DNA of 64,000 nucleotides from positions 62,001 to 126,000 of the forward strand of contig NZ_MRYI01000016.1 in NCBI RefSeq assembly GCF_002260525.1, written 5' to 3'. A program made the translations under genes and the position numbers. Positions within the stretch are counted from its first letter, which is position 1. Each line of letters opens with the position of its first letter. The notes below the pieces were generated by a model, which was given only the letters and a program-made list of their open reading frames with translations, was not told the DNA's origin and ran no database searches. The DNA is from Hahella sp. CCB-MM4. GTDB taxonomy: Bacteria > Pseudomonadota > Gammaproteobacteria > Pseudomonadales > Oleiphilaceae. This document shows, in pieces, positions 1 to 64,000 of this stretch.

Positions 1-2
1 CA

Positions 3-1769
3 CTGACCAGTGATCAAATCGATATCCTGCTACCGAGCCTGATTGATCAGTACGGCGATAAAAAAGTGTTTGGAGGCGGTATCTGGCCTCTGCCGAATAA
101 GCGTGAACAGGGACGGATCAAGTTCAGTACCTTCTATCATCGGGATTCAAGCAATCAATTGATTGTAAACACCTACTGGAACTCCCCGGAATCGCAAAAC
201 TATTATGAGCAGGTCTGGTACAAAAACGGTCAGAATGCGCCGCGTGGTGAGTGTGCCTGGGCGCCGGCATATAAGGATTCCGCGAGTACCGAAGCGCGTA
301 CCAACTGTGCCATGGGGATATACAAGAGCGGATCTTTCTATGGCGTATCGACCATCGATGTCACGCTGGGATTCTTCAACGATCTGGCCCAGGAAATGGA
401 GAAGAAGCTGAATGGCCAGATCCTGATTGTGGAGGATGATGGAAAGATACTTAACAACACCGGCGGAATATCGCGCGACCTGATCCTTGGAAACCTGTCG
501 GAAGTTCGTGCAGTTTCCACTTTTGCTGATCAAGTCAGTCGGGCGGTATCAAAGAAAACTTCCGGCGCTTATTTCCGCACGGATTTTGAGGATGAAAAAG
601 GTGTTGAACAGACGCTTTATGTCCTGAAAATGGAGGGCACCCCCTGGAGTCTGGCATTTGCCATACCTTCCTCTCTGCTCAATGTACAAACCGTCAACGT
701 GTTTAAAACCCTGGCAGGAATTCAGGTGCCCCTGGCTTTGTTGATCGTCGGATTCTGTTTCTTTTCCTTCCGTAAGCTCTCTATGCGACTGGAGTTCCTC
801 AAAGGAAAAATCAATCAACTATCGATGGGAAATGCGGATCTTACCGCGCGGGTGGACATCAATTCCAAGGATGAAGTCGGGGAGATCGGGGAGGCCGTTA
901 ATAAGTTTATCCAGTTCCTGCATGGCATGATGGTGTCAGTGTCCGGCTCCTGCCAGGAAATTTCAGGATATCTGGGAGAGGTGGAGCAGCAGATTGAGAA
1001 AAACCGGGAAGTCATCCGACGCCATTCAGACGAAACCGGTCAGGCGGTCGTGGCTATCACGGAAATGAGTGCTTCTGCCGAACACGTCGCGACTAATGCG
1101 GAAAATGCTGCAACGTTCACCCAGAATGTAAGCAATGAAGCCCTGGAATCCAAGCAAACGGTACAAGTAGCTTCCAGGAGTGTAGAGGATTTGCTGGAAG
1201 AGGTGGATAGCGCGGCAACCAGCGTTTCCAATATGAATGAAAATACCATTCAGATCGGCACGATTATCAAGGTCATCGGGGATATCGCAGAGCAAACCAA
1301 TCTGCTGGCACTGAATGCCGCTATTGAAGCAGCGCGGGCCGGTGAGCAGGGTCGGGGGTTCGCGGTAGTCGCCGATGAGGTCAGGAACCTTGCTGCCCGG
1401 ACCCAGACCAGTACGGAAGAAATCAACGGCATGCTGATGAAACTGGAAGCGGGTGTGGGCTCGGTGGTGGAGTCCATGGATAAAACCAAAAACAGCTGTC
1501 ACTCCGCTGCGGATAATACCCGTAAGGTGAATTCCCGACTGGATTCCATGGCGGAATCTGTTTCTGAGATAAATGAGCTCAGTCTTCAGATCGCCAGCTC
1601 AGCCAATGAGCAGAGGACGGTCAGTGGGGAAATCAGTGAAATCATGAATCATATTGAATCGATTGTTCACGATATCAATGAAAGCGCGGAAGAAACGTCA
1701 AGAAACACTCATGCGCTATCGGAAGCCAACAGCGGCTTGGTGGCGATGGTCGGTAAATTCAAACTTTGA
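3..1769 (+). CDS. Methyl-accepting chemotaxis protein, 5' end outside the window
   Basis: Inner-membrane chemoreceptor that passes periplasmic signals to a CheA-CheW complex. The frame is open to the left edge, so the N terminus, first membrane helix and part of the sensor are missing; the GTG at 66 is not a credible start. The visible part begins in a periplasmic domain of dCache type, with a typical [17 protein letters not shown] stretch at about 320-380. A membrane helix ([13 protein letters not shown]) follows, then a HAMP linker and a long helical signalling domain. The conserved hairpin tip [20 protein letters not shown] lies at about 1282-1341. The C terminus GKFKL lacks an NWETF-like pentapeptide for CheR/CheB tethering. 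It stands apart from the che operon at 29.4-39.4 kb, which has no receptor of its own. The ligand cannot be read from the sequence. Confidence 0.95.
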
Positions 1770-1783
1770 TTCGATAGTCTGAT

Positions 1784-1823
1784 CCCTTGGGAACTATGCT
1801 GCTGCAGAACATGTTCCCAAGGG
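1784..1823. terminator. Inverted repeat between convergent genes, possible two-way terminator
   Basis: Perfect 11-bp arms (CCCTTGGGAAC at 1784-1794 and GTTCCCAAGGG at 1813-1823) with an 18-nt loop lie between the convergent chemoreceptor and yeeN stops. There is no clear T run on either side, so termination is inferred from position and symmetry. Confidence 0.5.
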
Positions 1824-1840
1824 GCGGAAAAATGCGATCG

Positions 1841-2557
1841 TTAAACTTCAGCGTTGTGGTAGACGTTTTGCACGTCATCCAGATCGTTCAGCATATCCAG
1901 AAACTTCTCGAACATTTCCAGATCTTCGCCTGCAATCGGAGTAGTGGTTTGTGGGAGGAACTGAATTTCATCCACGTCAAAATCGATCTCACCGAAAGCG
2001 TCGAGTAACGCCTGCTTGGCTTTGAAGTATTCAGTGTGGGGAGTGAACACGGTGACTTTGCCGTCTTCAACTTCGATGTCTGTGACGTCCACATCAGCTC
2101 CCAGGAGAGCTTCCAGTGTGGCTTCTTCATCATCACCGGCAAAGGCCAGAATGGCGCAATGATCGAACATATGGCTGACACTGCCCTGAGTGCCGATCTT
2201 GCACTTGGTTTTGGTGAAGCAGAGACGAACATCGCCAAAGGTACGGTTGGGATTGTCTGTCAAACAGTCAACAATCACCATGCAGTTACCGGGACCGAAG
2301 CCTTCGTAACGGGCAGGAGAAAAATCTTCACCGCCGGCACCTGATGCCTTATCAAGTGCTTTATCAATGACATGGGTCGGAACCTGATCTTTTTTAGCCT
2401 TGTCAATCAGGCCACGCAGAGCCAGGTTGCCCGCCGGGTCAGTCCCGCCGGATTTTGCACAAACATAAATTTCACGACCGTATTTACTATAAACCTTGGT
2501 CTTGGCCGCAGCCGTTTTGGCCATGGATTCTTTGCGGTTTTGGAAGGCTCTGCCCAT
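1841..2557 (-). CDS. yeeN: YebC/PmpR-family protein, YeeN type
   Basis: Cytoplasmic protein of the YebC/PmpR (TACO1) family, whose members have been described as DNA-binding regulators and, more recently, as factors helping ribosomes through proline-rich stretches. It is 238 residues, the usual family length. Family marks are visible: [39 protein letters not shown] and a C-terminal DDVQNVYHN. Agreement with E. coli YeeN seems closer than with YebC, because it starts MGRAFQNRK and has the YeeN-like [15 protein letters not shown] segment. I chose the ATG at 2557 over the GTG just before it, since it gives the family's MGR start and lies about 7 nt after AGGA. It is a single gene facing the chemoreceptor. 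Confidence 0.92.
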
Positions 2558-2880
2558 CACGCTGTCCTGTTACTGGTGTTAAAAGGCCGGATTTTACAGA
2601 TAAGTGGGGGGCTCTGGGTAGTTTTATGTGCAAAATTAAATCAAAGTTTGTTGGGCGGAGTCTGTGTCTCAGATTTGGCGGACATGGCGCTATAGTATGA
2701 AATGTCATTTTTCTTCCACTAAAACTTTTACGAAAACGGAGTTGCTTCCGGCTTTCTAGTCTATTTGAGCTATAGGGATAAATATTGGGTTCAGCTAAAA
2801 ACTAATCACTTCAGATTAATATTCCACACAAACACAACGGATTTCGGTGGCATTGAAGCCTACCGACAAAGGGAGACAAT
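2558..2880. other. Spacer at the start of the AT-rich accessory stretch
   Basis: No convincing gene. It must carry the yeeN promoter and that of the small + strand genes that follow, but no hexamer pair stands out. The sequence becomes clearly AT-rich from about 2690. A good ribosome binding site, AAGGGAG, ends 6 nt before the ATG at 2881. Confidence 0.5.
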
Positions 2881-3321
2881 ATGAAAGCAAGTGAACTTAC
2901 TTTCAGTAAAGTTGAAGCACAAAGTTATCTGAAGCGAAACCGCCGATCTGATCAAATCTACATGTACAGGTTTGACGTAGATGTGGTATTTCGAAAAGGC
3001 AAGCTTGATGATGAGCAGATCGGTAAAGTTAGATATAAGGAAGATAGCCGGCCACAGAAAATTCGAAATAAGCACACAGGAAGAGAAACTGATAAAAAGA
3101 ACGACATCGTGACTTTTAAAATTCAAGGTAAAAACGACTGCTGGTGGATTATTACAAAAGGAGCTGAAATTGCTGACGGACTAGTTATAGCTAAAGATAT
3201 GTTTAAAGACAGCGAAGGTAATACCCACTATTCAGTGGAACCAGACCGAGATATGTTGCTGTCTGAGTATATAGAGAAATTAAATGAGCTTAAAAAACAT
3301 ATGAGGCAAAAGGATTTTTAA
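2881..3321 (+). CDS. Hypothetical protein, 146 residues
   Basis: No family recognised. It is lysine-rich and charged, without signal peptide or membrane helix, so probably cytoplasmic. The middle reads like a mixed beta fold (DIVTFKIQ, DCWWIITKGAEIADGLVIA) and the end is a basic helix (EKLNELKKHMRQKDF). AAGGGAG before the ATG supports the start. A 73-residue acidic ORF begins 1 nt after the stop, so the two are almost surely co-translated. Low GC and the orphan setting suggest acquired DNA. A toxin/antitoxin or effector/immunity role is possible from the layout alone; nothing in the sequence proves it. Confidence 0.7.
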   Translation: MKASELTFSKVEAQSYLKRNRRSDQIYMYRFDVDVVFRKGKLDDEQIGKVRYKEDSRPQKIRNKHTGRETDKKNDIVTFKIQGKNDCWWIITKGAEIADGLVIAKDMFKDSEGNTHYSVEPDRDMLLSEYIEKLNELKKHMRQKDF

Positions 3322-3322
3322 T

Positions 3323-3544
3323 ATGGCTTTCAGCTATAAAGATCTTACTTATATTCGTGCAGCACTCCAAAATTATGAAGTATCTCTTTCTGAGGTTTCA
3401 GAGGACGAATGTGAAGAAGATGAATTTTCAGAAATTCAGGATGATATACAGTACATAGAGCGCTTGCTCGGACTTATAGAACATAAGATCAAGGAATACG
3501 ATTCCTCAGGTCCTAGCTTGAGTTCAGTGAAACGCCGCACCTAA
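3323..3544 (+). CDS. Small acidic hypothetical protein, 73 residues
   Basis: No family recognised. It is probably two or three helices with a strongly acidic centre (SEVSEDECEEDEFSEIQDD) and a short basic tail (SVKRRT). The ATG lies 1 nt beyond the stop of the preceding gene, which suggests coupled translation and a physical partnership with that lysine-rich protein. Small acidic partners of basic proteins are often antitoxins, immunity proteins or chaperones; that reading is inference. Confidence 0.6.
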   Translation: MAFSYKDLTYIRAALQNYEVSLSEVSEDECEEDEFSEIQDDIQYIERLLGLIEHKIKEYDSSGPSLSSVKRRT

Positions 3545-3636
3545 GCGGTTTATAATTGACATGAATGCAATGATAGAACCTCTATTTGACACAACTTACG
3601 CTTGTTGTGCCTGACTTCGTAATTGGTAATATCTTG

Positions 3637-4044
3637 GTGATCCAACGTTATTTTACGCTTCTCATGAGCTGTCTAAGCATATTAGGCTGCACTGATTCTG
3701 GTCTCTCCCCAGACTGTGCTTTTGCTACTGATACAGTGTCGATCATTGATCTAAGGAGGGTTGGCAATCAAAGCTATGCTTTAGTTCATCGTATTAGCGG
3801 TTGGCACGACAAAATTGAGAGCTTTGAACTCTATAATGTTGAACCGGTGTTTGATAGTTGTGGTAATAGTTTGGTAGCGCTTTTGTATAGAGAGTCAGTA
3901 GATGATAAGGATGCAAATAACAACGATCAGTATATCGCTCATATATTCATAGAGCCGCCTGGAAGGATTATTTTTGACTACGTTCAAGGTGAAATTCCAA
4001 AGCCAGATTATTATCGTTCACTACGGTTAGAGTTAAAAGACTAG
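3637..4044 (+). CDS. Putative small lipoprotein
   Basis: No family recognised. The open frame reaches back to 3586, but a start at GTG 3637 (or TTG 3634) gives a plausible lipoprotein signal: a short start with one Arg, a hydrophobic core (YFTLLMSCLSIL) and a Gly-Cys lipobox, with Cys at about residue 18. The mature part is about 118 residues of mixed beta character and two more Cys (PDCAF, DSCGN). No strong Shine-Dalgarno sequence precedes either start, so the start is uncertain. AT-rich like its neighbours. Confidence 0.5.
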   Translation: MIQRYFTLLMSCLSILGCTDSGLSPDCAFATDTVSIIDLRRVGNQSYALVHRISGWHDKIESFELYNVEPVFDSCGNSLVALLYRESVDDKDANNNDQYIAHIFIEPPGRIIFDYVQGEIPKPDYYRSLRLELKD

Positions 4045-4128
4045 TTCGCGTCGGTATACTCTTGGCCGGATAGAAGTCTAAGTGCTACAGAGTGGTGCTG
4101 CATGCTCTTAATCATCTAGGAGTAATTT

Positions 4129-4524
4129 ATGGTAATTACCGGTGAGTGCTTCTGCGGGGACATAAAGTACAAGATTGTGGGAGCCTTAAAAGATGCCCGA
4201 TCATGTCACTGTTCACGGTGTCGCAAAGCATTCAGTTCACAAGCTTCGGCATATGCACTGGTTGATCCCAAAGACTTCAAGTGGTTGCAAGGCGAAGAGA
4301 ATTTAATCAGCTATGAGTCTCAAGCAGGTTTTGGGCTGAAGTTTTGCCGTAAATGTGGTTCAACTCTATGCGGCACGTACCAGGGGCAAGTTCATGGTGT
4401 GACGCTTGGGTGCTTAAACGAAGACCCTGAAATTGAGATCGGCTATCATATTTATGTGAACTCAAAAGCTTCTTGGGAAGTTATTCCAGAAGGGGTTAAA
4501 ACCTTTGCCGAAGGTGTGGAGTAA
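4129..4524 (+). CDS. GFA-family (CENP-V) zinc protein
   Basis: Member of the GFA/CENP-V fold family, named after the glutathione-dependent formaldehyde-activating enzyme; most members have no proven reaction and bind zinc through conserved Cys. It is 131 residues with the family's cysteines in order: CFCG near residue 7, CHCSRCRKAF near 27, FCRKCGS near 73. The WEVIPEGVKTF end is also typical. CTAGGAG about 6 nt before the ATG supports the start. It sits in the AT-rich orphan cluster, 24 nt before a DUF4288-like gene. Confidence 0.88.
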   Translation: MVITGECFCGDIKYKIVGALKDARSCHCSRCRKAFSSQASAYALVDPKDFKWLQGEENLISYESQAGFGLKFCRKCGSTLCGTYQGQVHGVTLGCLNEDPEIEIGYHIYVNSKASWEVIPEGVKTFAEGVE

Positions 4525-4548
4525 AAATGAAACAAAATTGGATGAATT

Positions 4549-4863
4549 ATGGAATGGTACGGAGTCAGAAGCCTTTTTCACTTCGGTATTAATTCAAAAG
4601 GCATCAATGTATTTGAGGAAAGAGTGGTCGTCTTTAGAGCGAACTCATTTGAGGAGGCCCATAGAAAAGCCGAGCTTGAAGCCGAGGCATATGCAAAAGA
4701 CGGCGAATTTGAGCTTCATCAGGAACAGCTTGCATATAAGCAGGATGGAGAGCCACTTGTTGATGGTTACGAAGTTTGGTCAGAACTGTACGAGGCAGAT
4801 ATGAGTCTTAATGATTTCTATCGGGAGCGGTATGAAAAATTTACTTACCACCCTGAAAACTAG
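4549..4863 (+). CDS. DUF4288-like small protein
   Basis: 104 residues matching what I know of the DUF4288 family: an N-terminal WYGVRSLFHF strand, then a conserved Glu-rich EERVVVFRANSFEEAHRKAE segment and a charged C terminus. No function is established for the family. The ATG is the only possible in-frame start after a TGA 6 nt upstream. It is probably co-transcribed with the GFA gene. Confidence 0.65.
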   Translation: MEWYGVRSLFHFGINSKGINVFEERVVVFRANSFEEAHRKAELEAEAYAKDGEFELHQEQLAYKQDGEPLVDGYEVWSELYEADMSLNDFYRERYEKFTYHPEN

Positions 4864-5010
4864 TAACTGATCGTGCTGGTGTAGAGCTTCAGGACTTAAA
4901 ACAAAACAGTAAACACAGGATGCAGTCCCTCGTCTGAAAGCAACACTCCTGCTTGATAAGGTTTGAACACCTTGCCTTTTTCTCCTTTGAAACGATTGGT
5001 CACAACTGTA

Positions 5011-5361
5011 ATGAAGAAACTCATTTTCATACTTAGCACTCTTTTATTAGTCTCAAATGTCTTTTGGATATACCAATTCGTTGATACCAGTATTGCTATT
5101 TCCTATCAGGACCAAGAATTACGTAAACTTGAAGAAACACAAAAACAGTTAATGGCTGTCATGCCTGAACTCGCTAAAAAGCTGACCAAAGCAGAAATTG
5201 TCACTGTGGCGAGCAAATATTCAGATGAGGAGCCATTTGAAAAGGATGGTTGTACTTGGGTTGGAGGGATAGGACTCAAGTTTACAGACGATGGCAATTT
5301 ACACTCAATTTCTCCGTTGTGGTCATATGGAGAGGAAGATCCATGTCATCCAGCCTTCTAG
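5011..5361 (+). CDS. Membrane-anchored hypothetical protein
   Basis: I chose the ATG at 5011 rather than a TTG 48 nt upstream because it starts a clean signal anchor (MKKLIFILSTLLLVSNVFWIY). A coiled-coil-like segment follows (QELRKLEETQKQLMAVM), then a small domain with two Cys near the end (DGCTW, DPCHP) that may form a disulphide outside the membrane. 116 residues, no family recognised. Its stop overlaps by 3 nt the end of a degenerate frame on the opposite strand. Confidence 0.6.
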   Translation: MKKLIFILSTLLLVSNVFWIYQFVDTSIAISYQDQELRKLEETQKQLMAVMPELAKKLTKAEIVTVASKYSDEEPFEKDGCTWVGGIGLKFTDDGNLHSISPLWSYGEEDPCHPAF

Positions 5362-5600
5362 CTGACCAAATAATTACCCACCCCTTCGTCTGATCGTAAT
5401 ACCTTCATAGCCTCTTGGAAGGCTCTATTGATCCTAGGATCATTCTTTGGTGAATATAGCCAGCCAATGCATAACTTTAAGCTCTGTGCCTCTAATAGAG
5501 AGAACATTCCTGGCGGAGCTTTATAGGCTGTAGAGGAATGTCTTGTTTGGAAGTAGGTTGACGTTAAGGCAGAATTACCGGCCGCTACTTCAGGCGTTAT
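5358..5600 (-). pseudogene. Possible remnant of a family-3 solute-binding protein
   Basis: The - strand frame reads like the C-terminal end of an SBP_bac_3 periplasmic amino-acid-binding protein: EVAAGNSALTSTYFQT, then a LYSPKNDPRINRAFQEAM type helix and VLRSDEGV before the stop. In that family the last helix has a similar 'DPRL-AFN-AL-LRADG' pattern. The frame has no start, RBS or N-terminal domain, and its upstream part is antisense to the next gene, so it would be a decayed fragment. Resemblance was judged by eye only. Confidence 0.3.
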
Positions 5601-5616
5601 GTTCGGGAGGAATCCA

Positions 5617-5958
5617 GTGAGTAGGGAATATACGGAGAATTTGGAAGAAATCGCTACATATGGTTTTGAATCGATTGATCCTGATGAAACAGTAGAGGTC
5701 AATTTGAAAGATCTAATGTATGTTTTCTCCACGCTGCAGGAATACCAAAGGTTTCTCCATCAGCCTTTGCACTATAAGACACTAGAGGATGTTCATCGAT
5801 TTCTTGGTTCGGTAAGTGGTAACGCTGGTTTTAAATTGTTACACACTTCGATTCACGAGAAAATTCAGAGCATGATGCCTGAACATATTAACGATAAATT
5901 TGATAATGGTGATTTTGATTCTCCAAAATTGCCTTTTTATTGCAATGACAACAGGTAA
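5617..5958 (+). CDS. Hypothetical protein, perhaps truncated by an in-frame stop
   Basis: No family recognised. An ATG lies at 5599, but GGGAGG at 5602-5607 is correctly placed for the GTG at 5617 and falls inside the longer version, so I take GTG. The product has 113 residues, acidic at the start (ENLEEIATYGFESIDPDETVE) and helical later, soluble. The frame stays open for 64 codons after the TAA at 5956-5958, so this may be the front part of a longer protein. Confidence 0.55.
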   Translation: MSREYTENLEEIATYGFESIDPDETVEVNLKDLMYVFSTLQEYQRFLHQPLHYKTLEDVHRFLGSVSGNAGFKLLHTSIHEKIQSMMPEHINDKFDNGDFDSPKLPFYCNDNR

Positions 5959-6153
5959 AACATAACAAAACGGGAAGCACTGAGAATTCGTGACAGGATC
6001 ATATTTCAGGCGTCGGATGCAATTGTGCTGCTTGAAAGAGTGACCTTGAAATATTTTGATAGGAGCGAGAAGACAAGGCATGTAAGAGGATATGTAAAAA
6101 CAATGAGGGAGATAGCGGACCAGGTTATTTCCACAATGTGTCAAAAACATTGA
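5959..6153 (+). pseudogene. In-frame continuation beyond the stop of the preceding gene
   Basis: Directly after the TAA the same frame stays open to a TGA at 6151-6153. The translation looks protein-like and helical (EALRIRDRIIFQASDAIVLLERV and a later YVKTMREIADQV). No start with a good RBS is visible. Two readings fit: a nonsense mutation split one gene of about 178 codons, or the frame is open by chance in AT-rich DNA. Confidence 0.35.
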
Positions 6154-6293
6154 TCAGATGATGGGGATGGTCATGTCGACTGTTGTCCCATAGAACATAA
6201 GAGAAATTTATTTTTTTAGGGCCAGGCCCTGGCTTAGTTGAACGCAGTGATTACGTGACGCGTATACTGGACTGAATACAGGGAGGGGCAAGG

Positions 6294-6746
6294 ATGTCGG
6301 AATACCAAGATATGAAGAGATACATAAAATTATTACTTTTGGCTTTCGTTTCTCAATGGACATGGGCCGACTGCATTGAGCTAAACGGGAGCCAGTATTG
6401 TGGTAAAGGGGAATGCGTAGAGCTTAATGGTAGCGCATATTGCTCGGATAATAATGGCGGGCAGGCGCGAATCCATAATGGTGCGCCAGTGTGCGGTGCA
6501 GGAAAATGTCTGGAGAAAGATGGGAATATATATTGTTCTTCGTATCCCGGAGGAGGGATCATCGAAAACAATAGCTCATTATGGTCTGGTCCTGGCGAGT
6601 GCCTGGTACATAATGGAAACGCGTACTGTGCCAAAGAGCCCTCGGGCCGATGCTTTATTCATCAAGGTTCTGTCAAATGCCAGGGTGGCTGGGTTCGGGA
6701 AAAGCCTGAGAGAGCAATGCGCTGTGAGAGAGCTGTGAAGCTATAA
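6294..6746 (+). CDS. Secreted cysteine-rich repeat protein
   Basis: Probably exported: after a short lead the protein has a signal peptide (MKRYIKLLLLAFVSQWTWA) followed at once by the mature DC. The mature part is built from about six copies of a 10-residue motif C-x4-G-x2-[YVK]-C (CIELNGSQYC, CVELNGSAYC, then more divergent copies such as CLEKDGNIYC and CLVHNGNAYC), joined by short Gly-rich linkers. Paired Cys at each end of a motif suggest small disulphide loops. A GGGAGG box 7 nt before the ATG at 6294 supports this start; the ATG at 6312 is the alternative. No family recognised. Confidence 0.65.
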   Translation: MSEYQDMKRYIKLLLLAFVSQWTWADCIELNGSQYCGKGECVELNGSAYCSDNNGGQARIHNGAPVCGAGKCLEKDGNIYCSSYPGGGIIENNSSLWSGPGECLVHNGNAYCAKEPSGRCFIHQGSVKCQGGWVREKPERAMRCERAVKL

Positions 6747-7125
6747 AATGTCAAACCCGCAGCAGGAAAGTCTGCTTCGATAGATGTCCAGCCGCGTTTT
6801 GGTAGCGTTATGTACTCAAAGCCTCAGGGTTTAGGACCACGACCATAGTGCCTCATAGTGTGTAGGCCACTCCCAGAGTTCGAGCTTGCGTGCTCGGACT
6901 CTGGGGCCAGGAGTCTCACAATATGGGCCCCGGATATTTCCCAACACTTCTCCCCCATTCGGACAAGTCCCTCAGCAAATTGGGTGATTGACCTTTACTA
7001 CCCATCTCCATAAGAATTTTAACGACGTCTGAAGTAATGGATGCACAGAAAGGCGTCAGGCCAACCATAGACGGAAGCCTGGTTACCGGCTTTGGATGAC
7101 AGTCACTAATGCACAGGGAATCACT
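6747..7125. other. Spacer between the orphan cluster and the cellulase gene
   Basis: No gene on the + strand. It holds a strong hairpin at 6872-6905 (14-bp arms around CCCAGAGTTCGAGC with one G-U pair, 6-nt loop, no T run) and a short ankyrin-like frame on the - strand at 6916-7068. The cellulase promoter must lie here but was not identified. Confidence 0.5.
6916..7068 (-). pseudogene. Ankyrin-repeat-like fragment
   Basis: A 50-codon frame from ATG at 7068 to TGA at 6916 contains GLTPFCASITSDVVKILMEM, close to the ankyrin pattern G-x-TPLHxA...VVxLLLxxG but two residues short. The frame is open upstream to about 7130 without a good start. There is no RBS, so it is probably a decayed remnant or a chance likeness. 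Confidence 0.25.
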
Positions 7126-8979
7126 ATGAATAATAGAACGGAAGACAAGCCCACCAAATTAATACTGGAGGGCGTATTGAAAAAGTATCGAAGGAAAATT
7201 TTGCGCAGAAATGAAAGCGTTTTCATATGCTGTGTGCTGTTTGGTTGCGCGACGACGGTTTATGCGGTACCACCATTATCAGTTCAAGGTAATAAAGTTG
7301 TTAGCGGTGGCCAGCAAGTCAGCCTGGGTGGTAACAGCCTGTTTTGGAGCAATAACGGGTGGGGCGGGGAACGCTTTTATAATTCTGGGGCCGTTGGTGC
7401 GATCAGGAATGATTGGAACGCCAGTATCGTTCGTGCGGCTATGGGAGTGGATGAGAATGGCGGCTATCTGCAGGACAAAGAGGGTAATCGAAATAGAGTG
7501 ATTACTGCAGTGGATGCTGCAATCGCGAACGACATGTATGTCATTATTGACTGGCATTCCCATAGAGCTCATCAGTATCAAAATGAAGCTATCGCGTTTT
7601 TCCAGGACATGGCCCATCGTTATGGGGATAAAAACAACGTTATCTACGAGATCTATAATGAACCTCTTGATGTGTCCTGGAGCGGAACCATCAAGCCATA
7701 TGCGGAAGCCGTGATTGACGCCATTCGGCAAATCGATCCGGATAATCTGATTATCGTCGGTACCCGTAACTGGTCGCAGGAAGTTGAGGAAGCGTCCTGG
7801 GATCCTATCCAGAGGAACAACATCGCCTACACCCTGCATTTCTACGCAGGGACACACAAGCAATGGTTACGCGATAAAGCCGTGAATGCGATGAATAACG
7901 GTATCGCCCTGTTTGTAACCGAGTGGGGAACCGTGGATGCCAGTGGTGATGGAAGTGTAAATGAAGGGGAAACCTGGGCCTGGGTTGATTTCATGCGTGA
8001 TCACGGTCTCAGCCATGCTAACTGGGCACTTAACGATAAAGCAGAGGGGGCATCTACATTCTGGCCCGGTGTCAGCGCGACAGGTGGATGGAACGATGGT
8101 GACCTGACACCGTCCGGCAAGCTGGTTAAGTCTATTATTGAGAGTTCTGATCCCATTCCAGGTAACAGTCCTGATCCTGACTGCGCTGCTGTTCTCATCC
8201 CCGCCAAGGTGCAAGCGGAAAACTACTGTGAAATGGAAGGCATACAAAAGGAAGACACTTCGGATACGGGGGGCGGCCAAAACCTCGGCTATATCGATTC
8301 TGGTGACTGGATGACCTACAAGGTGAACGTGCCCAGAGATGGCTTATATACCATTTCTTACCGGGTCGCCAGTTTGAACGGTGGGGGCATATTGCAGGCC
8401 GAAAGAGCTGGGGGTTCACCTGTTTACGGGTCGATTGAAATTCCATCAACCGGCGGTTGGCAGAACTGGATCACAATGTCCCATACAGTTCAGTTGAGCG
8501 CTGGAGAGCAACGTCTTGGCCTGGCAGCAGTAACGGGTGGTTTTAACATCAATTGGTTTAACGTTACCGAAGAAGGTGCTCCTGCACCTGATGCGATCAC
8601 CATGCAGGCGGAAGACTATCTGGTGATGAGCGGAGTGCAGTTGGAAGACACCACAGATGTCGGCGGTGGACAAAATGTTGGATATATCGACGCCAATGAT
8701 TGGATGTCCTATCCCGAGGTGGACATTCCGGAGAGTGGTACATATACCGTGGAATATCGAGTAGCAAGCTTGTATGGCGGCGGGATGCTGCAATTTGAGA
8801 AAGCCGGTGGCGATATTGTGTATGGGAGCGTTAATGTGCCTAACACAGGCGGTTGGCAGAACTGGACGACGATCAAGCATCAGGTGACGCTGGAGGCTGG
8901 TCGGCAACGATTTGGTATATATGCCCCCGCTGGCGGATGGAACCTGAACTGGTTCAAGATCACCAAAGGCACAAAATAG
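7126..8979 (+). CDS. Secreted GH5 endoglucanase with two C-terminal CBM6 modules
   Basis: Hydrolyses internal beta-1,4 links in cellulose or related beta-glucans outside the cell. AGGGA 6 nt before ATG 7126 favours this start over ATG 7096, giving 617 residues. A long basic lead precedes a hydrophobic core (VFICCVLFGCATTVYA), probably a signal peptide. The GH5 domain (about 45-345) has the acid/base Glu179 in YEIYNEP, the nucleophile Glu266 in FVTEWG, and WHSH and LHFYAG typical of subfamily 2. After a Pro/Asp linker come two CBM6 modules (about 362-480 and 491-615), each with QAE, the DxGGGQN-GYID loop, GGWQNW and NWF. The modules resemble each other closely, which suggests duplication. A convergent secreted beta-helix protein follows. 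Confidence 0.93.
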   Translation: MNNRTEDKPTKLILEGVLKKYRRKILRRNESVFICCVLFGCATTVYAVPPLSVQGNKVVSGGQQVSLGGNSLFWSNNGWGGERFYNSGAVGAIRNDWNASIVRAAMGVDENGGYLQDKEGNRNRVITAVDAAIANDMYVIIDWHSHRAHQYQNEAIAFFQDMAHRYGDKNNVIYEIYNEPLDVSWSGTIKPYAEAVIDAIRQIDPDNLIIVGTRNWSQEVEEASWDPIQRNNIAYTLHFYAGTHKQWLRDKAVNAMNNGIALFVTEWGTVDASGDGSVNEGETWAWVDFMRDHGLSHANWALNDKAEGASTFWPGVSATGGWNDGDLTPSGKLVKSIIESSDPIPGNSPDPDCAAVLIPAKVQAENYCEMEGIQKEDTSDTGGGQNLGYIDSGDWMTYKVNVPRDGLYTISYRVASLNGGGILQAERAGGSPVYGSIEIPSTGGWQNWITMSHTVQLSAGEQRLGLAAVTGGFNINWFNVTEEGAPAPDAITMQAEDYLVMSGVQLEDTTDVGGGQNVGYIDANDWMSYPEVDIPESGTYTVEYRVASLYGGGMLQFEKAGGDIVYGSVNVPNTGGWQNWTTIKHQVTLEAGRQRFGIYAPAGGWNLNWFKITKGTK

Positions 8980-8996
8980 CAGAGCAAAACCCGTAG

Positions 8997-9018
8997 GGGC
9001 GGACCTATGTGTCCGCCC
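8997..9018 (+). terminator. Hairpin after the cellulase gene
   Basis: GGGCGGAC at 8997-9004 pairs with GTCCGCCC at 9011-9018 around a 6-nt loop, and TTT follows. It is 18 nt after the stop, so it can act as an intrinsic terminator with a weak U tract. It has the look of a dispersed palindromic unit (GTAGGGGCGGAC...GTCCGCCC); whether it is repeated elsewhere needs the genome. Confidence 0.6.
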
Positions 9019-9070
9019 TTTCCGGTAGATTTGTAGGAATTAAGACTCGAACGCTCTGGTTGAGCGTTAT

Positions 9071-11581
9071 CTATTCCACTTTCTCAAGCACCCACTGCAT
9101 AGAGCTCCAGGTAGGTTCCATGTGATGTTGAACCAGCAGCGCATTATCGTTCGTCTTAAGTTGGTTATTGCTATCCGTTTCAGGGCGGAGCGCCTTTCCG
9201 GTGAGCTTATTCACAATATAGAACGTATTCGCTTTACCTCTCACCGGGCGTAACTCCCACTTCTCGGAATTCCAGGCGTCATAGGGGGTGAACTGTACAA
9301 TGGCGTTACCATCCTGATAGCCCGATGGCTGGTCAGAGTTTTTGGGACGTAACCGCATGCCAGAATAGACATTCTGAATGTAGTAATAGCCGGCGTCATT
9401 GCTGTATTTGATTTCCCACTGCTCACTTTTCCACTCGGAGTGTGGGGCATATTGTACGACTGAATCATTGCTGTTTTGGCTTGAGCCTATGGGTCTTAGC
9501 GCTTTTTGGGTGTACTGATTTTTAATCAGATAGGTGCCGACTTTTGGTGTCCACCATTCGTTATCCAACGAGCGGGCATACACTGAAACAGGAACTGAAA
9601 GGCCACTTTCAACTACCCGAAGAATAAAGGCTCCAGCCACTTGGTTCACACTCGGAACGACGGTGGGATCCAACTCGATCGTAAACGATACTTTGCCGTT
9701 AGCGGACAGGGTTTTCTCCGTATCCCCCACAAAATGGAACCAGTCTGTACTTTGTGGCTTCATCACTCTGACAACCTTTGAGCTGCCGAAATTGTTTTGT
9801 GCAGTAAAAGTAATCGTGGCTTTGTTGGTTTCGTCAGCGGCCAGCAGGACACGATATTTGTCAGCAATTACAGCGACTTTTTCAAGATAGGGAGGAACAT
9901 TGCTCCCATATTCCATGGCTCCCATATCGGGCGCCTGGCCATTGTATTGACCTGTCAGATTACCTCTAGTGACTCCCTTATCAATTGCCGGGCTGGAATG
10001 GTAAATACGGAAGTCGTCTACATCGTCATTGATGAAATACGGCAGGTCAAAAATACCATGGCTCTCCTGACCACAGTTTTGTGAACATGAATCACCGCTG
10101 ATGCTGAGCTTGCCGCTGCCGGACAATGAGCTGATTAGGTCGTAGTCATAGGAAGTCCACTCATAAAGGTCGGTATCTCGAATGGCGTACACGCTGGAAC
10201 CGGCTTGAATGATATTGTTGCGGGTTACAAAATGAATAGGGCGGTTTAAGTTATTGTTTCTAACCAGCGCGTTGATACCGGAATGAGCCGTAAAGATGGT
10301 GTTGTTATAGAAATAGACAATGCCATCTCTCACATTGTATTGATTATCCCTGTCTTCCTCGTAACCACCAGCTTTAACTACAAATTCGCCGCCTTCCTGC
10401 ACGTCACCCGTGCGTGAAAAAATATTTCGGTACACGTAGACAGGACCACGATGAATTGGAGCAACACTTAAAGCAGAATATGAACCTTCCAGTTTATTTT
10501 TAAAAAAGCGGAGATTTTGACCTCCCCCATCCAGCTCTACGCCGTCGTCATTGGTAAAAGCAATATAGTTATAGCTGAAATCAGTATCCTGTTTGGCTCC
10601 GGAATTATCCCATTTATAAGGTTCGCCCTGCGCCATAATGCCATCTTCAAAACGATGAGAATCACTGCCGATGATCATATTGCCCGTGATCACGTGGTTA
10701 GCTGTAGACTCGGTACTTGGCTGCAGAGATATCCCCGCAGGACCTTCATAAGCTTTGTTATTCTTTCTGTTTTTTGCATTTCCACGTGGGTCATGAATAA
10801 AGTTCTTTTCGATGCGGTAACGAGAGACGTTTTTTAAGTTGATGGCAGGGTCCCTTTGGCCTATTTCGGAACGACCCCATTGGCTTATATCGTTATTGCG
10901 GATAATTACGTCAGAAGACCATTTTGAGGTGACAATCCCTTGTAAATTGCCTCCTCGAATTTCCAAACCCTCAAGAAGAATATAGTGAGCATTAGAGTCG
11001 AACACTACAGCAGATGGGACGCTATATCCCGCATCGACAAGATTATCACCAGGCGTGCCGTAAATTCTGATCCAGCCATCGGCACTACCGCTTCGATCAA
11101 TTTGCAACTGGCCGTTTGAGCCGAAATATATGCCGTCGCTTGAAGAATTGGCTCTTATTTGCGACAACGAATAGCTCTTTGCAACGGGGACGTTGGGATT
11201 TAGCGTCTTAAACGGCTGGCAGTATTCACTTCCCTGGTTAATCCGGATTCGTGCGCTGTACTGTGTATTTTCCTGAAGATTGACCAGGCTGACCCGCCTG
11301 ACATTTTTGTAGGTATCCAGGTAAGCTGAGTCACCTGATTTCCATGGCCCGGAGCAATCGCTTCCCAAACTGTAATCGACAGTAACCGCGGAGGTCGTAT
11401 CAATGGTAAAACCCGCTGATTCATAGGTTGTCGCGACCTTGATTGTCGAGTCAGCCAATGCGGGAAGGCCAATGAGTGAAACCAAGGGAAGGATTAAATA
11501 ACGCGACAAACGAGCTTGCCGGATATTTTTGAAATGAATAGGACTTCTTGTCATTCTTTGCATCATGCTACTGCCAGTCAT
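9071..11581 (-). CDS. Secreted right-handed beta-helix protein with ricin-like lectin tail
   Basis: Large exported protein, 836 residues. After a basic lead is a signal core (YLILPLVSLIGLPALA). Residues of about 45-130 form an N-terminal domain with paired Cys. From about 135 to 560 come repeats of short beta-strand and Asn turns (YILLEGLEIRGG, DVIIRNNDISQW, FFKNKLEGS, NNIIQAG) that mark a right-handed parallel beta-helix, as in polysaccharide lyases and epimerases; APDMGAMEYG closes it. A beta-sandwich-like part follows, then about 130 residues with three QxW-type ricin-B-like repeats (SEQWEI, SEKWEL, SMQWVL) for sugar binding. The cellulase neighbour suggests polysaccharide breakdown, but no lyase catalytic set was recognised. 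The start is uncertain among several in-frame ATGs (11581, 11566, 11563, 11554). Confidence 0.8.
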   Translation of the reverse strand: MTGSSMMQRMTRSPIHFKNIRQARLSRYLILPLVSLIGLPALADSTIKVATTYESAGFTIDTTSAVTVDYSLGSDCSGPWKSGDSAYLDTYKNVRRVSLVNLQENTQYSARIRINQGSEYCQPFKTLNPNVPVAKSYSLSQIRANSSSDGIYFGSNGQLQIDRSGSADGWIRIYGTPGDNLVDAGYSVPSAVVFDSNAHYILLEGLEIRGGNLQGIVTSKWSSDVIIRNNDISQWGRSEIGQRDPAINLKNVSRYRIEKNFIHDPRGNAKNRKNNKAYEGPAGISLQPSTESTANHVITGNMIIGSDSHRFEDGIMAQGEPYKWDNSGAKQDTDFSYNYIAFTNDDGVELDGGGQNLRFFKNKLEGSYSALSVAPIHRGPVYVYRNIFSRTGDVQEGGEFVVKAGGYEEDRDNQYNVRDGIVYFYNNTIFTAHSGINALVRNNNLNRPIHFVTRNNIIQAGSSVYAIRDTDLYEWTSYDYDLISSLSGSGKLSISGDSCSQNCGQESHGIFDLPYFINDDVDDFRIYHSSPAIDKGVTRGNLTGQYNGQAPDMGAMEYGSNVPPYLEKVAVIADKYRVLLAADETNKATITFTAQNNFGSSKVVRVMKPQSTDWFHFVGDTEKTLSANGKVSFTIELDPTVVPSVNQVAGAFILRVVESGLSVPVSVYARSLDNEWWTPKVGTYLIKNQYTQKALRPIGSSQNSNDSVVQYAPHSEWKSEQWEIKYSNDAGYYYIQNVYSGMRLRPKNSDQPSGYQDGNAIVQFTPYDAWNSEKWELRPVRGKANTFYIVNKLTGKALRPETDSNNQLKTNDNALLVQHHMEPTWSSMQWVLEKVE

Positions 11582-11631
11582 TTTGGATTGAAAAGGTCAG
11601 TAGTTTGGGGAATGTATTCGACCTGTGCCAC

Positions 11632-11662
11632 CTAGGTAAAACCCTAGCTGGTATGCTCTAGG
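11632..11662. promoter_or_regulatory. Cluster of CTAGG/CCTAG half-sites upstream of the beta-helix gene
   Basis: Three 5-bp half-sites lie at 11632-11636, 11643-11647 (inverted) and 11658-11662. The first two form CTAGG-N6-CCTAG. On the - strand this overlaps a possible -35 TTTACC that is followed 18 nt later by TACATT. The placement about 55-80 bp before the gene suits an activator site. Regulator unknown. Confidence 0.35.
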
Positions 11663-11705
11663 AGAATTGGGTTTGAGAGAATTGATACTGCCTACTGAAT
11701 CACCA

Positions 11706-13067
11706 CTATTGCGCACCAATCCCATATCGCTGAATTTTCTTCAACAACCCCTGACGAGTCAGTCCCAGATGATCAGCCGTACGGGTTTTGTTGCCCTGGA
11801 ATTGCGCCAGCGCCTGTTCGATCAATTGAATTTCCAAGCGGCTAACCTGTTGTTCCAACGTACCATCACCAGAGGGCAGCAGAGTGGTTGGTGTGGTGGT
11901 TTGTCCGGTGATCAGTTGGATCTCCTGCAGGGTGATGGTCTGGCCCAGGCAGATGGCCGCAGCACTCTCCAGGATATTGCGAAGTTCCCGCACATTTCCC
12001 GGCCAGGGTTGCTGACAGAACCATTGCATGGCTTCGGAGTCCAGGCTCAATGGGAGATCGTTGTGATGCAGGTTTTCCAGGAAATGACGAATCAGCACGG
12101 GGATATCGGAAGGGCGATCTTTCAACGGGAGAGTGGTCAGTGTCAGGCCTTTAATCCGGTAGTAGAGATCGTCGCGAAACAGGCCGCTCTCGATAGCTTC
12201 TGGAAGAACCCGGTTTGTCGCACTGACAAGACGGAAATTGATGGTTTCCATTTCCCGGCTTCCTACCGGATAGTAGGTGCCTTCCTGTAATACGCGTAGC
12301 AGCTTAACCTGCATATTCAGCGGCATTTCGCCAATTTCATCCAGGAACAGCGTGCCCTGATGAGCCATAGCCAGGAGTCCCTTTCGGTCCCTGTCTGCGC
12401 CGGTAAAAGCGCCGCGTTTGTATCCGAATAATTCACTTTCCAGCAGCTCTCCGGGAATGGCACCACAGTGTACTGAAATAAAGGGGCCGTCCCGCCGCAG
12501 GCTGTGGCGGTGCAGGGCATTGGCGATCACTTCCTTGCCGGTACCGCTGGGGCCTTGGATTAATACCGGAACATCGGTGGGGGCGATGCGGCGAATCAAC
12601 TCTCGGGTATCCGCAATGGCCTGACTGTTCCCAATCAAACCCAAATGATCATCGCTACCGGATTGTTCCTGTCTCAGGCGATCAACCTCCTGGGTCAGAC
12701 GCCTTTTGATCAGCGCACGTTCCAGGACGACCAATAGAAGTTCAGGATCTACGGGTTTACCGATGAAGTCCCAGGCGCCGGCCTCAATGGCCTGCATGGC
12801 CAGCGGCTTGTCATCGTGTCCGGTAATGACGATAACCGGGCGGTCTTTATAATGGGGCAGCAAAGCAATGCCATCCTCCGGGCGAAAGCTGGGGGGGAGC
12901 GCCAGATCGTGCAGAACCAGATCAATCTGTTTGGTGTTGAATATCTGCTCCGCGCTGGCGCCATCACCGCAGGTTTCCACTTGATAGCCGGCCTTGGTGA
13001 GCCACATGGCGCAGAGTTCGCAAAAAGCAGATTCATCATCGACGATTAAAACAGTTGGCTGGCTCAT
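11706..13067 (-). CDS. NtrC-type sigma-54-dependent response regulator
   Basis: Transcription activator for sigma-54 promoters, switched on by phosphorylation. The ATG at 13067 overlaps the TGA of the upstream kinase gene (ATGA), so the two are coupled; it gives 453 residues. A receiver domain comes first (IVDDE, LVLHDLALPP with the likely phospho-Asp, ITGHDD, GKPVD). An AAA+ domain follows with Walker A GPSGTGKE, the sigma-54 contact loop GAFTGA, Walker B GTLFLDEIGE and NVRELRN. A Fis-type helix-turn-helix ends it (TRTADHLGLTRQGLLKKIQRYGI). The nearest sigma-54 promoter drives the divergent bd oxidase operon, which is the likely target. Confidence 0.95.
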   Translation of the reverse strand: MSQPTVLIVDDESAFCELCAMWLTKAGYQVETCGDGASAEQIFNTKQIDLVLHDLALPPSFRPEDGIALLPHYKDRPVIVITGHDDKPLAMQAIEAGAWDFIGKPVDPELLLVVLERALIKRRLTQEVDRLRQEQSGSDDHLGLIGNSQAIADTRELIRRIAPTDVPVLIQGPSGTGKEVIANALHRHSLRRDGPFISVHCGAIPGELLESELFGYKRGAFTGADRDRKGLLAMAHQGTLFLDEIGEMPLNMQVKLLRVLQEGTYYPVGSREMETINFRLVSATNRVLPEAIESGLFRDDLYYRIKGLTLTTLPLKDRPSDIPVLIRHFLENLHHNDLPLSLDSEAMQWFCQQPWPGNVRELRNILESAAAICLGQTITLQEIQLITGQTTTPTTLLPSGDGTLEQQVSRLEIQLIEQALAQFQGNKTRTADHLGLTRQGLLKKIQRYGIGAQ

Positions 13068-15001
13068 GAGATTTCCGTAGTCAAAGTGGATTGTTCCAAT
13101 GAATGATGAACCGGTAGGCTCAGGTGGAAAGTGACCGGCCATCCGACATTCGCGCTGTGCCAGATTCGGCCATGATGGGCGTCCATGATCCGGCGGACGA
13201 TGGCGAGACCCAGTCCACTGCCTCCGGCCCGTTTACTGACAAACGGTTGAAATAACTGGCTTTGCATTTCAGATGAAATAGCGGGTCCGTTATTGTGAAT
13301 GCAGATTTCAACGGCGGTGTCTCCCGACTTTTGCAGGGTGACCAGAATTCGTCCGTCCTGACGCTGGCTGATAAAGGCCGCAGCGTTTTCGAGCAGGTTG
13401 ATGAATACCTGTTGCAGCCGTCCGGCATCTGCCTCAATCGACAATGATGGAGGAAGCTCCTGATCGATGGTGACTTGGTGTATGTCCTGTATCTGACTGC
13501 AGACATTGCGTATCAACCCGCAGAGATCGACCGTTTCAGCCTTTAATTCCATGCGTCCGGCATAGCTGAGAATATCCTTGATCAGCAGCTCGGAACGTTT
13601 GACCTGATTGTTGATGTGTTCGCGAATGGCCGGGTCAGTTTGTGTCGCCGCCATCGTGATGATGTTAAGAGGATTCCGAAGCTCGTGGGCAATAGCGGCA
13701 GTCAGCCCTCCCAATTCCACCAGGTGCTGTTCCTCCAAACGCTTCTGCTGGGTCTCCGCCAGCTGCAGCGATCTCTCCAGATTACCGCAGGCTGAGGCCA
13801 GCAAACGGGTGAAAGTTTCACCCAGGCGTTGGTGTGAGGGGCTGAGCTCACTCCAGTCAATGGCCTCACACAGCCATTCATGTGGCCCGGTAGCCGGCTC
13901 CAGGCCATTTTGATGGAAGTAATAGCAGGCAATGGCAGGGACTTGTGAAATCTTCGCGGGTGTTTTCAGGTAAATAGGGATCCTGATGCGGGTTTTGTCT
14001 GTCCACAGGGTTTGTGCAATGTCGATCAATTCAGACCAGCTCTCAGCTTTATTGAGGGCAGTCACCCAATGATTAAGAGTGTGCTGGTCGATACGACCAC
14101 CAGGATAAACCACCCGTTCTGCCAACTCTGTCATGGGGCGGTAAAGGCCCCAGGCTACTGCCAACAACAGGGCGGAATAGAGTACCAGCTCACTCATGGG
14201 TATCCGGGCCAAGCCTTCGACACCGAGTAAGGCGAGAAAAGCCACGATCAGGGACATGACCACCATGGTGGCGGTCATCAGCGTGATGAACATGACCCCG
14301 AAACTGACCCATCGGTTAACCCTGACCAGGCGGTAGCGGACGAGGCTGTAGACCACCAGAACCGCGTAGCTGGGAAGTGCCAGCATGGGGAACGGATAAT
14401 GATCAAAATGAATGGAAGGTGAAATAAACGATGTGGCCAGAATAAAGCCCCAGGCACCAGTGGCAAACATGGCAATAATGGAGCGGCGCAGATTCCCCCG
14501 ACTTTCCAGGAAGGCGGCAAACAGAATCAGGTGGGCGAGAACGCCGACAAATACGGTGTAGCCCAGATTCAACCATCCCCAGGGTTGCAGATGCAGGAAT
14601 TGGGGAAACGTCAGCCATGGCTGCAGTTTCCCGCCGTCCATCAGAAAACTGGCCAGAGTGACGACGATTGCCGTGAAATAAAACAGGGGGAGCAACCGTT
14701 TCAGTCTGCCGGGTAAACCGAGAGTTTCCGTTAGCCAGGACAGGACAAAATGAAGAAAGCAGGTCGGCAAAAGGGGGTTGCTGAGCAATAGCAACACGCC
14801 CAGTGATGAACTGCCTCCGCTACCCTCGCCATTGATAACCAGGATATGGCCGAAACACCAGGACGCCATGGCCAGACAGAAGCCGGCCAGGGCCGTCAAT
14901 GCAGGTTCCTGACGTTTTAATAACCATAGCCAGATGGCCACGCCACTGGCGGAAAAAACGGTGATCCACATGGATGTCAGAAACAATTGATCGTCAGTCA
15001 T
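13064..15001 (-). CDS. Membrane sensor histidine kinase, partner of the sigma-54 regulator
   Basis: 645 residues. The N-terminal half holds about seven to eight membrane helices, from the WITVFSASGVAIWLWLL start to an LYSALLLAVAWGLY region near 275. A linker or degenerate GAF-like segment leads to a HisKA domain with the H box AIAHELRNPLNII and a HATPase with N, G1 and G2 boxes (INLLENAAAFI, HNNGPAI, GGSGLGLAIV). It ends inside the start of the regulator gene. Seven-helix input modules sense membrane-borne or quinone-related signals in other kinases; here a respiratory signal is an inference from the divergent oxidase genes. Confidence 0.92.
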   Translation of the reverse strand: MTDDQLFLTSMWITVFSASGVAIWLWLLKRQEPALTALAGFCLAMASWCFGHILVINGEGSGGSSSLGVLLLLSNPLLPTCFLHFVLSWLTETLGLPGRLKRLLPLFYFTAIVVTLASFLMDGGKLQPWLTFPQFLHLQPWGWLNLGYTVFVGVLAHLILFAAFLESRGNLRRSIIAMFATGAWGFILATSFISPSIHFDHYPFPMLALPSYAVLVVYSLVRYRLVRVNRWVSFGVMFITLMTATMVVMSLIVAFLALLGVEGLARIPMSELVLYSALLLAVAWGLYRPMTELAERVVYPGGRIDQHTLNHWVTALNKAESWSELIDIAQTLWTDKTRIRIPIYLKTPAKISQVPAIACYYFHQNGLEPATGPHEWLCEAIDWSELSPSHQRLGETFTRLLASACGNLERSLQLAETQQKRLEEQHLVELGGLTAAIAHELRNPLNIITMAATQTDPAIREHINNQVKRSELLIKDILSYAGRMELKAETVDLCGLIRNVCSQIQDIHQVTIDQELPPSLSIEADAGRLQQVFINLLENAAAFISQRQDGRILVTLQKSGDTAVEICIHNNGPAISSEMQSQLFQPFVSKRAGGSGLGLAIVRRIMDAHHGRIWHSANVGWPVTFHLSLPVHHSLEQSTLTTEIS

Positions 15002-15028
15002 AACCGCCGGGCCGAATAACTTGAAGGG

Positions 15029-15045
15029 TGTAAACGATGTTTACA
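15029..15045. promoter_or_regulatory. Palindromic operator 1 (probable upstream activating site)
   Basis: TGTAAACGATGTTTACA is a 7-bp inverted repeat with a 3-bp spacer. A near copy lies 33 bp downstream, about three helical turns. Both sit 85-140 bp before the predicted sigma-54 start site, the usual place for NtrC-type enhancers. Confidence 0.75.
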
Positions 15046-15061
15046 GTGCTCTATGCCAAAA

Positions 15062-15078
15062 CGTAAACGAAGTTTACA
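15062..15078. promoter_or_regulatory. Palindromic operator 2 (probable upstream activating site)
   Basis: CGTAAACGAAGTTTACA repeats operator 1 with 6-bp perfect arms (GTAAAC and GTTTAC). The pair suits two dimers of the adjacent regulator binding side by side. The two sites also lie close to the kinase gene start, so self-regulation of the regulatory pair is possible. Confidence 0.75.
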
Positions 15079-15141
15079 TTTGTGGCTGAATTAATCCATT
15101 AAATTTGCGTTAAATCAAGGCGTGCAGGGTGGTTTTGTGTC

Positions 15142-15157
15142 TGGCACTGAACTTGCT
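15142..15157 (+). promoter_or_regulatory. Sigma-54 (-24/-12) promoter of the bd oxidase operon
   Basis: TGGCACTGAACTTGCT matches the sigma-54 consensus TGGCAC-N5-TTGC, with GG at 15143-15144 and GC at 15155-15156, ten bases apart. The start site should be near 15168, about 65 nt before the first ORF. This is the only such match I saw in the window. Confidence 0.85.
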
Positions 15158-15232
15158 CACCCATAGACAGAGCAGACAGATTAATCAGGGCATAGTCCCG
15201 CAAGCTGTGAATGATGTTTGGGAGGAGTTGAC

Positions 15233-15358
15233 ATGGGTATTTGGTTTACAGAAGTACTGGCAATATCTGCAATTGTGTTGGTAGCAGGCACACTCTGCAT
15301 CCTGCCGCGGCTGTTCCGTGATTCAGGAAAACTGGATGCGGGAGGTGAGAATGCTTGA
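15233..15358 (+). CDS. Small single-helix membrane protein before cioA
   Basis: 41 residues with one membrane helix (VLAISAIVLVAGTLCILP) and a short polar tail (RDSGKLDAGGENA). GGGAGGAG about 6 nt before the ATG is an excellent ribosome site, which makes it a real gene despite its size. Its end overlaps the cioA start by 8 nt, so translation is coupled. It is the first gene after the sigma-54 promoter. A role as accessory subunit or assembly factor of the oxidase is inferred from position; no family recognised. Confidence 0.75.
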   Translation: MGIWFTEVLAISAIVLVAGTLCILPRLFRDSGKLDAGGENA

Positions 15359-16796
15359 TGCGGCCCTATTATCCAGGATCCAGTTCGCCTTTACGATCAG
15401 TTATCACATCATTTTTCCAACTCTGACTATCGGGATGGCCGTTTATCTGGCCACCATGGAAGGGCTATGGTTGAAAACAGGTCGGGAAATATATCTGCGA
15501 CAAGCCCGGTTCTGGCAGAAACCTTTTGCGATTACCTTTGGTATGGGGGTCGTGTCCGGGGTGGTGCTTTCCTATGAATTCGGGACAAATTTCAGTCGAT
15601 TCTCCGAAATTGTCGGGCCGGTATTAAGCCCATTATTATCTTATGAAGTACTCACTGCTTTCTTCCTGGAAGCGGGGTTTCTCGGCATTATGCTGTTCGG
15701 CTGGAAGAAGGTCTCTCCGAAAGTACACTTCGCCGCAACCCTGATCGTGGCCGTCGGGACATTGTTATCCGCTTTCTGGATACTGGCAGCCAACTCCTGG
15801 CTGCATACTCCAGCGGGCTACACCATCGTTGATGGGCAGTTCCATCCTGAGAGCTGGCTGGAAATCATCTTTAACCCCTCGTTTCCCTATCGATATTTTC
15901 ATATGGTATTTGCAAGTCTGCTGTCTTCCTCTTTGTTGATCGCCGGTGTGCATGCCTATTATCTAATGCGTGGAAAACACCGTGAGTTTGCCAAAGTCGG
16001 GCTGTCTTTTGCCATGTGGGCGCTGATGGTACTGGCTCCGGTACAGATTCTGGTGGGCGACATGCATGGCTTGAATGTTCTTGAACACCAGCCGGTGAAG
16101 CTGGCGGCAATGGAGGGGATATGGGAAACCCATTCAGGTGTTGGGCTGCGGTTGTTTGCCGTGCCGGATCAGGAAAATGCGACCAACCACTATGAAGTCG
16201 TTCTTCCCAATGTGGCGAGCCTGGTTTTGACCCACGAAGCAGACGGCGAAATTCAGGGGTTGGATGCGGTACCGGCTGACGAGCGTCCCCCCGTGGCGGT
16301 AGTGTTTTATGGATTCCGGCTGATGGTGGGGCTGGGGCTATTGATGCTGGCTCTGGGAGCATTGGGGGCCTATGCCCGTTGGAAAGGGCGTCTATATGAT
16401 CATCCCCTGTTACTACGTTTCTCAGTGGCAATGATTCCAGCCGGAGTTATTGCCACTCTGGCCGGATGGTATGTGGTGGAGGTCGGTCGGCAACCCTGGC
16501 TGGTACAGGGGCTGGTGAGGACGATGGATGTTGTTTCCCCCCTGCCGGCTGAGCAAGTGGCCACCAGCCTGGCGCTGTTTGTTGTGGTGTACACCCTGTT
16601 GTTCGGTACTTATATATATTTCATGCGCAAACTGGTGCGCAAAGGGCCGGATTCCGGGGGCGCAGGCGAGAAAAACAGCGTTACCTCTTCTGAGGATCTT
16701 CTTCCCGTCACTCTTAACCCTGACTACCACGGTCGTGAGGGGGAGTCTGCTGAAGGCATTAGCACTGCCTTGAACAAATCTGGACAGGAGGGCTGA
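15351..16796 (+). CDS. cioA: Cytochrome bd-type quinol oxidase subunit I (cyanide-insensitive type)
   Basis: Inner-membrane subunit carrying the haems and the quinol site; reduces O2 to water with electrons from quinol. GGAGG 5 nt before ATG 15351 supports this start over an in-frame codon at 15318, and it places the haem ligand His at position 19 (AFTISYHIIFP), as in E. coli CydA. Also visible are SYEVLTAFFLEAGFLG with its two buried Glu, the HMVFAS haem-ligand His, and GDMHGLNVLEHQPVKLAAMEG. The quinol loop is short, and GRQPWLVQGLVRTMDVVSP is typical of the CioA branch. 481 residues, the branch's usual size. Confidence 0.95.
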   Translation: MLDAALLSRIQFAFTISYHIIFPTLTIGMAVYLATMEGLWLKTGREIYLRQARFWQKPFAITFGMGVVSGVVLSYEFGTNFSRFSEIVGPVLSPLLSYEVLTAFFLEAGFLGIMLFGWKKVSPKVHFAATLIVAVGTLLSAFWILAANSWLHTPAGYTIVDGQFHPESWLEIIFNPSFPYRYFHMVFASLLSSSLLIAGVHAYYLMRGKHREFAKVGLSFAMWALMVLAPVQILVGDMHGLNVLEHQPVKLAAMEGIWETHSGVGLRLFAVPDQENATNHYEVVLPNVASLVLTHEADGEIQGLDAVPADERPPVAVVFYGFRLMVGLGLLMLALGALGAYARWKGRLYDHPLLLRFSVAMIPAGVIATLAGWYVVEVGRQPWLVQGLVRTMDVVSPLPAEQVATSLALFVVVYTLLFGTYIYFMRKLVRKGPDSGGAGEKNSVTSSEDLLPVTLNPDYHGREGESAEGISTALNKSGQEG

Positions 16797-17783
16797 ATGA
16801 TGGATCTGGCGCTGGTTTATCTGGCTTTAATTGCCTGCGGTGTTCTGATGTATGTGCTGTTGGACGGCTTCTCACTGGGCGTTGGTGTCGTTGCCCCCTG
16901 GCTGGAACGGGATGAAGACCGCGCGCTGGCGGTAAAAAGCCTTTCTCATCTTTGGGACAGCAACCAGACATGGCTGGTATTTGGGGGCGTGGCGCTGTTT
17001 GTGGCTTTCCCTAAGGCATATTCACTGGTTTTGTCTGAACTGTATCTACCTATCATTCTGATGCTGATTGCCTTGATATTCCGGGGTGTAGCTTTTGAGT
17101 TCTATTTCAAATCCGATACCAGCCGCGGTTGGTGGAATTTCAGCTTCAGCTTCGGCTCGATTCTGGCCACCTTGAGCCAGGGATTGATTCTGGGAACTCT
17201 GGTGCAGGGAGGAGTAGAGCAGGGGAGACTGGAGTGGCTGACGCCTTTCTCTTTGCTGACAGCTTTGAGCCTGTTGTTCGGATATGGACTGCTGGGCAGC
17301 TGCTGGCTGGTCAGGAAAAGTGAGGGACGCATGGCTGCCAGGAGCCGGGTATTGGCCCGTATTCTCTTGCTTTGTGTCTTGGTCTCTCTGGCATTGGTAA
17401 GTCTAGGGATGTTGCTGACCCAGCCTCAGGTGGCAGCTCGTTGGCTGCATATGCCCGGTATTCTGCTGCTGGCTCCAGTACCGGTTCTCTGCGCTTGGGT
17501 GAGCTGGTCCTTATGGAAAATGCTGGGAGACAAGAACGGACACGATCTGCAACCGCTAGGGTTAGCAATGTTGTTGTTTCTGTTGTCATTTGTCGGGCTG
17601 GTTGCGGGCATGTTCCCCTATATCGTCCCTGGGCAGCTGACGATATGGCAGGCGCTGGCGCCGGAAAGCACTTTGATATTTGCCCTGGTGGGAATCGTAC
17701 TGCTGCTCCCGGTTGTCATCGGCTACAACATATACAACTACCGGGTATTTGCCGGTAAGACACGCATGGAGGATGGTTATTAA
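16797..17783 (+). CDS. cioB: Cytochrome bd-type quinol oxidase subunit II
   Basis: Second core subunit of the oxidase, an eight- to nine-helix membrane protein, 328 residues. It starts YLALIACGVLMYVLLDGFSLGVG and has WDSNQTWLVFGG and FRGVAFEF, as expected in the CioB branch. AGGAGG ends 5 nt before the first ATG; a second ATG follows directly. The gene abuts cioA with no gap, so the subunits are made together. Confidence 0.95.
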   Translation: MMDLALVYLALIACGVLMYVLLDGFSLGVGVVAPWLERDEDRALAVKSLSHLWDSNQTWLVFGGVALFVAFPKAYSLVLSELYLPIILMLIALIFRGVAFEFYFKSDTSRGWWNFSFSFGSILATLSQGLILGTLVQGGVEQGRLEWLTPFSLLTALSLLFGYGLLGSCWLVRKSEGRMAARSRVLARILLLCVLVSLALVSLGMLLTQPQVAARWLHMPGILLLAPVPVLCAWVSWSLWKMLGDKNGHDLQPLGLAMLLFLLSFVGLVAGMFPYIVPGQLTIWQALAPESTLIFALVGIVLLLPVVIGYNIYNYRVFAGKTRMEDGY

Positions 17784-17800
17784 ATGGGAGACAGCTACTA

Positions 17801-17938
17801 ATGGGCCGGTTGCCTCAAAAACGACTGCAGGGAGTATTGAAGACTGAATGGGGGGCCGCATGTGCCCTCTATGTCGGAGGTGTGGTGATTATGTTACTTG
17901 CGGCTTCGATGGTTCGCTTTGGGCTGGGGATGCTTTGA
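17801..17938 (+). CDS. Small membrane protein after cioB, DUF2474-like
   Basis: 45 residues: a basic start (MGRLPQKRLQGVLKTEWG) and one membrane helix (ALYVGGVVIMLLAASMV). The build and position match the small DUF2474 or CydX-like peptides that follow bd oxidase genes and stabilise the complex. The Shine-Dalgarno box (GGGAG) is 11-12 nt away, longer than ideal. The last codons form one arm of a hairpin, so the terminator starts inside the gene. Confidence 0.65.
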   Translation: MGRLPQKRLQGVLKTEWGAACALYVGGVVIMLLAASMVRFGLGML

Positions 17939-17946
17939 TCCCCAGC
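17923..17946 (+). terminator. Hairpin at the end of the bd oxidase operon
   Basis: GCTGGGGA at 17923-17930 pairs with TCCCCAGC at 17939-17946 around an 8-nt loop that holds the stop codon. Only a mild T-rich stretch follows, so efficiency is uncertain. Confidence 0.5.
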
Positions 17947-18301
17947 GCCTGGATTTCTCATGTTTAGTTATGCCTGTGTTTGGGTTTCCTGGCTGGATCT
18001 TCGGTGCTTAGATATTAAGTTTCCGGCTTTCCAGCGCAGGATTTTCAGCAGGTAGAGCATATATCCCGTTTTTAGGTCATATGGCCTATGTCAAAATTTG
18101 CATATCGTACACGGTTATATTAACGTGGCATTTGTTAATGTTTTGATCTTTGATATTTTTCAGGGGCTGTTTGTGTACCGCTCAACAGTCCCGCACCAGA
18201 ACTCATTGCGGAGTTTGCTTTTCAGATGAACGTTAACCGGTAAGCTGCGCGAAGCCTGCTTGCAGGTTGCATGATGACCAGATTGCTGTATAGAAGCCGT
18301 T
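17947..18301. other. AT-rich spacer before the acidic membrane protein gene
   Basis: No gene. A near-perfect 16-bp palindrome (TAGGTCATATGGCCTA) lies at 18073-18088 and could be an operator. The segment 18100-18165 is AT-rich and promoter-like, but no clear -35/-10 pair was found. Confidence 0.4.
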
Positions 18302-19252
18302 ATGATGTCTCTATTTATACATCTGCTTGAAGTTCTGACTTTCTGTCTTGTGGCATTCCTTTTCTATCGTCTTCACAGCACTTACCGGCAATCTTTGCTG
18401 GAAGACAAAGCTCACACACATCAGTTTTTCAATATCCCGGAAACCTCTTCAGTTCCCCGCAAGCCAGTCGATGACTCCAAGCCTGATCCGGTATACGACA
18501 TTCCTGTGATGGAGCGGGAAATACGTGAAATGGTGGAACTCATCCACTCAACCATGAACAGCCTTGATGAACCTGAAGCAGCCGATGTCGATCAGGTAGA
18601 AGCTGTTGATCAGATAGAAGCTGTTGATCAGATAGAAGCTGAGACGGCTGCCGTCACTCAGGAAGAGTCTGCATCGGATCCTCAGGCTGTCGTTGAGAGT
18701 TCGCCGGAAGGAGCCGACCAAGCAACACTTCCCGTTGAGGAAGTGCTACCTCTGGCAGAAAGATTTTCCCATTTGGCCGATTTGTTTACCCATCTGGATG
18801 AAAACAGAAAGAGTGAAACAGATCGACAGGAACACACCGAGTCTGACCAGGTTCCTGACGCTGCGATGGGCGTTGAGAATACGCAAAAATCCGACCATTT
18901 GAACGATGCTGAATGTGAATCTGAACAGGAGTCTTTCAGCTCGGTTGATAATGCCTTGAGCGACTATATTGGTGACTTCTTCTCTATGGACGGACCCGAC
19001 TCAGGTTATCCTGAGCAATATACTGAGTCTTTTGACAGCGGCACTGATCACCATCGGGTCTTGTCGTCTGCGGATGATGTTCGGGAACCTATAGATAGTG
19101 CTCGGAATACTATAGATAGTGCTCGGGAAATAGATAGTGCTCGGGAAATGATAAAGGCAACCTCCCCCCAGGTGGATGAGTCGAAAGAGGTTGCGCCGAA
19201 AGATCTGCCAGGATCGCCGAAGAGAGATCCGAAATTCGCTGTAGGCTCTTAA
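18302..19252 (+). CDS. Single-helix membrane protein with acidic repeat-rich cytoplasmic part
   Basis: 316 residues, no family recognised. An N-terminal helix ([21 protein letters not shown]) is followed by a long, acidic, low-complexity region. It includes three copies of DQ[VI]EAV-type hexads near 97-114 and three of IDSAR near 264-281, both produced by recent DNA repeats. A helix such as [21 protein letters not shown] may be the only structured part. The layout recalls ZipA-like membrane tethers, but no FtsZ-binding domain is visible. No good RBS is seen. Its stop overlaps the convergent trmL end by 4 nt. Confidence 0.65.
18590..18643 (+). repeat. 18-bp tandem repeat, three copies, in coding sequence
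   Basis: Units at 18590-18607, 18608-18625 and 18626-18643 are nearly identical (GATCAGATAGAAGCTGTT type). Each adds six residues in frame. Confidence 0.9.
19091..19145 (+). repeat. Tandem repeat of an ATAGATAGTGCTCGG core, three copies
   Basis: The 15-bp core is exact at 19091, 19112 and 19130, at spacings of 21 and 18 bp, so every unit keeps the reading frame and encodes IDSAR-type units. Confidence 0.9.
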
Positions 19253-19713
19253 AGCCCACCTTCAAATCCCAGTTGACGCCAGGCTTCGTATGCCACCAGT
19301 GCGACAGTGTTTGATAAATTCAGGCTGCGGCTGGAGGCTTTCATCGGGATGCGCAGGCAATGTTCTGTTCCCAGGTCATCCAGGAAATTCTGCGGCAAAC
19401 CCCTTGTTTCCGGCCCGAAAACCAATGCATCTCCTTGAGCAAATGCCACTTCATGGTAATAACGTTTACCACGGGTCGATAACGCGAAGACCCGATTAGG
19501 GTTTACCGATTCAAGAAATTTCGGATAGCTCTCATGACGCACGACGGCGGCATATTCGTGGTAATCCAGACCAGCCCTTTGCAGGCGTTTGTCATCCCAG
19601 ATAAAACCCAGCGGTTCAATCAAATGCAGCTGGAAACCGCAGTTGGCGCATAGCCGGATAACATTTCCCGTGTTAGGGGGAATTTCAGGTTGGAACAGAA
19701 CAATATGCAGCAT
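19249..19713 (-). CDS. trmL: tRNA (cytidine/uridine-34-2'-O)-methyltransferase
   Basis: SPOUT-class enzyme that methylates the ribose of the wobble nucleotide in tRNA-Leu species, using S-adenosylmethionine. 154 residues, the normal length. Family motifs: [11 protein letters not shown] near the start, FGPETRGLP near 100, and [26 protein letters not shown] split over the knot that binds the cofactor. It forms a convergent pair with the acidic membrane protein gene. Confidence 0.95.
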
Positions 19714-19759
19714 AGGAAGTACGTCGGTTGAGTAAGATCAAAACCCGCCTATTGTTTCT

Positions 19760-19850
19760 ATTAAGAGGTGGCTATGCAAGGAGAGATAGCTGTGCAAGGA
19801 GAGAAAGACATGCTAAGAGAGAAATACATGCAAGCAAGAAGGAAGGGTGC
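19760..19850. repeat. Imperfect 18-bp tandem repeat, five units, intergenic
   Basis: Units begin at 19760, 19778, 19796, 19814 and 19832, each ending in ATGC or GTGC (for example AAGGAGAGATAGCTGTGC and AAGGAGAGAAAGACATGC); the last is 19 bp. They lie between the trmL start and the 3' end of the next - strand gene. A 45-codon + strand frame crosses the array but has no support as a gene. Confidence 0.85.
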
Positions 19851-19884
19851 CGTTGAAAGAAGGGCATGCAGGCATGTGTGCCGT

Positions 19885-20607
19885 CTATTCATTCAGAATG
19901 TCAGTAAATAGTGCAGAGTGGTAGTGACTGAACCAGCCATGGATATCTTCCAGCTTGTCTTCTATGACCATGGGCACTGCTTTGCTGAACAGATCCAGGA
20001 GAATGACGGCATTGACGGATGAATCTGTTTCCGTCGCATCTCTCAAGCGGTTTGCCAGGTGTAGATTGACTATCTGGAGCTTTTCATAAATGGTTTTCAG
20101 CCCCTTCAGGGTCAGGTCCGGCGTCGCCCCGGATTCCATCAGATAGTATTGGGCGAGCAGGTACATGCCCACTGCCCGGAAGACGGTGTCTTTCTCTGAA
20201 GCCAGCGGCAGGTGTTGCCTGCCCATTGGCTTGAAGAAACCCAGATAGGGACATCCGCTGGAGGAGAGTAACAGTCCGATGAGGGAGCTCAGGCCCTTCT
20301 GCACGGTGGAATCTGTGGTAATGACCTTTTTGTCCACCCGGACTTCCAGCGAGACCTGATCGTAGGACATGAGAGAAGCACTGGCATCTACGCAGTCCAC
20401 CAGGCTCAAGGCGGCAGGGCAGTATTGGTGCTGCCCGTCGTCCAGCGGACAATGGGGGCATTTGTGGTAATCAAGTTGAGTCCATTCCGGACCCTCATGA
20501 TGCTTGGGGTCAATCATCTCTGCCGAGTTATCATCGAGATGCAGTTTAAAGGTATTCTCTGACCCGTCTTCGAAGCGAAAGATGTAACTGATATTGATAT
20601 TCGCCAT
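19885..20607 (-). CDS. Conserved-looking hypothetical with a cysteine cluster
   Basis: 240 residues, no function recognised. The ATG at 20607 has AGGA 8 nt upstream and is preferred over the ATG at 20625. The N-terminal part is a beta-rich region (NISYIFRFEDGSENTFKLHL). A possible metal site follows (CPHCPLDDGQHQYCPAA, about residues 50-66), then a helical C-terminal half. It is the last gene of the - strand run with a kinase, a CheC-like protein and a CheY-like receiver, so a part in that signalling path is likely by context. Confidence 0.7.
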   Translation of the reverse strand: MANINISYIFRFEDGSENTFKLHLDDNSAEMIDPKHHEGPEWTQLDYHKCPHCPLDDGQHQYCPAALSLVDCVDASASLMSYDQVSLEVRVDKKVITTDSTVQKGLSSLIGLLLSSSGCPYLGFFKPMGRQHLPLASEKDTVFRAVGMYLLAQYYLMESGATPDLTLKGLKTIYEKLQIVNLHLANRLRDATETDSSVNAVILLDLFSKAVPMVIEDKLEDIHGWFSHYHSALFTDILNE

Positions 20608-20694
20608 GTCTGGATTCCTGGCCATCTTTTAATTGATTGATCAATACATTGCCTGAGAGGAGTAAAGAGCCAACTCGACAAAATGCCAAATGTG

Positions 20695-22008
20695 TTATGA
20701 CTGCGCTGCTTCCTGTTCTGTTTCGATTTCGGGCTGCTTAACCGGTAACCAGAGGACAAACTTGGTGCCTTCTCCCGGTGTGCTGTTCACTTCGATATGC
20801 CCGTGATGTTTCTTGATGATGTTGTAGGACACTGACAATCCCAGCCCGGTACCTTTGCCCACAGGTTTGGTGGTGAAAAAGGGTTCGAAGATACGGTTAA
20901 GGTGCTCCTGCGAGATTCCGCATCCGGTATCAGCCACTGATATAAAGATCTGGTCGCCACGCTGTCCGGTACAGATGGTAATTTTGCCTTTCTTTTCGAT
21001 GGAGTGCGCTGCATTGACCACCAGATTCATGAATACCTGATTAATCTGTGAAGGAATACATTCTATCTCCGGCAAATCCTCAAAGTGTTTCTCTACCTCG
21101 GCTTTATACTTCACTTCGTTCCACACCACGTTCAGGGTGCTATCAAGTCCCTTGTGGATATCTGCCATCTGCCACTCAGACTCACCGACATGGGAAAAGC
21201 CCTTCAGGTCTTCGACGATTCGTTTGATTCTCTCGATACCATCTTTGGACTCTTTTACCAGACTGACCAGATCTTCCTTCAGGTAGTCAAAATCATACTT
21301 TTCCTTTGCTTGCCGAACGGCTTCCTGAGCTTCCGGTACTCCGTTGCGGCATAGCTGATCTTCGTAGACATCAATCACGGCCATCAGATCTTCCACCATG
21401 TGTCCCAGTGATCCCATGTTGGAGTAGACGAAGCCCGTCGGGTTGTTGATTTCATGAGCAACACCGGCTGCCAGTTGACCTATGGCGGCCATTTTCTCTG
21501 ATTGCAGCAGCTGGTTTTGGGCCTCCTCAAGCTTGGTGATCAGTTTTTGCTGTTCGCGTTTCTCGCGTTCCAGGCTGTTGGTAAGACGTTGCATGGCAAG
21601 TGTCTGTTCTGCCACTTCGGTAATATCGGTCACAACTATCAGGACACCGGCCACCTTTTTCTCTTCATCAAGCAAAGGGCTGAAAGTGCAGTTCTGGTAC
21701 ATGAACTCGACTTCGCCGGTGATCGGCCGCGTGGTAGGAAAACGAAATACATAAGGCCTTTTTTTCCAGTCAGTGAAGGCCATGTGTTGCAGGGTATACA
21801 CCGTGTCGATTTTCTTTTGAAACCAGCTTTGCGGAATTTCAGGGAAGATGTCATAGATGCTTTTGCCCAATACATCTTCCCGGTCGTGGCCGCTGTTCAG
21901 TTTCATGAATTGATTCCAGAACTGAATGTGGCCTACCTGGTCAACAATGACAATCCCGGTATTGAGTCGCTGGATAATGCCTTCAAAGTAGTTTGGGTCC
22001 GGAATCAT
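20695..22008 (-). CDS. Cytoplasmic PAS-domain sensor histidine kinase
   Basis: 437 residues without membrane helices. A PAS domain (about 8-135: GIVIVDQVGHIQFWN, then VLIVVTDITE) leads through a coiled coil to HisKA with the H box [16 protein letters not shown] and a HATPase (NLVVNAAHSI, DTGCGI, GKGTGLGLSVSYNI). The kinase core is strikingly like that of the + strand kinase at 25611, including the long segment between H box and N box. Likely partners are the CheY-like receiver at 22707 and the receivers in the divergent operon. Confidence 0.93.
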   Translation of the reverse strand: MIPDPNYFEGIIQRLNTGIVIVDQVGHIQFWNQFMKLNSGHDREDVLGKSIYDIFPEIPQSWFQKKIDTVYTLQHMAFTDWKKRPYVFRFPTTRPITGEVEFMYQNCTFSPLLDEEKKVAGVLIVVTDITEVAEQTLAMQRLTNSLEREKREQQKLITKLEEAQNQLLQSEKMAAIGQLAAGVAHEINNPTGFVYSNMGSLGHMVEDLMAVIDVYEDQLCRNGVPEAQEAVRQAKEKYDFDYLKEDLVSLVKESKDGIERIKRIVEDLKGFSHVGESEWQMADIHKGLDSTLNVVWNEVKYKAEVEKHFEDLPEIECIPSQINQVFMNLVVNAAHSIEKKGKITICTGQRGDQIFISVADTGCGISQEHLNRIFEPFFTTKPVGKGTGLGLSVSYNIIKKHHGHIEVNSTPGEGTKFVLWLPVKQPEIETEQEAAQS

Positions 22009-22076
22009 GTTGCATCCCTGTCTCTGTTACCTTGTTCAAGAATTCAATCGGTCTCAACCTGTCAAACATCTACTTT

Positions 22077-22120
22077 TTTCAAACACGATCAATCAAGTTT
22101 TCAAACACTGTCAATCAAGC
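22077..22120. repeat. 22-bp tandem repeat, two copies, across the stop of the CheC-like gene
   Basis: Units at 22077-22098 and 22099-22120 share 19 of 22 bases (core TTTCAAACAC..TCAATCAAG). The second carries the last codons and TGA of the CheC-like gene on the - strand; the first lies just past the stop. Confidence 0.85.
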
Positions 22121-22703
22121 GGTCCACCGCATCGGATACGGCTTTGATGGATGTGTTGGATATGCATATCAAAAGCTCGCAGGCAAAAGCGTGGGACTCA
22201 ATCCTGAATTGAATTTCCACCAGCAGGGCCTTTGAATCCTTCAGGGCTGTTCCCTGGATAAATGAGTTCAGGGTTTCACCCTCAAAAAATAGTGTCGGAG
22301 AAGAAAACGTGGACTGTTCCAGGTGCAGCTGTTCGCAGATTCCAGAAATGCATGCGCCGACCAGGAGATTAGTTAAATCGAGAATCAACTCTTCTTTGAT
22401 CTGTGCTTCGCCATCGTCCACGTATCCCATCAGCTCCGCCAGTTCATTAGCGCCATTCATTCCAAAAATGACCAGTACTTCCCCTCTGAAGGGGCCAATA
22501 AAAGATTGACGGGTAGTGATGACCGGTTGCTTGGATATCTGCTGATGAGCTTCATGCATATCATCGCTGCCTTTCACGGCATAGAGCCGGGGGACGGAAA
22601 GCACAACAAAGGTTTCTATCAACCTGGCCAGACGGTCGGCGCCCTGGCCCATGGCGATATTGATGATCTCCTGTAATGCGTCAAGCTGCTCCTGGGTAAA
22701 CAT
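22101..22703 (-). CDS. CheC-like phosphatase
   Basis: CheC/CheX/FliY-family protein, likely to remove phosphate from a CheY-type receiver. 200 residues. The family signature D-x3-E-x2-N-x22-P is present in full at residues 8-38 (D8, E12, N15, P38). A second, slightly altered copy occurs further on (E-x3-D-x2-N then P). Two active sites suggest CheC rather than CheX. The CheY-like receiver gene ends only 3 nt upstream, an obvious substrate. Confidence 0.85.
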   Translation of the reverse strand: MFTQEQLDALQEIINIAMGQGADRLARLIETFVVLSVPRLYAVKGSDDMHEAHQQISKQPVITTRQSFIGPFRGEVLVIFGMNGANELAELMGYVDDGEAQIKEELILDLTNLLVGACISGICEQLHLEQSTFSSPTLFFEGETLNSFIQGTALKDSKALLVEIQFRIESHAFACELLICISNTSIKAVSDAVDRLIDSV

Positions 22704-22706
22704 GAT

Positions 22707-23075
22707 TCACAGCAGACCAATTTCCCGGATACGCTGACGCAGAACGTCGGTAGTGACCGGTTTGCCAATAAAACTCGCAGCCCCCAACGCTTTCACCCGC
22801 TGCTGGGCTTCCGGCTGAATGTCAGCGCTGATCACAATAACAATGGTATTGGCATCAATTTCCTTCAGTGATTTGAGTACCGTATAACCGTCCATTTCCG
22901 GCATGGTCAGATCCAGGAACATCACGTCCGCTTTGCCGCAATGGTATGCGTCCAGAGCTTCCTTCCCATTCCTGGCAAAAGTGATTTCCACATCCTTCAG
23001 ATTCGATGGCAATGCTTTCATGACCATTTTGCGAGATAGTGATGAATCGTCAGCAATGACAATATGCATGGTCAT
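22707..23075 (-). CDS. CheY-like single-domain response regulator
   Basis: Stand-alone receiver of 122 residues. The open frame extends upstream, but GGGAGG 8 nt before ATG 23075 fixes this start. Acidic pocket D9/D10, phospho-Asp55 in MFLDLTMPEMDG, Ser in VISAD and Lys in IGKPV are all present. It heads the - strand run with a CheC-like phosphatase and a PAS kinase, which together make a minimal phospho-relay with its own off switch. Confidence 0.93.
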   Translation of the reverse strand: MTMHIVIADDSSLSRKMVMKALPSNLKDVEITFARNGKEALDAYHCGKADVMFLDLTMPEMDGYTVLKSLKEIDANTIVIVISADIQPEAQQRVKALGAASFIGKPVTTDVLRQRIREIGLL

Positions 23076-23293
23076 AGATGTCCTCCCTACACCGTCCTGA
23101 CTTATTAGTATAGACAAGAGTTTCAGATACGTAGTCCCGCCGGCTTGTAATGAATGGCCGGCTGACTTGCAGTATTGGACATCGAGCGTTATATCTAATG
23201 AATCCAAATGGCGTTGATGGAGCGCCTGAACACTGAATGTGTCACTCCAGACGACAATAGAATACAGGGAATGACAATCATGGAGGGGACGTT

Positions 23294-23722
23294 ATGTCTT
23301 CTGACCTGGAACAGGACAATGCGTTAACCTCTGGCCTTAGAAGCCTGGCGGCTTATTCGTTTCCCAAGCGCTGTGTTTGCTGTGGCCGGGTATACCAGAA
23401 CATTGAGGAATTTGTTACCCAGACTGTGCCCTGTGGTCTTTCAGGGAGTGGCTTTAAAGAAGTAACAGAGGAAGACGGCGAAGTGGTCGTGGAAGTTTTC
23501 CGTAACTGTGCCTGCGGTTCTTCTCTGATGGAATTCTGTGGAGACCGGCGGGGGCATTCCGATGATAGCCGGAAACTTCGTGATAGATTTGACGAGTTGG
23601 TGGTCATGCTTCAGGACAAAGGAATTGCGGTAGAAACGGCAAAGGTGGAATTACGTAAGCTGGTCAACGGACAGGAATCTGTGCTGCTGAGCACATATTT
23701 AAAGGATTTGCCTGATATCTGA
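23294..23722 (+). CDS. Hypothetical protein with two cysteine pairs
   Basis: 142 residues, soluble, no family recognised. CVCCG near residue 27 and CACG near 73 could form a zinc ribbon; other Cys occur at PCGL and FCGD. The C-terminal half is helical (ELVVMLQDKGIAVETAKVELRKLV). GGAGGGG before the ATG is a good ribosome site. It is divergent from the CheY-like gene and 182 nt before a receiver-PAS gene, so it may be the first gene of the + strand signalling run. Confidence 0.7.
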   Translation: MSSDLEQDNALTSGLRSLAAYSFPKRCVCCGRVYQNIEEFVTQTVPCGLSGSGFKEVTEEDGEVVVEVFRNCACGSSLMEFCGDRRGHSDDSRKLRDRFDELVVMLQDKGIAVETAKVELRKLVNGQESVLLSTYLKDLPDI

Positions 23723-23904
23723 TCAATTTGGTTGCAGTCGGTTGGCGGCCAACTACACTAATTAAGAAGAGTATTTTCTCATATTGCCCCGCGTGGGGAG
23801 TGTGGGAGTAGGCCTCACGGAAGGAGGCTTGTAGTCGATTATCAGGGAGACTGCAGAATGCCATGGGCGCTATAGCGCAACCACACGGAGAAAGGGATCT
23901 CATT

Positions 23905-24708
23905 GTGGAAGAAACTGACTTGTCTACATTGCTTATTGTTGACGACGAGGAGAATATCCTTCGTTCGCTCAAGCGGTTGTTCCGGCGGGAAGACTATCAG
24001 ATTATTACCGCGACTTCGGGGGCTGAGGCCCTGGAAGTGCTGAATACCACGCCGGTATCCGTCATCCTTTCAGACCAAAGAATGCCCGGCATGACCGGGT
24101 CTGAACTATTTTTGCAGGTCAAAACTCTATATCCACGTACTATCCGGCTCATCATGAGTGGTTATACCGAGCTGGAAAGCATTACCAATGCCATCAATGA
24201 TGGAGCTATCTTCAAGTTCTTACTGAAGCCCTGGGATGACGACAAACTGTTGGGTCACATCCGGGAGGCAATGTCCATTTATCACCTGAAAACCCGTAAT
24301 GAACGTCTTAACCAGCAATTGGCTGAATTGAACCGTAATCTTGAAGAGAAAGTTGAAGAGCAGCATCGGGAATTGCTGGTGAAGATGCGTTCTCTGAGGG
24401 TCTCACAGGAAATTCTGGATCAGATACCGATAGCCGTTTTCGGCGTCTCAGATGAAGGCATCGTGGTTGAGGCCAATTCCATTGCCGACAGTCTGCTGGA
24501 GCCTTTAAAAATTGTCGGAATGCCGCTGGACGGCTCGTTACCCGGCAATATCGTTGAGGCCTATTACAATTTGATGGAGGGGGAGGTGGCAAACTCGATT
24601 TCTGAGTTTGTCACCATGTTCGGGGCCCGGGATTATCGTGTTCTGATGAAACGATTTTCGGGTAACTTCAATATTTCCGGTACTGTCATTGTAGGAATCG
24701 CACTATGA
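23905..24708 (+). CDS. Response regulator: receiver, coiled coil, PAS-like domain
   Basis: 268 residues from GTG 23905, which has AAAGGGA 7 nt upstream; an ATG at 23863 is the other option. The receiver has IVDDEEN, phospho-Asp in ILSDQRMPGMTG and FLLKPW. This is the RpfG-like receiver type shared with three other proteins in the locus. A coiled coil (LNQQLAELNRNLEEKVEEQ) joins it to a PAS-like C-terminal part (IPIAVFGVSDEGIVVEAN). It has no output enzyme, so it probably works through protein contacts. Confidence 0.88.
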   Translation: MEETDLSTLLIVDDEENILRSLKRLFRREDYQIITATSGAEALEVLNTTPVSVILSDQRMPGMTGSELFLQVKTLYPRTIRLIMSGYTELESITNAINDGAIFKFLLKPWDDDKLLGHIREAMSIYHLKTRNERLNQQLAELNRNLEEKVEEQHRELLVKMRSLRVSQEILDQIPIAVFGVSDEGIVVEANSIADSLLEPLKIVGMPLDGSLPGNIVEAYYNLMEGEVANSISEFVTMFGARDYRVLMKRFSGNFNISGTVIVGIAL

Positions 24709-24744
24709 CCATACACCCCGGAAGACTTATGGAAGGTGAAAAAC

Positions 24745-25584
24745 ATGAGTTGGGATATTAAAGAAGTCAAAACCAGACTCTCCGAGCTATCATCTCCGAA
24801 TCCGGAAATTGAAGCAGTCATCCAGATGATGGAGGATGGAGTCAGTGATCTCAAGTTGATTGCCCAGAAGGTGAAGCTTGATCCCATTCTGTCTGCACGC
24901 CTGCTGCATCTGGCGAACAGTTCGTTTTATGGATTTCCCCGAGAGGTCAAGGATGTGGAAATGGCCTGCGTGATTCTTGGAGCCAATACCATTCGAAACC
25001 TGGTTTATACCCTTGTCGTCCTGGCCCGATTCAATAACCCCAAACAGGATAGCCGCCTCGACTACGACAAAATCTGGCTGCATGGCCTGATGACGGCGTC
25101 CATCGCACAAGTGATATACAAGCACCTCAAGCTCGATTTCCAGGTGGGATTTACCTCCGGACTGTTTTACAACCTGGGCATGGTGCTGATGGATTATCTG
25201 TATACGGACCAGCTTCAACATTGCATGAAAGTGGCCGAAGCGGAGCAGCGAAACCTGTTGGAAGTTGAGCGGGCTGCCATGGGAAAAGATCACCAGGAGT
25301 TAACCGGAATTGTGTTGGATATCTGGTCGTTTCCCAAAGCCATTGTCGACAATATTTCCAGCCCCATGGCGGAGGCCGGATTGGAGGGAATGATTGTGAC
25401 TCTGGCGGATGTTTTGACCTCCGGCACTATGGGGCCGCTGGTATCCGGAGTACGCTTGAACAGGGTTGAGGAGTGTGAACTGGAGCCCTGTGGCGTCGAT
25501 CTGGCGGAACTGCCGAATCTGATTATGGCTGCCCAACGGCTATATATGGAACTGGCTGGAGAATTCTTCTCCAGCAATAAGTAA
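24745..25584 (+). CDS. HDOD-domain protein
   Basis: 279 residues. HDOD domains resemble HD hydrolases but lack catalytic residues and act as scaffolds in signalling. The domain runs from about 15 to 215 (LDPILSARLLHLANSSFYGF, VILGANTIRNLVYTLVV, LFYNLGMVLMDYL). GGAAGGTG before the ATG at 24745 favours it over the GTG 9 nt upstream. It sits between a receiver-PAS gene and a kinase gene, 36 and 26 nt away. HDOD proteins often pair with c-di-GMP and receiver proteins, as here. Confidence 0.9.
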   Translation: MSWDIKEVKTRLSELSSPNPEIEAVIQMMEDGVSDLKLIAQKVKLDPILSARLLHLANSSFYGFPREVKDVEMACVILGANTIRNLVYTLVVLARFNNPKQDSRLDYDKIWLHGLMTASIAQVIYKHLKLDFQVGFTSGLFYNLGMVLMDYLYTDQLQHCMKVAEAEQRNLLEVERAAMGKDHQELTGIVLDIWSFPKAIVDNISSPMAEAGLEGMIVTLADVLTSGTMGPLVSGVRLNRVEECELEPCGVDLAELPNLIMAAQRLYMELAGEFFSSNK

Positions 25585-25610
25585 GAGAATTACAGAACCG
25601 GTACCGGAGT

Positions 25611-27470
25611 ATGTTGCTCGAAACTTTTGCCAAATATCTGAAAAGTGGTGAGATCAATATTGAAGCCTTTCTGGATGAATTGTTGAGGGAGCATTCTCAC
25701 TTCAATTTATGTTGGTATTGGGTGGAACCCGGTGGGAATCGGTTGTTGAAGTTACCGGGAAGCTCTTGTGAGTCGTTGGAGTTGGGAGAGCGGGAGATCA
25801 TCGCCCTTGCACATAAAGCAGTGGAAGGTCAATGGGAAAGCTTTGAATATGTCTCGAATAATAGCCCTGGGTGCGGATGGGCTTCAAAAATTGATCTGGG
25901 GGATAACTACTTCAGCAGTATCCTGTTATTCGGCGGTAGCGAATTTACCTTTGAAAGAGAACTGCGGGATAAGCTGACCATTGCCCTGGTGGCGATGGGA
26001 ATGCTCAGCTTCAGCCAGGATCTGCAAAGTCACATAATGGATATGCAGCGGCATATCAGGTTCCAGGCCATATGGGCTGAGGCGCAGGAATGGATCAAAA
26101 ATGTCGACGAAGACAACGACGAATTTTATCTGGAACTCCTGACCCGGGCAGAACTGGTTTCCCAGTCGATTGCTTCGGCAATCAGAATTTGTGTCAGAAG
26201 GGAGGAAACTGTTGGAGGGATTGACAATTCTGGAGTGGATGCCGGTCAACCCGAAGGTCAGGAACAACCTGACCGGTGGCTGGTTCGTAAAACCCAGAAG
26301 GAGTTCATCGAAGCCGTGGCGGATCAGTTGGGGCGGGATTCGGTATTAGCCCCTGCCGAAACCCGCAGATTCAACGACTTCAACGTCAATCCGGTTTCCG
26401 GGGACTACAAACCCGTCAGACATATGGTGGCTTATCCAGTTTTTACGGATAACAAGCAACTCAACTGTGTTCTCTATGTGCTGAAAAACGGAGAGGAGAG
26501 CGGCTACTCCCAGTTGGATGAAATATTGCTCTCCCAGCTGATTACCCAGGTCTACTACGGGTTGGAAAAGAATATCCTGCTGCGAAGACTGGAAAGCCGG
26601 CATCAGGAACTGGACGCGGAGCGCAAGGAGCAGGAAAAGCTCATTCAGAAACTCAAGGACACCACGTCCAAACTGGTCCAATCGGAGAAGCTGGCCTCGA
26701 TTGGGCAGCTCGCTGCCGGGGTCGCACATGAGATCAATAACCCTGTGGGTTATGTGAGTTCCAACATTTCCACGTTGTCGGACTATGTTGATGCCATGTT
26801 TGAGTTGCTGGATGAAATCAAGAAGAGTGTGGAGCATGATGGCGGTGATCCTGATCGCCTGAAGGCCCGCATTGGTGAACTGGAGCACCAGTATGAGGCG
26901 GACTATATCCGCAGCGACGTACAGGATCTCATTGCTGAGTCTAAGGATGGGATTCACCGGGTACGACAAATTATCCAGTCACTGAAGGATTTCTCCCGTC
27001 CCGACACCGGGGAATATACCATCGCTGATCTGCACCGGACGATTGATCAGACACTGAATATTGTGAATAACGAGTTGAAGCACCGGGTAACGGTCATCAA
27101 AGAATATGGCGATATCCCGGAAGTTGAGATGGTGGAATCCCAGATCGGGCAGGTTATTCTCAATCTCCTCGTGAATGCCGGCCATGCCATCGAACAACAA
27201 GGGCAGATCGTTATCAGAACGATAGTGGAAGGAGATCAGGTATGCCTGTCAGTGGAAGACAATGGACAGGGCATACCCAAGGAGAATCTCGAAAAACTGT
27301 TTGACCCGTTTTTTACCACCAAACCTGTCGGTCGCGGCACCGGCCTGGGGTTAGCCCTGTCCTACGGTATCGTGAACAAGCATCAGGGACGCATTGAAGT
27401 CGACAGTACACCGGGGAAGGGAACTACTTTCAAGGTCTACCTGCCAATAGTGCAACCAAAAAAAGGTTAG
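25611..27470 (+). CDS. Cytoplasmic sensor histidine kinase with GAF-like input
   Basis: 619 residues, no membrane helix. The first 330 residues hold a divergent, probably GAF-like sensor region. A coiled coil ([16 protein letters not shown]) precedes HisKA with H box [16 protein letters not shown] and a HATPase ([30 protein letters not shown]). The catalytic core is a clear paralogue of the kinase at 20695. The next gene, a receiver protein, starts 4 nt after the stop, so it is the most likely direct target. Confidence 0.92.
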
Positions 27471-27474
27471 GGTC

Positions 27475-28842
27475 ATGCACCAGATTTCCTCATCATCGAG
27501 CAACCTGGCCTCTGAAGAGGCTGTATTCTCTGCTACTGAGGAAGAAATGGATCAGGTCCTGTTTGTGGATGATGAGCCGAGCATTCTTTCCTCCCTGCAG
27601 AGGCTGTTACGCAAGCAGAACTTCCAATGTCATTTTGCCGCAAGCGGCGATGAGGGGATAAAGGTTCTAGAGCAGAAGCGTATCGATCTGGTGGTTTCCG
27701 ATATGCGGATGCCGGGAATGGATGGGGCTCAGTTTCTGGCCATTGTCCGTGAAAAATGGCCGCAGACGGTGCGCATGCTGTTGACCGGTCATTCGGATAT
27801 TTCAGCCACGATTTCCGCATTGAATGAAGGGGGAATTTACCGCTATATCAGCAAACCCTGGGACGGTGATGAGCTGCTGGAAATCATTGAGGAAGGCCTG
27901 CGCATCAGACGCCTTGAACGGGAAAAGAAACATCTGCTGGAGGTTACCCGCAAGCAGAATGATGAGCTGCAGGAATTTAACCGTAACCTTGAACTCATGG
28001 TGGAAGCCCGTACGGAAGAAGTCAGGCAGACTGCGGACATGCTGGAGCTTTCCTACCAACAGCTCAAGGATAGTTATGACGCTTTTGTCCGGGTGTTCTC
28101 CTCTTTCATATCCAGCAGGGGACTGATCAAAGGACATGCCCAGAGTGTGGCGGACCTTTCCCGCTCCATTGCCCTGGCGATGAAATTGTCAGAACACGAT
28201 GTGAAGCATATTTACTATGCGGGTCTTTTGCATGAACTTGGGAAGCTCAGCCTGTCCGATGAAATTCTGAGTCGGGCAGAGGCGAAATTGACCCGCAAGG
28301 ATATTCCCGAATACGTCCGTTATCCGATCCTGGGAGAAATGGCTCTGATGGCCATTGATGAGCTTGAACCCACAGCTCATCTGATACGCTGCCATGCAGA
28401 ATATATGGATGGCACTGGTTTTCCCAGCAAGTTAAAGGAAGAGGAAATTCCGGTCGGCGCCCGGATTATCCGGGTTGTGAGAGATTTTATCGGCCTGCAA
28501 AGTGGTTTGATGAAAACCGAAACCCTCACCAAGGAGGCGGCTTACGATTACATATCGGCTTCAGCCGGTAAAAAATATGATCCGGTAGTGGTGAAGTGTC
28601 TGGAACCCCTGGTCGCTGAATATTCTCCAGATAAAGTCTTACCCTATGAACGGTTACTACCGTCTACGGCTCTGGAACCTGGCATGACTCTGTCCCGTGA
28701 TCTGATCAACAGTAACGGTATTCTGTTGTTCGCCAAGGGGTATAAACTGACGACTAATATCATTGAAAAGATCATCATGCTGGAGAAAGCCGAGCAACGC
28801 AAAATCAGCGTATATATCCGAAAAATCACATCTGGAGCCTGA
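27475..28842 (+). CDS. Receiver protein with a degenerate HD-GYP domain
   Basis: 455 residues: receiver (IDD-type pocket FVDDE, Asp76 in VVSDMRMPGMDG, YISKPW), coiled coil, HD-GYP domain from about 200. HD-GYP enzymes break down c-di-GMP with a metal centre. Several key residues are changed: HD is HE (HELGK, residue 254), the HHE ligand triad is HAE (307-309), GYP is GFP (315-317), and the usual His-Pro after the lid is Tyr-Pro. The fold is clear, but catalysis is doubtful; a binding or adaptor role is likely. A C-terminal tail of about 75 residues follows. Confidence 0.9.
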   Translation: MHQISSSSSNLASEEAVFSATEEEMDQVLFVDDEPSILSSLQRLLRKQNFQCHFAASGDEGIKVLEQKRIDLVVSDMRMPGMDGAQFLAIVREKWPQTVRMLLTGHSDISATISALNEGGIYRYISKPWDGDELLEIIEEGLRIRRLEREKKHLLEVTRKQNDELQEFNRNLELMVEARTEEVRQTADMLELSYQQLKDSYDAFVRVFSSFISSRGLIKGHAQSVADLSRSIALAMKLSEHDVKHIYYAGLLHELGKLSLSDEILSRAEAKLTRKDIPEYVRYPILGEMALMAIDELEPTAHLIRCHAEYMDGTGFPSKLKEEEIPVGARIIRVVRDFIGLQSGLMKTETLTKEAAYDYISASAGKKYDPVVVKCLEPLVAEYSPDKVLPYERLLPSTALEPGMTLSRDLINSNGILLFAKGYKLTTNIIEKIIMLEKAEQRKISVYIRKITSGA

Positions 28843-28844
28843 GT

Positions 28845-29375
28845 ATGGTTAGGATCGCGATCATTGATGATGAAGAGAACATTCTGAACTCTCTTCGACG
28901 TACATTGCGTAAGCAGGGGTGGGAGGTCCTGACCTTCAGCGATCCGCATACGGCGCTGGCTGAACTGCGATTCAACGAAGTGGACATCATTATCTCAGAT
29001 TATCGTTTACCGGACATGGATGGGGTGGAACTCTTGAACCTGCTGAAGACCGTGGTGCCGGATGCGCTAAGAATTCTATTAAGCGGCCAGGCAGATTTGG
29101 CGGGTGTTATGGGGGCTATTAACCAGGCCGAAGTCTATCGCTTTATATCCAAGCCTTGGAATGACAGCGAGCTGATCATGACGTTGGAAAATGCACTCAA
29201 ATACAATGAGCTGGAAAAGGAAAACCGGCGTCTGGCTGAACTTGTAAGAGACCAGAAAAAAGCGTTGCGCAAGCACCTGGATGAGCTTCAGAGACTGGAG
29301 CGTGTGTCGCCTGGTATTACCCAGGTCCACTGGAACGATGACGGAAGCATTAATCTATTGGATGAGGATTCCTGA
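28845..29375 (+). CDS. Response regulator, single receiver with charged tail
   Basis: 176 residues: a receiver (IIDDEEN, phospho-Asp in IIISDYRLPDMDG, FISKPW) and a helical charged tail (LEKENRRLAELVRDQKKALRK). There is no DNA-binding or enzyme domain. The receiver belongs to the same sister group as those at 23905 and 27475 and the last domain of the 29463 protein. It starts 2 nt after the preceding stop and ends the + strand operon before a hairpin. Confidence 0.92.
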   Translation: MVRIAIIDDEENILNSLRRTLRKQGWEVLTFSDPHTALAELRFNEVDIIISDYRLPDMDGVELLNLLKTVVPDALRILLSGQADLAGVMGAINQAEVYRFISKPWNDSELIMTLENALKYNELEKENRRLAELVRDQKKALRKHLDELQRLERVSPGITQVHWNDDGSINLLDEDS

Positions 29376-29384
29376 GGTCATAAA

Positions 29385-29406
29385 GGGCGCACTCACTGGT
29401 GCGCCC
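29385..29406. terminator. Hairpin between convergent signalling operons
   Basis: GGGCGCAC at 29385-29392 pairs with GTGCGCCC at 29399-29406 around a 6-nt loop, 9 nt past the + strand stop. No long T run follows; GC-rich symmetry and its place between convergent genes support a terminator role. Confidence 0.6.
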
Positions 29407-29462
29407 AGAGGTTTCATATTGAGCCCCATTCACGCATATCAGGTTGTTCCCTGATTCTCTGG

Positions 29463-32400
29463 TTACCCGTTGTTCCCGGATAGTTGGGCCAATTGCTGAC
29501 GTAATTGTTGATTTTCCCTGACCAGGTCGTGTTCACGGAAAGCCTGTTTCATGTTCTCTCTCAGGTGTTCCGGCTCCCAGGGTTTGCAGATAAACCGGAA
29601 TATGGAGCCTTCATTGATAGCGCCCAAAACCGTATTGAGATCGGTGTAACCACTCATGACGATCCTGACCGCCTCCGGGTGAATGTCTTTCACTCGACGC
29701 AGGAACTCCGTTCCGTTCATTTCGCCCATTCGCTGATCTGCCATTACCACTTTTACATCGTGCTTCGCCAGCAATGCAAAGGCATCCGTAGGATTGTCGG
29801 CGGTTAAAATCTGATAAGGCTCATAGCGCAGCTCCCGCTTGATCGAGCGCAGAATGTTGATATCGTCATCGATAACCAGCAAGGTGCGGGATTCCGGTTG
29901 TGCCAGGACGCTCTCCTCGCTGGTGCCCCAGGGCTGGTCTTCAAGAACAAAGTGTTTACAGGCCTCCACCGGCAGAGGAGGTGAGTAAAAATAGCCCTGT
30001 ATCAGGTCACAGCCGGTACGAACCAGAAAGTTGTATTGCTCTGGTGTTTCCACTCCTTCGGCCACAATCTGCATCCCCAATGTTTTACTGAGGGAGATTA
30101 CGGCTTTAACAATGGCGGCACTCTGCGGGTCGGAGGTCACCTGCTCGACAAAACTCTTGTCTATCTTGATCTGGTCAAATGGAAAACGCTTGAGGTAGCC
30201 CAGGGAAGAGTATCCGGTACCGAAATCGTCCATGGAAAGCTTGATGCCCATATCCTTGATCTGTTTCATGGTCTTGATGGCCTGGTCCACGTTGGCCATG
30301 ACCATGCTTTCGGTAATCTCAATTTTCAGGAGACTCGGATCCATGGAGGTTTCTTCAAATATCTGTTTGATCAGAGGAACACAGTTGGCATCCTGAAACT
30401 GCCTGGAAGACAGATTGACGGAGACCGTGATCGGCGGCAGATTCTGTTCGCGCCAGCTGATAGCCTGCTGGCAGGCTGTTCGTAATACCCAGGCATCAAT
30501 TTGCAAAATCAGCCCGGTCTCCTCTGCGATGGGTATAAACTCCAGGGGCGAAATAATCCTGTCATCCCTTTGCCACCGCACCAGAGCTTCCAATCCGGCA
30601 GTACGTCGGCTGGCAGGACTCAGTTGTGGCTGGTAATAAAGCATTAACTCATTCTGCTCTATTCCCTGTCTCAGGAAACGCTCCAGGGACATGCGCTTCT
30701 GGATCGATGCATTCATGTCTTTGGTGAAGCTGCAAATCCGGTTCTTGCCCCGGTTCTTTGCCTGATACATGGCTGTATCTGCATTCTTAAGTAGAGCTGT
30801 CGCATCCTGTCCGTCTGAAGGGTACATGCAGAACCCGATACTGGTGGTGATGACATGTTCCTTGTTGTCCAGAATTTGAGGCTGCGCCACACGCAGCAGA
30901 ATTCGTTGCAACACAGTGGTAATGCTATCAAGATCACTTTCCTCATTCAGGAGCAGGACAAATTCATCTCCTCCCAGTCGGGCCAGGGTATCCGCAGTCC
31001 GGACGCAGGATTTGAAAATGCTGACGATGTTTTTCAGCAGGCGATCACCAATGTCATGACCCAAGGTGTCATTCACCAGTTTGAAGTTATCCAGATCAAT
31101 GACCGCCAGGGCAAAGCCATTCTTGTGCCGGGCGGCATTCGCGATGGCTCTCTGGATTCGATCCATCAGCAGGTTGCGATTCGGCAATCCGGTGACTTCG
31201 TCGTAGTTGGATTTGTATTCCAATTGTTCCTGATAACGCTTGGTTTCGGTGACGTCATTGACCACGCCAACATAATGACTGATATTACCGGCCTGGTCCC
31301 TTACCGGGGCGATCTGCAGATCATTCCAGAACAGGGAACCGTCCTTGCGATAATTGCGAAGCAGGGCGCCGCCCTTATCTCCTGAGTCAATGGCGCGTCT
31401 GATGCTGGCAATGCCGAGTTGATTACGGTCATCATTCTGCAGAAAGCGACAGTTCTTACCCAAGGCTTCTTCTTTTCGATAACCGGTAATACGTTCAAAG
31501 GCGGGATTCACATAGACTATGGGGTTGTCCGGCAAACTTGTATCGGTAATCACAACCGCATTGATACTGGCTTCCACTGCCCGGGTACGCAGAATCAGTT
31601 CCTGCTCCACCTGGCGTTGCATGGATATGTCCTGAAAGACCCCGATGACACCAGACTGTTGCTTGTTGTTATCCAGCAGCGGCACTGCTGAGACTAACAG
31701 TGTTCGGTTCGGCTCCTCGTTCTCAGATCGAACGCCAATAACCTTGTTTAGTGAGGGATGCCCGTCTTCCAGTGTCTCGACCAGGGGCCATTCATCGGGA
31801 ACCAGGGATTTGCCGGTGCTTTCCCACCAGCAGTCCTTATTGGTCAGGGAATGGATCGTTGTGAAGTCATGCCGTTCCCACAAATGCTCCATTTCATTGT
31901 TATAAAGCAATATTTCCCCATTGGACTGTGCAACGCATACACCAACGGGCAGGGTTTCCAGAATCGTACGTAAAAGCGCTTCACTACGCGTAAGCGCATT
32001 TTGCGCAGATTCTTTTTCCTCCATCTCGGCCACTAACGCTGAGGTCCTTTGTTCAACCAGAGCCTCCAGACTGTCATATAAACGAGCCCTGCCCAGTGCG
32101 ACCGAGAACTGGTGACCGATGGAGATCAGAGGTTTCATGGATTCGCTGTCCCAGGGTTCTCCAGTCTCGTTGGTCACATTGAGTATGCCGATGATTTCAT
32201 TGCCGAGCTTCAAAGGAATGGTGGCATGGGCCTGCTGTTCGGATACTCCATCCAGCGCCGGGCAGCCTTGTATATTGATGGCTTCGGATAGTTGGTCGCT
32301 ATGCATCGCGTGGGTGCAGGGGCACTGTGGATGACAGCGTGCAAGAGTATCTTTGTTCACCTGGGGACCCTTGAATCCCATCAATCTCCACGGGTTATTC

Positions 32401-33098
32401 CAGTCAATGTCGTCGGGCATCAAAAGCCATACGGAATCGGCATCGGGGAACTCTTTGACCTGGGACAGGGCTCGTTCAATGATCTCATGTTCATTGGTCG
32501 CGCCGCTTAGATCTGCCGTAAAATGAAACAGACTGTTGATCAGTGTATTGGAACGGGTCAGCTGCTGATGTTTGGACTTTAATTCACGGTTCAGGCGAAT
32601 GCCTTCTTCGTATGTGGAAATCAAAAGGTCGAGAATTTGCTGGCGGGCAGACGTAATAAAATGGCGTTTGCCTCCCAGTATCACTTCTACGCCCATTTTG
32701 ACCCGGTCATGTTCCCGGTGCCGGATATTGGCCATGAAATATTGGATACGGGACATCAGATACTCTTCGTCATAAGGCTTGCGAATGAAGTTATCCGCAC
32801 CGCAGAGCAGCCCTTGTATGACGTCCTGAGGATCCGTTAGCGTGGTGACGAGAATGACCGGAATTGCTTCTGTCTCCGGGTTGTTTTTCAGATGCTTGCA
32901 AAGGGTGTAACCATCCATTTTGGGCATCATGATATCGCTGATAATCAAAGTGGGAGGGTGATCGGACACCAGCTTTAAAGCTTCTTCACCATTACTGGCC
33001 ACCACAACGCTGGCATGATTCTCCTCAAGCAAAGCCTGCAGTTGTAATGCCTGAGTCAGACTATCCTCTACGATCAGGATCTCGGTATTCTTTAACAT
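29463..33098 (-). CDS. Receiver-GAF-PAS-LOV-GGDEF-EAL-receiver hub protein
   Basis: 1211 residues, no membrane helix. Order: receiver (Asp55 in IISDIMMPKMDG), GAF (about 190-340), coiled coil, PAS (about 375-495), LOV-type PAS (about 505-620) with the flavin-binding GKNCRFLQ motif and its Cys550, GGDEF (709-713, inhibitory RxxD at 700-703), EAL (837-839, with DDFGTGYSS and EGVET) and a C-terminal receiver (ADQRMGEMNG, FICKPW). Both c-di-GMP synthesis and breakdown motifs look intact. The gene is the last of the che operon, 26 nt after cheB, where WspR stands in Wsp systems. Phosphate from CheA to either receiver and blue light at the LOV domain are possible inputs. Confidence 0.94.
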   Translation of the reverse strand: MLKNTEILIVEDSLTQALQLQALLEENHASVVVASNGEEALKLVSDHPPTLIISDIMMPKMDGYTLCKHLKNNPETEAIPVILVTTLTDPQDVIQGLLCGADNFIRKPYDEEYLMSRIQYFMANIRHREHDRVKMGVEVILGGKRHFITSARQQILDLLISTYEEGIRLNRELKSKHQQLTRSNTLINSLFHFTADLSGATNEHEIIERALSQVKEFPDADSVWLLMPDDIDWNNPWRLMGFKGPQVNKDTLARCHPQCPCTHAMHSDQLSEAINIQGCPALDGVSEQQAHATIPLKLGNEIIGILNVTNETGEPWDSESMKPLISIGHQFSVALGRARLYDSLEALVEQRTSALVAEMEEKESAQNALTRSEALLRTILETLPVGVCVAQSNGEILLYNNEMEHLWERHDFTTIHSLTNKDCWWESTGKSLVPDEWPLVETLEDGHPSLNKVIGVRSENEEPNRTLLVSAVPLLDNNKQQSGVIGVFQDISMQRQVEQELILRTRAVEASINAVVITDTSLPDNPIVYVNPAFERITGYRKEEALGKNCRFLQNDDRNQLGIASIRRAIDSGDKGGALLRNYRKDGSLFWNDLQIAPVRDQAGNISHYVGVVNDVTETKRYQEQLEYKSNYDEVTGLPNRNLLMDRIQRAIANAARHKNGFALAVIDLDNFKLVNDTLGHDIGDRLLKNIVSIFKSCVRTADTLARLGGDEFVLLLNEESDLDSITTVLQRILLRVAQPQILDNKEHVITTSIGFCMYPSDGQDATALLKNADTAMYQAKNRGKNRICSFTKDMNASIQKRMSLERFLRQGIEQNELMLYYQPQLSPASRRTAGLEALVRWQRDDRIISPLEFIPIAEETGLILQIDAWVLRTACQQAISWREQNLPPITVSVNLSSRQFQDANCVPLIKQIFEETSMDPSLLKIEITESMVMANVDQAIKTMKQIKDMGIKLSMDDFGTGYSSLGYLKRFPFDQIKIDKSFVEQVTSDPQSAAIVKAVISLSKTLGMQIVAEGVETPEQYNFLVRTGCDLIQGYFYSPPLPVEACKHFVLEDQPWGTSEESVLAQPESRTLLVIDDDINILRSIKRELRYEPYQILTADNPTDAFALLAKHDVKVVMADQRMGEMNGTEFLRRVKDIHPEAVRIVMSGYTDLNTVLGAINEGSIFRFICKPWEPEHLRENMKQAFREHDLVRENQQLRQQLAQLSGNNG

Positions 33099-33124
33099 AA
33101 CTCCTCCCTACCGTTGATCGCGTA

Positions 33125-34150
33125 TTACCTGCAAGAGGCAAACACCCTGTTAATAATTTCGGCAAGCTTTTGTGGCGGTGCCACTTGCGAGACAGCGCCA
33201 AGTCGGACCGCTTCTCCGGGCATACCGTTGACCACGGCAGTTGCCTCGTCCTGCGCCAGGGTTAGTGCGCCGATGGAATGCAGTTGAGACATTTCCTGCG
33301 CGCCGTCCTGCCCCATGCCGGAGAGTAAAACGGCCACTGTACGATGCTTGAAATGCTTCGCCACGCTCTCGAACAGGTGCCCTATCGACGGTCGGTTGTG
33401 ACGCAGCGGCGGGCCGTTTGACAAGCGAATATGGCCGTCACTGTCTATTTCCATATGACAATTATCCGGTGCCAGATAAACATGGCCGGGTTCGGCCAGT
33501 CTTCCGAATTCACCAATCTGAACTGGAAAACCGGTGGTATTTGCCAGCCATTCACAAAAACTGCTCAGAAAACCCTGTGAAATATGTTGTACGACCAGAA
33601 TGGGAACCGGGACCGGCGGAGTCAGATGCATCAACAGTAACTTGAGCGCTACCGGGCCTCCTGTTGAAGCCCCGATCACAATGATTTCCGGTTTCTGTCG
33701 ACTCAGCAGGTTGGGGGTAGCCTTTATCAATGGTTGCCTGGGCGTTCTGCGTATCAGTTTGATATCGCTGATGACCCGTATGGTACTGATCAGTGCTGCC
33801 GCATCCTTTTCAAAGTTCGGATGCCCGGGGCCCTGTGGTTTTTGGAGCACGGTGATGGCTCCGGCTTCGAGAACCTTCATGGCCAAAGCTGTATCGTGAT
33901 AGCTGTAGCTGGCAGTCACGACGACAATGGGTATAGGTTGGTTTTCCATGATCAGGCAAGATGCTTCGCAGCCATCCATTTCCGGCATATCAATATCCAT
34001 GGTGATGACATTGGGGTGGAAAAGCATCGCCATTTCCACCGCCTGATGCCCATTCTCAGCCTCTCCGACAACCGTCATCCCGGCTGCTTCAATGATATGC
34101 CGTAATAGTTCCCGGACGACGGATGAATCATCCACGATGAGTACCTTCAT
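33125..34150 (-). CDS. cheB: Chemotaxis-type protein-glutamate methylesterase
   Basis: Removes methyl groups from receptor glutamates when phosphorylated. 341 residues: receiver (VDDSS, Asp52 in ITMDIDMPEMDG, LQKPQG), linker, esterase domain with catalytic Ser in IGASTGGP, His in VVQHIS and Asp in GMGQDGAQ. It matches the WspF position in a Wsp-like order. The 121-nt gap to cheA holds a tandem repeat. Confidence 0.95.
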   Translation of the reverse strand: MKVLIVDDSSVVRELLRHIIEAAGMTVVGEAENGHQAVEMAMLFHPNVITMDIDMPEMDGCEASCLIMENQPIPIVVVTASYSYHDTALAMKVLEAGAITVLQKPQGPGHPNFEKDAAALISTIRVISDIKLIRRTPRQPLIKATPNLLSRQKPEIIVIGASTGGPVALKLLLMHLTPPVPVPILVVQHISQGFLSSFCEWLANTTGFPVQIGEFGRLAEPGHVYLAPDNCHMEIDSDGHIRLSNGPPLRHNRPSIGHLFESVAKHFKHRTVAVLLSGMGQDGAQEMSQLHSIGALTLAQDEATAVVNGMPGEAVRLGAVSQVAPPQKLAEIINRVFASCR

Positions 34151-34201
34151 AGAGTGACCTCTGGTCGATTCCTTTTCCCGCTCACGGTCATATCCTCGCT
34201 A

Positions 34202-34289
34202 TTTTCTAAAACAGTTGCCTGATGTATCTACAACCGTTATCCGACGAAACTGCAACAATTGTCCGGCGTTTCTACAGCAGCTGTCTGAT
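34202..34289. repeat. 22-bp tandem repeat, four copies, across the cheA stop codon
   Basis: Units at 34202-34223, 34224-34245, 34246-34267 and 34268-34289 each match a common 22-bp consensus at 17-20 positions (core CTACAACAGTTGTC). The last unit carries the final codons and stop of cheA on the - strand (IRQLL-stop); the other three fill most of the gap to cheB. Confidence 0.9.
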
Positions 34290-36536
34290 GGTATTGAGCA
34301 GGTTCACCTGGTCAAAACTGCTTTTTACGATATACGCGTTAGCGCCCACATCGAGTCCGCGTTCCTGGTCTTCCGGACTTTGCAGAGCGGTGACCAGAAC
34401 CACAGGCAGGCTGGATAATGATCGATACCTGCGGACTTTGTCGGTGAGCGTGAATCCATCCATATGGGGCATTTCGATATCCGAGACCAGCAGGTCAAAA
34501 TCGGATTGTCTTAACATGCTCCAGGCTTCCATCCCATCATTGGCTGTCGTCACCTCGTACCCTGCGTTTTCAAGAATGGTTTTCAGCAGGCCTCGCGAGG
34601 TGATGGAATCCTCTGCCACCAGGATCTTTGATCGTTGTCCGGGGGCTTCCTCTGAGTACATTGTTATGGAGGAGTGGGCTGTGGCACAGGCCGTTTGATA
34701 TAAATCCTGGGGATTGAGTACAGGTATGACCCTGCCGTCCCCTAGTTGTGTGGCGCCCAGAATATTGGGAACGCGGATCAGTTGTGGCCCCAGTGATTTC
34801 AGGATGATTTCTGTGTCATCAATGATTTCGTCCACCTGCAGACAGAAGTCTTTGCCGGCGGCGTAGAGTTGCACGGTCTGCAACCTGGTGCCTGAAATTC
34901 TTCTTTCCGTTTCGCCGTCCAGCTGCAGTATTTCGGCAAGCCTCCAGACAGGAAGCACTCTGTCGGCGACGGTGACGGTCATCCTGTTTTCAATGGTTCT
35001 GACTGACTCCAGCGGTAAACGCATCGCTCGAATAACCGCTTGTGCCGGAATCGCCATGATGAATTCATCCACCTTGACCAATAGGGCACGGAAAGTCGCC
35101 ATACTTACCGGTAAGCGCATGCTGAAGGATGTTCCCTGGCCGGGAGTGCTCTCCAGCTGCACCTGTCCGCCGATCTGTTCAATATTGTCACGAACAATGG
35201 CCAGACCCAGTCCGCGCCCCGAAATGTCAGTAATCATGGAACTGGTGGATAATCCCGAATTGAATATCTGGTGATAAATTTCCTGATCGCTCAGGTCTGA
35301 AGCATCCTCTTCATTGAGAATTTTCTGTTCGACGGCTTTGTTCCTGATCTTATCCGCATTCAGTCCCCGTCCATCGTCACTGATGGTGATCACAAATCTG
35401 GATGCGTCATCCTGGGAAAAATCAATCGACAATATTCCTGCGGCCGATTTACCTGCGACCAGTCTTTCAGATGGAGGCTCAATGCCATGATCAATTGCAT
35501 TCCGGATCAGATGCTGCAATGGAATCTTCAGTTCATCCAGAATACGTTTGTCCACCGTCAGCGAATCCCCTTCAACTGTCAGGTTAATCTGCTTGCCCGA
35601 TGCCTGGGCAATCTCCTTGGCCATGACTGGAATACCTTCCAGCAGAACATTGCAGGGGAGCAGCAAGACATTCTGCATTTCCAGATGCAGAGCTTCACTG
35701 GCCGTGGCAATGTTCCTGGCAACCTGTTCAGCATTTCGGGCCAGTATGCTCAGGCGATATTCCCATTGCCCAAGGTAGTCAATGACCCAATCGCTGAATT
35801 CCAGAAGCGTTTGCTGCTCGTCGGGGATTGCCTGTTTTAAATGCTCTGACTGCTGCCTGATCTGACGACAGGCAATCGCAATGTTGTGACGATGTCTGTG
35901 CCACTCAGTGAAATTATTGGCGGCCTCTTCTGCATGGGAGTGTGTTTGGACCGCTTCAAGTTTGGATTGTTGGAGGTCTTCAATATGAAACAGCAGAGTG
36001 TCCAGGCTTGTAACGTCTACCTTCAAGCGCCGCTTGGAGTTGACCGGACCAATGGGGGGCAATGGTGAAGTCGAGTCCTCCAATACCTGAGCGGAATCTG
36101 ACGCGGCTTCTTCTTGTGGAAACGTTGCGCTGGCGTCCGGTTCGCCTGTTGCCAGGCTGTCCGACTCCAGTTGGATGCAAAGCATTGGTAAAGAGTCCGG
36201 CGCTTTGGCATCCGGATGTTTGATCAAGTGATGCAACATTTTTTCGGCTTGTCTGCATAGCTCCAGGTGCTGCTGATTAAACTCCTGTTGGTTTTTCCTG
36301 ATCCGGGCAAACAGGCTTTCCCAGGCCTGACACAGGATTTCCACGTCTCCCAGTGCGACAGCGCGGGAAGCTCCTTTGAGACTGTGAATCTCACGATAAA
36401 CGGTTTCCAGCAATGCCGGGTCGACAGGTGGGGTTGCCATTGCAAGACGATCGGCCAGGTTACCAAGGCGCTCCCCTGCCTCCGCAGTAAAAGCGACCAG
36501 CAGGCGTTTGCGAAGACTTTCGTTATACTTTCCCAT
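34272..36536 (-). CDS. cheA: Hybrid CheA-type histidine kinase with C-terminal receiver
   Basis: 754 residues: HPt domain with His51 (REIHSLKGASRAV), a long linker, helical dimer region, HATPase (HLIRNAIDHGIEPP, DDGRGLN, GRGLGLAIVRD), CheW-like domain and a receiver (VAEDS, LLVSDIEMPHMDG). The CheA-receiver fusion is the WspE/FrzE layout. It autophosphorylates within a receptor-CheW array and should pass phosphate to its own receiver, CheB and the hub protein. It lies between two cheW/cheR genes and cheB in one operon. Confidence 0.95.
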   Translation of the reverse strand: MGKYNESLRKRLLVAFTAEAGERLGNLADRLAMATPPVDPALLETVYREIHSLKGASRAVALGDVEILCQAWESLFARIRKNQQEFNQQHLELCRQAEKMLHHLIKHPDAKAPDSLPMLCIQLESDSLATGEPDASATFPQEEAASDSAQVLEDSTSPLPPIGPVNSKRRLKVDVTSLDTLLFHIEDLQQSKLEAVQTHSHAEEAANNFTEWHRHRHNIAIACRQIRQQSEHLKQAIPDEQQTLLEFSDWVIDYLGQWEYRLSILARNAEQVARNIATASEALHLEMQNVLLLPCNVLLEGIPVMAKEIAQASGKQINLTVEGDSLTVDKRILDELKIPLQHLIRNAIDHGIEPPSERLVAGKSAAGILSIDFSQDDASRFVITISDDGRGLNADKIRNKAVEQKILNEEDASDLSDQEIYHQIFNSGLSTSSMITDISGRGLGLAIVRDNIEQIGGQVQLESTPGQGTSFSMRLPVSMATFRALLVKVDEFIMAIPAQAVIRAMRLPLESVRTIENRMTVTVADRVLPVWRLAEILQLDGETERRISGTRLQTVQLYAAGKDFCLQVDEIIDDTEIILKSLGPQLIRVPNILGATQLGDGRVIPVLNPQDLYQTACATAHSSITMYSEEAPGQRSKILVAEDSITSRGLLKTILENAGYEVTTANDGMEAWSMLRQSDFDLLVSDIEMPHMDGFTLTDKVRRYRSLSSLPVVLVTALQSPEDQERGLDVGANAYIVKSSFDQVNLLNTIRQLL

Positions 36537-36609
36537 AGCTGAGACCGATAATCATTGGTGTTACACGTTGGCTTAATCAATATTGAGAATTTTTGCCATA
36601 CAACCTTCC

Positions 36610-37215
36610 TCAACCCAGTGCGTTCACAATCAATTTTGGGTCGGCCAGTAGTCTGGCCGCATCAAGAACGGCATATTGCGACGACGTTATGCCGTAAAGG
36701 TAGTCACTTTGGGGGCCGCCCAGATATTCCGGCGTCGGTAAAATGTCGTTCTCGTATATGGCGTGCATGCCGATAACCTGGTCTGTGAGCAGTCCGAATT
36801 CCATGGTTTCCTCTGCAATGATCAGCAGGCTGTTACGGTCGGTGAGGCCTTTTTGGGGAAGTTTGAACAACACCCTCAGGTCGACGATGGAAACCATTCT
36901 GCCCATGTAACTGACCACGCCCATAATATGAGACGGCGTGCAGGGAATCGGGGCAATCTGCCTGGCGGGTATTACCGTAACCACGTATTCCGGGGGGACG
37001 GCGTATACCTCTCCTGCAATCAGGAATAAAAGCCAATCTTTGCTGGTTCGCTCCTGAAGATCTTCCTGCACGGTGGCGAGCGTTTTGGCACGCTCTTTTA
37101 AGAGCCGGTTTGTCATTTCCGGCGACGGGCTGAACTCTTCGCTAAGCACGTGTTGGCTATGCCTCAGCTGCTGCTTGAGAGCTTCCCAGTCAATGGCCCC
37201 GGAGACTGATGACAT
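36610..37215 (-). CDS. cheW: CheW-type coupling protein (longer form)
   Basis: Links receptors to CheA. 201 residues, longer than classical CheW because of about 60 N-terminal helical residues before the CheW fold (LLFLIAGEVYAVPPEYVVTVIP, GVVSYMGRMVSIVDLRVLF). The extended form matches WspD. It starts 2 nt before the end of cheR in the same operon. Confidence 0.92.
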   Translation of the reverse strand: MSSVSGAIDWEALKQQLRHSQHVLSEEFSPSPEMTNRLLKERAKTLATVQEDLQERTSKDWLLFLIAGEVYAVPPEYVVTVIPARQIAPIPCTPSHIMGVVSYMGRMVSIVDLRVLFKLPQKGLTDRNSLLIIAEETMEFGLLTDQVIGMHAIYENDILPTPEYLGGPQSDYLYGITSSQYAVLDAARLLADPKLIVNALG

Positions 37216-37217
37216 GT

Positions 37218-38924
37218 CTAAAGCTCCCTTAACGTTTCAGCAATCAATGTATTCAGGTCACTGACTGTCAGTCCGTCACCCTCCGGGATTGGTGCTTCAG
37301 GAGACCATTGCAGCAAAAGTTCCCGGCAATTTCTAAGATGCTTTTTGGCTTCTTTCGGCTGCTGCAACCTCAGGTTCAGAAGTCCTGTGAAATAATGGGC
37401 AAGAATAAAATCAGGCTGTAAATAGAGCATATTGCCCAACCATTTGAGGGCTCTGTGTGGTTGTTCTCTTTCAATGTCGACTGTCGCTAGAATCCAATAG
37501 GGGGCCGGCTCCAGACGGTTCAATTCAATGACTGCCCGTGCCCACTCTTCAGCTTGCAGCAGTTGATTCAAATTGGCGTGACAGCGTGCATTCAGTAATC
37601 CGCATTGAATCCGTTGTCCCGGGCTGAGAGAATGTGGTGGCCGGTTTTTGATAATCTCCAGGCAATCTGCGTAGGCGCCCTCTACGAACAGCCTGTTGGC
37701 TTCGACTATAAAATCGGTTCCAGGTGATTCAAGAGGATGACTGATGTCCGGTTCCGCAGAGTGTTGCGTGTCGGGCGACCAGCGCTCTTCCTGAGAATTT
37801 TCTCGAGCCTGCTCAGCCAAATCAGAAAAGCCGGATAAACCAGAAGACTCGGGGAAGCCAGAGGAGTCAGGAAAGCCAGAAGAGTCAGAAACGTGAGATG
37901 AGTCAGAAAAGTGAAGAGAATGAGGAGTATTCGATAAGTGGGCAGGTTCAGCCTCAAACCCCTGTATTTCTCCGGAAGAGGATGTCCAGGCACTGTCATC
38001 CGGAGGCAGGGGCATTGCTTGGTAAAGGTCGAAGGGCGTTTGCTTTAAGACGACGGAACTCGGCCAGTGATCCAATGCCACTCCCGCATTCTGGCATATC
38101 AGGCTTTCAGCGGCAGAAAGCAACAGAACGCCATTTCCAGACAGACGTTTCAACAGATTCAGCAAAGTATTGCTGGCCTGCTCAGTACTGAAATACATGA
38201 GGACATTGCGGCACAGAATAGCGTCAAACTCTGCATCTGTTGGCGCCAATACATCAGGTTTTCCGGAGCGTTCTACATCAATCAGGTTGAATTGACTGAA
38301 CTGAACCCACCGAGTGAACTCGGGTTTTATCTTCCAATGTCGTTTGCCGGTCAATGGCGTGAAATATCTGTTTCGCCAACTGGGGTTGGTCTGTCTGAAA
38401 GACCAGGAGCTGTATTCTCCCCGTTGGCCCTTAGACAGGGACTTGGCATCAATATCGGTTGCGAGTATCCGAATATCCCATTGATCGGCATCGGGAATGA
38501 GTTGATGTAACAGGAAAGCCAATGTATAGGCTTCCTCTCCACTGCAACACCCGGCACTCCAGAACCTTAGTCGTCTCCTGCCTTGCTGACGTCGCTCGGC
38601 AACGAGCTCCGGTAGAAAGTTTGAACCAAAGTGCAGCCAGAATTCAGGGTCCCGAAAAAAATAGGTTTCGCCGATGGTTAATTCCTGGGAAAGGTGATGG
38701 AGGATGTGGGGGGAAGGATGTTTTTTCAACAATTCCCGAATGAGTTGGCTGTCATTTTCACAACCTGCGCTCATGGCGGCCTGGCTCAGATGGCATCTGA
38801 GTTCACTCCATCTGTCCAAGGGAAAGTGGAGTCCCCACAAAGACTCAATCTTCTGCTGAATCAGCTTCTGTTTGACTCTGGAAACTTCTGATTTCCTGTG
38901 TCCACTAGTGGTCAGGCATGGCAT
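37218..38924 (-). CDS. cheR: CheR methyltransferase with C-terminal TPR-like repeats
   Basis: Methylates receptor glutamates with S-adenosylmethionine. From ATG 38924, which has AGGGA just upstream and overlaps the cheW end by 20 nt, it has 568 residues; ATG 38945 is possible. Motifs: TIGETYFFRDPEFW, FWSAGCCSGEEAYTLA for the cofactor, ILATDID, ILCRNVLMYF. A Ser-rich linker (about 330-385) with FxDSSGF-type repeats leads to a helical C-terminal part that looks like TPRs (EWARAVIELNRLEP, ALKWLGNMLYLQPD). CheR-TPR is the WspC layout. Confidence 0.93.
   Translation of the reverse strand: MPCLTTSGHRKSEVSRVKQKLIQQKIESLWGLHFPLDRWSELRCHLSQAAMSAGCENDSQLIRELLKKHPSPHILHHLSQELTIGETYFFRDPEFWLHFGSNFLPELVAERRQQGRRRLRFWSAGCCSGEEAYTLAFLLHQLIPDADQWDIRILATDIDAKSLSKGQRGEYSSWSFRQTNPSWRNRYFTPLTGKRHWKIKPEFTRWVQFSQFNLIDVERSGKPDVLAPTDAEFDAILCRNVLMYFSTEQASNTLLNLLKRLSGNGVLLLSAAESLICQNAGVALDHWPSSVVLKQTPFDLYQAMPLPPDDSAWTSSSGEIQGFEAEPAHLSNTPHSLHFSDSSHVSDSSGFPDSSGFPESSGLSGFSDLAEQARENSQEERWSPDTQHSAEPDISHPLESPGTDFIVEANRLFVEGAYADCLEIIKNRPPHSLSPGQRIQCGLLNARCHANLNQLLQAEEWARAVIELNRLEPAPYWILATVDIEREQPHRALKWLGNMLYLQPDFILAHYFTGLLNLRLQQPKEAKKHLRNCRELLLQWSPEAPIPEGDGLTVSDLNTLIAETLREL
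37795..37925 (-). repeat. Short imperfect repeats in the CheR linker
   Basis: A stretch rich in GACTC/GAGTC-type triplet runs encodes repeated SGFPDSS / SGFPESS / SDSSHVSDSS units. Lengths vary but the frame is kept. It lies exactly between the methyltransferase and TPR-like parts. Confidence 0.6.
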
Positions 38925-39369
38925 CCCTAAGCTCCTTTTGCTCATTCAGATTCAGCAAAGCAGAGACATCATGAATCAGTAATATGCCATCGGGTAACGA
39001 AGCAATGCCTTTTAGCATGGCAGAAGGAGATGGCAGAATTCCGTTAGCGATGGATTCTGATACCGTTGTACAGAACACATCGTCAACGCTGTCTACCAGA
39101 AGAAGCAAATCAAGCCTTGTGCAGGAAGCCCATATGAGACGGTCTTCAATATGTGGCGGGCGGGGCGGGAGGCCGAATTTTTGGCGTAAGTCTACCACTG
39201 GCAGGAGTTTTCCCTGCACATTGATGACCCCGCAAATAGCATGCGGTGCCTGTGGTATAGGACAAATCGCAACAGTCCGTAGTACCTTCCTGATACTGTC
39301 CAGCTCAATTGCATAGCTTTGCTCATCGAGACTAAAGCGCAGCAGTTGAACTTCCGTGACTTCCTGCAT
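38905..39369 (-). CDS. cheW: CheW-type coupling protein (short form)
   Basis: 154 residues, the classical CheW size and fold (LLRFSLDEQSYAIELDSIRKVL, GVINVQGKLLPVVDLRQKFGLP, LLLLVDSVDDVF). It is the first gene of the operon, so the promoter lies in the roughly 160 nt upstream, which shows no clear motif. It corresponds to WspB. Confidence 0.93.
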   Translation of the reverse strand: MQEVTEVQLLRFSLDEQSYAIELDSIRKVLRTVAICPIPQAPHAICGVINVQGKLLPVVDLRQKFGLPPRPPHIEDRLIWASCTRLDLLLLVDSVDDVFCTTVSESIANGILPSPSAMLKGIASLPDGILLIHDVSALLNLNEQKELRDAMPDH

Positions 39370-39528
39370 GGCATATCTCCTCAGATCAGTTTAAGCATAG
39401 CCCCCATGCTGTCTTTTGTACAAACGGAGTGGAGGTGCAAATGAACTTATGAAGTTACAGTTTGTAAAAGGGGCTGAGTGGGTATCAAAAGGGGAGAGCA
39501 GGCATCGGAAAGATGCAGAGAAGAAACC

Positions 39529-39550
39529 GGCCCCGTTGAGAAACGGGGCC
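39529..39550 (-). terminator. Intrinsic terminator of the thiolase gene
   Basis: Perfect 9-bp arms GGCCCCGTT / AACGGGGCC around a 4-nt loop, 8 nt past the thiolase stop, with GGTTTCTTC following on the - strand. A good intrinsic terminator. Confidence 0.8.
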
Positions 39551-39558
39551 TGTAGGGA

Positions 39559-40737
39559 TCAGCGTTCGATGGCCAGGGCAACTCCCATTCCGCCACCAAT
39601 ACATAGGGTCGCCAACCCTTTGCGGGCATCCCGCTTGATCAACTCATGCAGCAAGGTTACTAACACTCGGCAGCCTGAAGCGCCAATAGGGTGACCCAGC
39701 GCAATTGCCCCGCCATTGACGTTGACAATTTCTGTGTTCCAGCCCAGATCACGATTGACGGCAATCGATTGCGCGGCAAAGGCTTCATTGGCTTCCACCA
39801 GGTCAAGGTCGTCGACACTCCAGCCGGCTTTTTCCAGGCAGCGACGCGTAGCAGGGACCGGACCAGTTCCCATGATCGATGGGTCTACGCCGGCGTTGGC
39901 GTAGGCTGCGATAGTGGCCAGCGGGGTCAAGCCCAGCTCTTTGGCTTTTTCTTCGCTGCACAGAAGAACAGCTGCTGCCCCATCATTCAGGGCTGAAGCA
40001 TTGCCCGCGGTGACAGAGCCATCCTTTTTGAATGCCGGACGAAGTTTGGAAAGTGCGTCAGCGGTTGTCCCGTGACGGGGATTTTCATCCTGCTCGACAA
40101 TGAGAGGATCCCCTTTACGCTGCGGGACACTGACTGGCGTGATCTCGTCGGCGAAACGACCGGCCACCTGAGCCGCTTCGGCTTTCTGCTGTGATGCAGC
40201 GGCAAAGGCGTCCTGTTCTTCCCGGCTGATGTCGTATTTGGCAACAATGTTTTCCGCCGTGATTCCCATGTGGTAGTCGTTAAAAGCATCCCATAGGCCG
40301 TCTTTGATCATGGTATCCACGAGTTCCCAGTTGCCCATGCGCTGACCGCCGCGGGAGTTGGGCAGTACATGAGGAGCCTGACTCATGTTTTCCTGGCCGC
40401 CGGCGATGACGATATCCGCATCACCTAACGCAATCGCCTGTGCCCCCAGATGAACGGCTTTGAGTCCGGAACCACAGACTTTGTTAATGGTCATGGCCGG
40501 GACTCCGTTGGGCAGACCAGCCCTGATGGCGGCCTGTCTGGCAGGATTCTGCCCGCTTCCGGCCGTCAACACCTGGCCCAATAGAACTTCGTCCACTTGG
40601 GTGGGGGCCACGCCGGTTTGTTCCAAAAGGTGTTGTATGACGATACTGCCCAAGGTGTCTGCGCTGACTGTGGAAAGTGCTCCGCCGAAAGCTCCTATAG
40701 GGGTTCGTGTGGCGGCTGCGATAACCACTTTTTTCAT
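39559..40737 (-). CDS. Acetyl-CoA C-acetyltransferase (thiolase)
   Basis: Condenses two acetyl-CoA to acetoacetyl-CoA or runs in reverse; used in polyhydroxybutyrate, ketone or fatty-acid paths. 392 residues, the size of biosynthetic tetrameric thiolases (PhaA/AtoB). The nucleophile Cys lies in [11 protein letters not shown], the active His in GHPIGASG, and the second Cys in LCIGGGMG. It stands alone with its own terminator, so the pathway is not shown by neighbours. Confidence 0.95.
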
Positions 40738-40907
40738 GATGTGCCTCTCCTTATTTGGATGTGTGCAAAATGTGTATTGTTATTATTTTTATCGTCGTAT
40801 TAAGGGGTCGTTGGCGTTCCATTTTACCGCTTGTTGCGATGCTTGAGCGCCAATTGCCCCTGTCGCTCTGTCAAAGTTGGAAATTCTGTCTCAATATCTG
40901 ATCGCCC

Positions 40908-42140
40908 CTATGATTCCAGAGACGCCTTGTCTATCTGTGTGACTGCGTCGATTCGCAGCATGTCCAATTGTTCCCTGAGCTTTGTACCCTTAAAACCTTT
41001 TTCGACAAGGGTCTTGGGGCTGATGTTCTTGCAGGCAGCCAATGCCAACCGCAGGAAGTCTGCCTGGGGATAGGGGAGGGTTTCCCATCCGGGGCGGCCA
41101 CGGGCATCAGCTTCACAAGCCAGCAAAAATAGATTGAATCGTTCAGGCCGGCGCCAGGCGTCACAGCGGTCCAGCAGCTTCACGACAGACACCGGCTCTA
41201 GTGTCAGTACCTTATGACATTCGGTATGGCATTCGGCCACCAGCAGAGCGAGCTCTTTGGCCGATTTGGACGTTTTCAGTCTATCGCACAATGCCCTGAT
41301 GGTCGGTAAGCCGTTGGCACCATGGTTGATATGTCGGGGTAGCTCTTCCTTCGGGGTCAGCCCTTTGCCGATATCGTGACATAGCACGGCGAACCGGGTG
41401 TCCGTGTCGACATTCAGTTTTGCCGCTTCCTGCAGGCAAAGCAGGAGATGGATACCGGTATCCACCTCGGGATGATACTTCTCCTCCTGGGGAACACCGA
41501 ATAAGCTTTCCAGTTCCGGGAATAGAGGTCCCAATGCTTGGGTGTCGTGGAGGACATTGATAAAAATCCAGGGCGACTTTTCTCCCAATGCCCGTTGGGT
41601 TTCCTGCCATACTCTCTCTGCGGTCAGGGCTTCCAGCTCACCGGAGGCAGCAATGGTGGACATGAGGTGCAGCGTTTCCGGTGCGATTTCAAACCCCAGG
41701 CGATGAAAGCGGGCTGCAAATCTGGCTACTCTCAACACCCGCAGGGGATCCTCTGCAAATGCGTCAGAGACATGGCGCAGCACCCGATTTTTCAGGTCTT
41801 CTGCGCCATTATATGGATCCACCAGTTCGCCGGATTCGTCCATAGCGATCGCATTAATGGTGAGATCCCGTCGTTTCAGGTCTTCCTCCAGGGTAATATC
41901 CGGCGCAAAGTCACAGATGAACCCGGTATAGCCTCGGCCGCTCTTGCGCTCGGTTCTTGCAAGTGCATGCTCTTCCTTGGTTTCCGGGTGCAGAAACACC
42001 GGAAAATCTGCGCCGACCTGCTGATAACCCTGGGCCAGCATTTCCTCGGGGGTAGCTCCTACGACTACCCAGTCCCGGTCTTTGCTGGGGATACCGAGTA
42101 GTTGGTCCCTGACTGCACCACCGACCAGATAACGTTGCAT
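40908..42140 (-). CDS. cca: Multifunctional CCA-adding tRNA nucleotidyltransferase
   Basis: Builds and repairs the 3' CCA end of tRNA. 410 residues, the E. coli-type length with a C-terminal HD domain giving phosphatase and phosphodiesterase activity. Motifs: [18 protein letters not shown] with the metal-binding Asp pair, [19 protein letters not shown], and [11 protein letters not shown] for the HD centre. Divergent from flgP. Confidence 0.96.
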
Positions 42141-42441
42141 AAACTTCCTGATTCTGAATATTGACCGGCTAGATTACCCGGCTTGTGGATCGTCCACAAG
42201 GCATGACCGATGCTGTTATGGCACGAAAATTTCATTGCTTGTATAAAACCGTGACATCGCACAATTGCGGCAAAATTGTGCCGGGCCACTGTCCTCACTC
42301 ATGCCTTCACCTATGTCCTATGTTTGGTTATAGGTGTTAATAGGGCGGTGAATGATGAGCAGGGTGGCAAAAGAGAATAGGTAGCAACGTTGCTCTCCTT
42401 CTTCCATAAAAGGCAAATGCACGTTCCATAAATAAAGGTAA
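42141..42441. other. Divergent promoter region of cca and flgP
   Basis: No gene. It holds the palindrome at 42259-42281 and a 22/25-bp direct repeat at 42402-42448. A GTATAAAA box at 42241-42248 could be a -10 element. No flagellar sigma-28 or proper sigma-54 sequence was found; TGGCACG...TTGCT near 42220 has the wrong spacing. Confidence 0.5.
42259..42281. promoter_or_regulatory. Palindrome in the cca-flgP spacer, possible operator
   Basis: GCACAATT at 42259-42266 and AATTGTGC at 42274-42281 form a perfect 8-bp inverted repeat with a 7-bp spacer, just after an AT-rich GTATAAAA box. It could bind a dimeric regulator; the factor is unknown. Confidence 0.4.
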
Positions 42442-42448
42442 ATGCACG
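42402..42448 (+). repeat. Duplicated initiation region of flgP
   Basis: A 22-nt segment at 42402-42423 is repeated in a 25-nt form at 42424-42448. Both run from TTCCATAA through AAAGG to AAATGCACG, so ribosome site and start codon are doubled. The first copy would start a frame of only four codons (M-H-V-P-stop); the second starts flgP. Confidence 0.85.
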
Positions 42449-43113
42449 TGACGATTTCAAAAACCTCTGACCGTAACCATGATTTCCGTCTCAGTCCGGG
42501 GATTGGCTGGTTGGCGCTGGTGGCTGTTTCAGTCGTTCTGGCAGCCTGTCAGGCCCCTGTTCAGAACCAGAATGCCAATGGGCAACAGTCTGCCATGCAG
42601 GACTACGATCCGATCGTGATCCGGGTGTCCGGGTATGGTACCTATGAAGACCCCAAGCATGCGTCGTCTCAACGCATGAGATTGCTGGCAATGCGAGCGT
42701 CCAAACTCGATGCCTATCGGGCATTGGCGGAGCGAATCTATGGCACTGTGATCTATGGTTCTTCATCTGTCCAGGCACTGGTGCTGCAGCATGATGAATT
42801 CAAAACCATGGTGGACAGTGTGATCCGGGGAGCTCGGGTCATGAGTATTTCAGAAATGAAGGGCGGTGGTTTTGAAACAGTCCTGGAAGTGGTTCTGGAG
42901 CCCAGGTTCCGACAGTGTCTTACCAATGTGAACTACTTCCGCTATACAGAAGAATGCCGCATGCCGTTGCCTCACGGTGATCCGGAAATCCATGCCAGCA
43001 TGGAGGCCCCTGCCACTGGAACCAGCAGTATGTACTACATCGGTAGTCAGCCTGAAAATAAAAATGGCAGCCAGTCTGGCAATAGTGAAAGCGGCGAGAC
43101 CATGAAGGAATGA
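42442..43113 (+). CDS. flgP: FlgP-like outer-membrane lipoprotein
   Basis: Flagellar basal-body accessory lipoprotein of the LPP20/FlgP type, which with FlgT helps form the outer-membrane H-ring of polar flagella in Vibrio. 223 residues with a lipoprotein signal (LALVAVSVVLAAC) after a polar lead. The conserved part includes IRVSGYGTYEDP, LAMRASKLDAYRALAERIYG and VLEVVLEPRF. The C-terminal tail is polar and Asn/Ser-rich. The stop overlaps the flgT start (ATGA), so translation is coupled. flgO, usual in Vibrio, is not here. Confidence 0.88.
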   Translation: MHVTISKTSDRNHDFRLSPGIGWLALVAVSVVLAACQAPVQNQNANGQQSAMQDYDPIVIRVSGYGTYEDPKHASSQRMRLLAMRASKLDAYRALAERIYGTVIYGSSSVQALVLQHDEFKTMVDSVIRGARVMSISEMKGGGFETVLEVVLEPRFRQCLTNVNYFRYTEECRMPLPHGDPEIHASMEAPATGTSSMYYIGSQPENKNGSQSGNSESGETMKE

Positions 43114-44372
43114 TCCTTCTCAGATCTGCGGTGAATGCAATGACGTTGATGCACTTTAAAACAGCTCATACTCTCATTCTGAACGGCCTATTGGCGATAC
43201 TCCTGTTTGTGGGCCAGCCGGCTTCGGCAGAATGGGTGCGTGTCACGGGGGAATCCCTGGTTCGGGGCGGAGATGTTGCCGCTGCACGCAAGGCGGCTCA
43301 ACAGGATGCTATCAGCCAGGCTTCATTGCAGTTCGGGGCGTCTATTTCAAGCCAGGATACCGTGGAGCAGGGACTTCTTACTGAATCCACCATCAAAGTG
43401 AGAAGTCATTCATATGCCAGCAGGATAGTGCCGGTATCTGAGGAAATTATTGACGGTACCTTGCGCTTGACGCTGGATCTGGACATGCAGGCACAGAAGT
43501 CAGAATTATGTGCAGGAATGCAGACCAACCAATATCGCCGTCATGTGGCCCTGCTCAGTTTTGCCCTGGAAAATCAGACTCAGGCCAGTGTTGGTGGCCT
43601 TTATGATATCGATCGTGAATTGCCCACGGCGCTGAATGGCATGTTATTGAATTCACCCCGGTTACTGGTGAGCCAGGCCAGCCATATTCAGCTGTATCAG
43701 GAGCTGGTTAACGCACCGACCCACGAAACAGAGCAGCGTACTCTAACCAAGGCGGTGGACGAAGCGCGGAAACTTGGTGTTCAGTTCATTGTCTCGGGAG
43801 TCGTGAGGGATGTCTCGCTGCGCAGTCCGGATGCTTATAACCGCTCAATTGTTAAAAATGTGAGCCGTTGGCTGACCCTCAGTGACCTGGAAAGGGTATT
43901 TGTGGTGGATCTGTTTATCCATGACGGTTTCAGCGGTGCCATCATGTTTGAAAAGCGTTACAGCACCATCGGTGAATGGGATGCGGACCCGGAACAGAAC
44001 CGCCCATTATTGTCAGCGGAGTTTCGGGAACTGGATTACGGTAAAAAAGTTGCCAATGTTCTGCATAGCATGGCGGCGGATATTGAGGCCAATCTATCCT
44101 GTCAGCCGTTTATGACCCGGATAACCCGGGTGGAGGGGCGTAATATCCTGTTTGAGGCCGGTGCTAATTCAGGAATTCGGCCCGGAGACCGCTTTCAGAT
44201 CTACCGCTCTCGTCAGTTATACGATGGTACCCGGTTTCAGGGAACCCATTTGGCGGATATGAAACTTGCTCTTCAGGTTGGGCTGGTTCAACCGGAGATG
44301 TCCAGTGGGGACCTTAGTCTGGACCCCACCCGTATTAATATCCAGGCCGATGATGTTGTTGTAAGCTGGTGA
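43110..44372 (+). CDS. flgT: Flagellar assembly protein FlgT
   Basis: Periplasmic H-ring protein needed for stable polar flagellar motors in Vibrio. Up to 420 residues; the ATG at 43110 overlaps the flgP stop, but ATG 43140 or 43149 would give a more usual signal peptide (LILNGLLAILLFVGQPASA). Mature EWVRVTGES, then the N-terminal domain with AARKAAQQDAISQASLQFGA, a middle domain, and a C-terminal domain (EGRNILFEAGANSGIRPGDRFQIYR) fit the family. Confidence 0.9.
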   Translation: MILLRSAVNAMTLMHFKTAHTLILNGLLAILLFVGQPASAEWVRVTGESLVRGGDVAAARKAAQQDAISQASLQFGASISSQDTVEQGLLTESTIKVRSHSYASRIVPVSEEIIDGTLRLTLDLDMQAQKSELCAGMQTNQYRRHVALLSFALENQTQASVGGLYDIDRELPTALNGMLLNSPRLLVSQASHIQLYQELVNAPTHETEQRTLTKAVDEARKLGVQFIVSGVVRDVSLRSPDAYNRSIVKNVSRWLTLSDLERVFVVDLFIHDGFSGAIMFEKRYSTIGEWDADPEQNRPLLSAEFRELDYGKKVANVLHSMAADIEANLSCQPFMTRITRVEGRNILFEAGANSGIRPGDRFQIYRSRQLYDGTRFQGTHLADMKLALQVGLVQPEMSSGDLSLDPTRINIQADDVVVSW

Positions 44373-44751
44373 TATATAAAAGGTTGTCGTATTTTCTGGG
44401 ACGTGCGAAAAGGTATTCAATACAGAGGCTCTGTCCCATTTCTCTTCTCCATTCTCGCTATTAACATCCCTTCCTATCGTCTGTCTAGACGTAATAAACG
44501 TAAGGTAATTAGGATTCAGCATTAGATATAAGTATAATGCGCGGGCCAAATTCGATGGAGGGCCGTGACATCGGCTCGGGTGACACTACCCACCGGGTAC
44601 ACAGATAATCCGGAACCTAAATCTCGAGCGGCTTATACATGACCGTTAAGCCGGCAGGCAGCCTGGGCCATACATCATCGTGGCACAGGTCTATCGTTGG
44701 GGTTCCAAACATGACCCTCAGCTAACTGATTCTCGTGAAAGGCAAAACAGA
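44373..44751. other. Leader and promoter region of mqo
   Basis: No gene. TATAAT at 44533-44538 is a perfect -10; the best -35 is a weak TTAGGA 18 nt upstream. That leaves a leader of about 200 nt before mqo. The leader has a 7-bp stem (CGGCTTA/TAAGCCG, 44629-44653). No known riboswitch was recognised. Confidence 0.5.
44533..44538 (+). promoter_or_regulatory. Candidate -10 element for mqo
   Basis: TATAAT consensus in an AT-rich stretch, with a poor -35 at the right distance. A poor -35 would suit an activated promoter. Confidence 0.45.
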
Positions 44752-46254
44752 ATGACTGTAAAATCTGCTGATGTACTACTTGTCGGCGCCGGAGTCATGA
44801 GCACAACCCTGGGAATGATGCTCAAGCAACTGGACCCGTCCCTGAAAATCATCATGGTCGAACGACTTGACCATGTCGCCCACGAAAGCACGGATGGATG
44901 GAACAATGCCGGCACCGGACATGCCGCCTATTGTGAACTGAACTACACCCCGCGTACTGCTGACGGCAGTATTGATATTTCCAAAGCCATATCGATCAAT
45001 GCGGCTTTCGAAGTGTCTTTGCAATTCTGGTCTTACCTGGTTGAAAAAGGGGCCCTACCTACGCCTACCCAATTTATCAACCGAGCTCCTCACCTCAGTT
45101 TTGTGTGGGGAGAGGATGACATCCAATTTTTACGGCAACGTTACGAAATGATGCATAAGCATCATTTGTTCAAGGATATGGAATTCACCGACGATCCTGA
45201 CGTTGTGAAACAGTGGGTTCCATTGGTAATGGGCCAGCGGGATACCTCTCATAAAGTGGCCGCGACCAAAGTAGAGTATGGTTCAGATGTGGATTTCGGA
45301 TCACTGACCCGAAATATGGTCAGCCATCTCCAGTCACTACCGGACTTCGAGCTCATGTTGAGCCATTCCGTGAAAGCTCTGACACAACAGCCTAACGGAC
45401 GCTGGAACGTTAGAGTGAAAGACCGTAAAACCAAAGAATCCATGTACATCAACGCCAAATTTGTTTTTCTTGGCGCTGGTGGCGGAGCGCTTCCGTTACT
45501 GCAGAAATCAGGTATTCCAGAAGGCGAAGGTTACGGTGGTTTCCCTGTCAGTGGTCAATGGCTGGTGTGCCAGAAGCCGGAGATTGTCAGCCAGCATTAT
45601 GCAAAGGTATACGGTAAGGCCCCGATCGGAGCGCCCCCAATGTCCGTACCTCACCTGGATACCCGGATTATCAACGGCAAGCCTGCTTTGTTGTTCGGAC
45701 CATTTGCCGGATTTACCACCCGCTTCCTGAAGGATGGATCGGTGTTTGACCTGCCTTCTTCCTTTAAAGGAGACAATTTCGGACCGATCTGGTCGGCGGG
45801 CATGGACAATCTGGATTTGACCCGTTACCTGATCAAGGAAGTGTTCCAGTCACAGAAAGCCAGGGTCAATTCGCTGCGTAATTTCTTCCCCGAAGCCAAA
45901 GATGAAGATTGGCATCTGGCAGTTGCCGGGCAGCGGGTACAGATCATTAAACGCTGTGCGAAAGATGGCGGCAAACTGGAGTTCGGTACCGAGGTGGTTT
46001 CTTCCAAAGACTCTACCCTCGCTGCGCTTCTCGGTGCATCTCCAGGTGCGTCTACGGCGGCACAGACCATGGTCAATATCATTGAGAACTGCTTTGCTGA
46101 CAGGATGGCCTCAGAAGAATGGCAGGCGAAGATGAAAGAGATGGTACCTTCCTATGGTCAGTCCCTGGTTGACGATGCTGAGCTTGCCGATAGGGTTCGC
46201 CAGCGGACTTTGGGGACTCTGGGATTGAAGCCGGCTGAAACGGCTTCTGCCTGA
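44752..46254 (+). CDS. mqo: Malate:quinone oxidoreductase
   Basis: Membrane-associated FAD enzyme that oxidises malate to oxaloacetate and reduces quinone in the TCA cycle. The ATG at 44752 begins with the FAD fold (MTVKSADVLLVGAGVMST) and is preferred over a GTG 72 nt upstream. 500 residues, normal length. Further marks: HESTDGWNNAGTGHAAYCELNY, DVDFGSLTR, VFLGAGGGALPLLQKSGIPE and LFGPFAGFTTRFLK. It is a single gene with a strong terminator, and feeds the quinone pool used by the bd oxidase. Confidence 0.96.
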   Translation: MTVKSADVLLVGAGVMSTTLGMMLKQLDPSLKIIMVERLDHVAHESTDGWNNAGTGHAAYCELNYTPRTADGSIDISKAISINAAFEVSLQFWSYLVEKGALPTPTQFINRAPHLSFVWGEDDIQFLRQRYEMMHKHHLFKDMEFTDDPDVVKQWVPLVMGQRDTSHKVAATKVEYGSDVDFGSLTRNMVSHLQSLPDFELMLSHSVKALTQQPNGRWNVRVKDRKTKESMYINAKFVFLGAGGGALPLLQKSGIPEGEGYGGFPVSGQWLVCQKPEIVSQHYAKVYGKAPIGAPPMSVPHLDTRIINGKPALLFGPFAGFTTRFLKDGSVFDLPSSFKGDNFGPIWSAGMDNLDLTRYLIKEVFQSQKARVNSLRNFFPEAKDEDWHLAVAGQRVQIIKRCAKDGGKLEFGTEVVSSKDSTLAALLGASPGASTAAQTMVNIIENCFADRMASEEWQAKMKEMVPSYGQSLVDDAELADRVRQRTLGTLGLKPAETASA

Positions 46255-46276
46255 TCTCTTTTTTGATCACATCCTA

Positions 46277-46308
46277 AAGCACCGAGCCGGTACTGGCTCG
46301 GTGCTTTT
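46277..46308 (+). terminator. Intrinsic terminator of mqo
   Basis: Perfect 12-bp stem (AAGCACCGAGCC / GGCTCGGTGCTT) with a 6-nt loop and a short T tail, 22 nt after the stop. The best terminator in the window. Confidence 0.92.
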
Positions 46309-46676
46309 CGTATTTCACCTTTCTTTCCCTTTCCCCCTTCTGTCCCTTTTCTCCTTTCGCTTCCTTCCTCTTACTACTGCCACCGGTAGTTCCGCTTGTT
46401 GATCGTTTTATACGTATCTCCAACTCCTGTTGAAGCGGCCGCACATCATCCTGGTAATCCGTGATTCATTTTGACGCTATAACTGGTAAATGAAATACCA
46501 AATTAGGGCAAATTCTGGTGCGAGCCGCTGCGGCAAGCTGCACCAGTTCTGTGCGACTAAAAATAACAATATGAAATTTATAGGGAAAACAGCAGGTTGC
46601 TAAGGTTGGCAAGTACTTTGCTCCTGAGTCCTACCAAAGCTTAAAAATATTGGTAGCCATCTTGGAGTTTTTGCCC
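46309..46676. other. Spacer before the redox cluster
   Basis: No gene. A polypyrimidine tract of about 60 nt lies at 46308-46376. A TGGTA-N7-TACCA inverted repeat is at 46484-46500 and a hairpin (CTGGTGC/GCACCAG arms, 46515-46546) lies 130 nt before the first start codon. Either could be regulatory. No FNR/ANR box was found. Confidence 0.5.
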
Positions 46677-48704
46677 ATGCACAGCGAGGCAGCTGTCATG
46701 CCCGAATCGACTGACGATCAGCCTTCTTCTGCGGAAGCCGTTGCTTCTTCGGAGCTGCATCCCGTTATCGTGGTGGGTGCGGGGCCTGTGGGTCTTCGCT
46801 GTGTGGAAGAGTTGTTGCGTTACGAGTTGAAGCGGCCGATCTGGCTGTTTGGTGAAGAGCGTTGGGATCCATACAACCGGGTAAGACTTTCCAGCCTGCT
46901 GGCCGGCGACATTCGGCTGAGCGATATCAATATGAGCCTCCCGGCGGAGGCAATGAGCAAAGTCGTACAGATCAAACAATGTCAGGTCGTGGCGATCGAT
47001 CCTGATACCCGGACTATTCGTGATCAACATGGACGTATCCATGCCTACCACAAGCTGGTTTTGGCCGTAGGTTCCAAAGCCTTTATTCCCAATGTCCCCG
47101 GCGTGAATCTCAGTGGAGTCTATTCTCTGCGCTCGTTAAGCGATACCGAAGCCCTGTTGGCCAGGCGTGCAAGAGTCCGTCGGCTGGTGGTGATCGGTGG
47201 AGGATTGCTCGGCCTCGAAGCTGCCAAGGCCATGGCCCGGGACGGTACTGAAGTGGAAGTTGTGCAGCAGGCGTCCCATGTCATGAACCGTCAGTTGGAT
47301 TCACGAGGTGGTGAAAGGGTCAGCGATTATTTGCGGCTGCTTGGTATCCGGGTGAGGGTGGGGAGTGGTCTCGCTGAAATCTGTGGTGACCATCAAGTGA
47401 CCTCCATCAGGCTTCGAGACGGAACCGAAATTCCCTGTGACAGTGTGCTGCTGGCGACAGGTATTACCCCAAATATTGAAATGGCCCGGTCTGCCTGGAT
47501 AAAAGTTGGTCGTGGGATACGCGTGAATGATGTCATGCAGACTTCCCAGTCGGATATATATGCCATAGGGGAGTGTGCCGAACATCAGGGGCATGTGTAT
47601 GGCCTGGTTGCTCCTGGATTGGAGCAGGCAGCCGTGGCCGCCGCTCATATATACGGAGAGGAGGCGGTCTATCGTGGTTCCATGATGGCCAGCCAACTGA
47701 AAGTCGCCGGCATACCCGTTACCAGTATCGGTCCGTGGGAGAAACTGGAAGGACAACCGCGGGTGCGGGCACTGGTGTACAGCGATCAACAGCACTACCG
47801 AAAGATAATCGTTCGGGAAGGGCGGCTGGAAGCCGCCATGGCGGTAGGGGATTGGCCTGAAAAAAATCGTTTGCAGGAAGCCGTGACCACCCGGCGTTAT
47901 CTGTGGCCCTGGCAGCGTTTCGCATTCTTGCGCAAAGGACTGTTATGGGGCGACGCAGAAGAAAGCCGGGTCAGTCAGTGGCCGGCAGATGCGCTGGTGT
48001 GTCAGTGCATGGCGGTTTCCCGCGGTAAGCTCAGTGCTGCCATAGAGGAGGGAGCCTCCACCACGGACCAACTGGCAGCCTGCACAGGTGCGTCTACGGT
48101 ATGTGGTAGCTGTAAACCGTTGTTGGCGGAAATGGTCGGTTCACCAGCCGGGATCGAGCCAATCAAAGCGAAAGGTTCCCATCTCGGTTGGGGGATTGCC
48201 GCCATGTTACTGGCGCTATTCTTGTCGTTCTACCCTGCTTTTGGCGTGCGCAATTCGGTTCAGGAGGTCTGGCCTCTGGATATTCTTTGGCGAGATGGTC
48301 TGTTCAAGCAAATCTCCGGTTTTACCTTACTCGGGCTGCTGGTTATTGGTCTGGCTTTGTCCCTGCGCAAACGGGTGCGTTTCTTTTCAACCGGTAGGGG
48401 AGCCATCGGCGGATTCGATTATTGGCGCCTGGCTCATGTGATTCTTGGTGGGCTGGCATTGGCTGCACTGGTGATACATACCGGATTGGCGATTGGCTAC
48501 AACCTGAATCAATGGTTGATGCTGGATTTTTTGGCAGCTGCAGCTCTGGGAGCGTTAACCACCTACGTGATTGCCTTGCAACACCGAATAGGAAGGAAAC
48601 CTGGCAAGCGATTAAGGGAGTGGATGTACTGGCTGCATGTGGTGGTCATCTGGCCTCTGCCTGTATTGCTTGGGTTCCATATTCTTAGTGTCTATTACTT
48701 TTGA
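46677..48704 (+). CDS. FAD/NAD(P)H oxidoreductase fused to a BFD domain and a membrane cytochrome part
   Basis: 675 residues from ATG 46677 (GGAG 9 nt upstream). The first 400 residues resemble the N-terminal diaphorase of nitrite reductase NirB: FAD motif VVGAGPVGLRCVEELL, NAD motif VVIGGGLLGLEAAKAM, and YAIGECAEHQG. A BFD-like [2Fe-2S] domain follows with four Cys (CQC...CGSC). The C-terminal 180 residues hold about five membrane helices with five His (LAHV, VIHTG, ALQHR, WLHVV, GFHIL), suggesting two b haems. It probably moves electrons between NAD(P)H or quinone and the multihaem cytochrome encoded 46 nt downstream. Sirohaem and nitrite-binding parts are absent, so it is not a nitrite reductase. 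Confidence 0.85.
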   Translation: MHSEAAVMPESTDDQPSSAEAVASSELHPVIVVGAGPVGLRCVEELLRYELKRPIWLFGEERWDPYNRVRLSSLLAGDIRLSDINMSLPAEAMSKVVQIKQCQVVAIDPDTRTIRDQHGRIHAYHKLVLAVGSKAFIPNVPGVNLSGVYSLRSLSDTEALLARRARVRRLVVIGGGLLGLEAAKAMARDGTEVEVVQQASHVMNRQLDSRGGERVSDYLRLLGIRVRVGSGLAEICGDHQVTSIRLRDGTEIPCDSVLLATGITPNIEMARSAWIKVGRGIRVNDVMQTSQSDIYAIGECAEHQGHVYGLVAPGLEQAAVAAAHIYGEEAVYRGSMMASQLKVAGIPVTSIGPWEKLEGQPRVRALVYSDQQHYRKIIVREGRLEAAMAVGDWPEKNRLQEAVTTRRYLWPWQRFAFLRKGLLWGDAEESRVSQWPADALVCQCMAVSRGKLSAAIEEGASTTDQLAACTGASTVCGSCKPLLAEMVGSPAGIEPIKAKGSHLGWGIAAMLLALFLSFYPAFGVRNSVQEVWPLDILWRDGLFKQISGFTLLGLLVIGLALSLRKRVRFFSTGRGAIGGFDYWRLAHVILGGLALAALVIHTGLAIGYNLNQWLMLDFLAAAALGALTTYVIALQHRIGRKPGKRLREWMYWLHVVVIWPLPVLLGFHILSVYYF

Positions 48705-48750
48705 TGGTTGCACGAAAGAGAAGCAAAATAATGATTAGCGAGCGCACAAA

Positions 48751-50079
48751 ATGAAGTGGTTGAGCTGGGGGCTGATCAGCATCTTGCTTGGTGTCTTCTG
48801 GGGGTGGAGTCTGTTCACCAAAGAACAGAATGCCCGTTACCTGATCGGTGAGACCACAGACGGTCACCATCAAATCGAGCTGGCCTGTGAAAGTTGTCAC
48901 CTGGAGCCCTTTGGTGGTGCTGAGTTGATACAGGAAGCTTGCACGAACTGCCATGGTGCTGAACTGGCAAGGGCTGATGACAGTCATCCGAAATCAAAAT
49001 TTACCGATCCACGTAACGCGGCCCGAATAGAAGTATTGGACGCCCGGTACTGTGTTACTTGCCACATTGAACACCGCAATGAAGAAACTCATGAGATGGG
49101 AGTCACACTGCCGGAGGATTTCTGTTTCTACTGTCACGAGGATATCGGAGAGGATCGTCCGACCCATAAAAATGTACCGTTCTCCGACTGTCTTACCTCC
49201 GGCTGTCATAACTATCACGATAACCGGGCCCTCTATGAGGATTTTCTGGTTAAGCATGCAGATCAAGCGGCCATTGGCCTGGATCCCCACCAGCCCATGC
49301 GTAACCTGCTGGAGCAGGTGGTGGCAGAAAAAGGGGCGGTCCGGCCCCTGACCTTGAATGAAGCGGATAAACCTCAAACCTTACATGTAGGTTCCGAAGT
49401 AATGGATGACTGGCTGCAGACCTCTCATGCTGCTGCCGGGGTTAACTGTAGCGGATGTCACCAGTCTTCTGGTAGCACTTGGGTGGATAAGCCGGGGCTC
49501 GAATCCTGCCAGAGTTGCCATCAGCAGGAAGCCGAAACTTTCCTGCAGGGTAAACATGGTATGCGTCTGGCTGGAAGTGGGGATCTACCACTCTCTCCGA
49601 TGACTCCAGCCATGGGGCGGTTACCTTTCAAAACAGATGCGCTGGAGACTGAACTTACGTGTACCACTTGCCATGGCGCCCATCGGTTCGATACCTGGAA
49701 AGCCGCAGTGGAAAGTTGCCTGGGATGTCACAACGATGAACATTCACGAAATTATCCGGATTCACCTCACGCAACGTTGCGCGAACTGGAACATCAGGGG
49801 CTGGCGGATCCTGGTACCGGGGTAAGTTGCGCCACCTGTCATATGCCCAGACTTGAAAGTGCCGGACTCGGTGGTGAGGCAATACAGGTGATGCACAACC
49901 AGAATGACAATCTTCGTCCCAATGAAAAGATGATTCGCTCGGTTTGTATGGATTGTCATGGATTCCCCTTTTCTCTGGATGCGTTGGCAGACCCTGAGCT
50001 GATCAGAAACAACTTCAAAGGGCAGCCGGCAGCGCATGTGGAGAGTATCGATTGGGCGACGGGCCGCCGGGAAGAGTAG
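48751..50079 (+). CDS. Membrane-anchored multihaem c-type cytochrome (10 CxxCH plus one CX4CH)
   Basis: 442 residues. An N-terminal helix (WLSWGLISILLGVFWGWSLF) anchors it with the rest in the periplasm. Haem sites in order: CESCH, CTNCH, CVTCH, CFYCH, then CLTSGCH with a four-residue spacing, then CSGCH, CQSCH, CTTCH, CLGCH, CATCH and CMDCH. Eleven haems are possible if the CX4CH site is filled. Many extra His can act as distal ligands. It likely takes electrons from the fused reductase just upstream. The acceptor is unknown. Confidence 0.9.
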   Translation: MKWLSWGLISILLGVFWGWSLFTKEQNARYLIGETTDGHHQIELACESCHLEPFGGAELIQEACTNCHGAELARADDSHPKSKFTDPRNAARIEVLDARYCVTCHIEHRNEETHEMGVTLPEDFCFYCHEDIGEDRPTHKNVPFSDCLTSGCHNYHDNRALYEDFLVKHADQAAIGLDPHQPMRNLLEQVVAEKGAVRPLTLNEADKPQTLHVGSEVMDDWLQTSHAAAGVNCSGCHQSSGSTWVDKPGLESCQSCHQQEAETFLQGKHGMRLAGSGDLPLSPMTPAMGRLPFKTDALETELTCTTCHGAHRFDTWKAAVESCLGCHNDEHSRNYPDSPHATLRELEHQGLADPGTGVSCATCHMPRLESAGLGGEAIQVMHNQNDNLRPNEKMIRSVCMDCHGFPFSLDALADPELIRNNFKGQPAAHVESIDWATGRREE

Positions 50080-50221
50080 TCGTTTCAACATGTTTTACCT
50101 GTCGGGATCTTATGAATCCAAACACAGTCTCACAAGAAGGCTGGAATCATAAAAAGCAGAGCGTGGAAATGCTTTCGGCAATTCATGTCGGGTTAACGCT
50201 AAAAGGTGAGAGGAAAAACAC

Positions 50222-50896
50222 ATGAAACAACTGAAATTACTAACCAAAAATTCTAAATCGGAAAAAGTATCTGTATGGGGCCGGTCTTCTGTAAAGGCTT
50301 GGTCTTCTATCGCGGACTTGTCTTATGTCGGGACCAAAGGCGCTGTGTTTGGGTTGGCCGTGACGGCGGGATTGATGATGACTGGGTGTGAAAGCGAACC
50401 CCAGGGTATCTCCCCACAACAGTTTACTGATGCGCTGCATAAAGTTATGGAGTCTGATCGGGCTGTATATACCAAGCAGGTGGTTAACCGATTGGCCAAG
50501 GAAGAAAAGGTTATCAAGGCGAGTGAGCATTTCATGGATGAAAAAGCCCTGCCGTTACCTGCCCAGATGTTCCGTTTCGGAGCTGAAATGGTGGCGGGAA
50601 AAACAGATGATTTCAGCTACTCGTTACAGTCTCTGTGGCCCATCAACAAGCAGAATGCCCCGGTAACCGAAGTGGAGAAAACCGGGCTCAAGTTTATCGC
50701 CGATAATCCGGGGCAGAACTACTACAGCGAGGAGGAACTCGGTGGCCAGAAATACTTTACAGCTGTCTATCCTGACATTGCCGTCGCTCCGGTTTGTGCA
50801 TCCTGCCACAATGAGCATAAGGATACTCCGCGCACCGACTTCAAAATTGGCGATGTGATGGGCGGTGTGGTCATCAGGGTGCCCGTCGGATCCTAA
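50222..50896 (+). CDS. DUF3365 (Tll0287-like) haem lipoprotein
   Basis: 224 residues. After an unusually long basic lead, a hydrophobic core and lipobox (GLMMTGC) mark a lipoprotein. The mature part matches the Tll0287-like/DUF3365 haem domain: FRFGAEMVAG-type helix, a YSLQSLWPINKQNAP segment, YFTAVYPDIAV, and one haem site CASCH followed by GDVMGGVVIRVP. Such domains are thought to sense redox state or carry electrons. It lies between the multihaem gene and a cytochrome c5-like gene (3-nt gap). Confidence 0.85.
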   Translation: MKQLKLLTKNSKSEKVSVWGRSSVKAWSSIADLSYVGTKGAVFGLAVTAGLMMTGCESEPQGISPQQFTDALHKVMESDRAVYTKQVVNRLAKEEKVIKASEHFMDEKALPLPAQMFRFGAEMVAGKTDDFSYSLQSLWPINKQNAPVTEVEKTGLKFIADNPGQNYYSEEELGGQKYFTAVYPDIAVAPVCASCHNEHKDTPRTDFKIGDVMGGVVIRVPVGS

Positions 50897-50899
50897 GCC

Positions 50900-51271
50900 A
50901 TGCAACTGCCCGATAATCGATTGGGGTACTGGCGACAATTTTCAATCAACCTGCTGATTGCTGCTCTGGCGACGCTGGGATTGGCAGGTTGTAGTGGTGG
51001 AGCCGAGAATGAGCTTGTCAGTGCCGGTAAGACAGTCTGGGAAGCCAATTGCAGAGTATGTCATCAGCAGGGATTGGGAGGCGCTCCGATGATAGGGAAT
51101 CAGAAGCAATGGGCTCCAAGGATTGCTCAAGGAGTGCCCGTGCTGATCGAGCATGCGACACAGGGATATTCGGGAGCAACAGGAGTGATGCCCCCACGGG
51201 GAGGGAATCCCGATCTGCCGGATGAGCAATTGAAACTGGCTGTTGCCTATATGGTGTCCCAAAGCCGCTAA
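50900..51271 (+). CDS. Cytochrome c5-like lipoprotein
   Basis: 123 residues: signal and lipobox (LATLGLAGC), then a class I cytochrome c with one haem site CRVCH and a C-terminal Met ligand (GVMPPRGGNPDLPDEQL). It is probably a small electron shuttle anchored on the membrane. It starts 3 nt after the previous stop, so both are made together. Confidence 0.9.
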   Translation: MQLPDNRLGYWRQFSINLLIAALATLGLAGCSGGAENELVSAGKTVWEANCRVCHQQGLGGAPMIGNQKQWAPRIAQGVPVLIEHATQGYSGATGVMPPRGGNPDLPDEQLKLAVAYMVSQSR

Positions 51272-51356
51272 CGCCAGATAGATATCTACGAATATTACAT
51301 GTTATTACATTTTGGCGCTGGCTAGCCGGCTCAGTCAGGTTATGCTTTAAAGCTAC

Positions 51357-51387
51357 AGGCCGGTTAGCTCTACGGAACTGCCGGCCT
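51357..51387. terminator. Hairpin between cytochrome gene and PilJ-like gene
   Basis: AGGCCGG / CCGGCCT arms with a 17-nt loop, 85 nt past the stop and in the leader of the next gene. No T run; it may be a leader structure rather than a terminator. Confidence 0.35.
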
Positions 51388-51424
51388 TCACTGATAAAAA
51401 TAAAATACGAGTGAGAATTCCGCC

Positions 51425-52252
51425 ATGCACGATAATCAACGCTGGACCAGCAGAGCGTTATGCCTTCTGCTGCTTTTCTCTGGAGTTTTCGGCTCCATGA
51501 ACGTTCTGGCTGCCCGGGACGCGAATAATCTTCTTGAAGATATCCATCAAGCACGTCTGCAGGCATACCTGCTGTTAACCGATTACTATAATTTCAGTGC
51601 CAATGCAGGTGACAAGCAGCTGATGATTGCGCTTGACGAGGGCAAGTCCTCAATGGACTCCCTGGTGAGTAGCCTGTCGTCAGGCTACGATTCGCCGGAA
51701 TATCTTGCGGCTTTGAGTAAGTTGCAGGAACACTGGGTGAATTATAAAGCTCTCCTGGAACGTAACATTGAAGATATCAAGACCCTTGGGTACCACGAGC
51801 TGCAACTCGTATTTCAGCTTGCCCAGCTGAATGTGGATGTGGGCACCACGCTTGGGCGCATGTATCAATTGGTATCGGACCAGCAAAAAGTGGTGTTGTC
51901 GGATGTGCAGGCACGAAGCCGTCGCTCGGCTTATACCATGGCGGTGATGATGACCAAATATGCCGCCCGCAGTACTTCCAATATCAGCCAGGTGTTCCAG
52001 GGGGAAGATCCAGAGGAAACCCTGGATATACTGGCATCTGAGTTTGATCGCGATCTTCAGCAGCTACTTCAGCTTGAGTACGCGGATGCCTCAACCCTTG
52101 ATCTTCTGCGTAAGGCTCAGATCAAATGGAACTTTATCCGTAATTCCTACATGAACTACAACGAGAACAACGTAAACTTCGTGGTAAACCGTTACTCTCG
52201 CCAGATTATAGAGTCGTTAGATTTCAGGGATTCGGCTTTATTGAAAAGTTAG
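51425..52252 (+). CDS. Periplasmic protein with a PilJ/NarX-like helical domain
   Basis: 275 residues, with a signal peptide (LCLLLLFSGVFGSMNVLAA). The rest is all-helical and resembles the sensor part of PilJ and NarX-type receptors (NLLEDIHQARLQAYLLLTDYYNF, later NFIRNSYMNYNENNVNFVVNRYSRQII). It has no membrane helix, HAMP or signalling domain, so it is a free binding domain. Placement after redox genes suggests it detects or carries a small ion for a partner; that is inference. Confidence 0.65.
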   Translation: MHDNQRWTSRALCLLLLFSGVFGSMNVLAARDANNLLEDIHQARLQAYLLLTDYYNFSANAGDKQLMIALDEGKSSMDSLVSSLSSGYDSPEYLAALSKLQEHWVNYKALLERNIEDIKTLGYHELQLVFQLAQLNVDVGTTLGRMYQLVSDQQKVVLSDVQARSRRSAYTMAVMMTKYAARSTSNISQVFQGEDPEETLDILASEFDRDLQQLLQLEYADASTLDLLRKAQIKWNFIRNSYMNYNENNVNFVVNRYSRQIIESLDFRDSALLKS

Positions 52253-52305
52253 CCGCTGGTTAATTGCTTCCCGTAGTGGGCTTCTAATCCGCTTCCACGG
52301 ACGGC

Positions 52306-52336
52306 CTGTATCCCGGATAAGTCGTTCGGGATACAG
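52306..52336 (+). terminator. Terminator after the PilJ-like gene
   Basis: Perfect 10-bp stem (CTGTATCCCG / CGGGATACAG) with an 11-nt loop and a weakly T-rich tail (AGTTATTTCTC), 54 nt after the stop. Confidence 0.65.
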
Positions 52337-52409
52337 AGTTATTTCTCGCAGCCGCCTAAAATTACCGATACTCTTGCAGTTTGCTTCGATTTTCATTCAG
52401 GGGACTGTA

Positions 52410-53378
52410 ATGAGTGCTATTCGATGGGGAATTTTGTCTACCGGTAACATGGCCCGCCAGTTTGCCGAGGATTTTCAATATAGCCGGGGAGGTGTTCTAT
52501 CTGCCGTCTGTTCCCGCAGACAGAATGATGCGGAAGGCTTTGCCCGGGAATTCGGACTGGAACATGCGTATTCCTCTCTGGAGGACATGTTAAGAGGAGG
52601 GCAGTTGGATCTGCTCTACATCGCCAGTCCCCACAGTCACCACTTTGACGCGGCAATGACTGCACTGAAAGCGGGAGTTCCCGTCTTGTGTGAAAAGCCA
52701 ATGACCACCACGCTGCAAGCCACTGAAGCTTTGTATGAGGCGGCAGATAAAGCGGGTGTGTTTCTGATGGAAGCTCTCTGGACCCGGTTTAATCCCGCCA
52801 TTATTGAAATGCTTGAGTGGATCAGAGAGGGACGGATAGGAGAAGTCAAAACCGTTCATGCGAATTTTGGTTTTGCCGTGAATGTGGAACCAGATCATCG
52901 CCTGCTGAATCCCGCTCTGGGAGGCGGAGCCCTGTTGGACGTTGGTATCTATCCTCTGTTTCTGGCGCAATTGGTGCTGGGGGAGGTCGCCAGTATGGAT
53001 TCCCGAGTGGAAATTGGTGAAACTGGAGTCGATGTGCACGAGGACATCTGGTTGGAACACGCCGGAGGTGGAACATCTTCCCTGACGGCGAGTATTGATC
53101 GCTTCCTGCCCAATAATGCGATTATCAGTGGGACCAGGGGATATATCGAAATTCCCGGCCACTGGTTTGCCGCGAAGTCGCTACGTTATTGCCTGGAAGG
53201 CAAAGAGCCTGAATGGGCCTCTTTCGACTTTGCCGGGGCTGGCTGGCATCTTGAAGCGACTCACGTAAATGAGTGCTTGAGTGAAGGTAGAACTCATAGT
53301 CCTCTCTACACTCCACAGGACTCCATACGACTGGCCAGGACGATGAACTTACTCCTTGATCAATGGAAGACAGAATAG
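52410..53378 (+). CDS. Gfo/Idh/MocA-family oxidoreductase
   Basis: NAD(P)-dependent dehydrogenase of the sugar or dihydrodiol type. 322 residues from ATG 52410, which has AGGGGA upstream; an in-frame start at 52374 is weaker. Rossmann start (IRWGILSTGNMARQFAEDF), the family's EKP motif with catalytic Lys (VLCEKPMTTT) and GGGALLDVGIYPL in the second domain. A single gene; substrate unknown. Confidence 0.92.
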   Translation: MSAIRWGILSTGNMARQFAEDFQYSRGGVLSAVCSRRQNDAEGFAREFGLEHAYSSLEDMLRGGQLDLLYIASPHSHHFDAAMTALKAGVPVLCEKPMTTTLQATEALYEAADKAGVFLMEALWTRFNPAIIEMLEWIREGRIGEVKTVHANFGFAVNVEPDHRLLNPALGGGALLDVGIYPLFLAQLVLGEVASMDSRVEIGETGVDVHEDIWLEHAGGGTSSLTASIDRFLPNNAIISGTRGYIEIPGHWFAAKSLRYCLEGKEPEWASFDFAGAGWHLEATHVNECLSEGRTHSPLYTPQDSIRLARTMNLLLDQWKTE

Positions 53379-53529
53379 TCGCCGTTAAGCGTACGCGATT
53401 CTGTTTTGTCCTTTATTTAATTTTCCCTTGGTTCAATTTGCCCCGATGTTCTCTGACCCAGCGGGTGAGGGCTAAGAAAAGTCATGCTATGTCACAGCCA
53501 GGGCGATCGAATGATTGTCGGAACAGGCC

Positions 53530-54294
53530 CTAGCTTTGGGCCCATTCCTTGAGCTGCAGGCAGGGGCCCTGGAATACCAACTGAGTCGGATCAAGTTGTC
53601 CGGCATTGGTATTGACCAGAAGGCGGCTACTGTTGATCAACGCCTGCCACTCCTGTTTGGGTAGGGACCAGGCGCTTCCCGGCTCAGGCAGCGTTCCCAG
53701 ATATGTAAATGCGTGGGTTTCCCGATCTTCAGCCCAAAGGTGGAGTTCCTGTTTAGGGGCCGGTGCTGCGTTCCTGGACCACTGAAGCGTGAGGAACGAC
53801 TCGCCGGGAGCTTTCCCTTGATATCCACTGATGACAAATGCCACGTCGTCTGCAGTGTTGGATATGGATGCCTGCATGGGGGCCAGATAATCCGCTCCTC
53901 TGGCTTTCCAGTCGGTATTGGCCGGCTGGGTAATCACAAACACCAATAGCATCAGACTGGCCAATGCACTGCCCAGGCCAAGCCATTTCCAGAGGTTAAA
54001 TGCAGTTGAAACTATACCGTTGGGTTCAGCGGCGGTGCTTCTTTCTGTGGTCGGTTGAAACAGACGATTTTGTAATGATTCCCAGGTTTGATCCGGTACC
54101 CGCATCGGAGGGACGTCACTGTGAATCGGGGACAGACTGTCTGACCATTCAGCTACGGCGTTCCGCAGAGGAGGAGTGACCCTCAGCAGCGTCTCCATAC
54201 GTTTACGAACCAGAGGAGACAGGTGCCCTGCAACGTATTGCGAAGCCAAGTGCTCGCACACTTCAGGTTGTTGGTATCTCAGGCACTCAGACAT
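53530..54294 (-). CDS. Anti-sigma factor, RskA type
   Basis: Membrane protein that holds the ECF sigma factor inactive. 254 residues: an N-terminal cytoplasmic sigma-binding helix region (about 8-55), a linker with the WESLQNRLF pattern, one membrane helix (LGLGSALASLMLLVFVI, about 105-122) and a periplasmic RskA domain (WSRNAAPAPKQELHLWAED, YLGTLPEPGSAWSLP). It overlaps the sigma gene by 16 nt. Confidence 0.92.
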   Translation of the reverse strand: MSECLRYQQPEVCEHLASQYVAGHLSPLVRKRMETLLRVTPPLRNAVAEWSDSLSPIHSDVPPMRVPDQTWESLQNRLFQPTTERSTAAEPNGIVSTAFNLWKWLGLGSALASLMLLVFVITQPANTDWKARGADYLAPMQASISNTADDVAFVISGYQGKAPGESFLTLQWSRNAAPAPKQELHLWAEDRETHAFTYLGTLPEPGSAWSLPKQEWQALINSSRLLVNTNAGQLDPTQLVFQGPCLQLKEWAQS

Positions 54295-54875
54295 TTTTTT
54301 AACTCCAGCAGACCTCTTCTGATCCAGGCTTTCAGGGTGCCTAACGGCTTTTGCATTTTGTCGCTTAGTTCGCCGTGGCTATAGCCATGGACATAGGACA
54401 GCAGAATCGCTTCGCGAGCCTCCTCCGATAGCAACGACAGGCATTGTTGCAAGCCGCGGCTGTCAGCAGGGCAACTTAGATTGGCTGAGAGCGACTGCAT
54501 CAGAATATCTGTATCTTCCCGTAAATCCTCTGGTTTGCGTTGCAGACTTTTCAGCCGGTCCAGAGCAGCGTTGCGGGCCATCACAGTGAGCCAGCCCCAG
54601 GCCGATCCTGTTCCTGCAAAGGTTTGGGCCTGATGCCAGACTTTGACAAATACCTCTTGCAGCACATCTGCACTTTCGTGCGGATCTTTGAGGATGCGGT
54701 TGATGACTGTCATCAGCCTGCCGGAGGTTTGTCGGTATAACGCCTCAAAAGCCTTTCGGTCAGACAGGGCCACCCGCCGGAATAGGTCATCCAAACTTCC
54801 GTTGCTCGGTGATTCCGTTTCCTCAAGTCCCTGGGCACTTGTATTTTGTTCAGCCTTCAGTGTGATCCCTGCCAT
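54279..54875 (-). CDS. ECF sigma factor, SigK-like
   Basis: 198 residues. Region 2: FEALYRQTSGRLMTVINRIL and ADVLQEVFVKVW; region 4: LSYVHGYSHGELSDKMQKPLGTLKAWIRRGLLELKKCL. The start is not fixed, as no good RBS is seen; the first 25 residues may be extra. Followed by its RskA-type anti-sigma gene and preceded by a PF03640 lipoprotein gene that is a likely regulon member. Confidence 0.93.
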   Translation of the reverse strand: MAGITLKAEQNTSAQGLEETESPSNGSLDDLFRRVALSDRKAFEALYRQTSGRLMTVINRILKDPHESADVLQEVFVKVWHQAQTFAGTGSAWGWLTVMARNAALDRLKSLQRKPEDLREDTDILMQSLSANLSCPADSRGLQQCLSLLSEEAREAILLSYVHGYSHGELSDKMQKPLGTLKAWIRRGLLELKKCLSA

Positions 54876-54956
54876 ATGGATGGATAAAGTTCATCGTCAA
54901 GTGGTCAACATCATACTTGCGAACAGGCGCCTTTATCCACCCCGAGATGGCTAAAA

Positions 54957-55385
54957 CTAATAAGTCCCGGAGCCACCATCGCCATATCCGTGGGACTTGG
55001 ATTCTGACGGAATGACGTGCCAGACACTGCCCAAGCCGTTACCTTCTGCATCACCGGGTTTGCTGTCTTTGAACCAGGTATACAGAGGAGCGCCTTTATA
55101 AGCCCATTGATGAGTACCGTCTTTGCGGACCACAATGCTGTAGTCTCCACTGGCCTTGGCATCCTGTGGTGCCATAAATGGTGGCCATTTGACCGCACAT
55201 TGATCGTAGCAGTTGGATTGTCCCTTGGAGTCTTTATCAAATGTATACAGAGTCATTCCTTCCGGCGTGGTCAGCACAGTGCCGGCGGAAGTCTGGTGGC
55301 TCTCGGCAGGATATTCGCCCCCGCCGTAAGCACAGGCTACCAAAGTCAGGGATAACAGGGCGGTGGCTGCGGATTGGATTTTCAT
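54957..55385 (-). CDS. Lipoprotein with PF03640 'secreted repeat' units
   Basis: 142 residues: lipobox signal (LLSLTLVAC), then two PF03640-type repeats (GMTLYTFDKDSKGQSNCYDQC and GAPLYTWFKDSKPGDAEG). AAGGAGAG before the ATG is a strong ribosome site. The function of these proteins is not known, but they are commonly next to SigK-RskA pairs. The Gly-rich tail (YGDGGSGTY) may be flexible. Confidence 0.9.
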   Translation of the reverse strand: MKIQSAATALLSLTLVACAYGGGEYPAESHQTSAGTVLTTPEGMTLYTFDKDSKGQSNCYDQCAVKWPPFMAPQDAKASGDYSIVVRKDGTHQWAYKGAPLYTWFKDSKPGDAEGNGLGSVWHVIPSESKSHGYGDGGSGTY

Positions 55386-55577
55386 AGAATCTCTCCTTGT
55401 GAGTAATTAAGTCTTCACTAACTAAGACGACAGGGAGAGGGTATTTGGATGCAAAAAACTTAAATTTTTTTCAATTATTTGAAGAAGAGGCCCATGGCTG
55501 GGAGAAAGCCCCGGTCATCTTTCTCATCTCTCTCAACTCTTTTCAAGGGCTCTCTGTGCGATCAAGTCTACGGTATA

Positions 55578-55607
55578 CATAGCCTGCTCCCTATGGAGCA
55601 GGCTATG
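55578..55607 (-). terminator. Long hairpin after the first phosphoribosyltransferase gene
   Basis: Perfect 13-bp stem (CATAGCCTGCTCC / GGAGCAGGCTATG) with a 4-nt loop, 50 nt past the - strand stop. There is no T run, but the stem is very stable. Confidence 0.6.
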
Positions 55608-55657
55608 GGGAGTCTGTTACATGGAAATGTGGAACCTGCGGTTTACTGAAAAGGTTG

Positions 55658-56251
55658 TTACTTCGCAGATGATTTACATTCGTCCAGAATCGGCAGGATA
55701 AAAGGCTTGTTTTCCTTGATCTCCTCAATGGAGAGACCATTGAGTTCGTACGGGAATACCAACCAGTCTTCTGTGCTGTGGAGGCAGTAATCCGGTTCAA
55801 GGGTCGTCTTGTTAAAGGACGGACGCTCCCATAAAGTGGCGATTTTGACATCTTTGGGCATGTTGCGTTTGCAATTGCGCTCCAGCTTGTCCAATACCGC
55901 TTTAATATTGAGCCCGGTGCTGAATACGTCGTCCACGATAAGCAGACCATCATCCGCATCCAGGTTTTCCAAAAGATACTGAGTCCCGTGAACCCGTATT
56001 TCAGTATTGGGGGAGGCCACCATATTGTGATAGTAAGGCTGCCCACGGTAGGAGGTTCGCAGGGCGATATGGTCTGTTTCAACGCCCAGTGTCTGTAGAC
56101 ATTCCTGAACGTATATACCGATAGAACTTCCGCCACGCCATAAACCGACAATAAATGTGGGGCGGAAGCCACTTTCAAAAATCTTCACTCCAAGACGGAA
56201 AGCGTCGAGAATGAGTGATTCTTCATCAAGATAGCGCTTTTTCATAGCCAT
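55658..56251 (-). CDS. Phosphoribosyltransferase, paralogue A
   Basis: Type I PRTase, hypoxanthine/xanthine-like. 197 residues. The PRPP-binding motif is LLIVDDVFSTG (about 105-115); IVGLWRGGSSIG near residue 35 is the usual early loop. The base is not defined by the sequence. It stands head to head with paralogue B, with only 121 nt between the starts, and the two share order and motifs throughout (FESGFRPTF, YLLENL vs YLVKNV). Confidence 0.88.
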   Translation of the reverse strand: MAMKKRYLDEESLILDAFRLGVKIFESGFRPTFIVGLWRGGSSIGIYVQECLQTLGVETDHIALRTSYRGQPYYHNMVASPNTEIRVHGTQYLLENLDADDGLLIVDDVFSTGLNIKAVLDKLERNCKRNMPKDVKIATLWERPSFNKTTLEPDYCLHSTEDWLVFPYELNGLSIEEIKENKPFILPILDECKSSAK

Positions 56252-56372
56252 GTGGTTGCCAAAGTCGAATTAGAGAGAGAATATACCCGATTGCGAAAAA
56301 ATTGCGAGATCGCAGTAAATATTGATGCGGTAAATTGCCGGTAGAAGAGATACAGAGAAGATTAAAGACAGT

Positions 56373-56945
56373 ATGAGTGAAAAACAGTATCTGACAGCGC
56401 AAGGCTTATTAGAGGATTCATACCGGCTGGCGGCCAAAATCATCAGCAGTGGGTTTCGTCCCACGTTCATGTTGGCTATCTGGCGGGGTGGAGCGCCTAT
56501 AGGAACCGCCGTGCAGGAGTTTCTTGATTTTCACGGGATTGTGACTGACAACATCGCCATTCGTACATCTTCATATAGTGGGATCGACAACCAAAGTCGC
56601 CAGGTCAAGGTATTTGGCTTGAACTATCTGGTTAAGAATGTGCAAAGTCATGATCGCCTGCTGATCGTCGATGATGTGTTTGATACCGGCCGCTCGATTG
56701 AAGCTATTATTGATGAACTGCGCAAACGTGCGAGATTGAATACTCCGGAAGATATCAGGATTGCCGTTCCCTACTACAAGCCCAGTCGCAACCAGACGGG
56801 CCGTATTCCTGATTACTACATTCATGAAACGGAAGCCTGGTTGAAGTACCCCCATTCCCTGGAAGGGCTGACGCCCGAAGAAATTGCCCGCAATCGCCCG
56901 GCAATCTATGACATCATCAAGGATCATTTACCGGGAGCTCAATGA
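56373..56945 (+). CDS. Phosphoribosyltransferase, paralogue B
   Basis: 190 residues, PRPP motif LLIVDDVFDTG and early loop LAIWRGGAPIG. It is a clear paralogue of the divergent gene at 55658. Main differences lie in the middle loop (SSYSGIDNQSR against TSYRGQPYYHN), where the base-specificity hood is expected, so the two may take different purines. The shared 121-nt spacer must hold both promoters. Confidence 0.88.
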   Translation: MSEKQYLTAQGLLEDSYRLAAKIISSGFRPTFMLAIWRGGAPIGTAVQEFLDFHGIVTDNIAIRTSSYSGIDNQSRQVKVFGLNYLVKNVQSHDRLLIVDDVFDTGRSIEAIIDELRKRARLNTPEDIRIAVPYYKPSRNQTGRIPDYYIHETEAWLKYPHSLEGLTPEEIARNRPAIYDIIKDHLPGAQ

Positions 56946-56986
56946 GGCTCTTATGCCGGGCGGGTAGCGCCGCGATTAAAAGCGGT

Positions 56987-58051
56987 TTATATCCAGGTAA
57001 AGTCCTCTGACAGGTTACCTTCGAGGTCGCTTTCGCCGGTGACCTTGTTCCTGCCCTCTCTCTTGGACTGATAAAGGCAGGCATCGGTGCGCCTCATCAG
57101 GTCCTCTATACTTTCCCGCGAATGGTAAGAGCCTACTCCGGCGGATACGGTCAGGGAGCCCAGCTTCTTGTTTTCCTTGCTGTCTGAAAGTGGCTGTCGG
57201 GCAATTTTCTGGCGACAATTCTCGGCGACCGACATGGCACCAACGTAATCGGTTTCGGGTAATAGAATGGCGAATTCCTCCCCACCCACACGGGCGACCA
57301 TATCACTTCCCCGGACGCACTGCGTCAGACTGGAGGCGACATAGCGCAACACCTTGTCGCCGATGGAGTGGCCGAATTGGTCGTTGAACTGTTTGAAGCT
57401 ATCAATATCAATCAGAATAACGGCAAGGGCAGTATTTTCATGCATGGACAGGTGAATCGCCTTATCCAGGGCAATGTCGAAAGCTCTTCGGTTTCTTACC
57501 CGGGTGAGTGAATCGGTATTGGCCTCCTCATTCAGACGCTCCATTTCCATGCGCAGATCTTTAATATCACTGGCCATGCTGCAGACGGTTTCTTGCAGGT
57601 TATGGGTTGCCTGCTCGCGTTTACGGGTTTCCACCAACAGTTCCCGGATCATTTCCTGGAGAGCGTCAGAAGTGGAGACATCCTGAATCTGGGCGGAAAA
57701 CTGCTGTAAGGTTCTGGAAAAATCTGAAAGCTGTTCGCCTTCGTCATTCAGGTTTTCCAGTAGCTCCGTAATAATTTTGCGCACGCTGTCTTTGAGCTTA
57801 TTGATTTCTGCCTGCTCTGTACTGCACAGAATATATTTGGCATAGAGCTCTGCATTGACCTCATCGGTGTAGTCTGCCTGCTTCTTGTCGAGATCAAAAA
57901 TGTGCGCTTTCAGGCCAAGATTCTTGCCAATGGTATACTCGTACCAGACCGCATAGTTTTCCGGGGTTGTTGCTATCTTTCGCTTGCTCATCTCTGGTAG
58001 CGTTTGTTTCAGATAGTGTATGGCCTCAGTCAGGTCGGTTTTACGAGTCAT
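56987..58051 (-). CDS. Diguanylate cyclase (GGEEF) with helical N-terminal domain
   Basis: Makes c-di-GMP from GTP. 354 residues, cytoplasmic. The first 180 residues are helical with TTPENYAVWYEYTIGKN, a pattern common in this group of cyclases, and a coiled coil. The GGEEF motif is intact (ARVGGEEFAILLPE) with the inhibitory RxxD (RGSD) five residues upstream, so it should be feedback-inhibited. Convergent with PRTase B and divergent from the degenerate GGDEF gene. Confidence 0.94.
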   Translation of the reverse strand: MTRKTDLTEAIHYLKQTLPEMSKRKIATTPENYAVWYEYTIGKNLGLKAHIFDLDKKQADYTDEVNAELYAKYILCSTEQAEINKLKDSVRKIITELLENLNDEGEQLSDFSRTLQQFSAQIQDVSTSDALQEMIRELLVETRKREQATHNLQETVCSMASDIKDLRMEMERLNEEANTDSLTRVRNRRAFDIALDKAIHLSMHENTALAVILIDIDSFKQFNDQFGHSIGDKVLRYVASSLTQCVRGSDMVARVGGEEFAILLPETDYVGAMSVAENCRQKIARQPLSDSKENKKLGSLTVSAGVGSYHSRESIEDLMRRTDACLYQSKREGRNKVTGESDLEGNLSEDFTWI

Positions 58052-58280
58052 TTCTCAATCCGCGGTGTGGTATTCGATAGCTGCCCCATGGGGCTGTTGA
58101 TGGTTCTGACTTTTTGAAAAGTATAGTTGAGAATTCATTCCTTTAGATATCCCCAACTCTCCTGAAAGCATGCCGAAATCTTATCAGGAGGCGTTTTGCG
58201 AGTCATAGTCTAAACTAAATTCTTGAAAGACTTGATAGTTTACTACTTAATCCTGATGGTGCTTTGGGTTTCTCCGAACA

Positions 58281-58931
58281 ATGAATAACGCCTTGATGAC
58301 TTCGCCGCTGCTCTGGGTCAGTGTTGTATTGCTGGTGATGAGTGTACTACTTGGCTGGAAGCTGAAGTCGGCACAGAGCAAATTAAAGGAAGCTGCGACC
58401 CATGACCATGTGACCCATGCTCTGGAATGGCCCTATAACGAGCAGGAAGCATCGCGCATGGTCAAGCATTGCGAGCGATATAAGGAATCCATCAGCTTCC
58501 TCATGCTTGATGGCGATCATTTTCGCCGTATTTATGATGAATTCGGCCCGGAAACCGGACAGGAAGCTATGTCAATTCTGGCGTCTGCGGTTACCAAGGT
58601 CATCCGGGAAGTGGATATTTTCGGGCGCTACGGTAGTGGTAAGTTCCTTATTTGCCTGCCATCGACAAACCTGAATGGGGCGGTTGTATTGGCCGAGCGT
58701 ATTCGACAGGCGGTGGTTGAAATCAAGCCTCAACGGTATAACTCCAATTTTTCCGTTAGCATCGGATGCGCAGAAAAACAGCAAATGGAGAATATGAACG
58801 ATGTGATCAAGCGGGCCAACCATGCCCTGGAAAGAGCCAGGAAGGATGGCGGGAATCGTGTGGCTGCATCGAAAAATCATGAAGCAAAAAGCCATCGAAA
58901 TGCGGTATGGCCTAATTTGAAGAATCTATAA
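58281..58931 (+). CDS. Membrane-anchored degenerate GGDEF protein
   Basis: 216 residues: one N-terminal membrane helix (LLWVSVVLLVMSVLLGWKL), then a GGDEF fold (FLMLDGDHFRRIYDEFG, FSVSIGCAE). The catalytic motif is GSGKF in place of GGDEF, so synthesis is very unlikely. The inhibitory site RxxD (REVD) is kept exactly five residues upstream, so it probably still binds c-di-GMP as a receptor. It starts 229 nt from the divergent active cyclase. Confidence 0.88.
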   Translation: MNNALMTSPLLWVSVVLLVMSVLLGWKLKSAQSKLKEAATHDHVTHALEWPYNEQEASRMVKHCERYKESISFLMLDGDHFRRIYDEFGPETGQEAMSILASAVTKVIREVDIFGRYGSGKFLICLPSTNLNGAVVLAERIRQAVVEIKPQRYNSNFSVSIGCAEKQQMENMNDVIKRANHALERARKDGGNRVAASKNHEAKSHRNAVWPNLKNL

Positions 58932-58980
58932 GTCCAGCTCGGATTGCCGCAGACGAGCCGCGAATCCTATTGGCGTCCGG

Positions 58981-59853
58981 CTAAGACCGGGTCCCTCTGT
59001 TACGACCCCAGAACAATGTCCCGATACCTGCCAAAATCACCAGACCAGCCACTACCAGATGCAGCGTTAGAGATTCATCAACAAATATCACACCTCCCAG
59101 CGCCGCTATGACGGGAACCAAAAGCTGTAATATGCCTGCCTGTGCCGCAGAAAGGGTCGGTAGAACGCTATACCAGATTGCATAGCCTACGGCTGAGGCC
59201 AAAGCGCCGGATAGAATCGCCAGTGTGATTCCGGGACCGGATAAGTGAAATTGATCAAGGCTTATCGCAGCAACAAGCGTTATCAAGGCATATGGTGTAC
59301 TCAGGCGGAAGTTTCTGGCTGTAGACCTTAACGGGTTGGTAGTTGAGCGGCCCAGCCAGGTATATACACCCCAGGCCACACCTGCGGCAGCCATCAGGAC
59401 TGTTGCGATAGGTTCGGGACGGGTAGCGGAAGGCAGCATCAGGTAGGTAAAACCGCCAATCGCAATAAGAAGTCCAAGTATTTCCAGTCCATTAAGGCGC
59501 TGCCCGGCGATGAATCCCAGTGTTACCAGAGTGATTTGTACCATGGCAAACAGAACCAGAGCTCCTGTCGCCGTATTCAGTTCAACGTAGGCATAGGAAA
59601 AGCAGACGGCATAGATAAACAGCGCGGTAGCGCCCTGGCTGAACCAGCAGGATTGGGAAGGGGAAGGATTCGGTGGTGCTGTTTTTTGGTGGTCGCGGTA
59701 GGCGACAATCAGCCACAGCATCAGTGCGCCTGAAATCAGCCGGGCTGCAGTAAAGCTGCCCGGGTCAATGGTTTCGGCACCAAGGGCCATTCGACAAAGT
59801 ACTGAGTTAGCGGCAAATGCGATTAGCGCCAGACTGATCAGTACCAGGGCCAT
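58981..59853 (-). CDS. EamA-family (DMT) transporter
   Basis: Ten-helix inner-membrane carrier of the drug/metabolite type, 290 residues, with two EamA repeats (start LISLALIAFAANSVLCRMAL; second around TVLMAAAGVAWGVYTWLG). Substrate unknown; many relatives export metabolites. It starts 13 nt after sufE, so it may be read with the suf operon, though a link in function is not evident. Confidence 0.92.
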   Translation of the reverse strand: MALVLISLALIAFAANSVLCRMALGAETIDPGSFTAARLISGALMLWLIVAYRDHQKTAPPNPSPSQSCWFSQGATALFIYAVCFSYAYVELNTATGALVLFAMVQITLVTLGFIAGQRLNGLEILGLLIAIGGFTYLMLPSATRPEPIATVLMAAAGVAWGVYTWLGRSTTNPLRSTARNFRLSTPYALITLVAAISLDQFHLSGPGITLAILSGALASAVGYAIWYSVLPTLSAAQAGILQLLVPVIAALGGVIFVDESLTLHLVVAGLVILAGIGTLFWGRNRGTRS

Positions 59854-59866
59854 TGGTCAGGCTATA

Positions 59867-60334
59867 TCAATGGCCCGCGCACTGGCGGGCGGTATCCTGG
59901 ATTTTCTTCACCATTGCCCTTAATCCATTGCCGCGGGTCGGGCTCAGGTGTTTCAGCAGGTCCAGTTCCTGGAAAAGGGCATCCATATCGAAACCGGCGA
60001 TGTTTTGGGGAGACTGGCTGTTGAACGCTGTCATCACGACCGCTGCAAGCCCACGAACAATCATGGCATCACTGTCTACCAGCACGTAGAGCTTGTTTTC
60101 CGTTTCATCATAGTAATGAACAAACCAGACTTGGCTTTGGCAGCCGTGGATGTAGTTTTCTTCTTTACGATGCTCTTCCGGCATCGGCGGAACCTTCTTG
60201 CCCAGATCGATGACATAACCGTAGCGGTCTTCCCAATCATCAAGGAATTCAAAATTTTCCCTGACTTCGTCCAGGGTGGTTTCGGTTCCCAGCGGATTGG
60301 ATTCAAAAATGGTTTTTTCGGCTACAGCGGTCAT
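59867..60334 (-). CDS. sufE: Cysteine desulphurase activator SufE
   Basis: Accepts sulphur from SufS and passes it on for Fe-S cluster assembly. 155 residues; the acceptor Cys lies in NYIHGCQSQVW. Later family segments MIVRGLAAVVM and LSPTRGNGLRAMV are present. Last suf gene of the operon. Confidence 0.95.
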   Translation of the reverse strand: MTAVAEKTIFESNPLGTETTLDEVRENFEFLDDWEDRYGYVIDLGKKVPPMPEEHRKEENYIHGCQSQVWFVHYYDETENKLYVLVDSDAMIVRGLAAVVMTAFNSQSPQNIAGFDMDALFQELDLLKHLSPTRGNGLRAMVKKIQDTARQCAGH

Positions 60335-60415
60335 CGTCTTTTCTGTATCTCTGTTTGAAATTTGTCGTCAGCTAATGTGAATCACTACCAGGCCAGATGG
60401 TGCCGGGGCGAGCGG

Positions 60416-60952
60416 CTAAAGCATTCCCAGTTCCAGTTTAGCTTCTTCACTGAGCATGTCGTTATTCCAGGGAGGATCAAATACCAGCTCCACATCCACA
60501 TGATCCACATTGGGAACCCGGCTGACTTTAAACTTAACGTCATCAGCGATCACCGGACCCATGCCACAACCCGGGGCAGTCAGAGTCATTTCGATATGGA
60601 CCTGATTCTTGTCGCCATCCTTGCCGATGGAGACGTTATATACCAACCCAAGGTCTACGATATTGACGGGGATCTCCGGATCGAAGACAGCTCTGAGTGC
60701 TTCCCAAATATGGCTTTCGTTGACTTCGCCTTCCTTGACGTCATCAAAATTGAAGTCGGCGGTATTTTTCCCCAGGGCATCCGCATCTTTACCTTCAACC
60801 CGGGCAAGGTTGCCGTTGACCACGACGGTGAATGAACCGCCGAGTGCCTGGGTGATTGTGACAAAGGTGTCGGACGGGATAACGATCTCTGTCCCGGCTG
60901 GAACCAGTCGGGCAGGGCATTCACGTTTGGTGAGGACGACTTCGCGTTCCAT
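60416..60952 (-). CDS. sufT: Fe-S assembly protein SufT
   Basis: MIP18-family protein that helps mature Fe-S enzymes. 178 residues: an N-terminal extension typical of SufT (VPAGTEIVIPSDTFVTITQALGG split by short turns) and the DUF59/MIP18 domain (DPEIPVNIVDLGLVY, TAPGCGMGP with the conserved Cys). Lies between sufA and sufE. Confidence 0.94.
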   Translation of the reverse strand: MEREVVLTKRECPARLVPAGTEIVIPSDTFVTITQALGGSFTVVVNGNLARVEGKDADALGKNTADFNFDDVKEGEVNESHIWEALRAVFDPEIPVNIVDLGLVYNVSIGKDGDKNQVHIEMTLTAPGCGMGPVIADDVKFKVSRVPNVDHVDVELVFDPPWNNDMLSEEAKLELGML

Positions 60953-61011
60953 GTTATGCCTTTAAAAAGTTAGTTGCTAAAACCGGATTATCGGGCAGCC
61001 TGGTTGTAACC

Positions 61012-61377
61012 TCAGGCTTCCTGGCGGATGGATATGCTCTCTCCGCAGCCGCATTCGGATTCTGCATTGGGGTTGTTGAACCTGAACATGGAGTTCAACC
61101 CTTCTTTGACAAAATCGATTTCTGTCCCGTTAATCAGGGGCAGACTCTTGGCGTCCACAAAAATGGTAATATCACCATCCACGATAAACTTACGGTCGTC
61201 TTGCTGTGGCTGGGTCACCAGATCCACCACATACATATAGCCTGAACAGCCACTGGTCTTGAGTCCTACCCGGAATCCCTCAGTACCCGGCGTCCTTTCA
61301 ATCTGTTTGCGGATATGGGCTGCGGCAGTCGGGGTAATACGCAATCCCACGTCAGGTGTAAAGGTTTGCGCGCTCAT
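61012..61377 (-). CDS. sufA: A-type Fe-S carrier protein
   Basis: Fe-S cluster carrier, 121 residues from the ATG at 61377; the open frame runs 21 codons further up without a good RBS. The three conserved Cys are present: TSGCSGYMYV and ECGCGE near the C terminus. It follows sufS after a 179-nt gap filled by repeats. Confidence 0.92.
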   Translation of the reverse strand: MSAQTFTPDVGLRITPTAAAHIRKQIERTPGTEGFRVGLKTSGCSGYMYVVDLVTQPQQDDRKFIVDGDITIFVDAKSLPLINGTEIDFVKEGLNSMFRFNNPNAESECGCGESISIRQEA

Positions 61378-61424
61378 AATCAATGCATCTCCTGGTGTAT
61401 CTCGTTCAGTCCTGGTTCTGTCTT

Positions 61425-61535
61425 TTTCAATCAGATCCACTCTGTTTTAGTCAGAACCACTTTTTTAATCAGAACCACTATTCAATCAGTGCCATTCTTT
61501 CAATTAGTCAGAACCCACTATTCAAAAAAGCCACT
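61425..61535. repeat. Degenerate tandem repeat in the sufS-sufA gap
   Basis: A TCAGAACCAC-type core recurs at 61431, 61451, 61469, 61486 and 61508 (spacings 20, 18, 17, 22 bp), each followed by a T/A-rich spacer such as TTTTTTAA or TATTCAA. On the - strand each unit reads roughly AGTGGTTCTGATT. A 6-bp stem (CGCTTT/AAAGCG, 61538-61554) directly follows the sufS side. Confidence 0.75.
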
Positions 61536-61556
61536 GACGCTTTCAATAAAAGCGAA

Positions 61557-62795
61557 TCAGCGAAATAGTCTTACTATCTTTTGTAGGGCAGCAAAGAGTT
61601 TTTCAACCTCTTCCACTGTATTGTAAAACGCGAATGACGCTCTGCTGGTGCCTGGAATTCCCAGGTGTTCCATCAAAGGCTGCGCACAGTGGTGCCCGGT
61701 ACGTACCGCAATCCCCTGTTGGTCCAGCAAGGTACCCATATCACTGGGATGCAGGCCATCAATCAGGAAAGAAAACACGGACACTTTGTCAGGTGCTTTG
61801 CCGATCAAACGCAGGCCGTCGACACTGGAGGAGAGCTCCAGCGCGGTCTTGAGCAGATGATCTTCGTGAGCTTTGAGCTGCGACTTATCAAATTGCTCAA
61901 GGTAACTGAGGGTAGCCCCCAGTCCAATGGACTCGGCAATCGCCGGTGTGCCGGCTTCAAATTTGAACGGTAGTTCGTTGTAAGTGGTTCCACTGAACGA
62001 GACGCGCTCAATCATCTCTCCGCCACCTTGATAAGGAGGCATTGATTCCAGCAGTTCCCGGCGACCATACAGAGCGCCAATGCCGGTGGGGCCGAATACC
62101 TTGTGGCCTGAAAATGCGTAGAAATCACAATCCAGATCCTGGACATCGACCTCCAGATGCGGCGCGCCCTGAGCGCCATCGACGACCACAACCGCACCGG
62201 CTTCATGTGCCAGACGGGTGATTTCCTTGATCGGGTTAATCGTGCCCATGGCATTGGAGGCGTGGTTGACCGCCACAATTTTGGTTTTATCTGTCAGCAG
62301 CGATTTGTAGGCATCCATATCGAGCTCAATTTGCTCGTTGATCGGAATGACCTTCAGGACCGCGCCGGTCTGTTGCGCGACCATCTGCCACGGCACGATA
62401 TTGGAGTGGTGCTCCAGCTGGCTGACGATAATCTCATCACCTGGTTTCAGAGTGGAGCGTCCATAGCTCTGGGCTACCAGGTTAATGCCTTCGGTGGTGC
62501 CGCGGACCCAGATAATCTGTTCACGGGAAGGGGCATTCAGGAATTTGCGCACCTGATCACGGGCAGCTTCGAATTCACCGGTGGCACGGTCGCTGAGTGC
62601 ATGTGCGCCACGATGAACATTCGAATTGGTCTCCCGGTAATAGCGGTTCATGGTTTCGATCACGACTTCCGGCTTCTGAGCCGTTGCCGCATTATCAAAA
62701 TAAACCAGTGGATGACCGTTAACCTGCTGTTTCAGGATAGGGAAGTCATCACGTATCGCATTTACATCGAAAGGCCTTTTTATTGCCTGTGTCAT
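61557..62795 (-). CDS. sufS: Cysteine desulphurase SufS
   Basis: PLP enzyme that takes sulphur from cysteine. 412 residues from ATG 62795, which has GGGAG 8 nt upstream; the frame extends 41 codons further without support and would overlap sufD. PLP Lys in FSGHKVFGPTG, HHSNIVPWQ near the cofactor, and active Cys in RTGHHCAQPLM. Works with SufE. Confidence 0.96.
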   Translation of the reverse strand: MTQAIKRPFDVNAIRDDFPILKQQVNGHPLVYFDNAATAQKPEVVIETMNRYYRETNSNVHRGAHALSDRATGEFEAARDQVRKFLNAPSREQIIWVRGTTEGINLVAQSYGRSTLKPGDEIIVSQLEHHSNIVPWQMVAQQTGAVLKVIPINEQIELDMDAYKSLLTDKTKIVAVNHASNAMGTINPIKEITRLAHEAGAVVVVDGAQGAPHLEVDVQDLDCDFYAFSGHKVFGPTGIGALYGRRELLESMPPYQGGGEMIERVSFSGTTYNELPFKFEAGTPAIAESIGLGATLSYLEQFDKSQLKAHEDHLLKTALELSSSVDGLRLIGKAPDKVSVFSFLIDGLHPSDMGTLLDQQGIAVRTGHHCAQPLMEHLGIPGTSRASFAFYNTVEEVEKLFAALQKIVRLFR

Positions 62796-62817
62796 CTGCT
62801 TTCTCCCGGTCTGCCTG

Positions 62818-64000
62818 CTACTTCGCGCAGTCCTGGCAATGTTGGTAAAACTGTTCCGCGGATTGCTGTACATGTTCGTGGACTGTTTCGATATCCATTT
62901 CATCCAGCACGGTTTCAATGAACGCGTGACTCAGCATCCGGTGGGCATCAGCCTTGGATATTCCGCGGGTCTGGAAGTAATAAAGAGACATTTCATCCAG
63001 CTGTCCCACGGTGGCTCCATGAGCACACTTAACGTCGTCGGCGTAGATTTCCAGCTCCGGTTTGGTATTCACTTCAGCAGTATTGGTCAGCAGAAGATTC
63101 TTGTTGCTCATATTGGCGTTGGACTGCTGGGCATCCCGATGAATATGGATACGTCCGTTGAAAACCGCTTTGCCCTGATCGGTCACGATGCCTTTAAAGA
63201 CTTCCTCGCTGGTGCAATGTGGCGCGACATGATCAATCGCTGTGTGGTAGTCAACGTGGGACTGGCCGCCAATCAAATAAGCGCCGTAAAGCTTGCAGTC
63301 CGCCTGGGGGCCGAGCAGCTTGATCTGGATATCCCGGCGTTTCAACGCACCGCCGGTGGCAAAGTTGTGCTCAACAAACTGGCTGCCGGCCTGTTGCTCC
63401 ACAAACACCGCACCGGTATGGATGTGCTGTTCACTTTCAGAGTTCAGGGCGTAATGTGTCAGGTGGCTGTTCTCTGCCAGAAAAATTTCGCTGATGACAT
63501 TGCGCATCTGCACTTTGCTGGCAATATCCAGGAAGGTTTCAAGCACAGTACCTTTCGCGCCGCGCTCTACAACGATAAGTACCCGGTTATGACTGGAAAA
63601 GCCCTCATCCCCGGAACCGTTGGCGTGGACAATTTGTACAGGTTTGAGTGGTTTGCTGTCTGCTTTAATATGGATCAGCACGCCGTCCTGCAGTGTGCTG
63701 GCATTCAGTGCCGCAAACGGATGATCCTGGAAGCCGAAAGTCTTGTTGAGGTGGGCTTTGATCAGGTTCTGCTGTTCGTCTGAGGCATTGGCAAATGGAA
63801 CCACATTAAGCGCAGCATCCTCAATTTCCGGAGCGGATTGCAGCTCGCCGTTTAGCAGGGTAACGGTATAAAAATCCCCTTTAATGCCTTCAGCATTGGC
63901 TTTATCCGCTGCACTTTTCAGTTGCAGGATATTGCCTTGCACAATGGCGGCGATAGGCGTGTATTTCCAGCTTTCCGTTTTACGGGTCGGCAACTGCATT
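62818..64000 (-). CDS. sufD: Fe-S scaffold subunit SufD, 5' end outside the window
   Basis: Subunit of the SufBCD scaffold. At least 393 residues; the first visible codons (QLPTRKTESWKYT) are the usual SufD sequence some 25-35 residues after the start, so the gene continues beyond the edge and the ATG at 63999 is probably internal. The beta-helix core and CAHGATVGQLDEMSLYYFQTRG split region at the C-terminal side are typical, including the functional His in KCAHG. sufB and sufC should lie outside the window. Confidence 0.93.
   Translation of the reverse strand, partial: MQLPTRKTESWKYTPIAAIVQGNILQLKSAADKANAEGIKGDFYTVTLLNGELQSAPEIEDAALNVVPFANASDEQQNLIKAHLNKTFGFQDHPFAALNASTLQDGVLIHIKADSKPLKPVQIVHANGSGDEGFSSHNRVLIVVERGAKGTVLETFLDIASKVQMRNVISEIFLAENSHLTHYALNSESEQHIHTGAVFVEQQAGSQFVEHNFATGGALKRRDIQIKLLGPQADCKLYGAYLIGGQSHVDYHTAIDHVAPHCTSEEVFKGIVTDQGKAVFNGRIHIHRDAQQSNANMSNKNLLLTNTAEVNTKPELEIYADDVKCAHGATVGQLDEMSLYYFQTRGISKADAHRMLSHAFIETVLDEMDIETVHEHVQQSAEQFYQHCQDCAK

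Follow-up and report, generated by a model that had tools for sequence, protein, structure and literature searches.

An operon on the reverse strand of the window (the whole 64,000-nucleotide stretch of Hahella sp. CCB-MM4 DNA analysed here) lists the parts of a Wsp chemosensory system but no receptor gene, which raises the question of what pathway it encodes, what it listens to and what it does with the signal. ORF calls on the window confirmed the six genes and their coordinates as proposed in the first-pass annotation and, together with Pfam, bore out the order cheW-cheR-cheW-cheA-cheB-output (Table 1). The CheR gene overlaps that of CheW1 by 41 bp; its TPR part lies below threshold in both matching models (ANAPC3, 22.1 of the 27.2 bits required; a TPR model, 19.8 bits), and this C-terminal region is also recognisable in the operons of relatives. 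The last gene encodes the hub, a single protein described earlier as combining two receivers with GAF, PAS, LOV, GGDEF and EAL domains over 1211 residues. Pfam recovers two REC, PAS, GGDEF and EAL domains and LOV comparisons agree; the GAF assignment is weak, PF01590 scoring 23.7 bits where 22.4 are required and PF13185 staying under its own cut-off. The arrangement is not due to chance, since sampling of two families turned up hub operons of the same order in 24 genomes (17 of 398 in the Pseudomonas-containing family and 7 of 151 in the window's own). The locus is a genuine sensing operon of bacteria, and its last gene encodes an enzyme predicted to make and break c-di-GMP; the open-licence literature searched yielded no publication on it.

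Table 1. Features of the chemosensory operon, its output protein and the neighbouring kinase cluster (positions in the window)
Feature	Position	Strand	Evidence or remark
CheW1, WspB position, first operon gene	38905-39369	-	ORF; Pfam CheW E 9.5e-27
CheR methyltransferase with TPR-like C-terminal region	37218-38945	-	Pfam CheR E 4.7e-42; TPR-like matches below cut-off
CheW2, WspD position	36610-37215	-	Pfam CheW E 8.4e-25
Empty receptor slot, 73 bp	36537-36609	-	Occupied by an MCP in 19 of the 24 hub operons sampled
CheA: Hpt (His in REIHSLKGASRA), HATPase, CheW, C-terminal REC	34272-36536	-	Pfam; alignment; tree
CheB: REC-methylesterase	33125-34150	-	Pfam (REC-CheB_methylest); tree
Hub, 1211 aa: REC1-GAF-PAS-LOV-GGDEF-EAL-REC2	29463-33098	-	Pfam; NCBIfam; motif alignment
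Hub REC1	32733-33089	-	Receiver tree; in the half with Che and Wsp receivers
Hub LOV	31233-31589	-	NCRFLQ Cys present; Val where solved LOV domains have Gln
Hub GGDEF	30729-31223	-	Intact GGDEF and RxxD (RTAD) I-site
Hub EAL	29973-30683	-	Intact EAL, N, E, DDFGTG, K and EGVE motifs
Hub REC2	29529-29888	-	Receiver class common to the neighbouring NosR/HD-GYP cluster
Convergent cluster: REC protein, HDOD, histidine kinase, REC-HD-GYP (NosR family), REC	23863-29375	+	ORFs; Pfam; NCBIfam; receiver tree

The CheA of the hub operons forms a clade of its own (100/99), adjoining the CheAs of other non-flagellar, CheR-TPR-like operons. An identical list of parts in the order B-C-D-E-F-R, with a CheR-TPR and a CheA-REC as in the available part of a Wsp description (PMC5907407), could be read as a true Wsp system that has lost WspA and exchanged WspR for a larger output protein. 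Yet CheA lies outside the Wsp clade, and an exclusive clade of hub-operon and Wsp CheAs is rejected by the AU test (p-AU 6e-5), a rejection that is partly expected because this strict grouping, named after the quick tree had been seen, omits the other ACF rows. Furthermore, relatives carry their receptor gene between CheW2 and CheA, whereas it comes first in the six Wsp operons examined (L053-L058), and the orphan receptor described below is not WspA-like. We therefore do not read the operon as Wsp and consider a true Wsp system very improbable. The wider clade of hub-operon, other ACF and Wsp CheAs is not rejected (p=0.354). CheA phylogeny, the check proposed at the outset, thus sets the operon apart from Wsp in its own clade; against flagellar CheA the result is less sharp, a clade of hub-operon, other ACF and flagellar CheAs not being rejected (p=0.133) and the deep split from flagellar CheA not being significant. 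The grouping with flagellar classes that had been named as a refutation is thus neither established nor rejected. Of the 52 rows in the quick tree, 36 entered the careful CheA tree; those omitted were near-duplicates and five long branches (L106, L115, L117, L118 and L211). According to Pfam, the hub is a multidomain output protein, as are the response regulators of the ACF superfamily. Judged from these sequences, the operon probably encodes an ACF-type pathway, a cousin of Wsp rather than Wsp itself, and our verdict is that it represents a variant of the known ACF chemosensory kind.

The lack of a receptor holds for the operon and not for the genome. No MCP was found in or beside the operon among the ORFs and profile matches around it, while a class-specific orphan MCP is encoded in trans. 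The only MCP found on the window's contig, at positions 1161-1664, lies some 28 kb from the operon; it was rejected as the operon's receptor because it belongs to a different class. Nineteen of the 24 hub operons possess an MCP gene between CheW2 and CheA; the slot is without one in the other five, namely those of the window, of its relative G682 and of three members of the Pseudomonas family. Visual inspection of the translated gaps revealed no remnant of a lost MCP in any of the five empty slots, and comparison with the occupied slots indicates that these five operons have lost their receptor gene from this position. Such a loss, evident in both the window and G682, might suggest a decaying or non-functional remnant. 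However, the hub retains its catalytic and phospho-acceptor motifs, none of the six reading frames is interrupted in either the window or G682 (80% identity between the two hubs), and the three empty-slot operons of the Pseudomonas family also keep all six genes, making decay extremely improbable. Composition does vary elsewhere: the first PAS domain is absent from four hubs, and in two loci (L218 and L219) the ORF selection lacks CheB, which is probably masked by an over-extended hub ORF. One genome (G748) carries the operon, including its MCP, with no adjacent hub and another (G029) has neither hub; therefore, the output of the operon is not fixed.

The candidate receptor is a soluble PAS-PAS-MCP of 560 aa, encoded away from the operon on contig C81. 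It is the only one of the genome's 35 MCPs that falls inside a 24-row ACF receptor clade (SH-aLRT 99), where its signalling domain nests among operon-linked receptors of the same class. It is also the best match in its genome for 18 of 19 ACF-type operon MCPs (the exception being L107) and for none of eight MCPs of the Wsp, Halomonas or G008 type. Six MCPs come from hub operons of named Pseudomonas and Stutzerimonas; they score 345-365 bits against it, versus 160-187 bits against the next MCP of the genome. This receptor class occurs in 26 of 26 genomes possessing this CheA and in none of 20 chosen genomes lacking it, counts that ignore kinship and for which the CheA-less genomes were hand-picked below E cut-offs, with about 53 candidates scored per genome. 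Each of the five empty-slot genomes contains exactly one MCP of the class at E<=1e-45, on a different contig from the operon. A hydropathy scan of class MCPs excluded three of 21 rows that were in the wrong frame (G302 op1, G302 op2 and G295 op). Full-length orthologs of the PAS-PAS receptor (62-63% identity over 545 aa) are found in two genomes of the window's genus (G705 and G710) whose operon MCP is still in place, and G670 likewise carries two MCPs of the class. These distributions indicate that the trans receptor predated the loss of the operon receptor, in two lineages.

From phylogeny and co-occurrence, we infer a partnership between the C81 receptor and this CheA. The kinase may instead take its signal from the genome's other arrays, through any of the remaining 34 MCPs for instance, with the PAS-PAS-MCP being incidental. 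A tip-to-C-terminus length of 144-149 residues is common to 29 of the genome's 35 MCPs and to five WspA proteins, and the C81 orphan aligns with these essentially without gaps; mixed arrays are thus conceivable, and the orphan, having a similar hairpin length, could also join the flagellar array, with which phylogeny and co-occurrence are compatible. For the same reason, the search by matching length class that had been suggested fails to single out the orphan. Nevertheless, the co-occurrence of receptor class and CheA, and the match in sequence class between the orphan and the operon receptors, make control by other receptors improbable. Among the structural matches listed, heme PAS domains of the FixL or DosP/YddU type account for 13 of 15 chains with PAS1 and 13 of 16 with PAS2, a His occupying the aligned position; the top match of PAS2 is a PAS domain of a multi-sensor kinase for which the listing states no ligand. 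We take the aligned His to be the heme ligand and YddU to be DosP. A heme role for these PAS domains is only a lead.

At the output end, the earlier proposal of a pathway feeding both synthesis and breakdown of c-di-GMP is sustained, to the extent that motifs predict activity: on the GGDEF and EAL residues that we presume to be catalytic, the cyclase, I-site and phosphodiesterase motifs are all intact. The hub may nevertheless be mainly a phosphodiesterase whose GGDEF domain serves as a regulatory GTP-binding domain, in which case the pathway would lower c-di-GMP, opposite to Wsp. Its two best NCBIfam models are both phosphodiesterases, albeit far below cut-off (DibA, 549.6 against 980 bits; PRK10060, 444.9 against 782 bits), and every EAL motif is intact. 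Set against this are the equally intact GGDEF and I-site motifs, together with a Mesorhizobium LOV-GGDEF-EAL protein whose LOV-GGDEF fragment is an active cyclase, in the part of PMC9098866 available. We regard a predominantly phosphodiesterase hub as quite possible, though somewhat doubtful. It would be compatible with the explanation that we prefer and bears on the sign of the output only.

The two receivers of the hub belong to different clades. REC1 lies outside the WspR receiver clade, and its phospho-accepting Asp is kept in all 26 distinct aligned hubs; that of REC2 is absent from seven of them. The class of REC2 points to an additional phospho-input from outside the Che pathway, one absent from the first-pass annotation, for which the convergent cluster, with its histidine kinase at 25611-27470, is a candidate. 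The operon of G682 (L204) likewise has kinase, REC-HD-GYP and REC genes at its side, the adjacent kinase being a full-length relative (76%) of the window's. Four same-genus genomes possess a full-length relative elsewhere (48%) and keep the REC2 Asp. The idea that an intact REC2 tracks the neighbouring kinase found no support: G714 has a full-length relative (39%) but no operon, and the sampled genomes of the Pseudomonas family yield kinase-domain matches or none, while several of their hubs still keep the Asp and Lys of REC2. The pairing of REC2 with this kinase, as judged from these comparisons, is weak.

The LOV domain was identified by similarity to the YtvA family and to solved LOV domains (best E 4.7e-37), with the motif GKNCRFLQ. 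The adduct-forming Cys of GxNCRFLQ is present in the window and in 21 of the 26 hubs; four of the five lacking it come from the window's own genus. The active-site Gln occurs in none of the 26. With the photoactive Cys present here, but Gln missing from all 26 hubs and Cys from five, light, suggested earlier as a possible second input, appears possible but not conserved. Natural LOV proteins without this Gln can still signal, according to the portion of PMC9098866 available. With the REC2 Asp gone from 7 of 26 hubs and the LOV Cys from 5 of 26, not every hub can depend on either domain.

What can be read directly from sequence comprises the operon with its domains, the catalytic motifs, the receptor class and its co-occurrence, the lost slot and the receiver classes. 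The explanation that we consider probable is that of a chemosensory pathway of ACF type with a receptor that has come to be encoded in trans. The soluble C81 receptor would assemble with CheW1, CheW2 and CheA into an array and be adapted by CheR and CheB. CheA would phosphorylate CheB and REC1 of the hub, and REC1 would in turn shift the balance of GGDEF and EAL activities, one way or the other, to set c-di-GMP. Modulatory inputs may come from REC2, perhaps with the nearby histidine kinase (25611-27470) as its phosphodonor, and from the LOV domain without Gln, which would respond to blue light or flavin redox. It is tempting to go further and suppose that the array through REC1, a NosR-type kinase circuit through REC2 and the Gln-less LOV domain converge on one enzyme; and that the array, formerly served by a membrane receptor, came to use a cytosolic, FixL-like PAS-PAS receptor, the operon's own receptor being lost after one of its class had become available in trans, independently in two lineages. 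We hold this fuller account to be speculative and, as a whole, rather unlikely.

The locus offers a natural case of receptor replacement in which the class can be tracked by sequence, the slot marks the loss and relatives with both receptors represent the intermediate. Moreover, at least 26 distinct hubs, in which the light-sensing residues and REC2 vary while the phospho-accepting Asp of REC1 is constant, are suited to asking which inputs matter.

The Wsp system of Pseudomonas shares the CheW-CheR-CheW-CheA(REC)-CheB order with a c-di-GMP output protein last. It differs in its distinct CheA clade and in having the WspA gene first, whereas the window's receptor is in trans; its output is a REC-GGDEF protein (WspR or WspH), and the window's combines GGDEF and EAL with LOV, PAS and GAF domains and two receivers. 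In common with the CheR-TPR/ACF superfamily, as far as the available part of its survey describes it (PMC3447774), the operon clusters a CheR, here with a putative TPR-like tail, with a multidomain response regulator. Two cluster regulators in that survey fuse REC to GGDEF and EAL, and some carry PAS or GAF domains; the same part makes no mention that we met of a LOV domain, a second receiver class or an empty receptor slot. Chemosensory cluster 2 of Halomonas, from the part of PMC5907407 available, is likewise a Wsp-like ACF cluster with c-di-GMP output, but has another gene order, its own MCP first and an Hpt-REC-REC-GGDEF output; operons ordered like it (L048, L049 and L052) form a separate CheA clade. 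Finally, in the accessible portion of PMC9098866, Gln-less LOV receptors have the Gln replaced, often by a hydrophobic residue, as is the case for the Val of the window's hub, and they include a LOV-GGDEF-EAL protein in which light represses the LOV-GGDEF part. Unlike those receptors, the hub, known here by its sequence, has its LOV domain fused to receivers and embedded in a chemosensory operon.

The receptor of this chemosensory pathway is usually encoded within its operon, and in the window's genome it appears to be supplied in trans. Reading-frame, Pfam and NCBIfam scans bear out, at their coordinates, the six genes and the domains described by the first-pass annotation, the TPR part of CheR giving sub-threshold profile matches only. 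In profile scans the output protein, or hub, shows two receivers, a weak GAF, PAS, LOV, GGDEF and EAL; the identity of its LOV domain is supported by matches to solved LOV domains (best E 4.7e-37).

CheA was searched for in 293 genomes of the window's order, in 151 of its own family (E<=1e-90) and, using the CheA of G061 as query, in 398 of one other family (E<=1e-130), and the neighbourhoods of the matches were annotated by phmmer, the queries being domains excised from proteins of the window and from receptors (MCPs). Hub operons were found in 17/398 and 7/151 genomes, and 19 of the 24 carry an MCP gene between CheW2 and CheA, L220 having two. This receptor slot holds no MCP in the window's genome (G000), in G682 of its genus, or in G061, G490 and G376 of the other family (5/24). 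The G682 operon is flanked, like the window's, by thiolase, CCA-adding enzyme, kinase and HD-GYP genes. Within the window's family, G748 has the operon and its MCP with no adjoining hub, and the G691 CheA match lies in a different architecture. CheB is absent from the annotation of L218 and L219, probably owing to an over-extended hub frame. MCP and hub also occur together in named relatives: Pseudomonas tumuqii, three Pseudomonas sp. and Stutzerimonas stutzeri NT0128; among these L098 has two MCPs, CheW2 is not listed in the annotation of L099, and two hubs are identical to those of sampled genomes (L101 to L216, L102 to L229).

Coordinates of the features discussed
Feature	Location	Strand
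Operon CheW1-CheR-CheW2-CheA-CheB-hub	window 29463-39369	-
Hub, 1211 aa	window 29463-33098	-
Convergent cluster: REC protein, HDOD, histidine kinase, REC-HD-GYP, lone REC	window 23863-29375	+
Neighbouring kinase, candidate partner of REC2	window 25611-27470	
Two genes, presumably resembling a flagellar FlgP/FlgT-type pair	window 42442-44372	+
Further chemosensory-like locus of G000 (L092)	C2:35892-43009	
LOV-GGDEF-EAL-REC2 protein	L227:73-2580	
LOV-GGDEF-EAL-REC2 protein	L228:15958-19164	

Of the 35 MCP genes in the window's genome (36 search rows, two in one frame), a 560-aa PAS-PAS receptor on contig C81, the orphan, is the best BLAST match of 18/19 ACF-type operon MCPs (the exception being L107) and of 0/8 Wsp-, Halomonas- or G008-type MCPs. 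With the six MCPs from the named Pseudomonas and Stutzerimonas hub operons it reaches 345-365 bits, and the next own MCP reaches 160-187. In a quick signalling-domain tree, which omits two Halomonas-type MCPs, the L138 MCP and the G710 operon MCP for absence of the tip motif, it nests among hub-operon receptors as the sole own MCP in a 24-row ACF receptor clade (SH-aLRT 99). A simple hydropathy scan found no clear transmembrane segment in the orphan, where a single borderline window falls within the PAS part, and two such segments in 9/9 operon receptors with a correct reading frame; the two scanned with Pfam (L102, L207) have 4HB and HAMP. A member of the orphan's class (its signalling domain as query, E<=1e-45) occurs in 26/26 genomes with the CheA, namely the 24 with hub operons and hub-less G748 and G029, and in 0/20 chosen by us from those below the CheA cut-offs (Fisher p 1.8e-13, relatedness ignored), with the same direction of contrast within the window's genus and five others (g2, g3, g22, g55, g72). 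All five empty-slot genomes have exactly one member, on a different contig of the draft assembly. The same neighbour gene, of TetR-like size (likeness by size), adjoins the orphan in both G000 and G682.

In four genomes of the window's genus (G695, G700, G705, G710) an operon MCP coexists with a PAS-PAS receptor, and in G705 and G710 the latter is a full-length ortholog of the orphan (62-63% over 545 aa). G670 likewise combines an operon MCP with a second receptor, which shares 82-83% identity with the sole receptor in each of G061, G490 and G376, that of G061 containing a CHASE3 domain, and the two empty-slot sets are placed apart in CheA trees. Such genomes with both receptors argue that the trans receptor predated loss of the cis receptor, in two lineages.

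The first-pass annotation had called the operon Wsp-like, naming a grouping of CheA and CheR with flagellar classes as the contrary outcome. In a careful tree built on 36 CheA P4-P5 regions, hub CheAs and that of G748 form one clade (100/99), which the CheAs of G029, of a Syntrophorhabdus MAG and of two betaproteobacterial MAGs join (100/98); Wsp CheAs form a separate clade (100/100). Constraining an exclusive hub and Wsp clade is rejected (p-AU 6e-5), and neither hub+ACF+Wsp (p 0.354) nor hub+ACF+flagellar (p 0.133) is, so that at depth these tests neither bear out nor dismiss the contrary outcome. The hub group reappears in quick trees of CheB (SH-aLRT 99) and, with weak support, of CheR (86). 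On contig C2, a further chemosensory-like locus has CheW domains in frames of 1219 and 228 aa; a nearby MCP groups with a Chp-cluster MCP in the signalling-domain tree, and a CheB search found none on this contig.

The hub alignment has 28 rows, two of them duplicates. All 26 distinct hubs keep the REC1 phospho-Asp, 19 the REC2 phospho-Asp and 16 the REC2 Lys, and 2 have lost the Arg of the RxxD I-site; checked GGDEF and EAL motifs are intact in every row. The LOV Cys occurs in 21, and the Gln position holds Leu (23), Val, Phe or Met (1 each); the unaligned L098 hub has NCRFLQ. Since five hubs, four in the window's genus and one elsewhere in its family, have lost the Cys, light may not be essential to the pathway in general. 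In hubs L207-L210 of that genus NFLFLL replaces NCRFLQ, and the protein is shorter (1094 aa), with no first PAS domain. According to PMC9098866, LOV proteins naturally without Gln are able to signal, and the LOV-GGDEF part of one LOV-GGDEF-EAL protein is repressed by light.

The convergent cluster ends 87 bp from the hub stop, and its REC-HD-GYP protein belongs to the NosR family above the NCBIfam cut-off. In a quick receiver tree of short domains, with long-branch warnings elsewhere, REC2 groups with receivers of this cluster and of Massilia proteins beside a related operon in a clade of 19 rows (100); REC1 lies outside. The shared clade makes the neighbouring kinase a candidate partner of REC2; across the sampled genomes its distribution does not track intact REC2. 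The Massilia operon (L117) is also flanked by REC-HD-GYP and REC genes of this receiver class.

In two Pseudomonas-family genomes (L227, L228) a further LOV-GGDEF-EAL-REC2 protein adjoins the operon, as if the C-terminal half of the hub also existed alone. In betaproteobacterial L103 and L104, CheB is followed by a REC-GAF hybrid-kinase-like and an EAL protein, or by a REC-GAF-GGDEF-EAL protein, and the output module therefore seems to be exchanged among relatives. The kind of system is already known, since PMC3447774 describes multidomain regulators in CheR-TPR clusters, two of these regulators joining REC to both GGDEF and EAL; within the open-licence literature searched, the LOV/two-receiver hub, the receptor slot with its parallel loss and the soluble trans receptor are new.
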